From a virus: 42,123 nucleotides of DNA. The notes below the pieces were generated by a model. It was not told the origin of the DNA. It did no database searches and worked only from the letters and a program-made list of their open reading frames with translations. The position numbers and the translations under genes were made by a program. Positions 1 to 42,123 of the stretch are shown piece after piece; the first letter of the stretch is position 1, and every line of letters starts with the position of its first letter. The stretch is taken from the IMG/VR virus record IMGVR_UViG_3300022072_000026, positions 1 through 42,123 of that record. One strand, given 5' to 3'.

Positions 1-3000
1 GGGGTTAAATAATATAGAGTTATCATAATCAGAAACAGTTTCTTGATTATTCCCATCAACAGCAGTAATTCCTTTCTGTAACGGATCCAAATATCTTTGT
101 AGCTCTACAAATATAGATTTCGGATTTCCCGGAGTAAGTAAAGCAACAGCTTCATCCATATTAAAATTATTCAACCCCAACAATCTTGCAGTTTGAAAGA
201 CTTTAATACTATTTGAAATATCTTCTACTTGAGATGTCGTTAATCTATCAGCACCAATCTTATTCACTAAAGAATTAAGCACTTTATTAGTGGCACCTTG
301 ATATACTGGGTTCAACACTTTCAAGTGGCTTAAAACCTCTCTTGCTACATTCTCGTAGTTTTTCAAATCAGGGTTTGTTCTAAACTCAGGAGTAAACTTC
401 AAAGTTCTTTTTGCTATTTCTTTTTTGGTTTTTGGCGCAGCCATAACCTCATCATAACGATCTAGTTCTTTTTCTAAGACGTGTGGGTTTACATGAATCT
501 TCTTATGACCTCCCATTACTTTAGAAACCTTTTGAGTTTCTGAATTCATTTCTTCTAACATTCTAAACAATTCCAAAACATTACCAAATTGCGAACGATT
601 TAATATTTTGCTTTTTCCTGTTTTTTTATCAATGCTAGTATCAATACTTAATTTTGGTGTTTTAGCTTTCTTAATCTTAAGAGCTTTATAGGCTTGATCA
701 AAAACATTAGAGTAGTTTGACTCTTCATTATAAATGTTTTTCATTTTAGACTTTAGCTTTCCATATACCTTAGCTGGCTCCGAGTTAAGTATTAAAGCAA
801 CTTCCTCTAAACTTACCCCTAGGTTCACTAACAATGTAGCTTGTGCTATATTGAAGCTGTCAATACCTAGCTTATCAGCAAAGTGGTGACTTGCATTATC
901 CAATTGGATATTTGCTAATTCAGCAGATTTTTGATTCCTAGAGTTTTGACCTACCTCAGCATCTCTAAACCTATTGTAAACAGCACCATTTATACTAACT
1001 GGTCTAGTAAGTTCAATTTCATATGCTGCATATAAGTTCGCAACCTTATGAAGATTGAATATAGGCCCAACATTGTTTTTGGCAACTAGTGTATTATCAT
1101 AATCTGCGGCTCTCTGCTCAGGAGAACCGGGCAAATGATACTCTTGATTGTTTTTAAATGTCTGTTCGACTTTCTTAACAACTGCTTCAGTAGAAGCTTT
1201 AATATCCATTTTAGCCTGTATCTGTTCAGCCATAGCACTAGAAGTCCAGTACTTTGTCATTTTATCAAAAGCTTGATTCCATTCAGAGTATTTCTTATTA
1301 TCTCCTTTGTGCTGAATGTAAAGAGCATCACCATCGTTATCAGCTCCAATGATATCATTAAATTCAGAAGATACCATTACTTGATTACCATCACCGTCGT
1401 TGTACGCCATAACCTCAAACACACCTGTTGAAGATGGCCCATGACCAGGAATCCTAGAAGCGATTACAGTTTGCCCTTTTACGTGATATCCAATATGAAC
1501 ACCATTTTCATTGAATTCTTCACCAATAAACTTATTAGCTTCTTCATTAGTACTAACACCATGAACGCTTCTAGCTACTTTTAAAGCTGCATATTTAATA
1601 GCATTTAAGTCTTGAAGATGAGTCTGGGTTTCTCTTTTCTTTTTTGGATCACCTGCATTGTAATGATATAAAACACCTTTTCCAGCTTGATTATAAACAG
1701 TCATTTTCTGCCTAGCCATTAAAGGCTTTTGACCTGACTTAGAAACCATACTCATATGACGAGGCAATTCAATTCCAGCAGGATTAATTGAACCGTCGGT
1801 ATTCTTAGTGTAACCTTCTAATTTGTCTTTAATACGAACATCTGGCTTTTGGTGAGCGATAGTACCCGGAGTTAACAACTTGTTTCCCGCGACACGTAAA
1901 GTCTTAGCTAATTGGTTTGTTACAATCTCTGTGATATAAGGATGAGACAAAGAACCACCATCTTCAAAGATAATTCTCTGGGCTTGATCCATATCTTCTT
2001 TATTAAGACCTGATTCAATAAGAGCGTGATAATCTTCCATTTTACCACTAGCAATCTTTTCAAGTATTTCATTGAAAGCTTTTTGCTTCTGGTTAGATAT
2101 GTGGTCTTGTATTTCAATAGCTAAGTCCATATTACCATTAGCGGTAGCACCTACAATAACCGAGTTAATCATTTGGGTTGGTGTAGTAGATAAACTTTTT
2201 ACAACGTCCATTAATTGTTGAGGTCCGAAATTATAACTTTCTAAACCTACGAAATTTCCTTTTTTGTCATAGAACATTTTATCATAATACTCCATTACAC
2301 CCTCATGGTCTTGTGACAATGCTTCCATTGTAAACTTAGAACCTAAATCAGTATGTGTTAATTCACCAGTAGTCTTGTTTTCGTCAATAAATTTATCTGG
2401 ATATAGACTTCCTTTATCTGAGGATTGAGTAACAGCAATTGCAATATGATTAAACGACTGATCCGTTAAATCCATACTAGGCTCAACTCCATATTTATCT
2501 TTATGTTGCTTATCATACTTAGCTTCACGAGCTGTAAGTATATTGTAAAGAGGATGCCCCTTTCTAGCGATTGTTGTGTATCCTTTTAAGTAAGCTAGTT
2601 TCCCCGCAAATTGTGGGTTGTCTTTTTCAACAGAAGCATTTAATAGTTTGAAACCATCGTTCATATCAAATACACCAAGCCCAAGGTTTACTAATTTCTG
2701 TGCTGTCTTTTCAGTAATGTACATAGCACCATCGGTACCAGAAACACTATTGTTTGCAATACTATCAGCTATTGGTATTGCTTCTATTTTGAAGTTCTCA
2801 TTTTTTGCTGACATAATAGGAGAACCGTTAGACTTAAATCTTTTTATTCCTCCGGCCTTTCCTTTGACTCCTGGAATAAATATCTCTCTTGAATAATATC
2901 CATTAAGAACACTATTGACATATTGTTCAGCAGCTAGGTTTCTACCTTCAGAAGTAAGAACTCCGTCTTTATAGTAATCTGAAAATTGTTTCTTCTTAGA

Positions 3001-6000
3001 AAAAATATCTGCATTCTCTCTCATGAATTTAACATTGTTGTTAATTCCTTTAAGAAGATTCTTTTTAAACTCGGCTTTTGTTTGTTTCTCATCAGGAAAC
3101 AATTCATTGTGCATATGAAGTACACTGTTGATCAACTTTCCATCACTGTTAAATTGTAATTTTCTTGATGAAGGAGTTTTTAAAGTTTCTGATATAGTTC
3201 CTTTTGGATTACTACTAGAAAGAACATTATTAAAAGCATTGTTAAATTCTTTTTCAGTTATCTCCGAAGTATAAGATTGAACAACTGCCTTTGGGTGTGT
3301 TCCTACTGGATTCTTTTTAAAGAACTTCCCGTCTCTTTCGAAAAATTCATAATCAAGCATACCATCACCATCGTAAACTTCTTTTTTAAATGACTTGATT
3401 CCTTCTGGAGTTGTTAAAACATCAAACAAATCTTTAACATCATGTCGTTTCATATTCATATAGAACTTTCTAGGAGAGTCTGAAAAAGCACCCATACTCT
3501 GTAAGTATGAACTTGCTTTTCTTCCATTACCAGACCTCGAGGTAGCAACATACTGTAACATTTCATCAATACGCTGTTCGAATGAAGTACTGTTTTTATA
3601 AGTATTCCCTTTGTTGTTCTGTAAATCTTGAATACCATGAGTTATACTAATGGTTGGCAAGATTCCTAATTGAAACTGGTCGTATATGTGACCTAACAGC
3701 AAGTTAGGCTCATAAGCCTTGCCTAAGAGCTTTGCTTGTTTTTTAGATACATGAGAATACCTGTCAATGAATACCTCTCTAGTAGGCTTGTTTCCGTTGT
3801 TGTCTGCTGACATAAACTCAATCATGTTATCGACTTCCTTAGTCAAATGATTGTTTGTTATTTTAACAGCCTCCATATTGCCCTCGGCATTTACAACAGT
3901 GCTGAGGTTTGTAAACTTACGATTTGTAGAAATTAATGCTTCTGCAAGTAATCTACCTTCATATAGATTTACCTGCCCAACAATTCTCTTATTGGTTCCC
4001 CTAACCTTCTGATACAACAAGTTCTGTTTGATATATCCAGAAATCAAAGTTTCAATTGGTATCATAGTTCCTTTATGAATCAAGACACCTTGCTCCATAA
4101 CCTTAGAATACTTAAAGTTTCTAGGGCGATACATGTCGATAACATTAAGATAATCCTGTTCAGTGTCTTTACCTTCTTTAATGTTTTTAACAGACTGTAG
4201 AAATGAATTCCACTTATCAGAACCTACTTGTTTACCACTAGCATCTTTTACAGATCGCTCTTTGTAAACTCTTGCTAGCACATCTTGTGTATCAGTAATT
4301 TCTCTTTGGTTCAAGGAGTTTACCATCTCATAACTACCATCTGCCTTTAAAGCAGTACGAATACCATTGATATGCTTTCCATTAGAAAATATAAAATGTA
4401 TTCCAGAAAGCAACTGCTCATTAGAATCAGGATATACCTTTTTCATAAATCTATTGAAAGCAGCTATCTCCTTAATTTCTGAATTCTCAATATTGTAAAT
4501 AAACGCTGCTGCGCTTTTGTTTTCAATAGCAAGATTATACATTACAGACTCCAACAACTCTTGGTTAAGAATAGGAGAGTTTTTACGATTAGTTTTTTGA
4601 GTCCTAGTGGCTTTAAGATGTTTTAACCTGAAAGCCTTATTGTAAATCGTTCCGAATCTTTTTAAAATTCTAGTTGCTGATTTTTTATGAGAATCAAAGT
4701 CTTTGTTTTGAAATGAGATACCATCTTCTACATCATCATCGTAGTCATTGGTTTCTTCGTAAAACTCATCTTGAAAGATGTTTTTTAAAGACCGGCCATT
4801 AGTAGCCTTACGTTTAATTCTCTCTTGAATCTCATTTAAAGCCTCAACATACTGACTGTCATTTTCTCGAGCTCTCTGGTCTAATCCATAAGCATCAAAC
4901 TTAACTCCTTTGGTTACAGCTTTGAATGTATTAAATAAATAGTCCTTCATATTACCTACAGGAAGAGTCTTATCTTCTGCAAGTTCTTTAAGCATTCTAT
5001 CTACTCCTGTTTCAGCTTCAATTAATTCGCCTCTTTTCCGAAGCATTCCCCACCATTTCTTAGTATCACGTTTTCTTCTACCTTCATTCTTTAAGGTAAA
5101 GACCATATCAAAATTAGCAGCCAACGGCCCTTCTAAGGTCTTAGCTAACATTTCTTCAATTAAATACTTTTGCTCAGTAAGAGGTACGGTTTTTAAATCA
5201 CCAGAAGCAACCTCTTTAGCAATCTGATCATTAAGTTCATCAATTTGAGCTCCATTAAAACCTAGTGCGTTTGCAATCTGTCCTTTTGTAAGTTCTTGGT
5301 AGTTTCCTTTTTCATCTAAAACAAGACGATATAGGGTAACATCATCATAACGCTCTCTGATATCTTTAACAAGTTCTTTGTTTGCTAACGATGCTTTAAC
5401 AAGGGCTTGAGTCTCTGGCGTATTAATACTAAGTTTAAGATATATATGCGACATCTCGTGCATAAAAGTCTTATCCTGATTAGGAGCCTTTTCATCTATA
5501 AAAATAGTCGCGGCCAATGCATGACCTAAACCTTGTGAACCTACAGATTCAAACAAGTTTCTTACTATAATCAATTGCGCTGGGTCATTGGTGTTTGGAA
5601 ACATTGTCTTAAGAGAATGATTCACCACAGCCATTGAGTGCCTTCTTGATGGACTAAGTAAGTTATAGGTTGTGTACCTGTTGAGGTAATTATCTAATTC
5701 ATTCTGAGAAAGATCTGTTGCCTCAGTAACCTTAATACCTTTTATCTTATTAAGAACGCTTCGAACAAATCTTGTCTCAAGTATGTTTTGAAGCTTAACC
5801 TTTCCTTCAGCTCTTGATTCACGACTATCAAAAGCTACTGTTTCTGAATTGGCTACTTTCTTAGCATTCTTCTTCCAGTTCTTTTTAGCTTTATCAGCTT
5901 TAGCCTCTTCAACGCTTTCTAAATCTGGTTGTTTCTTTTTATTAGTAACCTCATCTTCTAAAAATGCTTGTTCCTCTTTACTTAAATCTTTATCGACTTC

Positions 6001-8754
6001 AACCTTCTCTTCGTCTTTATCGTCGGTATCTTCATCACCTTTTTTAGTTCCATCTTCATTAACACCTGGTTTAATTATCGGCCCCTCTGGAGGATCAATA
6101 ACTGCATCAGTAGAAGCATCCTTTTCAATCTTTAAAATTTTTCTAGTTATTTCACTTAAAACAGCATCCGGATTATTTGCACGAATTTCTTCTTCCCTAG
6201 TAGAAAGCTTTCCTTCGGACATAATCTTATCAGCGATATCACTTAAAATACCATCTGGCAAAGTTCCTGTCTCTTCAAAGTTTGACCAAACATCATCACC
6301 AATAACTTCATTCTCATCAACAGTAGTATCGTCTACCATTTGTTCAGCTTCTTGCTGGGCTTGTTCTTGGGTTTTAGGAGTTCCGTATGCTACACCATCT
6401 ATAATAGTAGTTCCGCTAGTTTTTTGTTCTTCTACTTTTTCTATCGGGCCTTCAGCTTCTTCTTGAGCTTTAGCTTGTGCTTCTTCTTCTGCTGCAACTT
6501 CACCCGCGGCTTCTTCATCTATTTCAGGAGTTTTAAACTTATCCTGAATAGACTTAGCCATAGCTTTTACTTTGTCTGTAGCATTTGCAAGAGATGGCAT
6601 TTCAAATATACCTTTAGCTTTCTTTTCAGCTTTCTCTGCCAAGTCTAATGCTTCAACGGTAATTCCCATTGCGGTAGCTTTTGCTTTCTTTCCTGCGTTT
6701 AAAGCACCATCTATAAACTTTTTACCTTTACTACGCGTATCTCCTTCACCAGTGTACTCCTTCATTTGTTGAGAAGACAATCCACCAATAACCATTTCAT
6801 TACCAAATTCATCAAGTACAATTTCAACCTCTAATGGATTTGCTTTTTTTCCTAGTATTAAATTTTCTTGGTTTTGACGTGCCTCAGCTTTTAATATAGA
6901 AAGAGCCTTTACTCTGGCAGTATATATTTGTTGAGTTTCAGAAATACTCTTTTTCTTATCCTTAATCTCTTGAGCACTCTTAGCATCTATTGCATTTATA
7001 ACCTCAAGCTTTTCTTCGGCAATAGCTTTATATTCTTCTAATTTTTTATTGAAATAGTTTTCATCAGCAATATTAGTAAGCAATGCTTTCTTACCTTTTA
7101 CATTTAAACGATCGGCTTTTTCAGACTTTTCTTTAAAGCCAAAATACATAGCATCTAAATCAGGTATTTGCTCTTCGTTTATATTTCCATTTTCTAAAAG
7201 TGAATTACGAAGGTCTACATATGCTTGGTCACCATATTTTTCATCAATAGCAATATTACCTACTTGATGCTCTATGTGATATTCTTGATAAGCAAGTTCA
7301 TCTTTAGTTCCTTGCTTATTTGTTATGTTAGTTAGGTTTTCAATAGAATTATGTAATCTTAAAGCATCATCAGCTTTTTGATTTACAAGTGTGTTTAAAT
7401 TAAAAGCACCACCACTCACAGCACCCATTACACCAGCTAATACTTTAGTTCCTTTATTCTCTTTAGAATTATAGAAATCCATGAATGAACTTACATCTAA
7501 CAGGTCTGGATGTGGAACACCAGTCTTATCAGCAACAGCTTTCTTAGAAGCCCACTCTTCAAATGTTTCTTGAAAGGATTCTTCAATTCCCTCAAAAGCC
7601 ATTTTCTTTGATAATCGACCTAAACCTTTTATTATTGGTGCAACATCATAAGTAAATAAACTAGAAGACATTTTTGCTCTAGCAGCAGCAGTTCTAGGTA
7701 TGCCACCTTTAGACATTGGATTAAGACTTTTTAATGCCTTATACCCACCTCCATAAGTTAAACCCCAAGAAGCCATATCAGCAGCAAGCCAAGCGGAATT
7801 ATTACGCATAGTTCCAGCTGCCATATCTCCAAGGTCTTCTTCGGAAAACATTTTTACCTTTTCACCCTGTTCATTTGTATAGGTTAGGTCTTTGTTGTTA
7901 TTAACGACTCCTGCCGCGTTTAACATACCTGCATAAACATTACTAGCAATACCCCCACCAATTGCACTAGCAGTTGCATTACCTAATGTAGTAAGCCCTA
8001 TATCAGTTCCTAGCTTACCCGCAAGACCTGAACCTTTTCCAGCAGCACCAAATATTTCAGCACCTAAAGCAGTCTTTCCAACTTGCCCTGGTAGTTTTGT
8101 AACACCTTTCTTTAAAAGTGATTTAGCAATAGCTGCACCTCTACCCCCAATATATACAGACTGTACAATCTGAGGTATCATACTAGCTATATTCTGACTC
8201 CAAAACTTAGGATTGGTAACCGAACCCCAACTTAAATTTTCATTCTTTAATTCTTCAGGTATGGCGCTTTTAAAGTTTTCAGCAACATCGGTACCAACAT
8301 CTTGAAGCATTCTAGATAATACCGTTCCATCAGATATAGTAGGATCAACAATAGCACCCGCCATTTGAACCAAATCACCAGTACCTTTGATAATATAATT
8401 ACCAACACCTTGCATTATATTAACTCCTGCTTCTTCCATCCAACCACGAGCACTATACTCTGGACTCCAAGAATCAGGATCCTCTTCTAAGTCTCTAGTG
8501 TTTTGCCCAGCAATAGTACCTAGCTTTTGATTTGAATATATTTCATTATTAACAGCTTCTTGGTCTTGAGCGTTAGCTTGAACGTTATCAGGTAAGGCTA
8601 AATTTTCTTGCTCTTGCCCTTGCCCTTGTTGTTCTTGCATTTGCTGTCCTCTTTCGGCAGGTGAAAAAGACAAGTCTTGTTCTCTTTCTTCTACTGGTGG
8701 AGCAGAACCATTTCCGTTTTTTGAATTATTAAAAATTTCAAAGATATCTGGCAT
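1..8754 (-). CDS. Giant virion RNA polymerase with zincin-like domain (partial, runs off the left edge)
   Basis: The frame is open from the ATG at 8754 to the window edge: 2918 codons with no stop, so the C-terminus is missing. The decisive motif is GADNDGD at residues 2470-2476 (DNDGD at 1327-1341), preceded by SRIPGHGPSSTGVFEV. This mirrors the multisubunit beta-prime pattern NRAPTLHR...FEP...NADFDGD, where the three Asp bind catalytic Mg. A second segment, GTDGAMYITEK from residue 2006, may belong to the beta-like barrel; that is inference. Known crAss-like phages (Cellulophaga phi14:2 gp66) package one-chain polymerases of this kind and eject them to transcribe early genes. Upstream of the polymerase part lie hydrophobic Gly/Ala-rich stretches (about residues 185-280 and 439-457), Lys/Glu-rich and acidic linkers (about 500-930) and HEMSH at 1099-1103, a zincin HExxH motif. 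The N-terminus is Gln-rich (about residues 35-50). It is the last gene seen in the cargo operon, 20 nt after the 692-aa gene. Polymerase identity is strong; protease activity is unproven. Confidence 0.88.
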   Translation of the reverse strand, partial: MPDIFEIFNNSKNGNGSAPPVEEREQDLSFSPAERGQQMQEQQGQGQEQENLALPDNVQANAQDQEAVNNEIYSNQKLGTIAGQNTRDLEEDPDSWSPEYSARGWMEEAGVNIMQGVGNYIIKGTGDLVQMAGAIVDPTISDGTVLSRMLQDVGTDVAENFKSAIPEELKNENLSWGSVTNPKFWSQNIASMIPQIVQSVYIGGRGAAIAKSLLKKGVTKLPGQVGKTALGAEIFGAAGKGSGLAGKLGTDIGLTTLGNATASAIGGGIASNVYAGMLNAAGVVNNNKDLTYTNEQGEKVKMFSEEDLGDMAAGTMRNNSAWLAADMASWGLTYGGGYKALKSLNPMSKGGIPRTAAARAKMSSSLFTYDVAPIIKGLGRLSKKMAFEGIEESFQETFEEWASKKAVADKTGVPHPDLLDVSSFMDFYNSKENKGTKVLAGVMGAVSGGAFNLNTLVNQKADDALRLHNSIENLTNITNKQGTKDELAYQEYHIEHQVGNIAIDEKYGDQAYVDLRNSLLENGNINEEQIPDLDAMYFGFKEKSEKADRLNVKGKKALLTNIADENYFNKKLEEYKAIAEEKLEVINAIDAKSAQEIKDKKKSISETQQIYTARVKALSILKAEARQNQENLILGKKANPLEVEIVLDEFGNEMVIGGLSSQQMKEYTGEGDTRSKGKKFIDGALNAGKKAKATAMGITVEALDLAEKAEKKAKGIFEMPSLANATDKVKAMAKSIQDKFKTPEIDEEAAGEVAAEEEAQAKAQEEAEGPIEKVEEQKTSGTTIIDGVAYGTPKTQEQAQQEAEQMVDDTTVDENEVIGDDVWSNFEETGTLPDGILSDIADKIMSEGKLSTREEEIRANNPDAVLSEITRKILKIEKDASTDAVIDPPEGPIIKPGVNEDGTKKGDEDTDDKDEEKVEVDKDLSKEEQAFLEDEVTNKKKQPDLESVEEAKADKAKKNWKKNAKKVANSETVAFDSRESRAEGKVKLQNILETRFVRSVLNKIKGIKVTEATDLSQNELDNYLNRYTTYNLLSPSRRHSMAVVNHSLKTMFPNTNDPAQLIIVRNLFESVGSQGLGHALAATIFIDEKAPNQDKTFMHEMSHIYLKLSINTPETQALVKASLANKELVKDIRERYDDVTLYRLVLDEKGNYQELTKGQIANALGFNGAQIDELNDQIAKEVASGDLKTVPLTEQKYLIEEMLAKTLEGPLAANFDMVFTLKNEGRRKRDTKKWWGMLRKRGELIEAETGVDRMLKELAEDKTLPVGNMKDYLFNTFKAVTKGVKFDAYGLDQRARENDSQYVEALNEIQERIKRKATNGRSLKNIFQDEFYEETNDYDDDVEDGISFQNKDFDSHKKSATRILKRFGTIYNKAFRLKHLKATRTQKTNRKNSPILNQELLESVMYNLAIENKSAAAFIYNIENSEIKEIAAFNRFMKKVYPDSNEQLLSGIHFIFSNGKHINGIRTALKADGSYEMVNSLNQREITDTQDVLARVYKERSVKDASGKQVGSDKWNSFLQSVKNIKEGKDTEQDYLNVIDMYRPRNFKYSKVMEQGVLIHKGTMIPIETLISGYIKQNLLYQKVRGTNKRIVGQVNLYEGRLLAEALISTNRKFTNLSTVVNAEGNMEAVKITNNHLTKEVDNMIEFMSADNNGNKPTREVFIDRYSHVSKKQAKLLGKAYEPNLLLGHIYDQFQLGILPTISITHGIQDLQNNKGNTYKNSTSFEQRIDEMLQYVATSRSGNGRKASSYLQSMGAFSDSPRKFYMNMKRHDVKDLFDVLTTPEGIKSFKKEVYDGDGMLDYEFFERDGKFFKKNPVGTHPKAVVQSYTSEITEKEFNNAFNNVLSSSNPKGTISETLKTPSSRKLQFNSDGKLINSVLHMHNELFPDEKQTKAEFKKNLLKGINNNVKFMRENADIFSKKKQFSDYYKDGVLTSEGRNLAAEQYVNSVLNGYYSREIFIPGVKGKAGGIKRFKSNGSPIMSAKNENFKIEAIPIADSIANNSVSGTDGAMYITEKTAQKLVNLGLGVFDMNDGFKLLNASVEKDNPQFAGKLAYLKGYTTIARKGHPLYNILTAREAKYDKQHKDKYGVEPSMDLTDQSFNHIAIAVTQSSDKGSLYPDKFIDENKTTGELTHTDLGSKFTMEALSQDHEGVMEYYDKMFYDKKGNFVGLESYNFGPQQLMDVVKSLSTTPTQMINSVIVGATANGNMDLAIEIQDHISNQKQKAFNEILEKIASGKMEDYHALIESGLNKEDMDQAQRIIFEDGGSLSHPYITEIVTNQLAKTLRVAGNKLLTPGTIAHQKPDVRIKDKLEGYTKNTDGSINPAGIELPRHMSMVSKSGQKPLMARQKMTVYNQAGKGVLYHYNAGDPKKKRETQTHLQDLNAIKYAALKVARSVHGVSTNEEANKFIGEEFNENGVHIGYHVKGQTVIASRIPGHGPSSTGVFEVMAYNDGDGNQVMVSSEFNDIIGADNDGDALYIQHKGDNKKYSEWNQAFDKMTKYWTSSAMAEQIQAKMDIKASTEAVVKKVEQTFKNNQEYHLPGSPEQRAADYDNTLVAKNNVGPIFNLHKVANLYAAYEIELTRPVSINGAVYNRFRDAEVGQNSRNQKSAELANIQLDNASHHFADKLGIDSFNIAQATLLVNLGVSLEEVALILNSEPAKVYGKLKSKMKNIYNEESNYSNVFDQAYKALKIKKAKTPKLSIDTSIDKKTGKSKILNRSQFGNVLELFRMLEEMNSETQKVSKVMGGHKKIHVNPHVLEKELDRYDEVMAAPKTKKEIAKRTLKFTPEFRTNPDLKNYENVAREVLSHLKVLNPVYQGATNKVLNSLVNKIGADRLTTSQVEDISNSIKVFQTARLLGLNNFNMDEAVALLTPGNPKSIFVELQRYLDPLQKGITAVDGNNQETVSDYDNSILFNP

Positions 8755-8774
8755 GATATGTTATTTTGTTTTTG

Positions 8775-10853
8775 TTATTGGTTCAACATTTTTACTGTCT
8801 GAAACCACTTACTAGCAACTTCTTTATTTCTTTGGAAAGCTACACTATTTTTATCTAAATCTTCATTTACGTTTAGAAGCCAAGAACCAATAAGCTTTTC
8901 GTCTGTATATCCTTGATCATAAGACTTAAGATTTTCATCAATATTACCTCCACCTTCACCCATGAGTGTCGTGAACAACTCTGCATCTACTGCTTGTTGA
9001 GTAGTTGTCATATTCACAGCTGGATTACCATCTGGATAGTCTGCGTTTCTTTGATAGCTATTTCCAACATAATCAAAAGCCATATAAAACCCTTTCATTA
9101 AATCAGCTCGGTTATCCTCTCCGGCAGAACCTTGCCCCCAATATCTTTCTCCTTCTGTTTTAAAAACATCATCGTTAAAGATTTTTTCATCCAAAGTATT
9201 AATAGCTCCTTGAAATATGATTTGCTCTTCTTTAGAATTTTTAGCAATATTCTGAAGCATAGCAGCACTATCATTATCCTGTTTTACCGTTTCAGTCAAA
9301 TCATCATCATCAGCCAAAGTGTTAGACATTACTGTTTTTATTTGAGGTCTAGAAATATCAATCTCTTTATAGAATAAATCTCCATTTTCATTCTTCATTG
9401 CCATAACAGTTGTTAATTCAACTTCAGACTTGTAAAATTCGTCTAGCTTCGCTGTTGAACTTTTATCTAAATCCCCATTATCATCATATGCATTTACTAA
9501 CAGTGCTGGCTTACCATCACTTTTCATTGGTGACTTAACCGCTGTTGTAATTCCTAATATTTGATAATTACCTTTATGATCATCTGGGTCTAGTGCATTA
9601 TCTCCTGTTATCATAACTCCGTCCATTCTATACATTTCAGAATCAGGAGTAAAGTTTTGAAGTGTTCCATCTTGAATAGTAAATCCACCATTTTCAGGGA
9701 AAACAACAGAGGCAATATCAAAAGTATTATGTTCTAGGATTCTTTTAGATTCCTTTAAACCCATATTATCTCTAGTTAAATATATACCGAATTCTCTAGC
9801 TTTTGCAAGAGGCCCAGACTCAGGCATAAAATCAGTTATATCAACACCTTCTTCAGAAAGACTACGGTTTCTAGAGGTTTCAGTAAAGTCTTCTCCAAGT
9901 AGTTTTTTAATAGTAGGGTCATTTTCAGCAAGTGTATCTAATAGTTTTCCATTATAACCACCTTCCTCTTTAGATTTGTTGATGTCAGCAACTTTTAATC
10001 CTTTATTTATAATGCCACTTTTAAGAACATTCACTTCGTTTAAATAACTAGTTGTTGGGTCTTTTTTAGCAAGAGACGATTTTCTGTCATAGACAGCCTT
10101 TTGTCTATCTCTAATCATTTGCTCACGTATTCTAGTAGTATTGCTACCAGTACCGCCATAACCCATTTTCTTAGCAAATGCAACTATCTTTAAATAATCA
10201 TCTTGGTTTTTACTAGGATCTAATGGAGGTCTGTCTGGATAATTAATAGCGTAGTTGTTCATAATCTTCATCATGTTACTACCATTAGATAATATCTTTT
10301 CAATAGGAATATCAGTACCAAAGTCGAAGTTCTTAGAATCAGGTATTTCTACTTCAGACATAATACCATTATAACTAATCGGACCTCCTTCTTCATTAGC
10401 ATTGTAATCTTCCAAAGACTTTAAATCTGTTGGAGATATTAAATGACCAAGACCTTTTTCTTTAGCTTCTAATATCTTAGCTAAGTTCTTTTGATTTTCT
10501 CCAAACTGAACAGACTCATCAGATTGAAGGATATCATTTTTAATTTTATTAAGAGCAGAGAAACCACCTTGTTCCATAAACATTCTCTTAGAACCACCAG
10601 TTCTTGCTAAGTGTTCGGTTACTATTTGTTGAGAAGATGCTATTTTCTTATTTATTCTTTTTCTGTCTTTATCAAGAAAGGTTCCCGCTTTAGCATACAT
10701 CTGCTCAAACATAAGTTGCTCTTGCTGTTGCGCTACAACTTCCTTGTCTCTATCTTGCTGGACTTTAGAATCCATTCTTTCCAAGACGTTTAAATCTCGA
10801 ACCCTACTCTCGGTGCTATTGATGTTTTGCCTTAAACCTATTAATCCCTCCAT
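8775..10853 (-). CDS. Putative virion cargo/ejection protein, 692 aa
   Basis: I do not recognise a named family. The product is a 692-aa soluble protein with no signal peptide or clear membrane segment. The first 130 residues are strongly charged and helical (QQDRDKEVVAQQQEQ, KDRKRINKK), suggesting coiled coil; the remainder is mixed, with acidic stretches such as LADDDDLTE. It lies between the lysozyme-headed 881-aa protein and the giant polymerase, 19 nt from the former and 20 nt from the latter. In crAss-like phages this is the block of large cargo proteins packed in the capsid and tail and ejected with DNA, so a cargo role is inferred from position and size. The ATG at 10853 follows an A/T-rich leader without a Shine-Dalgarno sequence, as in neighbouring genes. 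Confidence 0.6.
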   Translation of the reverse strand: MEGLIGLRQNINSTESRVRDLNVLERMDSKVQQDRDKEVVAQQQEQLMFEQMYAKAGTFLDKDRKRINKKIASSQQIVTEHLARTGGSKRMFMEQGGFSALNKIKNDILQSDESVQFGENQKNLAKILEAKEKGLGHLISPTDLKSLEDYNANEEGGPISYNGIMSEVEIPDSKNFDFGTDIPIEKILSNGSNMMKIMNNYAINYPDRPPLDPSKNQDDYLKIVAFAKKMGYGGTGSNTTRIREQMIRDRQKAVYDRKSSLAKKDPTTSYLNEVNVLKSGIINKGLKVADINKSKEEGGYNGKLLDTLAENDPTIKKLLGEDFTETSRNRSLSEEGVDITDFMPESGPLAKAREFGIYLTRDNMGLKESKRILEHNTFDIASVVFPENGGFTIQDGTLQNFTPDSEMYRMDGVMITGDNALDPDDHKGNYQILGITTAVKSPMKSDGKPALLVNAYDDNGDLDKSSTAKLDEFYKSEVELTTVMAMKNENGDLFYKEIDISRPQIKTVMSNTLADDDDLTETVKQDNDSAAMLQNIAKNSKEEQIIFQGAINTLDEKIFNDDVFKTEGERYWGQGSAGEDNRADLMKGFYMAFDYVGNSYQRNADYPDGNPAVNMTTTQQAVDAELFTTLMGEGGGNIDENLKSYDQGYTDEKLIGSWLLNVNEDLDKNSVAFQRNKEVASKWFQTVKMLNQ

Positions 10854-10872
10854 TGTAAGTATTGTTTATATT

Positions 10873-13518
10873 TTAATTTTGATCTATTGGTGTTCCATCT
10901 GGCCATAGACCTGCCGAAGCCATTGTAGCAGATTCAGGAACTACTGTATATGGATTTACCCCTCCAGGAAACACACTAGGGTCAGTATTCTCATCCCTAT
11001 CTTCCATCAATCCTTTTTGTAAAGGAAAAGGTGGTGGTGGTCCTGAGTTGTTTTGTTTTATTATAGGTGGCAACCCTGAGTTATTAGGTGTATTTCTAGG
11101 GTCTCCACTAATTGAATTATTAAAGCCCGGTGTCATAAAACTAAGGTCATTACCAATTGCTGCTCTTTCTTTTTGAGCTTTAGCATTGTTTAATGTCTCT
11201 CTGTCCGTAGATAAAAGACCATAGTTACCTTCTTTAGAAGCTAAATCTATATTATCCATTGATACATTTTCAGGATTTATATCTGGATTCTGTTCTAAGT
11301 AATCAATGTATTCAAAAACTTTCGAAGGATCCTTTACTTGGTCAATAAATTTATTTGCCGCTGCTCTTTGATTAGGGTTGAGGTTTTGCATTTTACCACT
11401 ATAACCTTGCATTTTAGCTTCGAGTGCATCCGTTTTAGACTTCTTCATATCAAAAGCGCTTTTTGTTCCTGGTTTACCAGTACCATCATCTTTAGCTTTA
11501 GGGTCAAATCCAAACATTCTTTTCATAAGAAAACTTTCGTACATAGAATTTGCACTTCCCGGACCATTGTCGCGTTGGTACTTTAAACCTTCCATGAGTT
11601 TTTCCATTCCAGCAGTAGCTAAATCTCGTCCTCTTTTTTGATTGTCCTTAGCTTCTCCAAATTCAATAGCATGATTTGCTATATCCCTTCTAGTGTCAAA
11701 CTCATTGATATACTGCATTACGTTTCCGTATTTTTCAAATGCTTTTTCTTTAGCTGCATAGTCGGCTGCTTGAATTGCAACAAGACCTTTTGTTTGTTGA
11801 GCCTGTAATCCAGCAACATTTCCAAGTACTACAGCAGCGTTACCACCAGAAGCATTTGTGATAGCCATTAAGCCACCTTGCATCGCATCTGCTAATTCTG
11901 CTTTCATAGCTGCTTCAACCTCAACAGGAAGTCCATGGTGTGCTCTCTTAGACATTTCAGCAGCATATACCTTTATTGCTTCTGAAACTTCTTCAGTACG
12001 TAAAGGTATCTTAGCATCTTTGGCTTGTTGGTTTCCAATAAGCCCCATTCCTAATCCCATGATAGCATCAATAGGAAGTTCCTGTTTTCTATCATTGTAA
12101 TCAATACTGCCATCTTTAACCCCCAACAAACCTAATTGCTGATTGAAGTAATCGGTACCAGTATTATCAAAATCTTCTTTTGCTTTTTCTGCTACTTTTT
12201 CTTCTTCAGTTTTTTCTTCTTCTGCTACTTTTTCCTCTTCTTTAACTGGTGGTTTATAGATTTTTTCTCTTTCAATAGTAATTTCCTTCCTTTTGTTTTT
12301 AGGATATATTTTTTCTAAATTTTTAAATTGGATTTTTGTTTCAGAACCGGGTCCGACATTATGACCAAAAATAGTATCCATAAAATCAATATCAGTATCT
12401 ACATTAGATTTATCGTCATTAAGATTAAACGAAATTTCTTTGCCTGACATTTTTTTATACTCACTGGCAAATAGAGTTTGCATTTCATCAATATTAAAAG
12501 TAGGAGACATTCCTTTTTTCCCTTTTGTTAATTCAGGGTATCTCTCTAACATTTTATTATACTGCTCTATGTCTCCGGGCTGTAAGTTTGGAAAAACTGC
12601 CGTTTTACCTAAAGTGTATTTACCATCCTTTCCTTTGATTTTATTTACACGAAGTTTTTCAATAACACTTTGTAGTTCTTCAAACTCAGCAAATTCTTGA
12701 GAATTAAATTCATTTTCAGATTCAATAACTTCATTTAAAAAATCTTGATGACCTGCTTCAGTAGCATCTTTATATAATTGCTTTCTAAGAACTTCACCGG
12801 CGCCTTGCTCAATGTCACCATCTTTAATCATTTGAGTGATCTGCGCATCTCTTTGTCTAAGGTCTTTTTTAGTCACCTCTTTCTTAACCAAAAAACCCTT
12901 TTCTTCTTTTGTTAATTCAACAGATTTTTTATTGTTAACAGATTCTTCTATTTTTCCAGTAACATAGTCATTTGTTGTTATAGGCGTTCTACCTGCTTCC
13001 TTAAGACCTTCGTTGTATTTTCTAAGATATGTTCTTCCAGAAGCATTTGTTGAGGTTTCTTCTATTAGATTCCCTGAACTAATAGAACTTCTAGCAACGC
13101 TTGGAGGTTGAAAATGGAATTGACTAGCCATTTCACCCATAGTTAATCCGGCGGGGTTTTTATCTATCATTGATTTAGCTTGAGGTAAAAGAACTTCATT
13201 TGCATAATAACCAAAATAAGCCTCTTGTAAAGCTGGAGAGTTTTTAAAATCTTCCATAGATTCTACTTTTCCAAAAACACCTTTTTTTGAAGCAGCAAAT
13301 TCTTTAATACCCATCATAGATCCTGTCTTAGAAAACCATTCTTTTAAGAATTGATATTTTCCAGTAGCACTAGAATCTGGCTTGCCATCTTTATTTTTAT
13401 CACCAGCTAAAGTTGTATAAGGATTCGGATAACCACCGGTTTCTATTTTAGCAATTCCAACTCTTAAGTTTTCTATAATCGCTTTATCTCTTTCGGATAT
13501 TGGTTTTTTATCAGGCAT
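10873..13518 (-). CDS. Cargo/ejection protein with N-terminal lysozyme-like (transglycosylase) domain, 881 aa
   Basis: The N-terminal 150 residues look like a lysozyme/lytic transglycosylase fold. KIETGG places a candidate catalytic Glu at residue 26, and SATGKYQF at 50-57 matches the common G-x-YQF element of phage-encoded and soluble transglycosylases. A loop DKNKDGKPD (residues 40-48) between them has the D-x-N-x-D-G-x-x-D pattern of calcium loops. After the enzyme head come Lys/Glu-rich helical segments, an acidic repeat (EEEKVAEEEKTEEEK, about 425-445), an Ala/Gly-rich amphipathic part (about 530-610) and a Pro/Asn-rich tail with PPPPFP. By analogy with phage internal virion proteins, it probably opens the murein during genome entry. 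It sits between the 265-aa and 692-aa proteins in the cargo block. The domain call rests on motifs only; the cargo role is inferred from context. Confidence 0.7.
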   Translation of the reverse strand: MPDKKPISERDKAIIENLRVGIAKIETGGYPNPYTTLAGDKNKDGKPDSSATGKYQFLKEWFSKTGSMMGIKEFAASKKGVFGKVESMEDFKNSPALQEAYFGYYANEVLLPQAKSMIDKNPAGLTMGEMASQFHFQPPSVARSSISSGNLIEETSTNASGRTYLRKYNEGLKEAGRTPITTNDYVTGKIEESVNNKKSVELTKEEKGFLVKKEVTKKDLRQRDAQITQMIKDGDIEQGAGEVLRKQLYKDATEAGHQDFLNEVIESENEFNSQEFAEFEELQSVIEKLRVNKIKGKDGKYTLGKTAVFPNLQPGDIEQYNKMLERYPELTKGKKGMSPTFNIDEMQTLFASEYKKMSGKEISFNLNDDKSNVDTDIDFMDTIFGHNVGPGSETKIQFKNLEKIYPKNKRKEITIEREKIYKPPVKEEEKVAEEEKTEEEKVAEKAKEDFDNTGTDYFNQQLGLLGVKDGSIDYNDRKQELPIDAIMGLGMGLIGNQQAKDAKIPLRTEEVSEAIKVYAAEMSKRAHHGLPVEVEAAMKAELADAMQGGLMAITNASGGNAAVVLGNVAGLQAQQTKGLVAIQAADYAAKEKAFEKYGNVMQYINEFDTRRDIANHAIEFGEAKDNQKRGRDLATAGMEKLMEGLKYQRDNGPGSANSMYESFLMKRMFGFDPKAKDDGTGKPGTKSAFDMKKSKTDALEAKMQGYSGKMQNLNPNQRAAANKFIDQVKDPSKVFEYIDYLEQNPDINPENVSMDNIDLASKEGNYGLLSTDRETLNNAKAQKERAAIGNDLSFMTPGFNNSISGDPRNTPNNSGLPPIIKQNNSGPPPPFPLQKGLMEDRDENTDPSVFPGGVNPYTVVPESATMASAGLWPDGTPIDQN

Positions 13519-13536
13519 GATACTACATTTTTATTA

Positions 13537-14334
13537 TTAACTAAGACCTAGTTGTTTTTTTCTAAGTTGTTTTAAATTTTCCATTGAAGCAAGACCTTCG
13601 GACATTTTATATTCTTGCTCGCTTTCCTTTCTTTCTAAAAGGGTTTGTTTCTTAAATCTTTTAGCGTATTCTGCCTGACGTGTTTTAAGACGGTCAGCAT
13701 GTATCATCTGACCAGCTAGACCAGGTGCAAGAAATGAGGCCGCAGTAGCTAACGCTTTATCACCACCAGACATATTACTTTCTTGAACATTCATAACGCT
13801 TGAAGATGGAGAAAACATCGCTTGAGATACAGCACCTCCTTCTTCTCCATGAGTGGCTGTTGCAATTCCAATACCTGCTTTTTCAATACCTCTAAAAACT
13901 CCTGCCATTGGAATTGCTTTACCAACGGCATCTTTAGTTGCATTCATTGCATTATTGTATTGCTCTTGTTTGCCCGATCCTTCATACTTGTTTTTTGCAT
14001 CATAAGCATTGGGAGATGGAAGAGCGTTACCCATTTCTCCAGCAGCAGCACCATACTTTTTAAGACCTTCTCTAAAACCATTTTTAGCATCTGGAGGCAT
14101 GTCAAATTCTTGTCCGGAAAGCTCGCTGTTGAAATCTTTTCCCATCAAACCTATACCTCCATTAGAAGTATTTGACGTCATGCTCTGTTTTGAATTTTTC
14201 TGCCAACCACCATACATACCATCGCTTGTAGAAGACAAAGATTGTGGTGCATTTTCTAATTCTAAACCAGTCGTGTTTGCTTTGTCGGTATCACCAAATC
14301 GACCTAAAAAACTACTTAATCCTGCTCCTAACAT
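13537..14334 (-). CDS. Putative Gly/Ala-rich ejection protein, 265 aa
   Basis: No family is recognised. The chain begins MLGAGLSSFLGRFG. It then has a Ser/Asn/Gly-rich low-complexity part (about 25-75) and two Gly/Ala-rich hydrophobic stretches (VGKAIPMAGVFRGIEKAGIG and ALATAASFLAPGLAGQMIH), and ends in a basic, charged helical tail (RFKKQTLLERKESEQEYK). Small proteins with this layout next to virion lysozymes in other podoviruses often insert into the cell envelope during DNA entry, so the same is inferred here. It lies 10 nt after the muzzle gene and 18 nt before the lysozyme-headed protein. The ATG at 14334 follows AAATAAAACATT and has no Shine-Dalgarno. A purely structural tail role cannot be excluded. 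Confidence 0.55.
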   Translation of the reverse strand: MLGAGLSSFLGRFGDTDKANTTGLELENAPQSLSSTSDGMYGGWQKNSKQSMTSNTSNGGIGLMGKDFNSELSGQEFDMPPDAKNGFREGLKKYGAAAGEMGNALPSPNAYDAKNKYEGSGKQEQYNNAMNATKDAVGKAIPMAGVFRGIEKAGIGIATATHGEEGGAVSQAMFSPSSSVMNVQESNMSGGDKALATAASFLAPGLAGQMIHADRLKTRQAEYAKRFKKQTLLERKESEQEYKMSEGLASMENLKQLRKKQLGLS

Positions 14335-14344
14335 AATGTTTTAT

Positions 14345-17300
14345 TTAAAGGTGGCTTACTCTTAAACTATTTAATACTGCTAAGATATCAACTTTATTCT
14401 GATTTAAGCTCTCAGCTGTTATTTCAACATACACCCATTTACCTCTAACACTACCTGATTGTTCTATATCATCGGTATCATTAATTGCCGGCACTGTATG
14501 TGTTCCTTCTCTGATTCTATAAGCATCATGAGTACCTAATATCATTCTGTCATATCCTAGATTAGATTTAAAGAATACAGATTTAATAGGATAATCTAAA
14601 TTGGTAACCATACCCCATTGTCTATAAAGAAATATTGTTTCGGTATTCGCGTGAATGTAAAAACCTAATGTAAGTTCTTTTTGTACTTCAAAGAAATTAA
14701 GGATATCACCAGCATTTAATTGATGTAATCTTGCGCTTTCTAAATCAACTCCCGAAGTACCTGTTGTGATTGGTGCATAAACTTTTTCTTTAAAGGTTAT
14801 GTACATATCATTATCATACTCAAAGTCACCATTAAACTTCTGACTTACTTCATTATAAGATAACATAAAATTAGTTCCATCTTTAGTTCTTAGACGAATA
14901 CCTGTTTCTTTATTTTCATGGTCGTAGTAAGCTTCAGTATCTATGACTGGATTTTTCTTTAACTGCTCTAGGTATAATAGATGAAGTAAGTTTTTAACTA
15001 ACAACGGATCTTTACCTCTTACAAACTCATTTTTAGTTTCATCAAAAAATGTAAACCCAAAATCTCCATTAGCAACAGCTCGACGTATAGCAGTACCATA
15101 TTTACTTATAATCTTATGACCGTCTATAATAGTTCCAGAACCTTGCTGTACATTTATAGAGCCTCCATCTTGGTCTGAAATAACTCTATCCATACCAACA
15201 TAAATAAGTGAAGTCTGCTTGCCTTGTATTGCGTATACGTTATCATCATATCTAAATATGTTTGAAACATCACCCTTATTCTTTTCTAATAAAGCATAGA
15301 AGTTGTTTACTTTAAAAACTGTCCAAGCATCATAAGGATCTCCAGCTAACTTAACATCGGAAACGGCAATAACGTTACCCCTGTTTGGGTCGTTCTTTAA
15401 ATCAAATGGTTTCGGAATATATGTTTTTATATTATTCTCATTAAAGTATGCATTGTTGATTATTTCGTTTCTAGTAGTATTGAAACTGTGTTTTGAATTA
15501 ACTCTATAAAATTCATATCCATAGGTTAACTTAGGCTCTACTTGTGATTCTAAAACAAAAAGATAAGTCCAAGCACCGTTACGTTGCCAAACCTCTATAT
15601 CTCCTGATTGTCTACCATTACCATGATTATTATAACCTCTTTCTTCAACTGGATCAGTACCCCAATCATTTTTAGTTCTAATACTTAAAGTAACATAAAC
15701 ATCAGCACCTACATCAAAAAACTGTGCATTATTAGAAGATTTTAAAACAGGTATTGTTTTACTAAGTGGTATGTATGTATTTGCAGTATAAGCCTGTTTT
15801 GTCCGACCACCAAATATAGATTCTCTGTTGTTTCTAAAAAGAGTTATTAATGGAAGGCTATCATAAACAACATGATTATCATCTCCTAGTCTTATTTGTG
15901 AATTTACAGTATGAATGTCTGGACCAACCACAACAGGACTAAATACATCTGTAACAGTTTTTATAATAACAGTTGGATAACCAGGGGAAGTAATTGCACC
16001 TCCAAATATTTCAGATTTTACACGACCATCTATATAATCCCATTTTCTTTGAAAATTACCATAGTACCAAGGCTGCGATTGCATCATAACAGCATTGTTA
16101 GAAACATCATTGGTTACTCCAAAAGCAAAGCCTGAGATGCTAACACCTCTTTCTAGACTTTCAGCACTATCAATAACATGTTCAATAGGCCCATTAATTA
16201 CTTGTACGTATTTTGAAAACACTGAAACATTAACAAAATGAGTTTCCCATGTTTCATTGTAATCTTCTTCTCGTGCAAATCTTGGTAAATCTCCTTGATA
16301 GTTTTCTCCATCAACTTCTTGTTCAAGTATTTTTCTAGAAAACTTAGGATAAACCTCATCGCCAAAGTTAAAACCACTACCTCCAGAAACATCACCGCCT
16401 CTTTCTCTAATAACTCCGGGTGTGTGATCAGTGTTTAAAACAGCATAGATTTGAAGTTTGCACTTCTCTACATACTGGTCAGATATCTTACCGTAGATTA
16501 TATCTGGTGAATCAAAATACATTAAAGACCTATTAACCATAGTTCTTTTTAAATACTCTATATCATCTGTGTATTGATAATCTTCACCATAAGTATCATA
16601 ATTTATAAGTCCTTGCTTTTCATATGTAGGGCCTCCATTGTAAGGAATATTCCATTTGTTTTGAATAGCGGTAGGCATTTCGTTTTGTGGCTTACCATTT
16701 GTTTGAACTCTAGATAATGGGGCTGAGATACCACGACACAAAATAGTTCTATTATCTTCAGTTCTTTCTACATAGACAATTTGATACATTGGTATTACTT
16801 CTTGCAACTCACAAGACAATCTAACCTCTATATGCATTTTAATTCCATGTCCATAAAGAGTATCACCTACTACGCTTTGATTAAGATACCTACTAGAAGA
16901 TATGATTATGTTACCTGAGTCTGTAATTTCTTTTTTTAATTCTCCCATATTCGGAATCATTAAATCTCCTAAAGGAATTACAAAGTATTTTGTAGAATCA
17001 GAATTATATATCTGAAGTCCTATTCTATAAAGTTCACCTTTCATACAAAACTTTACTCCTGTTGGCTCTATATAATCAACCAATGTTCCAGTACCGTCAT
17101 AAATGCCAGTGGCTTTTTTCATTAAAGGCTCTGTAAACTCTCTGTAAGTTACACGTAACCCATTTCCTTGGTCGAACCCAATACTTTTACCTCCATATAC
17201 CAAAGAATCTAAATCAACCGTTACAGGTAGGAATTGAATGTCATTATCAAATGTTTCTACATACTGATCGTTATTTGATTCAAACACATAACTACTCATG

Positions 17301-18997
17301 TCTGTTTGAATTAAATCATTAGTTGGTTTTAGTAGCAATTGTCCATTAATTTTCTCAACCGTTAGGTTTGGGAAATATGATGCGAAAAGTATATTATTAG
17401 CTTGTTGGTCAATTAACCAATCAGCTACTAAAACAGTAATGTTCGTATAATTAGCAAGTCCTAAGTCAGAAAATATAATTGTAACCTCATCCGAAGTTAC
17501 ACTGTTTTTGAAAGTTAAACCTAATGGCCCAAAGCAAGATATGTTTCTATATACTTTTTGTTTGATATAAACTAAAGGCTCTGTATTTGTAGGGTCTATG
17601 TATCTATACTTCCAAGGCTCTGGATTAAGAATACAGTCATGAGTAGCGCCAGTATCATCCCATCCATGAAGAGGGAATAAGTATTCAAGATTTGCAACAG
17701 ACGTTGGTATTGGTTGGTCACGTAGCCCAGCCGCGATTAATTTGTTTTTCTTAGAAGTGAAATCATTACAATACTTCCAAGTGTTTTTATAATTTATAAT
17801 ATCATTAAAAGTAATGTTATCGGCAAACTCAGCTTCATTACCAAAGTGATCAAATTCTACAACTGATTTTACCGGCTTACGTCCTAAATTACGAATCGCC
17901 GTAGGAGGTCCAAATGCCTCTAATTCTATAGCAACACATTCTACTTCCGCAGAATCTTCAGGATCTATAAGATTTACTTTTATTCGAACTTTTTTATCAG
18001 TAGCTTCTGAAAAGTCACCCCCTCTAAATTCAACAGGAGTATTTTCAACAAGTATTCTTTGTACTTCTGAAGTAGGTGAGAATTCACTTAACTGTCCGTT
18101 TTCTGAAATAATACGATAACTATAAACAACAGTCATTGATTTTATTTGTCCTCCTTCTTCTATGTTTAATACTTCTGGTTGAAGTAATACATTGTTTAAT
18201 ACCTGGTTAAATTCATCTGACGTTCTTGATGGCAAATTAACATCATGAAGATTTACAACTCTTCTTACATTAAAAGCATCAGTATAATAAACTGGCTTTC
18301 TGAATTTGTTTTCCTCAACTCCTTCAGTAGTTATTTTTGCTTCTACAGGCCAATTCTGAGCTCCTATCCACCTTAATTCTCCAACAAGGTTGTAATTGTC
18401 ATTTAATCTCATGCTGTAAATAGCATCCCAATAAATTTCATTGTTTACTGGAACCTCAGCAATATTAATAGAACATGCAATTGGATTTTGAACATTAGCG
18501 TTTACTCCGTAATATTCTGAAAAATCAATTTGATCATCAGTACCTCCATCACAAACAAGATTATCTTCGAATTCTGTTTCAGATGGTGGATTTATTATTT
18601 TATTATAAGTACTTGTTGCTTCAATTGAATTAACAGAAAACTCATCTACTATATCTATTTCCGTAGCTCCAACAGAATCTACGGTTATAGTAAATAAGTC
18701 ACTATTTATTGTTGAGATATCTTCTGTTATTACAACAGGCTCTTTTGACCCACCTTTTAAAACTTTTGCAAAAACAACTATTTCATCTTCGAAAACATGA
18801 ACTCCTAGATATTTAACTATCTCTGTATTTTGATAAATAAGTTTTGATCCAACACCTCCGGAGAAAGAGAAAACTCCATCTTTAGAATAGAGTCTACCGT
18901 TAGTTGCTTTTTGGTAAGTGTTTTTAGCCTCAGCCGCATTAGTTAAATCTGAAGAGTAACCACCTTCTAATGTTTTGACTAGGTTAAAATTTACCAT
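14345..18997 (-). CDS. Tail muzzle/stabilisation protein (crAss-like), 1550 aa
   Basis: This 1550-aa, beta-rich protein has no signal peptide or membrane segment. Its start, MVNFNLVKTLEGGYSSDLTN followed by a NGRLYS...FSGG stretch, is typical of large Bacteroidota-phage proteins that plug or extend the podovirus tail tube. The composition (many Asn, Asp, Tyr, Thr; short strand-turn units) suggests propeller or sandwich domains. Homologues in crAss-like phages are called stabilisation or muzzle proteins and form the distal tail through which DNA and cargo exit; it is far longer than P22 gp10 (about 470 aa). Near residue 1300, IISKYGTAIRRAV looks like a conserved core. It is the first gene after the lysis cassette and directly precedes the cargo genes. 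The muzzle role is inferred from size, start, composition and position. Confidence 0.72.
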   Translation of the reverse strand: MVNFNLVKTLEGGYSSDLTNAAEAKNTYQKATNGRLYSKDGVFSFSGGVGSKLIYQNTEIVKYLGVHVFEDEIVVFAKVLKGGSKEPVVITEDISTINSDLFTITVDSVGATEIDIVDEFSVNSIEATSTYNKIINPPSETEFEDNLVCDGGTDDQIDFSEYYGVNANVQNPIACSINIAEVPVNNEIYWDAIYSMRLNDNYNLVGELRWIGAQNWPVEAKITTEGVEENKFRKPVYYTDAFNVRRVVNLHDVNLPSRTSDEFNQVLNNVLLQPEVLNIEEGGQIKSMTVVYSYRIISENGQLSEFSPTSEVQRILVENTPVEFRGGDFSEATDKKVRIKVNLIDPEDSAEVECVAIELEAFGPPTAIRNLGRKPVKSVVEFDHFGNEAEFADNITFNDIINYKNTWKYCNDFTSKKNKLIAAGLRDQPIPTSVANLEYLFPLHGWDDTGATHDCILNPEPWKYRYIDPTNTEPLVYIKQKVYRNISCFGPLGLTFKNSVTSDEVTIIFSDLGLANYTNITVLVADWLIDQQANNILFASYFPNLTVEKINGQLLLKPTNDLIQTDMSSYVFESNNDQYVETFDNDIQFLPVTVDLDSLVYGGKSIGFDQGNGLRVTYREFTEPLMKKATGIYDGTGTLVDYIEPTGVKFCMKGELYRIGLQIYNSDSTKYFVIPLGDLMIPNMGELKKEITDSGNIIISSSRYLNQSVVGDTLYGHGIKMHIEVRLSCELQEVIPMYQIVYVERTEDNRTILCRGISAPLSRVQTNGKPQNEMPTAIQNKWNIPYNGGPTYEKQGLINYDTYGEDYQYTDDIEYLKRTMVNRSLMYFDSPDIIYGKISDQYVEKCKLQIYAVLNTDHTPGVIRERGGDVSGGSGFNFGDEVYPKFSRKILEQEVDGENYQGDLPRFAREEDYNETWETHFVNVSVFSKYVQVINGPIEHVIDSAESLERGVSISGFAFGVTNDVSNNAVMMQSQPWYYGNFQRKWDYIDGRVKSEIFGGAITSPGYPTVIIKTVTDVFSPVVVGPDIHTVNSQIRLGDDNHVVYDSLPLITLFRNNRESIFGGRTKQAYTANTYIPLSKTIPVLKSSNNAQFFDVGADVYVTLSIRTKNDWGTDPVEERGYNNHGNGRQSGDIEVWQRNGAWTYLFVLESQVEPKLTYGYEFYRVNSKHSFNTTRNEIINNAYFNENNIKTYIPKPFDLKNDPNRGNVIAVSDVKLAGDPYDAWTVFKVNNFYALLEKNKGDVSNIFRYDDNVYAIQGKQTSLIYVGMDRVISDQDGGSINVQQGSGTIIDGHKIISKYGTAIRRAVANGDFGFTFFDETKNEFVRGKDPLLVKNLLHLLYLEQLKKNPVIDTEAYYDHENKETGIRLRTKDGTNFMLSYNEVSQKFNGDFEYDNDMYITFKEKVYAPITTGTSGVDLESARLHQLNAGDILNFFEVQKELTLGFYIHANTETIFLYRQWGMVTNLDYPIKSVFFKSNLGYDRMILGTHDAYRIREGTHTVPAINDTDDIEQSGSVRGKWVYVEITAESLNQNKVDILAVLNSLRVSHL

Positions 18998-19039
18998 TTT
19001 AAAGTGTTTTATATTCTATTCAAAATTACTAATTTATTT

Positions 19040-19483
19040 TTAGATAAGTATAATCATTAAAGCTGCTGTAATTAATCCTCCAATAAAACCGCTAAGACCC
19101 CACCATATCTTTTGTGACTTCTGTTTCTTAACTTGTCCTTCAAGGCTTCCTATTTCTAATTTATTATTGACATTATTAAGAGAATCTTTTTTAGCCAAAC
19201 TTCTTATATTCCCTTCTAAGATGGGAATTGTAACAACTTCTAATTGGTGAATGATTAATTGATCAGAAGCTTCAATCATTTTTAAAGCATCAATACGCAT
19301 TTCTAACGTAATGACCTCTTTCTTTTGCAAGTTATACGCTTCAAGTAATTTAGCGAATTCACCAAGCTTCTCATAAGTAATGTCTCTATTTTCGGAATAG
19401 AAAGTCGTTTGCGAGTGAATCCAAGTACTGTTGAGTATAAAGCTTATAAAGAATAACATCGTAATCTTTTTGAAGGGCTTCAT
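19040..19483 (-). CDS. Spanin-like secreted protein with C-terminal membrane anchor, 147 aa
   Basis: The first 25 residues form a signal peptide: basic MKPFKK, hydrophobic ITMLFFISFIL, then a polar SQTT. The middle (about 30-125) is a charged heptad-like helix, and the chain ends in a membrane segment, IWWGLSGFIGGLITAALMIILI (126-147). This is a periplasmic rod tethered at its C-terminus. The first 98 nt overlap the end of the upstream 125-aa gene in another frame, the arrangement seen for Rz/Rz1 spanin pairs. No lipobox Cys is visible, so a classical outer-membrane Rz1 lipoprotein is not supported. A spanin or other late lysis function is inferred from topology, overlap and position between endolysin/holin and muzzle genes. 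Confidence 0.6.
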   Translation of the reverse strand: MKPFKKITMLFFISFILNSTWIHSQTTFYSENRDITYEKLGEFAKLLEAYNLQKKEVITLEMRIDALKMIEASDQLIIHQLEVVTIPILEGNIRSLAKKDSLNNVNNKLEIGSLEGQVKKQKSQKIWWGLSGFIGGLITAALMIILI

Positions 19484-19763
19484 ATTTTCGTTTCCATTTT
19501 AAGTCTGCATTAATATAAACTATTTTACTTTCTCTAATTTTCCGAATAGAATCATCGCTTTTAAGCCTGTCTCTTTCGCCTCTCGCGATCAAAGTATCTT
19601 CTATAACGATTAAGCTATCATTACTGCTTTTCCATTGCTCTACGATGTCTTTGTGCATTTTCCATCCTAAACCACCGCCACCTAAAGAAAGTAGAAAGAG
19701 GCACCCTAAAATCACTATCCCGATAATCAAATACTTTTTAGAATTATCCGCTCTCTCTTGCAT
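19386..19763 (-). CDS. Inner-membrane spanin-like protein (Rz-like), 125 aa
   Basis: A short basic N-terminus (RADNSKK) is followed by one membrane segment (about 10-33, KYLIIGIVILGCLFLLSL then a Gly run). A long charged helix with coiled-coil character then runs to the C-terminus (KWKRKYEALQKDYDVILY). That N-in, C-out rod is the topology of phage inner-membrane spanins. Its 3-prime end overlaps the next gene by 98 nt in a different frame, as spanin pairs often do. It starts right at the end of the holin-like gene (stop at 19764). Family assignment is by topology and context, since spanins share little sequence. An alternative is a structural membrane protein of the ejection apparatus. Confidence 0.6.
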   Translation of the reverse strand: MQERADNSKKYLIIGIVILGCLFLLSLGGGGLGWKMHKDIVEQWKSSNDSLIVIEDTLIARGERDRLKSDDSIRKIRESKIVYINADLKWKRKYEALQKDYDVILYKLYTQQYLDSLANDFLFRK

Positions 19764-19976
19764 CTATTGTTTTGATTTAAAAACGTCCATTGACATTGCT
19801 GCAAATCCAGCCGTAATTATACCTAGTATTAAAACGTCTGTAACATCCCCTTTCTCTTCTATAAAGTATTTAGCAACTCCCATAGCAAGACCAATAAGAA
19901 CAGCGATTGTTCCCATTACTCTCTTAGGAGATAGTTTCCCACTTGAGTCTGTAAAAAAAGTCTTTTTAGTTTCCAT
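19764..19976 (-). CDS. Holin-like protein, two membrane segments, 70 aa
   Basis: The protein is 70 aa with two hydrophobic segments, RVMGTIAVLIGLAMGVAKYF (19-38) and VTDVLILGIITAGFAAMSMDVF (45-66), and a charged C-terminal end (KSKQ). The start METKKTFFTDSSGKLSPKRVMG resembles short holin-type proteins common beside endolysins in phages of Flavobacteriia and Bacteroidia. Size, two segments and its place two genes after the M15 endolysin fit a class II holin that opens the inner membrane to time lysis. The ATG overlaps the last 11 nt of the upstream membrane-protein gene, so translation is likely coupled. The neighbouring 108-aa protein could instead be the pore-former. Confidence 0.65.
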   Translation of the reverse strand: METKKTFFTDSSGKLSPKRVMGTIAVLIGLAMGVAKYFIEEKGDVTDVLILGIITAGFAAMSMDVFKSKQ

Positions 19977-20292
19977 TTCTATGATATATTAATTCGTGAT
20001 TTTTAACCTTTCTATCTGTTCTAGAATTAATCCATCCTTGTCTAGTAACACCATCCTCTCTAACATCTGTTATTTCTCCACGAATATATTTGTCCTCTTT
20101 AATTACCTCTCCACGCAAAAGACTTATTTCTCTGTCCATATCATTGCGTAATCCTCCTACTTCAGCATCAATCTTACTACTTATCCCAACTAAACCAACC
20201 CAGATACCTCCTAAACTAAAAGCTGCTACTATTAACATAGCTATTGCCCCTATACTTATATTTATTTTATTGTTAAATTCTGGTGGTGGCAT
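19966..20292 (-). CDS. Small membrane protein with coiled-coil tail in lysis cassette, 108 aa
   Basis: A Pro-rich start (MPPPEFNNKIN) leads into one hydrophobic segment (about 11-37, ISIGAIAMLIVAAFSLGGIWVGLVG). The rest is a highly charged helical part (EVGGLRNDMDREISLLRGEV...) ending in a basic His/Asn-containing tail. The family is not recognised. It lies between the endolysin and the holin-like gene and overlaps the latter by 11 nt, so a role in lysis timing (pinholin, antiholin or i-spanin type) is plausible but unproven. It shares a layout with the 96-aa protein at 21191-21481: Pro-containing N-terminus, one membrane segment, then coiled coil. Confidence 0.55.
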   Translation of the reverse strand: MPPPEFNNKINISIGAIAMLIVAAFSLGGIWVGLVGISSKIDAEVGGLRNDMDREISLLRGEVIKEDKYIRGEITDVREDGVTRQGWINSRTDRKVKNHELIYHRNGN

Positions 20293-20295
20293 ATC

Positions 20296-20745
20296 TTATG
20301 GATTGAATAAATAAACTTTTGAGTTTTTTTCCTCGTCGATGTCGTCTAAATGTACCCAAGAAACACCGTCCTCTAATCTAATTTTGAATGGGAATAATTC
20401 TGAATTACTTACAATCCAATCCCTGACCTCCTTTGCCGTCATTTCTTTTACATCAAAATCGAACGCCCTTCCAAGTATATGCGCTGATATATATAACTGG
20501 TTTCTTTCCGCTTTATCTCTTACAAGTGGTTGGATATTTGTCCTAAGACCTCTCTGCTCTCTACTTCCGCTATTTACTGTAATAGGCTTATCTATATTAA
20601 CTCTTACAATAAGCAATGCGTGTAGTGCATTCGTTCCAAAGAACCTCCACGCTTTATCACCGTACTTCTTAAAAGTTCTACTACCTACAAGTTCGTGTAT
20701 TCCAAAATACTTTTTAATTTCAGTTAAAATTTCTGTTCTTGTCAT
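20296..20745 (-). CDS. M15-family zinc peptidase, probable endolysin, 149 aa
   Basis: The zinc site of D-Ala-D-Ala carboxypeptidase/L-Ala-D-Glu endopeptidase M15 enzymes is visible. SAHILGRAFDFD (residues 87-98) supplies His89 and Asp96 in the SxHxxGxAxD motif, and WVHLD supplies His132, with acidic residues just before it (Glu125, Asp126). At 149 aa it is a single catalytic domain with no signal peptide or wall-binding domain, usual for Bacteroidota-phage endolysins that rely on a holin. The ATG at 20745 overlaps the TGA of the cupin gene (ATGA), so the two are translationally coupled. It should cleave peptide bonds in murein stem peptides at lysis. An N-terminal segment (1-35) precedes the usual fold start. 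Confidence 0.85.
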   Translation of the reverse strand: MTRTEILTEIKKYFGIHELVGSRTFKKYGDKAWRFFGTNALHALLIVRVNIDKPITVNSGSREQRGLRTNIQPLVRDKAERNQLYISAHILGRAFDFDVKEMTAKEVRDWIVSNSELFPFKIRLEDGVSWVHLDDIDEEKNSKVYLFNP

Positions 20746-21194
20746 TGTTTTTTATTTAAAAATTCAGCTTCCCAACCATTCATTTTAGGTTTCCACATTA
20801 CTATAAATTCTACCCTCTTACCACTTTTATTTACAATAGCGTGTTTTTCTCCTTTTTTAAAGTGGCAACTATTTGGAAACTCAATAAGACATTCTTTTTC
20901 TTCTGTTATAACCTCCCAAATAGCCCCTTTAGTTATCGGTATAAACTGTTCGCAACTATCTAAATGAAAGTGGGGAGGAAACACACTATCTATACCAAAC
21001 TCATAAACACAAGCTGTTACGTTATCATTTCCTGTAATATCTAGTTCATACCAATAATCGTCTTTTGTACCCGGAAACTTGGTTCTTTTTTTCGGTATTA
21101 CAGGAATGCTAACTTGGGGGATCTCCCGAAACCCTGCCATCATATTGAGCCGAAACCCTGCCCTTTTTTTTGATAATTCCTTTTTGTGTTTCAT
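20742..21194 (-). CDS. Cupin-domain protein in lysis cassette, 150 aa
   Basis: The core carries both cupin motifs: PHFHLDSCEQ gives His75, His77 and Glu82, and KKGEKHAIVN gives Gly115, His118 and Asn122 (GxxHxxxN). All four usual metal ligands are therefore present, so an active metal site is likely. The substrate is unknown; cupins act as sugar isomerases, dioxygenases or binding proteins. The gene overlaps its upstream neighbour and the downstream endolysin by ATGA, which fixes both ends and suggests co-expression. The N-terminus (1-24) is basic and contains AGFR twice, from an in-frame 13-nt repeat next to an A8 run, so a later start at Met18/19 is possible. A link to surface sugar or murein modification is speculation. 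Confidence 0.72.
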   Translation of the reverse strand: MKHKKELSKKRAGFRLNMMAGFREIPQVSIPVIPKKRTKFPGTKDDYWYELDITGNDNVTACVYEFGIDSVFPPHFHLDSCEQFIPITKGAIWEVITEEKECLIEFPNSCHFKKGEKHAIVNKSGKRVEFIVMWKPKMNGWEAEFLNKKQ

Positions 21195-21481
21195 TCTTTT
21201 AACTTGTCAATCTTGTCAGAATTTTTATCTATAATCTTAACTAATTGTGTCAAAGTTATATTTACGTTTTCAATTAAAGCTATATTCTTTTCTCCCTGTA
21301 ACCTTGAATAATCTCTCTCATCCTTTAATTCTGTCTTTAATAATTTATGCTCTACTTTAACGTAAGCCAATAATCCTAAAATAAAAACTATTAAAGAGTA
21401 TATAATCCAAACATATAATTGAGCTGTTCCCTCGCTTGCTGGTGGCATCGGCTCTAATTGCCACATTAAGGTTAATATCAT
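21191..21481 (-). CDS. Small membrane protein, one segment plus coiled coil, 96 aa
   Basis: After a short N-terminus containing EPMPPASEG there is one hydrophobic segment (about 23-43, LYVWIIYSLIVFILGLLAYV), then a charged helix (KVEHKLLKTELKDERDYSRL...) to the end. No family is recognised. It lies directly upstream of the cupin gene, with an ATGA overlap, and downstream of the 122-aa membrane protein. Topology resembles phage holin-associated proteins or inner-membrane spanins. The initiation site is uncertain because Met6 and Met12 are also possible; the ATG at 21481 follows a typical AATAATAAAAT leader. Confidence 0.5.
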   Translation of the reverse strand: MILTLMWQLEPMPPASEGTAQLYVWIIYSLIVFILGLLAYVKVEHKLLKTELKDERDYSRLQGEKNIALIENVNITLTQLVKIIDKNSDKIDKLKE

Positions 21482-21509
21482 ATTTTATTATTATGTGCTC
21501 GCTTGCTAC

Positions 21510-21878
21510 TCACACGTTATTAAAATCATTTATTGATTTTAAACAATGATCCTTATCTAATATATCCAAAAACAAACACATCCCAGAGCCTATTTTAGTT
21601 AGTGTTCCGTCCCTTTGGTTTTTACCTAAAGCGCTGGAAATAGTTTCTCTTTTGTCTCCAAAAAGATAACCGCCTTCTTTCCTAAAAAGTAGATTCCAAG
21701 TTGCTCTGTAAGCATAGTTCCCAAAGACGTCAACTGCGATAGCGTGTTGCTTCCAGTACTCATTAGTAACTATAAAGAACCCTTTCGCTTTGACGTGTTG
21801 AATCAAAACGATAGGGAAATTTATAATCCACATTATTGAGAATAAAATATATGATATGAAGGCTAAAATAAATCCCAA
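21510..21878 (-). CDS. Conserved-looking membrane-anchored phage protein, 122 aa (TTG start)
   Basis: The reading frame begins at TTG immediately after the TAA of the 136-aa gene (TAATTG), a layout that supports stop-restart coupling. The N-terminus is a membrane segment (GFILAFISYILFSIMWIINFP), followed by a polar domain with VFGNYAYRATWN, GGYLFGDKRETISSALGKNQRDGTL and a Cys/His-containing tail. This pattern recalls small proteins near lysis or tail-fibre genes in other Bacteroidota phages, but I cannot name a function. An ATG at residue 16 would remove much of the hydrophobic segment and seems less likely. It opens the run of small membrane-protein genes around the endolysin. Confidence 0.55.
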   Translation of the reverse strand: MGFILAFISYILFSIMWIINFPIVLIQHVKAKGFFIVTNEYWKQHAIAVDVFGNYAYRATWNLLFRKEGGYLFGDKRETISSALGKNQRDGTLTKIGSGMCLFLDILDKDHCLKSINDFNNV

Positions 21879-22289
21879 TTAAACCAATATCTCCCAATCC
21901 TGAGCCGTTGTTCCGTATATTGGCTCTCCTTGCGTTACAATTAACATCGCTCTTCCTTGCAAAATACTTAATTGTGAACTAAAACTTTCACCTATTTCTA
22001 TTGGGTCTCCAATTGCAACAAATAGCCCATCAATCATTTCGTAAGAATAAAACACTGCTCTACTAACAAGTTTTTCAACAACTGTCAAAACATCTATTAA
22101 AATCGTTTCTTCTGGATTGTCAGGGTCAACCACTTCTGTTTCTATGTATTTAACTGCTGTATCTGTTACAATAGCATTGAACCCGTTTTTTCCTTTTATC
22201 TCGTCAAAGCTGTCAATTGCTACTTGAACTAGACAAGCCTTTCCATCCCTAGTCGTGTATGCATTTACTTTTGTTATGATTTTGCTCAT
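21879..22289 (-). CDS. Unknown tail-region protein, 136 aa
   Basis: This 136-aa soluble, acidic protein is mostly beta by composition, with no signal or membrane segment. It follows the 1271-aa fibre by 20 nt and abuts the next gene (stop at 21879, TTG start at 21878). Position suggests a fibre-associated or fibre-assembly protein, or the first gene of the lysis cassette. No motif separates these options. DPDNPEETILI near residue 56 is a likely surface loop. The ATG at 22289 follows AATAACAAATATTAAA, similar to the leader of the 1271-aa gene. Confidence 0.5.
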   Translation of the reverse strand: MSKIITKVNAYTTRDGKACLVQVAIDSFDEIKGKNGFNAIVTDTAVKYIETEVVDPDNPEETILIDVLTVVEKLVSRAVFYSYEMIDGLFVAIGDPIEIGESFSSQLSILQGRAMLIVTQGEPIYGTTAQDWEILV

Positions 22290-22309
22290 TTTAATATTTG
22301 TTATTTAAT

Positions 22310-25300
22310 TTACGTTAATCTTCTATGAACGGCGCCCGTGGAACTATTTATATAGCCGAAGCCTACCGCTACCCCGCCAGTATTTGCGGCCGCGTCGTCG
22401 GCGTACGAACCTAGGCCGGTAAGGTCTAGTTTTCCCATTTTCACAATACCGGGAAATTCTGCTTTTGCGCCGTTGGCGTCCGAAGTTGTCATTATTAGGA
22501 CTTCGTCTTCGGAGGAGGGAAGGTCTTTTCTGTTTTGTATAGTAAAAATAGTTTTCGCCGTTCTACCTGAGTATGACCCCCTATTTCTAAACCGTATAAT
22601 TTTTTCGTTTGTGTCTACGCCAGATAAGGCTTGAAGCAAAAAGTCGTGTCCGTTATTTTCGTCTTCGTGTCTTAAAACCGCTATAACTACTAATTTGCTT
22701 TCTGCTTTGCTGTAAAAGCCGCCCGTACTTTGGAACCTATCCGAAGTAAACCCCAAATAGGAATGTACCCCAGCCGCTGCAACTAGCAAAGCGTTAACTT
22801 TTGCCCCGTTATTATAAATAGCGGTATATAGTTCGGAATAGTAGCCCGCCTGTAGCCTGTTAGACATTGCGTATATCTCATATTGAGTTATCGGGACGTT
22901 TGCGGACACGCTGTCGCCCATTGTTACCCCCTTAATAGTTAAGCGGTCGCCCCTTGAATTGTTATCGTTGTCAAAGGCGTTAAAACCTATCTCTAGTTCT
23001 CCAAGTATCCCAAAATAATCGACTAAAAGCTTCGCTAGTACTTTATTGTTTGGGGCGTCGAAAGTGAAACCATCAAAAAGAATTTCATCACCAATGAATT
23101 GTGAAATTCCACTTCCATCTTTTACATTTAATTGGGTTCCTTTGTAATTGTAAAGGTATTTTGTGACAACCATAGTTGCCTTTTTTTCGTTTATCATTTC
23201 CGCATTTGTGGAAAATTCACCATATAAACTGACAATAATATTGTTAATGTCAACAATAATACTTGACATCAAAGGACTGTTTGGTGTTTTTGCCTGATAT
23301 GAACAATGACCAACAGTTGCCAAAATAACGCCTGTGTAATTGATTGTAGTTCCACCACCACCATCATAAATCAGAAAACCGCTTGCATTGTCTTGATAAA
23401 TATATGTATTTGTCAGTACATTGTAATAGTTTGAGTTTCCTCTTAAAACTCCTTTGACTGCACCGTAAACCTTTATCACACAATCAATCAACTTGACTTG
23501 ATTTGAAAAAACCCAACTTCCTGATGTATTTATGAAAGTGGCGTTTCCTTCAAAATTCCAATTTGTTCCGTTAAATTCAACAATTCCGTCAATAATAGAA
23601 TCTTTAAATTTTACAAAACAATTAGTACTTGAACTCCTGACTAGTAAACTTTTAGCACCAACAGTGACATCTCCTAATTCAATTTCAATATTATTTGCTA
23701 TATAAGTAATTTGAAATGAATTTGCAGCTTCAATCTTTCCTATTTTTATTTTTACACCTAATCCCGTTGTGTCTGATTCAATAAGTTTTGATGCAGTTGT
23801 TGAAATTATTGTTCCAAAGGTTAAATTGCAAATTCTTAATACATCAAAAGGTCTGTAAAGTGCAGTGCCTTCAAGATACAATGTTTCAACATTCATGTCA
23901 AGTGCTTTTGGAAGTTCAAGTCTTGTGTTTGAACCAATAAACATTGTTTTGACGCTGAAAGTCCAATCAGAACGAACCATGTAAATTTCTGCAACATTTG
24001 GTGTTGACATTCTTAAAGTTCCATTTGGAAGGTCAAACATCATGAAGGTGTTTGATTGAACAATTGGTTCATATAAGTCACCAACAATTGGACTTCCATC
24101 AAATGAAATTGTTGCAGTTTCCTTTGTGAAAAATCTGATGTTTTTATTTGCAGGAATAATTGCGTTTATTGGATATGTTCCACTTGTTAAAAGTTCGACT
24201 GTCCAAAATTTTGTTCCTGTTGGAATTGCTGAAATTGCTGAATCAATTGTTTCATATGGAAAAGTCACTGAATTTGGTTCTGCAGTTGCATCATTTCCAT
24301 TTGCTTCATCAACAAATAATGTGTTTGCAAGGCTCACACTTGTCACAAAAGGATTTATACCATCTTCACCAACATTGTTTAATGTAGACGTTTTGTCTCG
24401 AACATCTTTGTCGGCTCCTGCTGTTGACAAATCAATATATTTAATATTTACAGTGTCCATAACAGGACTTATAATTTTAAGCCTTAGATTTTCTGTAAGA
24501 GTAATGGGGGTTAAGGTATCCTTTAAAACCCCATCCCACAATACTGTCATCAATCCACCTACATACTTAAAAGTAAAAGTAGTATTGAAAAAATCTGCAT
24601 AATCTAAAGCAGCAAAATCCGATTGTACACCATTAACGTAATAAACACTTAAAACAGAGGTCGGATTTGGACGAAATTCAGCCCCATAGACTTGACTTCC
24701 AGCACCATTAATTAACTGTAGGTCTGAAATGTAATCGCCATTTCCTGAAGCACCAGCATCTCCAAGTGGAGTCTCCTGCATTTTCCATTCAAAAAGCCAA
24801 TCTTTAGTATAGTCAAGTTCTTGTGTCCAAATTCCTATTCCATTTTGTTGAAAAACAGTAATTTTTGCTGCCCCTTCTTGCGAAACATCTAACCTTGTAA
24901 GGTCAATCCATTCACCACTAGAAGGGATATATAATGTTCCGCTTACAATTTGAATCTTATCTACGTAAGTAATAGCACCTGTTCCATTATTGTTATCCAA
25001 AGTAAGGTCATAACTACCTTCAGTAGCTATAGTTGTCAAATTAACCCTAAATGTATTATCGTCTATAAATAAAGTACTTGTAATAGTATTTCCCTCAATA
25101 ACGACAGTCATATTTTCGGTAAAATAAGAACCTTTTAAAATGAAGTACGTGGGATTTGATGGTAAAGTACTAACTTGCCTAACCTCTTCTAAATAAGGAG
25201 CTTGTAAACTTGTTGTATCTATAAAAGGATTTATACCGTCATCACCATTATTGATAAGCTGATTTGTGTAAGCAGGAACTTCGGGGTCTGTAGAATCTCC

Positions 25301-26125
25301 CGCAGGAAAAATTCTAAAGTCTGTCGTAAATACTGTTGCAAATCCTGTACCTATCTCCTCTCCTTGACCTAAGTACAACCAAAGAGTTTCAGTACCATTT
25401 TGAATAGCTCTGAAAATAACTGTTGCACTATTAGGAGTACTGTAAGGACCATTGGCAGTAACAAAATCCCAGACATCTGCTGCTCCTATATCTCCAAGAT
25501 CAAACTCAGTGGGTGCAACATTACGAGAGTCAATCGTATTAAAATATTGGACATCTACTTCGGTTAATACTGTTCCAGAACCTATATTTACATACGGTTT
25601 TGTTAGAGTATAAAGAGTTCTTACAATAGCATAGTCGGGTTGCCCTGTTAATTCTATACCTTCTCCATTAGCTAATACAATTCGAGTAGTTACAAAGATT
25701 GCTACAGCACCCACAGTTAGGGGAGTAGAGGGTAAAGCATTTAAGGCTATAATTGTTTTTGCCTTCTCTGTTTTAGTAGCATCATTAAAGTCAATTTCAA
25801 CTCCTATTGAACTAACAGGAACATTAGTAGTACTAGCCCCGTTACCTCCCGAGGCCTCAAGAAAAAAACCATTAGAAGCACAGTAATCTACGAAAGCTTC
25901 AGCATTGGCTGTTCCATAATTATTATCTAAGTCTGCGAAAGCTATTGATAATACAGGATTAGATTTAGAAGGTGGTTCAATATTAAACGTTCCTTCTCTA
26001 TTGGAATTATATGTTATTTGAGCCCCATCATTGTAGACATATACCTCTTTTTTTGTTGGATCAGCGGTATTCCACGTTTTTATAACGGTAGCTCCCGGCT
26101 TTGTGATTGATACTACTTGTGACAT
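22310..26125 (-). CDS. Large mosaic tail fibre/spike protein with beta-helix, 1271 aa
   Basis: Three parts can be seen. Residues 1 to about 590 hold Ser/Thr/Asn-rich beta domains. From about 597, FVDEANGNDATAEP...PYETIDSAI is the usual entry to a right-handed parallel beta-helix, which runs to about 1020. The last 250 residues include FRNRGSYSGRTAKTIFTIQN and end in SSTGAVHRRLT after GLGSYADDAAANTGGVAVG, a common C-terminal layout of phage fibres. DGINPF followed by SL occurs twice (from residues 296 and 588), marking module joints. Base and codon use change along the gene, and the C-terminal part is clearly GC-richer (GGC, GCC, GCG, ACG codons). It probably binds or cuts a surface polysaccharide; no catalytic residues are assigned. 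It lies between the 330-aa and 136-aa genes. Confidence 0.75.
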   Translation of the reverse strand: MSQVVSITKPGATVIKTWNTADPTKKEVYVYNDGAQITYNSNREGTFNIEPPSKSNPVLSIAFADLDNNYGTANAEAFVDYCASNGFFLEASGGNGASTTNVPVSSIGVEIDFNDATKTEKAKTIIALNALPSTPLTVGAVAIFVTTRIVLANGEGIELTGQPDYAIVRTLYTLTKPYVNIGSGTVLTEVDVQYFNTIDSRNVAPTEFDLGDIGAADVWDFVTANGPYSTPNSATVIFRAIQNGTETLWLYLGQGEEIGTGFATVFTTDFRIFPAGDSTDPEVPAYTNQLINNGDDGINPFIDTTSLQAPYLEEVRQVSTLPSNPTYFILKGSYFTENMTVVIEGNTITSTLFIDDNTFRVNLTTIATEGSYDLTLDNNNGTGAITYVDKIQIVSGTLYIPSSGEWIDLTRLDVSQEGAAKITVFQQNGIGIWTQELDYTKDWLFEWKMQETPLGDAGASGNGDYISDLQLINGAGSQVYGAEFRPNPTSVLSVYYVNGVQSDFAALDYADFFNTTFTFKYVGGLMTVLWDGVLKDTLTPITLTENLRLKIISPVMDTVNIKYIDLSTAGADKDVRDKTSTLNNVGEDGINPFVTSVSLANTLFVDEANGNDATAEPNSVTFPYETIDSAISAIPTGTKFWTVELLTSGTYPINAIIPANKNIRFFTKETATISFDGSPIVGDLYEPIVQSNTFMMFDLPNGTLRMSTPNVAEIYMVRSDWTFSVKTMFIGSNTRLELPKALDMNVETLYLEGTALYRPFDVLRICNLTFGTIISTTASKLIESDTTGLGVKIKIGKIEAANSFQITYIANNIEIELGDVTVGAKSLLVRSSSTNCFVKFKDSIIDGIVEFNGTNWNFEGNATFINTSGSWVFSNQVKLIDCVIKVYGAVKGVLRGNSNYYNVLTNTYIYQDNASGFLIYDGGGGTTINYTGVILATVGHCSYQAKTPNSPLMSSIIVDINNIIVSLYGEFSTNAEMINEKKATMVVTKYLYNYKGTQLNVKDGSGISQFIGDEILFDGFTFDAPNNKVLAKLLVDYFGILGELEIGFNAFDNDNNSRGDRLTIKGVTMGDSVSANVPITQYEIYAMSNRLQAGYYSELYTAIYNNGAKVNALLVAAAGVHSYLGFTSDRFQSTGGFYSKAESKLVVIAVLRHEDENNGHDFLLQALSGVDTNEKIIRFRNRGSYSGRTAKTIFTIQNRKDLPSSEDEVLIMTTSDANGAKAEFPGIVKMGKLDLTGLGSYADDAAANTGGVAVGFGYINSSTGAVHRRLT

Positions 26126-26128
26126 AAT

Positions 26129-27121
26129 TTAAAGATTTGTTATTAATTGAACTGTGTTTGTTGCACTAACTAATGCTGGATTACCGTCTATGCTTATAAG
26201 ATTCACGTCTATTTGACCTGTCTTTGCTCCTGGTGCATCCACCACAATTATATTGCTTATTTTAATTTTAGCATTTCCGTTGACATCTAATTTTGCGTTG
26301 AGGTTAAAAGTTCCGTCAACTGTATATAGTGTTTCATCGCCATTTATATTTACAATAATATTATTCCAAACATTTAACGCAAGATACGGAGATAAAATAA
26401 CAACGTCAATATTCGATATTCCAAGAGAAGATCCTTTTGTAATATCAATAAATAAACTTTGATTTTTTACTGGGTAAACCGTAGGGATACCACCATCATC
26501 AAAAGTGTCTGAATACTCTGTTACAAACTCCACACCATCAGCTGCAATTTCAGCTAAGGAATCGACATTAAGCTCGTAAGTATATATAGCTGGCTCTATT
26601 GCATTAAACTGTCCAACTTTATAAGTCATACTAAAATATGGTAGTCCACCTCCAGTTGCTCCAACTGTATAGATTGCATAAAATAAATATTGAACATTTA
26701 TAATTTGTCCAACATAAACATTTGAACCATTAAAAACTAATGAGGGAACGCCTGACAGTGAAACTATCTCGATAACCTCCACAGTTCCGTTTATAGGAAA
26801 AGCATCAAGGAGGCTCTCTGTAAATGAATTTAAAACTGTTTTAACAACTGATACAGATTCAGGACTATCTTCGATTATAGACTTCCATTCTAGGTAAGAA
26901 ACGGTTTCGGATCCAATCGTTTCAGAAACATCGTTAATAGCTCTCCATTTAAAAGGTGCTTTTACATAGAATTCATCTAACAATGCTATTCTTTTAAAAT
27001 TAACATTACTCTGGTCTGTTATAGGATAACGAGTGTCAATCAACAAAGGAGTTGCTGAAATTTCACTGATAACAATGTTTTCATCTGGTAACTCTAATAT
27101 TTCGAAATGAGTAATTGCCAT
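26129..27121 (-). CDS. Fibre-associated protein with beta domains, 330 aa
   Basis: The protein is beta-rich, without signal peptide or membrane segments. Its last third (from about 200) reads like an immunoglobulin-type sandwich: LFIDITKGSSLGISNIDVVILS, then NIIVNINGDETLYTVDGTFNLNAKLDVNGNAKIKISN. It sits between the two large fibre genes, 27 nt from the 1014-aa gene and 3 nt from the 1271-aa gene, so it is probably a fibre subunit or a linker attaching fibres to the tail. No named family is recognised. The ATG at 27121 has an AT-only leader. Confidence 0.55.
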   Translation of the reverse strand: MAITHFEILELPDENIVISEISATPLLIDTRYPITDQSNVNFKRIALLDEFYVKAPFKWRAINDVSETIGSETVSYLEWKSIIEDSPESVSVVKTVLNSFTESLLDAFPINGTVEVIEIVSLSGVPSLVFNGSNVYVGQIINVQYLFYAIYTVGATGGGLPYFSMTYKVGQFNAIEPAIYTYELNVDSLAEIAADGVEFVTEYSDTFDDGGIPTVYPVKNQSLFIDITKGSSLGISNIDVVILSPYLALNVWNNIIVNINGDETLYTVDGTFNLNAKLDVNGNAKIKISNIIVVDAPGAKTGQIDVNLISIDGNPALVSATNTVQLITNL

Positions 27122-27148
27122 TATATTGTTATATTGATTTGATCACTA

Positions 27149-30100
27149 TTATCTTTCTTCTACTGTAATATCTGAATTTAATTCAGCAGTTATATTATTA
27201 GTGGCTGCTACGTTTGCTACTTGTAGCTTAACATAGTCATTTTTATCTAAAATGATATTTGTTATTATCGTATAAAAAGCCACATCTCTACCGCCTTGCA
27301 AATTATTAACCACTCTTCTTGTAATTTTATAATCTACAAATCCGCTTGCTGAATCATCCCATACAACTACTTTTAAATCTAATTCATCTCCAGAAGTAGA
27401 AACTAATATTCCTTCAAATATAACCTTAAACTCTCTTGGTGAATTCCCTAAGTGTCTAAGTTGTCCATTTAAGGGAACATCAAAATGTTGTAAATCTGAA
27501 TCTACAAAAGTTCCAAGTAAATCTACAAATACTCCTGGAGTAGTTATGACGCTTTCCACTTCTACTGTTAAGCTTAGACTACCTCCTACAAAAGTGTTTT
27601 GTATTCCTACATTACCTTGCCATATACTTTCAAGATTAGTTTGTGATATATTAGGGATTAATGTTGCATCACCAGCATTTATAACACCATTTCGAGTTAC
27701 TAAACATTTATCTAATTGCAATGTACTAGGATTTGTAAAATTAGCTGGGGCAAAGTCTAATAAAGCAACTGTAGCATTTAAGTCTACATTCTGATTAGAC
27801 CTAAACCTTGATGCCATTGTAAATCCTGTTCCTGCTTCATATAGTGCATAAGCTCCGTCTGTTAAACCCCTAACTATTGAAGCATCTATAAAAAAGCCAC
27901 CTGACCAAACACCTGATAAAATCAAATTTGGAGTACCACCAAATCTACCTGTTCCTGTTTCTAACCCTTGTCTGTAGTTATCAATTTCACCTAATGAAGT
28001 ACAATTATTAAAATTTATTCTATCTATTTCAAATGCTTCATTCCCAGTATCACTTACAATATCTAAAACCTGTGAGCCTGCACCAGTAACTTCTATTTTA
28101 AAATCTTTCCAAAGAATATCACCAGAACCTCCGATAGGACTTGTAAACATAGTATAAGCTGCTTCTGAAGATGTTAGTCCACTTATATTAAAATCATATC
28201 CTTTAATATTCATCCCTCCAGCAGGAACTTCTATTGATACTGCTCCCAAATCTATTACACCATCAAGAAAATATTCCTTCGTAGAGTCTATTGTAGCACC
28301 TAGTGTAGTTGCTATATTTGCTTGATTACAAATAATTTGATTACTAAAAGTCATTGGCAACAACTTAGAGAGAATCCACTCAACAGTTGTAAGTTCTTTT
28401 CCTGAAGCTGCGTTTAAAACAGCTGTAGTCATCATATCTGCTGTTATGGTACCTGTAACTCCTTGAACTTGAAATGCCTCATTAAATATATTAAGATCAC
28501 CTAATGAGTTTCCAATCAAAATTTTATAATCTCCATTTTGACCAACAGTATCGAATCTATCTCCATAAGATTGAACAGTAGTTTTCTCTCTTAGATTTGC
28601 TTGAGCATTAGTTTTTGAAAATACAAACATTCCAATATAAGGAGTTGCGTAAAGCTCTGGGCTACTTAACCTAGCTTTAAATCCTGCTATAGCAGAAGCT
28701 CCTTCATTTCCATTTGCAACATCATACCCAACATATCCATTAGTGTCTTTTTCAACCATAAACCCATGTAAGTCTGTTTTGACTGGCTTTAATCTATCTC
28801 CAGTAAAAGAGTCATTTGTTTTTCTTTCAAGAGGTTCTATTACAGAAACAATAGGTCTTTCTGGATCTGTTGAATCAATAGATATTCCACTACCAGGTAA
28901 AACTTCTTTTACAAAGATATCCGGAGATGTAACTACAGGTACGCCACCTTGTATGTTTACTCTATCAATATTAATATCATTGTTGTTTGTAAAGGATATA
29001 GAAATTCCATCGTATTGTGTTTCTCCTGAATTATCAACAACAAATAATGAAAGTGGTATATTGATTACATGCCAGTCTGTGCTTTGGATAATAAAACCAT
29101 AACTCTGCATTTCAAATAAAGATACAGTTTTAATGAAATTAGCCCCACTAACACTGTTAGTAAGTTTAAACTCAAATACTGTATCTCTGAAACTAGTAAC
29201 ATTATTTATAATACTAAATATAAAATTGTTTTCTCTAACATAAGTAGTTAGTGAACCTCTATCCCAAAATATTGTTCTAGGAAAAGTATTTGCTAATGTT
29301 TCGGGTATATTTACGCTTTTAGTTCCAGTAAATGGAGCTATTGAAACGTCATTAAAGTTTATTCCAGCTGAACTTGTTCCTGTCCATTCAATATTTTCAT
29401 CAAAAACAAGGTCAATAGTTGCTGTTGGGTCTACAACAGCATTAGCTAGTACGGTTCTTCTTGAAAGAATAACTTCCCTGGTTAAATCTATAGTTGGCTC
29501 AACAGGATCTCCAGACGGGTCTCCTTCACGAACTGTAATTATAGGATTACTCAGGTTTAAATCTAATCGAAGTATAATGAGGTCAATTCTATTAAATGTA
29601 ACGTCTCCATTAGTAAGTGTGATTCTTTTTGATGCAAATAAATTGTAATCTAACTGATTTATAATATACTTAGAACAAAAGACGTCATATACAAATCCAG
29701 AAACCCAAGATACTCCAAAATCAATAGGTGCATTAGCTCTGTAAATATCAGCTAGGGTTAATGCTTTTTTAAGTTGAAGATAATAATCACCTTCTAAAAG
29801 AGGATTTGCAGTTACTATAGGGGCGTAGCCCTCTTTGCCATAATATGTACTATCTAAAACATCATGTAAGTCTACAAAAGATTTTACACTATAAACAAAG
29901 AAATTAAACGATCTACCACTATAATCTATACCATCAACAATAGGTGTACTAGGATAAGTATAATCTTGAGCCATAACAGAAATTCCTGTCTCTGACACTT
30001 TTCTTTCTCTCCAAATATATGCATATTCATTATTAGCAACATAAGCGATCATACCTTCATAGAAGGTATAAAAATCAGAACTTTCAGTTCCACTAAGGTC

Positions 30101-30193
30101 TTGTATTTCTTGAAGTGTTTGAAAATGTTCTTTTGGATTTAACGGAGTTTGTGTTATCGGCCGTATTCCAGTTGTTAAGTCTATAAATGGCAT
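27149..30193 (-). CDS. Tail fibre/spike protein with beta-helix, 1014 aa
   Basis: The first 180 residues look like a tail-attachment domain (MPFIDLTTGIRPITQTPLNPKEHFQT, then aromatic-rich NNEYAYIWRERK). Sandwich-like domains follow, with a linker VLPGSGISIDSTDPERPIVSV near 440. From about 620, TLGATIDSTKEYFLDGVIDLG...GMNIKGYDFNISG has the short repeating strands of a parallel beta-helix, and the C-terminal 120 residues form a separate beta domain. It is the first gene after the ring proteins and 5 nt from the last of them. The attachment-like N-terminus suggests it joins the tail directly and carries the other fibre proteins. Specific ligand or enzyme activity cannot be read from the sequence. 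Confidence 0.7.
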   Translation of the reverse strand: MPFIDLTTGIRPITQTPLNPKEHFQTLQEIQDLSGTESSDFYTFYEGMIAYVANNEYAYIWRERKVSETGISVMAQDYTYPSTPIVDGIDYSGRSFNFFVYSVKSFVDLHDVLDSTYYGKEGYAPIVTANPLLEGDYYLQLKKALTLADIYRANAPIDFGVSWVSGFVYDVFCSKYIINQLDYNLFASKRITLTNGDVTFNRIDLIILRLDLNLSNPIITVREGDPSGDPVEPTIDLTREVILSRRTVLANAVVDPTATIDLVFDENIEWTGTSSAGINFNDVSIAPFTGTKSVNIPETLANTFPRTIFWDRGSLTTYVRENNFIFSIINNVTSFRDTVFEFKLTNSVSGANFIKTVSLFEMQSYGFIIQSTDWHVINIPLSLFVVDNSGETQYDGISISFTNNNDINIDRVNIQGGVPVVTSPDIFVKEVLPGSGISIDSTDPERPIVSVIEPLERKTNDSFTGDRLKPVKTDLHGFMVEKDTNGYVGYDVANGNEGASAIAGFKARLSSPELYATPYIGMFVFSKTNAQANLREKTTVQSYGDRFDTVGQNGDYKILIGNSLGDLNIFNEAFQVQGVTGTITADMMTTAVLNAASGKELTTVEWILSKLLPMTFSNQIICNQANIATTLGATIDSTKEYFLDGVIDLGAVSIEVPAGGMNIKGYDFNISGLTSSEAAYTMFTSPIGGSGDILWKDFKIEVTGAGSQVLDIVSDTGNEAFEIDRINFNNCTSLGEIDNYRQGLETGTGRFGGTPNLILSGVWSGGFFIDASIVRGLTDGAYALYEAGTGFTMASRFRSNQNVDLNATVALLDFAPANFTNPSTLQLDKCLVTRNGVINAGDATLIPNISQTNLESIWQGNVGIQNTFVGGSLSLTVEVESVITTPGVFVDLLGTFVDSDLQHFDVPLNGQLRHLGNSPREFKVIFEGILVSTSGDELDLKVVVWDDSASGFVDYKITRRVVNNLQGGRDVAFYTIITNIILDKNDYVKLQVANVAATNNITAELNSDITVEER

Positions 30194-30198
30194 AATTC

Positions 30199-31251
30199 TT
30201 AGATAAATTTATAATAGATTTCACCTTCAATATAATGAACTTTAGATATATAAATCTGTAACTCTAAAGTAGGATTGTAATATTTATCAAATACAACATC
30301 TGTAATATCAGCTCCTAAAGAATCCATGATTCTATATACATCTTCTGCAACGTTTGTAATTCCAAAAGCTACTCGCCCTACGTTTACGTATGGAATTATT
30401 TGACCTAGTTCAAGATTAGCTATTGGTACTTGAGATTGATTGTTTAGAAACGCTTGATCTATTGATGGCGCGTTTGAAATATCTGAAAACAATTCATCAT
30501 ATTGCCAATAATAAACATCAACATCAACGACTGTTGATGGTATAGAAGGATTTATGTGTTCTGGAATAGAACAGAAACATTTTCCCCTATCATCACTGTA
30601 AATCAATATATCTCTATAACTCATTTTCCACAAATCAGCTATCTTATTCCACTCTAATTCTGTAGACGGCCACATGTCGTCACCTCTTGCCTCGGCAAGC
30701 CTATCGTGATAAAACCTTTCAAACTCTCTGTAAACATTTAAAGAGCCTTCTTTTCCATTCCATATCTTAGGACGATATAGCATATAGGTTAATCCAGCAA
30801 CAACTGCTTCAGTATGATTCTCTGTAGTTACAGGATTACCCTCATTGTCTAGAATTAAAGTCCAATAAATAAGGCTAAACTCTTCAATAGGTTTACATAT
30901 GAAAATATAATTACCTTGTACCGTATAGTCTCCTGGACAAAGCCCTTCATTACACATACCGACTTCTTCAAGATAAAGAATATCTACGGGTAGCTTGGCT
31001 CTATATTGAGTTGTTCCTAGCGTATCGTCTACGATAATAGTATTCCCTAAAGGCGCATCAGTTTTAATACTGTCGTTAAGGACTTTGTAAGTAATTCTTT
31101 TGAGTATTGCGGTTCCACCATATCCTAAATCTTTTTCGACTTGGAATATCATTCGTCGAAGTTTTGGATAATGATTGCGAAGGTTAGTTATACCGGTGCT
31201 ATCTTTAACGCGCTCGACAATGGTTTCGAATGGTACTAAGTTAGAGTACAT
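30199..31251 (-). CDS. Tail adaptor/ring protein, 350 aa
   Basis: An N-terminal helical part with Arg/Lys and a conserved-looking LRNHYPKLRRMIFQVEKDLGYGG resembles podovirus head-tail adaptor proteins of the P22 gp4 type. The next stretch alternates strands and turns (YRAKLPVDILYLEEVGM, NYIFICKPIEEFSLIYWTLI). The C-terminal 100 residues (from about 250) look like a distinct domain, perhaps for docking fibres since the fibre gene follows. The gene overlaps the previous one by 16 nt. It is placed in the ring/adaptor set between capsid and fibres by position and fold-like pattern; the exact ring cannot be told. Confidence 0.6.
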   Translation of the reverse strand: MYSNLVPFETIVERVKDSTGITNLRNHYPKLRRMIFQVEKDLGYGGTAILKRITYKVLNDSIKTDAPLGNTIIVDDTLGTTQYRAKLPVDILYLEEVGMCNEGLCPGDYTVQGNYIFICKPIEEFSLIYWTLILDNEGNPVTTENHTEAVVAGLTYMLYRPKIWNGKEGSLNVYREFERFYHDRLAEARGDDMWPSTELEWNKIADLWKMSYRDILIYSDDRGKCFCSIPEHINPSIPSTVVDVDVYYWQYDELFSDISNAPSIDQAFLNNQSQVPIANLELGQIIPYVNVGRVAFGITNVAEDVYRIMDSLGADITDVVFDKYYNPTLELQIYISKVHYIEGEIYYKFI

Positions 31252-31760
31252 ATAAAAAACATATTTTTATGACGAAATTTCCGCGTTTCATTGGTAAAGA
31301 TAGGTAATATATCTTTATCATTTGCAGCAAGCCAAGAAGCTTCCATAAGCGGTATTTGATTGGTACTTCCAGTTAGCTTGTGTATATCTACCATATAAAA
31401 TACATGTCTTGACGGACGAAGGTACCAAAACCAACCTATTGAACCATCTGAACGAACGACCTGAGCATCTTGGTTTCCTCTTTTTTGTAAATTAATAAAT
31501 GGTCTAAAAAGAACTTTTTTCATCCAACCACCAAGAGGGAAATAAATTGGAAACTTACTACTGTAGAAATCAAAAAAATAAAATTTCAAATACTGCTTAA
31601 TGATTGTTTTAAATAAGGTAAACGGTACTAAGGTTTTTCTTTTTAATTTGGTTTTCTTACTAACAGCAAAATACCCCGGAGGGTATTTCAACTTTCTTTT
31701 CTCAAAAGTTTTGTGAAAATCTTTTATGTTTAAAACCTTATTAGTCGAGCTCTTTTCCAT
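31236..31760 (-). CDS. Small basic ring/adaptor-region protein, 174 aa
   Basis: The frame extends upstream to a GTG at 31793, but the ATG at 31760 (MEKSSTNKVLNIKDFHKTF) is preferred because it overlaps the upstream stop by only 20 nt. The product is very basic and aromatic-rich: RKLKYPPGYFAVSKKTKLKRK, then FYFFDFYSSKFPIYFPLGGW and WFWYLRPSRHVFYMVD. This is compatible with a structural protein contacting DNA or other tail proteins. No family is recognised; the position inside the ring gene set of crAss-like phages suggests a head-tail connector component. Its 3-prime end overlaps the next gene by 16 nt. Confidence 0.55.
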   Translation of the reverse strand: MEKSSTNKVLNIKDFHKTFEKRKLKYPPGYFAVSKKTKLKRKTLVPFTLFKTIIKQYLKFYFFDFYSSKFPIYFPLGGWMKKVLFRPFINLQKRGNQDAQVVRSDGSIGWFWYLRPSRHVFYMVDIHKLTGSTNQIPLMEASWLAANDKDILPIFTNETRKFRHKNMFFICTLT

Positions 31761-32475
31761 TTTGATATTGACCAGGGTTATCACGACCGTCACCTACCTC
31801 ATCAGATTTTGTTCTTAAAAAAACATTGAAATCTCTAGCCGTTACTGAATTAATTAATTTGTCTAAAAGTTCATTAGGAAATGGATAAGCCGAAGTATTG
31901 AAGTCATAAAGAGCATCATCATCTGGATTGACTAACACACCTCTCATTTTAATTGTTATTTTATTACCCAAAGCCTCTGTTGCTATGGCAGCAACAGCAT
32001 TGTTTAAAACAGAAGGTAGATCTCCTAGTGGATTTCCAGTTTGCTGTATGCCTGTATATAAAATCATTTCTCTTCCAATGTATTGTATAGATGGATGAAA
32101 TTTACCATAACGGTCATACTTGTTATTTCTAAATTCTTCAGAATTTAAGAAAGAAACTATATAATGTTCTTTTTCAGCCATGAAGCCAAAATTTTCTTTA
32201 AATCTAATTACCGTAGGTATTGCGCTAGTGGCAATCCATTGGTTTCTTGTTAATGAGAATGTTACATCTCCTTGATTTGGACCTACGGCACCAAAGTTCT
32301 GAAAAACCTCATCTGGCAATTGCCTAGCATTTACATAATGCTCATTTAATATTCTACCTCTATGAGAAGCTAGATAAGCACGCATTAATCTTTCATTGAT
32401 AGGATCGTCTTGGTTTTTTAAGCCAGCTCTTACAGTATCCCAAATTGTATTGATTATGTGTAGTTCGGTCTGCAT
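31741..32475 (-). CDS. Ring/adaptor protein, 244 aa
   Basis: The N-terminus (MQTELHIINTIWDTVRAGLKNQDDPINERLMRAYLASHRGRIL) is helical, followed by beta-rich segments such as VTFSLTRNQWIATSAIPTVI and EHYIVSFLNSEEF. This helix-plus-beta layout recurs in the ring genes of crAss-like phages, which form stacked rings below the portal. The ATG overlaps the stop of the 226-aa gene (TAATG), so the two are coupled. Position after capsid genes and before fibres supports a connector role; the specific ring is not assigned. Confidence 0.58.
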   Translation of the reverse strand: MQTELHIINTIWDTVRAGLKNQDDPINERLMRAYLASHRGRILNEHYVNARQLPDEVFQNFGAVGPNQGDVTFSLTRNQWIATSAIPTVIRFKENFGFMAEKEHYIVSFLNSEEFRNNKYDRYGKFHPSIQYIGREMILYTGIQQTGNPLGDLPSVLNNAVAAIATEALGNKITIKMRGVLVNPDDDALYDFNTSAYPFPNELLDKLINSVTARDFNVFLRTKSDEVGDGRDNPGQYQNGKELD

Positions 32476-33155
32476 TATCTAAATATTTTTCTAAAAGATT
32501 CTTCTACTTCATAACTTGATTTACTTCTCTCGTCACCTGTATTGACAAATAAAGAGGTTACAACATCAAGTAGTATTTTTTCAATAGCATCATCTGGCAA
32601 GTTTATTATTCTTCCATCTGGAGTACTAGTTGTTCCGAAGGTTGGTTTTTTACAATATGTCAATCTAAACGTACTAGCAACAGCTTCGCCGCAGTCTATT
32701 TGAAATTGACTTGCCTCTTGAAGTATAAGAGGGTATTGCTTATTAGCAGATTTATTTGGGTTTCTAAGCGCTACTCTGTATTCTGATTGCGCAATCTTAT
32801 CTGCTCTAAGAGCTTTTGTTCCATCATTATAATAAACATCATAAGCAACTGTCCTGTGGTAGTCTGACGGCTCAGCAGATAAATATCTTGGTTTAATAAT
32901 AACACCGGTAGGAACTGCATCTACTACCGACTCATCTAAGACAGCAAGATTCCTAGTAACTATTAAGGGTCTTATATCGTCTGTTATAGTTTGAGTTGTT
33001 TCAATTAACTTTAACTTCTCTCCTATGAAATCCCAAGCTGAGGTTTCAAATTTATTTAAAAGGACTGGCAATGTAAAATAATCAGAGCCTAGTTTGTCAG
33101 CGAACTGATTGATTTTATTCTTTACTTCAGATACAGTATATATAATACTTGCCAT
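32475..33155 (-). CDS. Head-tail connector/ring protein, 226 aa
   Basis: It starts with two helices (TVSEVKNKINQFADKLGSDYFTLPVLLNKFETSAWDFIGEKLKL), then has beta strands and ends in a charged helix (GDERSKSSYEVEESFRKIFR). This matches the general look of adaptor proteins that bind the portal bottom. It precedes the 244-aa ring gene with a TAATG junction. An AAAAGGA 7 nt before the ATG is one of the few Shine-Dalgarno-like sites in the window. No Cys pair or enzyme motif is seen. Connector role is inferred from position and helical start. Confidence 0.58.
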   Translation of the reverse strand: MASIIYTVSEVKNKINQFADKLGSDYFTLPVLLNKFETSAWDFIGEKLKLIETTQTITDDIRPLIVTRNLAVLDESVVDAVPTGVIIKPRYLSAEPSDYHRTVAYDVYYNDGTKALRADKIAQSEYRVALRNPNKSANKQYPLILQEASQFQIDCGEAVASTFRLTYCKKPTFGTTSTPDGRIINLPDDAIEKILLDVVTSLFVNTGDERSKSSYEVEESFRKIFR

Positions 33156-33175
33156 TATCAGTCCTTTTAAATTAT

Positions 33176-34018
33176 TTACTCTTTTTTCAACTCATTGTAA
33201 AGCTTTTCAGTAAGCTCTACTTTTAAGTCTGGATTGTTACCGAAATAATCTCTAACACTCTCTTTAGACATTCCTAAAGGATTACCAAGGTAAAGATACA
33301 TACCATTACTGATATCTAAAACTCCCACGCGAAGCATTTCCTTTAATTCAAATTCAAACTGTGCTGCATCAAGGTTATCTAAAATCAATTCAACCTTTTG
33401 AGCATTAGCAAGTGAAGATCTAACAAATGTTTTAAGAGTCTTTCTTAGCTTTTGCTTTTCAATAACCGGTTGAGTTAAATACTTAGCTTCTCGATAAGTC
33501 ATGTTAAGCTGGGCTAACACGTAACGAAGCTTTTTTAATCCAACAGATTTTGCTCCAGTATCTAATGATAAAAGACCAATAAGCTTATCGATAAAATCTT
33601 CTTGTTCTAAATCTTCTATTTCTTCGAAATCCAAATTAACTAATTTAATTCTTGGATTACTTCTTTTGTCCTCAATGTATCTTGCAGATAATTTTGTTTG
33701 AGATACTTCTACACCAACTTCAGGGTGGCCAACAAGCCAGTCAATGACTTTACGATGCTCCCTGTTAGTTGTGGGATGCAACATTGTGACTATTTTTTGA
33801 ATAAAATAACCAGGAACGAATTGACCGTTTCTATTTTCAAGATGTCGGTCTTGACCTGTTATCGCATCTGGATAAGAAGATAAAAATCTTCCTGAAAATC
33901 CAGCGACTCCAAGATTGTTTGTTGTTTTGTAAACTAGTTTCCAAGTTCCATTAATAGCCTCTTCGGTCATTAACTGTTCTGGTCTGTCTAACTTTACTAC
34001 ATTTTTCTGTGCATTCAT
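33176..34018 (-). CDS. Head-associated protein of unknown role, 280 aa
   Basis: The protein is soluble. The first 100 residues include GVAGFSGRFLSSYPDAITGQDRHL and NGQFVPGYFIQK; the rest is charged and helical, with a Lys/Leu-rich middle (KQKLRKTLKTFVRSSLANAQKVELIL) and an acidic-basic end. No family is recognised. It is the first gene after the capsid gene, behind a terminator-like hairpin, so expression may be lower than that of capsid protein. Auxiliary capsid protein and first connector protein are both reasonable guesses; the sequence does not decide. Confidence 0.5.
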   Translation of the reverse strand: MNAQKNVVKLDRPEQLMTEEAINGTWKLVYKTTNNLGVAGFSGRFLSSYPDAITGQDRHLENRNGQFVPGYFIQKIVTMLHPTTNREHRKVIDWLVGHPEVGVEVSQTKLSARYIEDKRSNPRIKLVNLDFEEIEDLEQEDFIDKLIGLLSLDTGAKSVGLKKLRYVLAQLNMTYREAKYLTQPVIEKQKLRKTLKTFVRSSLANAQKVELILDNLDAAQFEFELKEMLRVGVLDISNGMYLYLGNPLGMSKESVRDYFGNNPDLKVELTEKLYNELKKE

Positions 34019-34030
34019 TATTTATAGTTT

Positions 34031-34056
34031 AAAAACCCCCCTCGTGAGAAGGGGGT
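34031..34056 (-). terminator. Rho-independent terminator after the capsid gene
   Basis: On the minus strand ACCCCCT, loop TCTCACG, AGGGGGG is followed by TTTTT. The five C-G pairs plus a T-A pair give a strong stem in a very AT-rich region, 21 nt after the capsid stop. It would cap the capsid message and let only part of transcription pass into the connector genes. Confidence 0.75.
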
Positions 34057-34076
34057 AATGTTAATACTCAATACTA

Positions 34077-35753
34077 CTAGAACGTGAACGTATTCGCTCC
34101 CGCATCTGCAATAGCAGTTCCAGTTAAAGCACCTCCTGTAAAAGGAGTTGTAGCTTTAAGAATTCCGCATGAGCGAACATCATAAAGAACAGCCATTAAC
34201 TCAGAAAGCATGTGTGTTTGACATCCGTCAAATCCACTTGCAGCTGTATTACCTTGGTCAGAACTTGGATCAAAAGAATGCATTCCATCTACGTTCTTTC
34301 TGATCATATTACGACCTGAACGAGAAAGCACCTCAAAATTCGGTACACCATCGATATCTGTTGCGTTCAGAATATAAATGTGACCTGTTCCTACCAATCC
34401 ACCATTCACTGGGAATAATCCCGGGTGGTTTAATAACTCGTCTTCAATGATTACGAATTCGTTACCAAGATACTTGTAAATAGTAACTTCGAATCCAAGA
34501 GTCATTTTCTCTCCAGAAGCAACATTGTAAACAATGTTTGAAGCCCCCGAAGTTGCAGTGTTCAAATCAAACTGCATCAATTGCTTCATTCCATAATCAA
34601 AAGCAGTACAACCGATACGGTCAGTAACTCCTAAGAATACATTACCTCTATTCCCTTTTGGAGAACGAGTTGCAAGTACATTAGTAATCGCTTCAATAAT
34701 CGTATGCGATAAACCGTTGTTTGGATTGTAATCGAAAGTCGCATTATCTTCGATTTCTGGAATCCAACCATTACCGATAACCGGAGCTTCGATACCTGAC
34801 TCAGCTTGGAACCCACTTACAGTAAGTGCATTTGTTCCATAGTTTTCAAACCATGCGTGAGTTGATGGATCCATAGAGATACGTGAATAACGTAACGCTA
34901 ATTCATTCATCATACGGAAAACGCTTTCCCCACGAAGAACCTCATCAAATTCCCACATCTTACTATCTCTCTTGTCAGAGTTATAGATGTAAGCGATTTT
35001 TTGCTTTTTAGCAGAACCAGTCATTGTCAAACTGTAACGAGTAATAAAAGAATAGTTAATTCTCCACTTGTTACGGTTGGTTCTTTGTGAACCTTTCAAT
35101 GAACCTTCTCCGAAAGCAGAACCAGCTTCAGTAAGAACATTCCCATCAGCCAAATGACTTGTGCTAAACAAAGCAGCAGGTCCAATGGTTTTTCCATCAT
35201 ACACATAATGGTCATTTGTAGAAGCTCTACGACCTGGTGAAACTATGATAACGTTCACACCTAAACCATTGTCTAAAACAATTTTGTCGTTAGGATTGAA
35301 TTTGTCACCATAAATTTCAGAAGTCGGATCGTGAGTTACCGAAAATGAAATTAACGTGTCTGTTGCAACATTGGTAAAACCAGCATTGACAGTTCCAGTA
35401 TTTGTAAATCCATTACCCGTCATATCAGGGTTTGGATTGGCGGCATCAAAAAGAGTACCTATTTGTGCTTGACCAAATGAATATGCAGGTAAGATGTCCA
35501 TACCTTCGTAATTAACACGATATGCATTGTCATTGATATCATTAGAGGCAGCCTTAAGCTTTCCTTTTTTGATACCTTGGTTTACACGACCAGAGTAATA
35601 CATCCAAGATTGAAACTTGTTGTATTTTGTAAATAAGTCAAAAGTCTTTCTTTTGACTGCGAAGTCTTTCTTCATCAACGTTGTTAATGAATTTGCTTCT
35701 GTGTGAATTTGGGGATTAAACCTTTCTTGGCTCCCTCTTAATAAAACTCCCAT
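34077..35753 (-). CDS. Major capsid protein, 558 aa
   Basis: Size and place (after portal and scaffold candidate, before connectors) fit an HK97-fold capsid protein. The start MGVLLRGSQERFNPQIHTEANSL followed by a basic helical stretch (KKDFAVKRKTFDLFTKYNKFQSWMYYSGRVNQG) resembles the N-arm of crAss-like capsid proteins. The rest is a mixed alpha/beta chain with many Gly, Asn and Thr, and a long insertion-like part is likely since 558 aa is on the long side for this group. It is set apart from its neighbours by a 116-nt leader with a putative hairpin and by a downstream terminator, in line with very high expression. No protease motif or cleavable scaffold domain is visible in the chain. Confidence 0.82.
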   Translation of the reverse strand: MGVLLRGSQERFNPQIHTEANSLTTLMKKDFAVKRKTFDLFTKYNKFQSWMYYSGRVNQGIKKGKLKAASNDINDNAYRVNYEGMDILPAYSFGQAQIGTLFDAANPNPDMTGNGFTNTGTVNAGFTNVATDTLISFSVTHDPTSEIYGDKFNPNDKIVLDNGLGVNVIIVSPGRRASTNDHYVYDGKTIGPAALFSTSHLADGNVLTEAGSAFGEGSLKGSQRTNRNKWRINYSFITRYSLTMTGSAKKQKIAYIYNSDKRDSKMWEFDEVLRGESVFRMMNELALRYSRISMDPSTHAWFENYGTNALTVSGFQAESGIEAPVIGNGWIPEIEDNATFDYNPNNGLSHTIIEAITNVLATRSPKGNRGNVFLGVTDRIGCTAFDYGMKQLMQFDLNTATSGASNIVYNVASGEKMTLGFEVTIYKYLGNEFVIIEDELLNHPGLFPVNGGLVGTGHIYILNATDIDGVPNFEVLSRSGRNMIRKNVDGMHSFDPSSDQGNTAASGFDGCQTHMLSELMAVLYDVRSCGILKATTPFTGGALTGTAIADAGANTFTF

Positions 35754-35869
35754 GTTAAAATAGATTTTTAAAATTAATAATTTGTTTTAAAAACCTCCTA
35801 CTTAATTGCCCTTGGCCACTTTGCAAAAGGATACATAATTTTGAAAAATAACTAGAACATTGTTCATGT
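35754..35869 (-). promoter_or_regulatory. Capsid-gene leader with AGGAGG and AT hairpin
   Basis: This is the longest gap in the window. AGGAGG lies at 35794-35799, 41 nt before the capsid ATG and too far for normal use. Directly after AGGA, the arms GGTTTTTAAAA (35785-35795) and TTTTAAAAATC (35763-35773) can pair over 11 positions (one G-T), with an 11-nt loop. The folded leader would leave 9 nt between AGGA and the ATG. A 21-codon frame (35867-35802) ends just before AGGAGG. Confidence 0.5.
35802..35867 (-). CDS. Possible leader peptide, 21 aa
   Basis: An ATG 2 nt after the scaffold stop opens a 21-codon frame (MNNVLVIFQNYVSFCKVAKGN) ending at TAA 3 nt from the AGGAGG in the capsid leader. 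It may be chance, but translating ribosomes would end at the structured leader and could affect it. No homology is claimed. Confidence 0.2.
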   Translation of the reverse strand: MNNVLVIFQNYVSFCKVAKGN

Positions 35870-36931
35870 TTACTCTTCTCTTTTCACAGGTGCGTTATAA
35901 AGCACATCTGCAATTAGTCCATCTTGTGTTGAAGCGCTGCTTGCTGGGGAACTTCGTCTACTACTAGTTCCGGGAATTGGCTTAGAATCCTTGTTGTTTT
36001 TGAATTCGTCCAACATGGCCTTAATACCATCCTCATACTTCATCCCTGTCGAAGATTTAAAGATTTCCTCTTTGTATATTCGGAACAGGGCGAGCTCAGC
36101 TAAAGCTTCTTTATCGGCTTTCAACTCATCGATAAACTTACCCGACTGTACATCCTTGTACGTATCGACTATTTTTTTGTTGTCAAGATTAACCCCAAAA
36201 AAACTTTGTTGTTTAGATATCTTGGCAAATACATTTTGTAATTCTTCTTTTTCTGTTTTTTCTAATACCGCCGCAGCAGCTTCACGTTGAGAGACAACCC
36301 CACGCTTTGCCTCTATAGCTGGATTTACTTTTAAGTTTTCTATCTCACCTCTTAATTTAGCAGCTTGAAGGCTTAGTGTTCTTGAATCTATTAAATCTTG
36401 AACTTGCTCTTCAATATCAATTTTTACATCTTCGTCATTCAGATTTTGCTTATTGTTGATAGCAATCATTTCAAACTGCTTAGTCATAAGAGCTTCGTCC
36501 TCTAACTTTAATAAAGGCTCATAAAAGTCAAGGGTAAGTTCAGCATCTTCTAGAATTTTCTCATTAGTTTCTTTTTCTTCTTCTTCTTTTTTTCCATCTA
36601 AAAATGATTTAAACTCAGCTTCATTCTCGAAGTTAGTATCCATTTTTTTATTCAAAGCTTCAATATCAAAGTCTCCTCCTTTATCTTCTTCTCCTTTATC
36701 TTCAAAGTTTAACCCAGTTTGCTCTTCCTCTTCTTCTTCATTTTCTTTAGCTTCTTCAGCAGCAACTAACAATGGGTCTTTATCTAAAACTACACCATCG
36801 TAATCTTCTGGATCAAAAGTATCATCTTTATCGTCCAAGTCGTCTTGGTCAAATTCAAATAACTCATTTGCATCGCTTTTGGGAAACATGTCTTCTTGGA
36901 AATCTAGGTTTTCTGTGCCTTGCTTATTCAT
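35870..36931 (-). CDS. Putative capsid scaffolding protein, 353 aa
   Basis: The product is very acidic and helical: FEFDQDDLDDKDDTFDPEDYDG, then EEAKENEEEEEEQ, then long heptad-like Glu/Lys/Leu stretches (about 100-290). The tail has SRRSSPASSAST and a basic end VKREE. Acidic coiled-coil proteins encoded between portal and capsid genes are the usual scaffolds of tailed phages, and no other scaffold candidate is present. The gene follows the portal by 28 nt and carries a TATAAATTTG promoter-like site just before its start. Role is inferred from composition and position. Confidence 0.65.
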   Translation of the reverse strand: MNKQGTENLDFQEDMFPKSDANELFEFDQDDLDDKDDTFDPEDYDGVVLDKDPLLVAAEEAKENEEEEEEQTGLNFEDKGEEDKGGDFDIEALNKKMDTNFENEAEFKSFLDGKKEEEEKETNEKILEDAELTLDFYEPLLKLEDEALMTKQFEMIAINNKQNLNDEDVKIDIEEQVQDLIDSRTLSLQAAKLRGEIENLKVNPAIEAKRGVVSQREAAAAVLEKTEKEELQNVFAKISKQQSFFGVNLDNKKIVDTYKDVQSGKFIDELKADKEALAELALFRIYKEEIFKSSTGMKYEDGIKAMLDEFKNNKDSKPIPGTSSRRSSPASSASTQDGLIADVLYNAPVKREE

Positions 36932-36944
36932 AGTTTAGTTTTAA

Positions 36945-36959
36945 CAAATTTATAAAAAA
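36945..36959 (-). promoter_or_regulatory. Candidate Bacteroidota-type promoter before the scaffold gene
   Basis: TTTTTTATAAATTTG on the minus strand contains TAAATTTG, which fits the Bacteroidota minus-7 consensus TAnnTTTG. The same 15 nt occur at 42087-42101 before the 198-aa gene. No convincing minus-33 element was seen, so the call is tentative. It lies 13 nt before the scaffold ATG. Confidence 0.35.
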
Positions 36960-39206
36960 TTATTTTACTGATTCTTTTTGCCTACTCTGCTCTCTAGATT
37001 TTTCTAAATCAACATCAAGCTTTGCTGCTGTTTGACGTTCTTGAGATTGATTTTTCTGAAGACCATCTTGCGCTTTACCATCTTTATAAATGTATGCCAC
37101 ATCTTTGTCTTTTTGATAACCATCCCTAGTAAGAGTTCTATCATCTTCCTTGCTTTTGGCTTCTGCTTCCATAGCAGCTTGTGCTTGTTCTGCATCTGCC
37201 TTAGCTTGTTCCTCTCTAAGTTTAGCCATAGAATTAACCATTCTTTGGAAAACAGCTTTCTTTTCATTTGCGCTATCTCCCTCAAATACTTCAATAAGAC
37301 CTAAAGCCATTTCTGGCGCCGAGCTATTACCTAATGCAACCTCAGCAGCTCTATCTATGATATCGCTCATTTCTTGGTCTTTTCTTGCATCACCTAGATA
37401 TATACCCATGTCAGCAAGGAAAAACTCTTTAAATAATTTTAAGAATTTTGTTTTAAACTCTCCAACTACATACTGCAACACTTCACCTTCTTCATAATCA
37501 AATTTCATTTTCATGATAGCCTTGCTTAAAATAGCCTGGACAAACTCATCGAATGGTGTATAGAACACTTCAGTACGCGCAGCCGAAGCTCTAATAGCTT
37601 TGTCGGTTCCTGTCGCTGTTTGGTATTGACCAATGTTACCTTCCCTCTCTGGTGTAAACCCAGTGAACTTAGCAGCTAAGTCTTCTATAATAGCAAGACC
37701 ATTAAATAAATCTTGAATAACTCCTTTTTGACTGAGGTCTAAACTTGTGAATTGATTGAAGTTTTGTTTTGCTCCTTTGTCTTTAGAATTAAACATAAGA
37801 AACTGATCCTTCTTAACATGGTGCATTACTCTGTTAAGACCATTTTCATAACCACCTTTAGTAAATGCTTTTGGTGTTTGGGCAGTATCGTATAAAAGAA
37901 CTTTTGAATTACCAACTTTCTTAAGAGCAAGACGAATTTCAAATAACGTTTCCGAAGCTAGTTCTTGAAGCTGATATAATTTAGAAGCCATTGATTTAAC
38001 TTGAGATGTACCACTGTCATTATCTCTTACAATAGAAATAACAGGCAGTGTACATGACCAAGGAGCATCTTTCCTTGATAGTCTCTGTTCCATTACCCCC
38101 CACTCTAATACAATCTCTGGGCCCAACATAATACAATGTCTAGGAACTTCACCAATGTATTTTTTGATAGTATCAGTTTTTCTAATTCTATCTCCTTCTT
38201 TTAATTTTTTATGAAATTTCTGACCTTCCTTATTTTCATTAACCTTAATGTTAACTGTCTTTTGAGACTTCCACATACATTTACTTAAACGAATGCGATT
38301 CACTTTGTTGTCAGTCTTATACCAACCATCATATTTCATTGAAGATGATAGTTGCTCCGAGTCATGAGAGCTAGTGCTTAAAGATGTCATATTCGTGAAC
38401 ATGATATTTATAGACTCTTTTTGCCCTTTGTCAAGTTCTGGAAATGTATTGTAAATTTCATTCTGAGTAAGCCACCAACTTTGATAAAAGAACTCATGGT
38501 CGTCTTGAACAACTTTATAAGGATCTAAATCATAGTCACAATCTAAAGGATGTGTGCCGTACATTGTCGTATGTCCTTTAGCTTTATCTAATACAGCGTG
38601 TCCTCTATCAGAAATAAGGTAATTTCTAAACATACCTTTAAGTTTTTTCTTTTCTCCACGTACATCTAAGAATAAATCTATTAAATCGTTAGCTACTGTT
38701 TCAGCTACAGATTTGAAGTCTTGTGAAAAGAATTCTTCTACATCTTCAGGAAGATCTAAATCTTTTAATGGAGTTTCCGGAGTATAACCCAAATCAGGAT
38801 TTAACTGTTCGGCTATGTCTCTCATAATTTCTTCACCGAGCATTTCAAGTTTCTTCTGAAACTTAGCATTCTTAGAAGATTTGTCCATTGCGTAGGCTCT
38901 ACTTTTTATAGGTCTACGAATAAAATCACCGATCGCTTGTTCTATTTTTGATTGAATAAGAGGGTAAACTATATACTCAATACCTAAATCATATCCATTT
39001 GGACAAGTAATTGCTTGTGCTAATTTAGTTTCTGCAGGGCCAAGTTCGGCATTATAACCGCGAAACATCTTTAAAATATATTTTCTTTGGTCGTCGTAAT
39101 TAGTGCTTAATGTAAAAGCAGAGTGAGCAAGATTGTGGTTTACATGCCACTGCTTGTCCTTTAACGATTCTGGTATCGTCTGGTCTGGAATTCCTAAAAC
39201 ACTCAT
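36960..39206 (-). CDS. Portal protein, 748 aa
   Basis: A 748-aa protein placed directly after TerL is the expected portal. It has the mixed helical body with strands typical of portals, a basic region (KSRAYAMDKSSKNAKFQKKLEML, about 100-130) and a long charged C-terminal helix rich in Ala, Gln, Glu and Lys (about 655-748), as seen in crAss-like portals. It forms the dodecameric ring at the capsid vertex through which DNA passes. TerL ends 21 nt upstream; the scaffold candidate begins 28 nt downstream. Length fits crAss-like portals, which are larger than most podovirus portals. No motif is diagnostic, so the call depends on length and order. Confidence 0.75.
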   Translation of the reverse strand: MSVLGIPDQTIPESLKDKQWHVNHNLAHSAFTLSTNYDDQRKYILKMFRGYNAELGPAETKLAQAITCPNGYDLGIEYIVYPLIQSKIEQAIGDFIRRPIKSRAYAMDKSSKNAKFQKKLEMLGEEIMRDIAEQLNPDLGYTPETPLKDLDLPEDVEEFFSQDFKSVAETVANDLIDLFLDVRGEKKKLKGMFRNYLISDRGHAVLDKAKGHTTMYGTHPLDCDYDLDPYKVVQDDHEFFYQSWWLTQNEIYNTFPELDKGQKESINIMFTNMTSLSTSSHDSEQLSSSMKYDGWYKTDNKVNRIRLSKCMWKSQKTVNIKVNENKEGQKFHKKLKEGDRIRKTDTIKKYIGEVPRHCIMLGPEIVLEWGVMEQRLSRKDAPWSCTLPVISIVRDNDSGTSQVKSMASKLYQLQELASETLFEIRLALKKVGNSKVLLYDTAQTPKAFTKGGYENGLNRVMHHVKKDQFLMFNSKDKGAKQNFNQFTSLDLSQKGVIQDLFNGLAIIEDLAAKFTGFTPEREGNIGQYQTATGTDKAIRASAARTEVFYTPFDEFVQAILSKAIMKMKFDYEEGEVLQYVVGEFKTKFLKLFKEFFLADMGIYLGDARKDQEMSDIIDRAAEVALGNSSAPEMALGLIEVFEGDSANEKKAVFQRMVNSMAKLREEQAKADAEQAQAAMEAEAKSKEDDRTLTRDGYQKDKDVAYIYKDGKAQDGLQKNQSQERQTAAKLDVDLEKSREQSRQKESVK

Positions 39207-39227
39207 AATATATTTTTTATAAAGGTA

Positions 39228-41405
39228 TTAATTTTCATTCAATTTATTGTGATGCTGTTCAAGTACAAAAGCCATTGGGTCATTTCCGTACTTTTTAAGG
39301 ATATCTTCACGTTCTTTTTTAATCTTATTTATAGAACTTACTTTAGCCTGTTCGTAGCTTTTCTTATCTTCTCCGCTGAGGTCGTACTCTGGATTCCATA
39401 CATTAATCTTCTCTTGATCAAACCCATCATCATAGTCCTGAGTTTCAGCGTAGGTCTTAAAGATACGAATACCATCTTCAATAACCCAATGCCCCATGTT
39501 ATCTAAAATATCACCTTCATACTGAGTATCTTCATCAATACCATCGGTTAAATCTCCAAAACTATCAAGTCTAGAAATAAGAACCATTCCGTAAGCTGAA
39601 GCTAAATCGGCATTGGCATCACCAAAATCAATCAAGTGGTCTAGTATTTCTTCAAACCATATGTTGTTGAAATTCTCATTAACCTCTTTCTTTAGTAATC
39701 TTACAATTATTTTAAAAGCATGTTGGTTAGACATTTTAAATCCATACTGGTTTACTGCTTTTGAATTATAGCCCTCACCACTTAAGTCCGGCCGACCTTT
39801 TAAATGCTGTAAAGCTCCGACATCTTCGAAATGAGTTTTAATTAAAATCTTAGTCCATTCTAACAATACCTCTGAATCATAATAGATAGCAAGTCTTAAT
39901 GTGTTAGAATAGAATTCATCATCATTATCAGAAGTACCCCTATCCATTACATACGCGATAGGCATATTGTAAGGATGAGTAACCCCATGAAAACAACGAT
40001 ATACGATAGTAGCTCCTAATGAACCAGTACCTTCTGCAACCTCATCATCATAACTATCACAACCGATAATATCAGGATTGTACGCAACCTTTTTCTGATC
40101 AACTGGGTCCAGAAGTTTTTTAATAGTACCAAGTTCTTCATCTTCAATAAATTTAATCTTAGAACCTCTTTGGAAATGAATTTTATCTTCTTCCTTTATG
40201 TTTTTTGCTCGAGCAATAAGCCTAAGTGTTGTTGGGTCTTTAGTGGTCCACTCTAATCTACCTGTTTGAATTAGGTAAGGACAGTTTTCTAAATTGTTAC
40301 GTTGCGCATTTAACTTCTGACGGTTTAATAAACCTCCTGAGTTTTTAATAAAGATTTCAGACTCTTTAAGTGGGTATGACTGAATATGTTTTACGAAGCC
40401 TTCTGAATTCTTTTTTGCTTCACGCTCTGCCTCAATATGTATTCTTGCAGCTTTATGATTGGTACGTCCTGTTCTGAAATCAAAGAATGAAATTGTTTTC
40501 TTAGTTTCTTTATCTGGAATACCATCACCAGGGTAAAAGTCAGTCGCAGAAATAAATACTTTTTTAAGATTGTACACATCCTTATCAGCGTACCACATTT
40601 TCTTGTAACCTTTAGATCCTTTCTCGATATCACCACCGGTACCATAAACGATTGGAGTTCCAAACTGATTTGAACCATCTTTGAAACAAGGTTCGGTAGA
40701 TTTGAAAGCTGCTACTATATCCGCGAATAAACCAGCCTCTTCAAAAATTACTAATGCTAACGATTTACCCTCAAACCCTGTTGGCTTGGCATACATCGTT
40801 TTCATAAACATTTGAGATAGCAAACCACCTTCCTTTGGTTGCTTGTTATCAATGTACTTATATCCTAGTTTTATTTCCTCACTATTTTTAGTAATGATAC
40901 CTGAAGCATACTCTGGACGTACATTATCTAGAAGCGCTTTTACTTTCTCATAGAAATCTTGAGCTTTATCATCTTGCCCAGCTGCTACACCAATCTTACC
41001 GTTTTTGTAAAATAACAACTCATAGGTTGATGTTGTAGCACCTACCCAAGACAATCCTACCCTACGAGGCTTTCCAACAATAAGACCATGCTTGTGTCTT
41101 TTAGCTCCTTTTATTTCATCAAAAAGCCTACGATCTAACTCCCGATAAAATGGGTAATCATAGGACTTTCTTGTAGCTCCTTTTTTAAGAAGCTCAATTT
41201 TACACATGTTCAAATAGAAGTAATGCTCATTGGATATCGATGGCATAAACCTCGAAGGCTTATATCCATTAAGACAGCGATTATCCTGTTCATCCCAAAA
41301 ATCATCATATGCTAAAGTACCAGGATTAAAATCTGGTATTGGCATTTCGACTAATGGCCGATAAAGAGTACTATCAAATTTATTCCAATCTATATTTACT
41401 TCCAT
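39228..41405 (-). CDS. terL: Terminase large subunit
   Basis: The ATPase carries a variant P-loop GKPRRVGLSW (111-120), typical of crAss-like TerL, and a Walker B-like LALVIFEEAG (216-225) whose acidic pair E222/E223 replaces the usual D/E. The nuclease domain begins at NPDIIGCDSYDDE with Asp450 and ends near NADLASAYGMVL with Asp600; these acidic residues should hold the metal ions that cut concatemers. At 725 aa it matches the family. It docks on the portal, encoded next, and pumps DNA into the head. The gene follows the 198-aa protein after an 80-nt gap with a GC-rich patch. Confidence 0.92.
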   Translation of the reverse strand: MEVNIDWNKFDSTLYRPLVEMPIPDFNPGTLAYDDFWDEQDNRCLNGYKPSRFMPSISNEHYFYLNMCKIELLKKGATRKSYDYPFYRELDRRLFDEIKGAKRHKHGLIVGKPRRVGLSWVGATTSTYELLFYKNGKIGVAAGQDDKAQDFYEKVKALLDNVRPEYASGIITKNSEEIKLGYKYIDNKQPKEGGLLSQMFMKTMYAKPTGFEGKSLALVIFEEAGLFADIVAAFKSTEPCFKDGSNQFGTPIVYGTGGDIEKGSKGYKKMWYADKDVYNLKKVFISATDFYPGDGIPDKETKKTISFFDFRTGRTNHKAARIHIEAEREAKKNSEGFVKHIQSYPLKESEIFIKNSGGLLNRQKLNAQRNNLENCPYLIQTGRLEWTTKDPTTLRLIARAKNIKEEDKIHFQRGSKIKFIEDEELGTIKKLLDPVDQKKVAYNPDIIGCDSYDDEVAEGTGSLGATIVYRCFHGVTHPYNMPIAYVMDRGTSDNDDEFYSNTLRLAIYYDSEVLLEWTKILIKTHFEDVGALQHLKGRPDLSGEGYNSKAVNQYGFKMSNQHAFKIIVRLLKKEVNENFNNIWFEEILDHLIDFGDANADLASAYGMVLISRLDSFGDLTDGIDEDTQYEGDILDNMGHWVIEDGIRIFKTYAETQDYDDGFDQEKINVWNPEYDLSGEDKKSYEQAKVSSINKIKKEREDILKKYGNDPMAFVLEQHHNKLNEN

Positions 41406-41485
41406 ATAGTGACACTAAAAAAACAAAGACACCAGCAGTCTCCCACCGATGCCCCTGCACAGAAAACTGATAAAACGCGAATTTC

Positions 41486-42082
41486 TCATCTGACTTTCTG
41501 ATAAAAAGAATTCTTCTTATCTACAAGCTGTTCCAATCTAGACAAAGTATATCCTTGCTTAACTGGTGACTTCTCATAAATATCTTTTCCTTGTACTTGT
41601 TCTTCAAAATATTTTATATCTGCATTTATATCACGAAGCTCTTTAGCTACGGTTGCAGGATTTCTAAATGTAAGTTCTTCCCCATTAGGACCTTTATGGC
41701 CTTTGCCATACATTTTCTCAGACTCACTAAACTCCCTAAGCTTATTCACTTTCCTTTGGTAATGTATCTTACCTTCCTCAAGAGTTGGGTCGTATTGCAA
41801 AGCATCGTATTTAATCAACGCGTCCTGAATCTCCTTTCTTTTCCAAATAAACTTGTCACGCTCGCCAGTAACCTCTTCCATTGCAGCTCTAGGTCTGTCC
41901 TTCATGTTATAGAATCTCTTCGGAGATTGATAGTCAGCTACGAGAGCAATCGCAGTTAAGCACTGAAGACCTAATTCTTCAATGTCTAATATAACACGAA
42001 ATTCTTTAATAGCAAGTAAACCATCATTGTTTTCTCCAAGCTCTAAAAGACCGGTCTTTGGGTTTATGGATACTAAATACAT
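41486..42082 (-). CDS. Unknown helical protein before TerL, 198 aa
   Basis: The product is charged and mostly helical, with heptad-like parts (EVTGERDKFIWKRKEIQDALIKY; VAKELRDINADIKYFEEQV) and a basic C-terminus. It has no membrane segment or enzyme motif. It lies just before TerL, the place of small terminase subunits in many phages, but crAss-like TerS proteins are not clearly defined and no DNA-binding fold is evident. A structural or packaging-accessory role is therefore only a guess. A TATAAATTTG site precedes the ATG by a few bases. Confidence 0.5.
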   Translation of the reverse strand: MYLVSINPKTGLLELGENNDGLLAIKEFRVILDIEELGLQCLTAIALVADYQSPKRFYNMKDRPRAAMEEVTGERDKFIWKRKEIQDALIKYDALQYDPTLEEGKIHYQRKVNKLREFSESEKMYGKGHKGPNGEELTFRNPATVAKELRDINADIKYFEEQVQGKDIYEKSPVKQGYTLSRLEQLVDKKNSFYQKVR

Positions 42083-42086
42083 TTGT

Positions 42087-42101
42087 CAAATTTATAAAAA
42101 A
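42087..42101 (-). promoter_or_regulatory. Candidate promoter before the first gene
   Basis: The 15-nt TTTTTTATAAATTTG is identical to the site at 36945-36959 and holds TAAATTTG (TAnnTTTG minus-7 type). It ends 4 nt before the ATG at 42082, so a transcript would be nearly leaderless. Function is not shown and the right-hand flank is cut off by the window edge. Confidence 0.3.
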
Positions 42102-42123
42102 ATAAGGGAACCATTTGGATTTT

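Follow-up and report, generated by a model that had tools for sequence, protein, structure and literature searches.

A predicted one-chain virion RNA polymerase of about 3,900 residues in a deep-branching crAss-like phage

The window, i.e. the whole stretch of 42,123 nucleotides that we have analysed, carries at its left end a giant gene whose product, on sequence grounds, very probably serves a deep-branching crAss-like phage as its virion RNA polymerase. It would be a single chain of about 3,900 residues, predicted to comprise a gp67/gp47-like N-terminal module, a region with an HExxH...E motif, a gp66-like two-barrel polymerase and a gp65/gp49-like C-terminal module (numbered as in phages phi14:2 and crAss001). 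Giant one-chain polymerases of the crAss type are already known, some of them larger than the window protein; what is new here is a deep, undescribed clade, the occurrence of all three modules in one gene, the form D[NFY]DGD of the active-site motif instead of DFD[IV]DK, and a conserved, protease-like HExxH...E motif. The giant gene and its parts are located in the window as follows:

1-8754, minus strand: giant gene, with the N-terminal module, the HExxH region, a predicted two-barrel RNA polymerase and the first part of the C-terminal module; its 3' end lies beyond the contig, and the expected total is about 3,900 aa
7405-8457, minus strand: N-terminal module, residues ~100-450, resembling the N-terminal end of phi14:2 gp67 and crAss001 gp47
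5446-5460, minus strand: HEMSH, residues 1099-1103, a zincin-type HExxH motif; H, E and H are invariant in 11 members
5152-5154, minus strand: E1201, candidate third metal ligand by position, ~100 residues past the HExxH; invariant in 11 members
721-2943, minus strand: polymerase core, residues ~1938-2678, from local alignment with 13 crAss-like RNA polymerases
2350-2793, minus strand: probable first double-psi barrel (DPBB-B), residues ~1988-2135, from AlphaFold strands and the gp66 alignment, the barrel topology not being superposed
2413-2415, minus strand: K2114, invariant in 11 members and opposite the Lys of gp66 DGVKVG in the alignment
1309-1503, minus strand: part of the putative second barrel (DPBB-A) with RxP...FE and DNDGD, residues 2418-2482, from alignment and model
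1327-1341, minus strand: DNDGD, predicted catalytic metal-binding motif, residues 2472-2476; D-x-D-G-D is invariant in 11 members
1024-1122, minus strand: bridge-helix candidate by position, residues 2545-2577, predicted as a helix of 33 residues past the barrel

The open reading frame starts with ATG at position 8754, runs on the minus strand to position 1 through 2,918 codons without a stop, the number that a sequence-only reading of this DNA had given, and leaves the contig at its left end. The leftward extension that the same reading had proposed has succeeded in part: a near-identical 76.4-kb IMG/VR contig, which includes the window with 8 mismatches and is that of the window's own phage or strain, lengthens the frame to 3,146 residues, but the stop is still absent there. 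Nine relatives are complete, each with its stop codon, at 3,901 (L002), 3,945 (L015), 3,775 (L017), 3,954, 3,822, 3,969, 4,012, 3,965 and 3,865 aa; because these lengths lie between 3,775 and 4,012 aa, the window protein is probably about 3,900 aa long in full. The frame is not a product of chance, since the near-identical contig extends it and homologs that are 28-51% identical to the window protein in the core are complete with a stop.

The members of the family have been gathered by using the core, the second barrel and the C-terminus as search queries; 11 of them, the window counted, are usable in the core, while a twelfth locus (L040) holds the C-terminus only. Invariant in the 11 members are H1099, E1100, H1103, E1201, K2114, R2434, P2436, D2472, D2474, G2475 and D2476. 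Searches of Pfam, PHROG and PDB sequences with the window protein have returned nothing significant, tblastn against INPHARED has given no match, and a search of genome contigs for relatives has found none; in two contigs whose long frames have been examined throughout, none of the other frames of at least 300 aa looks like a second polymerase part.

The homology of the core becomes visible only with a multi-sequence crAss profile or with more family members: the single phi14:2 sequence compared with four family members gives no detectable homology, whereas hhalign of the family core with the profile of 13 crAss-like polymerases gives 97.9% (E 5e-13) with four family sequences and 98.6% (E 1.4e-15, over 650 columns) with 11, the reversed control giving 0.1% and the reversed and shuffled controls together ranging over 0.1-0.2%. 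In the profile alignment, RIPGHG stands opposite RIPNQG, DNDGD opposite DFDID, K2114 opposite the Lys of DGVKVG and, past the second barrel, LDNA opposite VDNA; the alignment continues beyond that barrel. The core carries RIPGHG...GADNDGDAL, in which the fourth position of the motif is G, not I/V; DNDGD occupies precisely the residues at which it had been reported from the letters alone. Upstream of it, in RIPGHGPSSTGVFEV, R2434/P2436 and F2446/E2447 form the RxP...FE pattern that had been described as beta-prime-like. Across the family the motif varies as D[NFY]DGD; 14 sampled crAss-like proteins have DFD[IV]D, or DYDID in the case of Fpv3, with K nearly always next. DNDGD and Lys2114 are the predicted active-site residues.

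The structure of residues 1600-2790 has been modelled with AlphaFold from 11 sequences, at medium confidence (mean pLDDT 68.6, pTM 0.61). The only PDB match of the model under E 0.001 is 6vr4_A, i.e. phi14:2 gp66 (E 5.5e-14, TM-score 0.45 by query); the next PDB matches are the yeast and poxviral largest subunits, and in the BFVD library of predicted viral structures the named matches below 1e-3 are largely crAss-like phage proteins. The model has strands at about 1988-2135 and 2420-2482, with DNDGD in a loop of a beta-rich domain, flanked by a short helix and a strand. The barrels had been placed at about 1990-2100 and 2430-2500, which comes close to the model: the predicted strands, together with Lys2114, span about 1988-2135, and the beta-rich DNDGD domain would end near 2482. 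Profile and fold matches together support the earlier claim that this is an RNA polymerase with two barrels in one chain, related to phi14:2 gp66. The points that weigh against this explanation are the medium confidence of the model, the TM-score of 0.45 to 6VR4, DGD in the place of the D[IV]DK of the sampled Crassvirales, the lack of significant Pfam, PHROG and PDB sequence matches, and a 3' end that lies outside the available sequence.

The regions on both sides of the polymerase also have counterparts in crAss-like phages. At least 1000 residues had been expected ahead of the polymerase, and the local alignment to gp66 indeed begins near residue 1938. The homology of the N-terminal module, undetectable with four family members, is apparent with 10: hhalign gives 87.3% (E 3.8e-6) for phi14:2 gp67 and 77.2% (E 2e-5) for crAss001 gp47, with reversed and unrelated controls at or below 0.5%. 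The C-terminal ~290 residues of the complete relatives match the gp65/gp49 group at 97.2% (E 3.5e-11; control 0.5%). Since its three parts match consecutively encoded phi14:2 proteins, the one chain corresponds to gp67, gp66 and gp65 in gene order. The layout of these modules varies among crAss-like phages: there are three genes in phi14:2 and crAss001, the N-terminal part and the polymerase are joined in Suoliviridae with a second gene downstream, and in jaberico the N-terminal part is encoded apart from the polymerase chain. The two flanking modules, N- and C-terminal, probably act in packaging, ejection or attachment to the cell envelope.

The remainder of the window places the giant gene in a crassvirus-type genome, through the following features:

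8775-10853, minus strand: 692-aa protein at the position of cargo protein 2 (crAss001 gp46), by gene order, no family matching it
10873-13518, minus strand: 881-aa protein at the position of cargo protein 1 (crAss001 gp45), by gene order
14345-18997, minus strand: muzzle protein, 1,550 aa (PF25731 crAss_MUZ, E 1.7e-52, above cut-off)
30199-31251, minus strand: tail ring protein 1 (PF24228, E 3.2e-8, above cut-off)
31741-32475, minus strand: tail ring protein 2 (PF25702, E 3.5e-6, just above cut-off)
34077-35753, minus strand: major capsid protein (PF23898 Crass_capsid, E 3.1e-11, above cut-off)
36960-39206, minus strand: portal protein (phrog_6547; the tblastn matches are crAss-like phage records)
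39228-41405, minus strand: terminase large subunit (phrog_6681; best matches Crassvirales, 22-29% identity)

The order TerL, portal, major capsid protein, rings, muzzle, the two cargo-position proteins and the polymerase resembles that of phi14:2 and crAss001. Among the matches listed, TerL and portal tblastn searches give crAss-like phages or uncultured and Flavobacterium relatives, mostly at 19-29% identity. In a TerL tree that is unrooted, without an outgroup and with long branches, nine members of the clade group together (100/100) on a long stem. The IHF/HU model PF00216 matches above cut-off in five related genomes; because it misses the annotated IHF of phi14:2, these matches do not discriminate for or against Crassvirales. 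The source phage belongs to a deep, undescribed lineage in or next to Crassvirales.

Three further observations concern this genome. The N-terminus of the 881-aa protein (ETGGYPN...SATGKYQF) suggests, on inspection by eye, a phage lysozyme or a lytic transglycosylase, without a Pfam match. Two genes overlap at 20296-20745 and 20742-21194, one for a peptidase M15-like endolysin (phrog_894, E 1.1e-16) and a small one that is cupin-like (Cupin_2, E 2e-4, below cut-off). The clade includes four contigs (L041, L042, L043 and L002) of 82.3-82.8 kb, which suggests a genome of ~82.5 kb, as against ~90-104 kb in most of the crAss-like genomes compared.

In phi14:2, early genes are transcribed by gp66, a protein of the virion, and the virions of crAss001 hold gp45, gp46, gp47, gp49 and gp50 (PMC7886860, PMC10172136, PMC10136315). 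By homology, the giant chain would be packaged in the head with the two cargo proteins that are encoded just upstream, would leave in partly unfolded form through the ring-and-muzzle tail, before the DNA or together with it, and would refold inside the host; Mg2+ held by the aspartates of DNDGD would then allow early genes to be transcribed independently of the host polymerase, as in phi14:2.

The HExxH region may, to judge by its motif, have a protease role. The AlphaFold model of this region is of low confidence (mean pLDDT 58), has no structural match and does not confirm a zincin fold, and homology with the HExxH regions of crAss-like phages is not demonstrable by profile comparison (5.4%).

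The position of the HExxH motif itself differs among several crAss-like phages, as if the domain had moved: it lies upstream of the polymerase in crAss001 gp47 (residue 2157, upstream by module order) and in the Suoliviridae giants, and downstream of it in Fpv3 gp32 (residue 4065) and phi14:2 gp65 (residue 245).

Of the rival explanations, the one that survives best is that the giant chain is a polyprotein: an active protease, the HExxH region, would cut it into gp67-, gp66- and gp65-like pieces once packaging or ejection has taken place, and the working enzyme would then not be one chain. The modules do stand in the same order as the separate phi14:2 genes, the HExxH and E1201 do not vary among the 11 members, the motif precedes the polymerase in crAss001 gp47 and in the Suoliviridae giants, and jaberico has, upstream of its polymerase, a protein annotated ZnMc_tr; nevertheless, with a low-confidence model that lacks a structural match, a profile comparison at 5.4%, no known cleavage site, and phi14:2 gp67 and gp66 that carry no HExxH, we regard this explanation as unlikely. 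A broader version appears similarly unlikely: that the whole virion transcription apparatus (gp67-, gp66- and gp65-like) is a single polyprotein of a new family-level crAss-like lineage, matured by an embedded zincin, and that its cellular-type DxDGD active site links the crAss polymerases to other two-barrel enzymes.

It is very improbable that the protein is a virion structural or ejection protein that retains the polymerase fold and has lost RNA synthesis: the sequence is very divergent and the larger share of the chain is not polymerase, but all the residues of the catalytic motif and Lys2114 are invariant across members that are 25-77% identical, and a relic would not have retained them. 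Fusion of the polymerase to a tape measure protein, as in P23-45 gp96, which is likewise a giant virion-type chain with a DxDGD-type motif (DFDGD, PMC10770324), deserves still less credence, given tail genes of the crassvirus ring-and-muzzle type, a C-terminal module that matches gp65/gp49, a polymerase that is central here and N-terminal in gp96, and gp66 as the best fold match. A chance long frame is contradicted by protein-level conservation in 11 contigs, and a single-subunit T7/N4-type polymerase, for which the existence of giant N4-type virion polymerases in podoviruses (PMC12633501) is the sole support, by the match to two-barrel rather than T7-type folds, so that we practically dismiss both.

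We return, then, to a probable one-chain virion polymerase of the crAss type, the size of which had been overrated. It is indeed longer than phi14:2 gp66 (2,180 aa), which is not itself the longest known, but the suggestion that it may be among the largest phage polymerase fusions does not hold: crAss-like database genes reach 4,946 aa in cr118_1, with 4,774 in cr50_1, 4,551 in cr55_1, 4,287 in Fpv3 and 4,098 in jaberico, and on these lengths we have rejected the description "largest polymerase fusion". P23-45 gp96 has 5,002 residues (PMC10770324), and a review mentions genes of up to ~6,000 aa (PMC10136315), because of which we do not call the three-part fusion unprecedented. What the clade contributes is a deep branch with nine complete genes, in which the D-x-D-G-D form of the active site is kept, and a module-by-module correspondence between three separate proteins of the phi14:2 transcription block and one chain; the family alignment can now serve structural studies of this branch, and the question whether the chain remains whole after ejection is one that can be tested.

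Among the closest known systems is that of the Cellulophaga phage phi14:2 (Crassvirales), whose gp66 (PDB 6VR4) is a two-barrel, one-chain polymerase, as is predicted for the window protein, and shares with it the RIP..G..S signature, DxDxD, the aligned barrel Lys and a conserved DNA[KS] segment past the second barrel, while gp67, gp66 and gp65 share the module order in a similar gene neighbourhood; the differences are that phi14:2 has three proteins of 1,797, 2,180 and 1,421 aa, the motif DFDIDK, and ~13-14% identity in the aligned core. The modules of the Bacteroides phage crAss001 (gp47, gp50 and gp49) are homologous, but are divided among three genes, one of them on the opposite strand, with the motif GSDFDVDK; the crAss001 products have been detected in virions (PMC10172136).

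The Suoliviridae giants (cr50_1, 4,774 aa; cr118_1, 4,946 aa; cr55_1, 4,551 aa) also combine the N-terminal part, the HExxH and the polymerase in one chain and in the same order, but they are longer, have GSDFDIDK or similar, and encode the C-terminal module in a separate downstream gene; the likeness of their HExxH to that of the window protein is one of motif and order, homology of the regions not being demonstrated. The giant genes of cr50_1, cr118_1, cr60_1 and cr113_1 (L022 5617-19941; L024/L033; L025; L030) are annotated as DNA helicase, exonuclease V, nuclear pore complex protein-like and DprA-like; all of them carry GSDFDIDK and are, by alignment, virion polymerases.

In Rudgehvirus jaberico (Intestiviridae; proteins of 2,018 and 4,098 aa), the polymerase chain is likewise long enough for a gp65-like C-terminal part, as which it has entered a profile, but the N-terminal, ZnMc_tr-annotated part is a separate gene. 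Flavobacterium phage Fpv3 has a giant gene (gp32, 4,287 aa, with GLDYDIDK) that is immediately preceded by two genes in cargo position and one for a large tail protein; it differs in that a separate 1,596-aa gene follows and in that the HExxH comes after the polymerase motif. Lastly, gp96 of P23-45 is also a giant one-chain virion polymerase, whose DFDGD motif (PMC10770324) has the same D-x-D-G-D form, but it belongs to a phage with a siphovirus-type long tail and combines an N-terminal polymerase with a tape measure protein.
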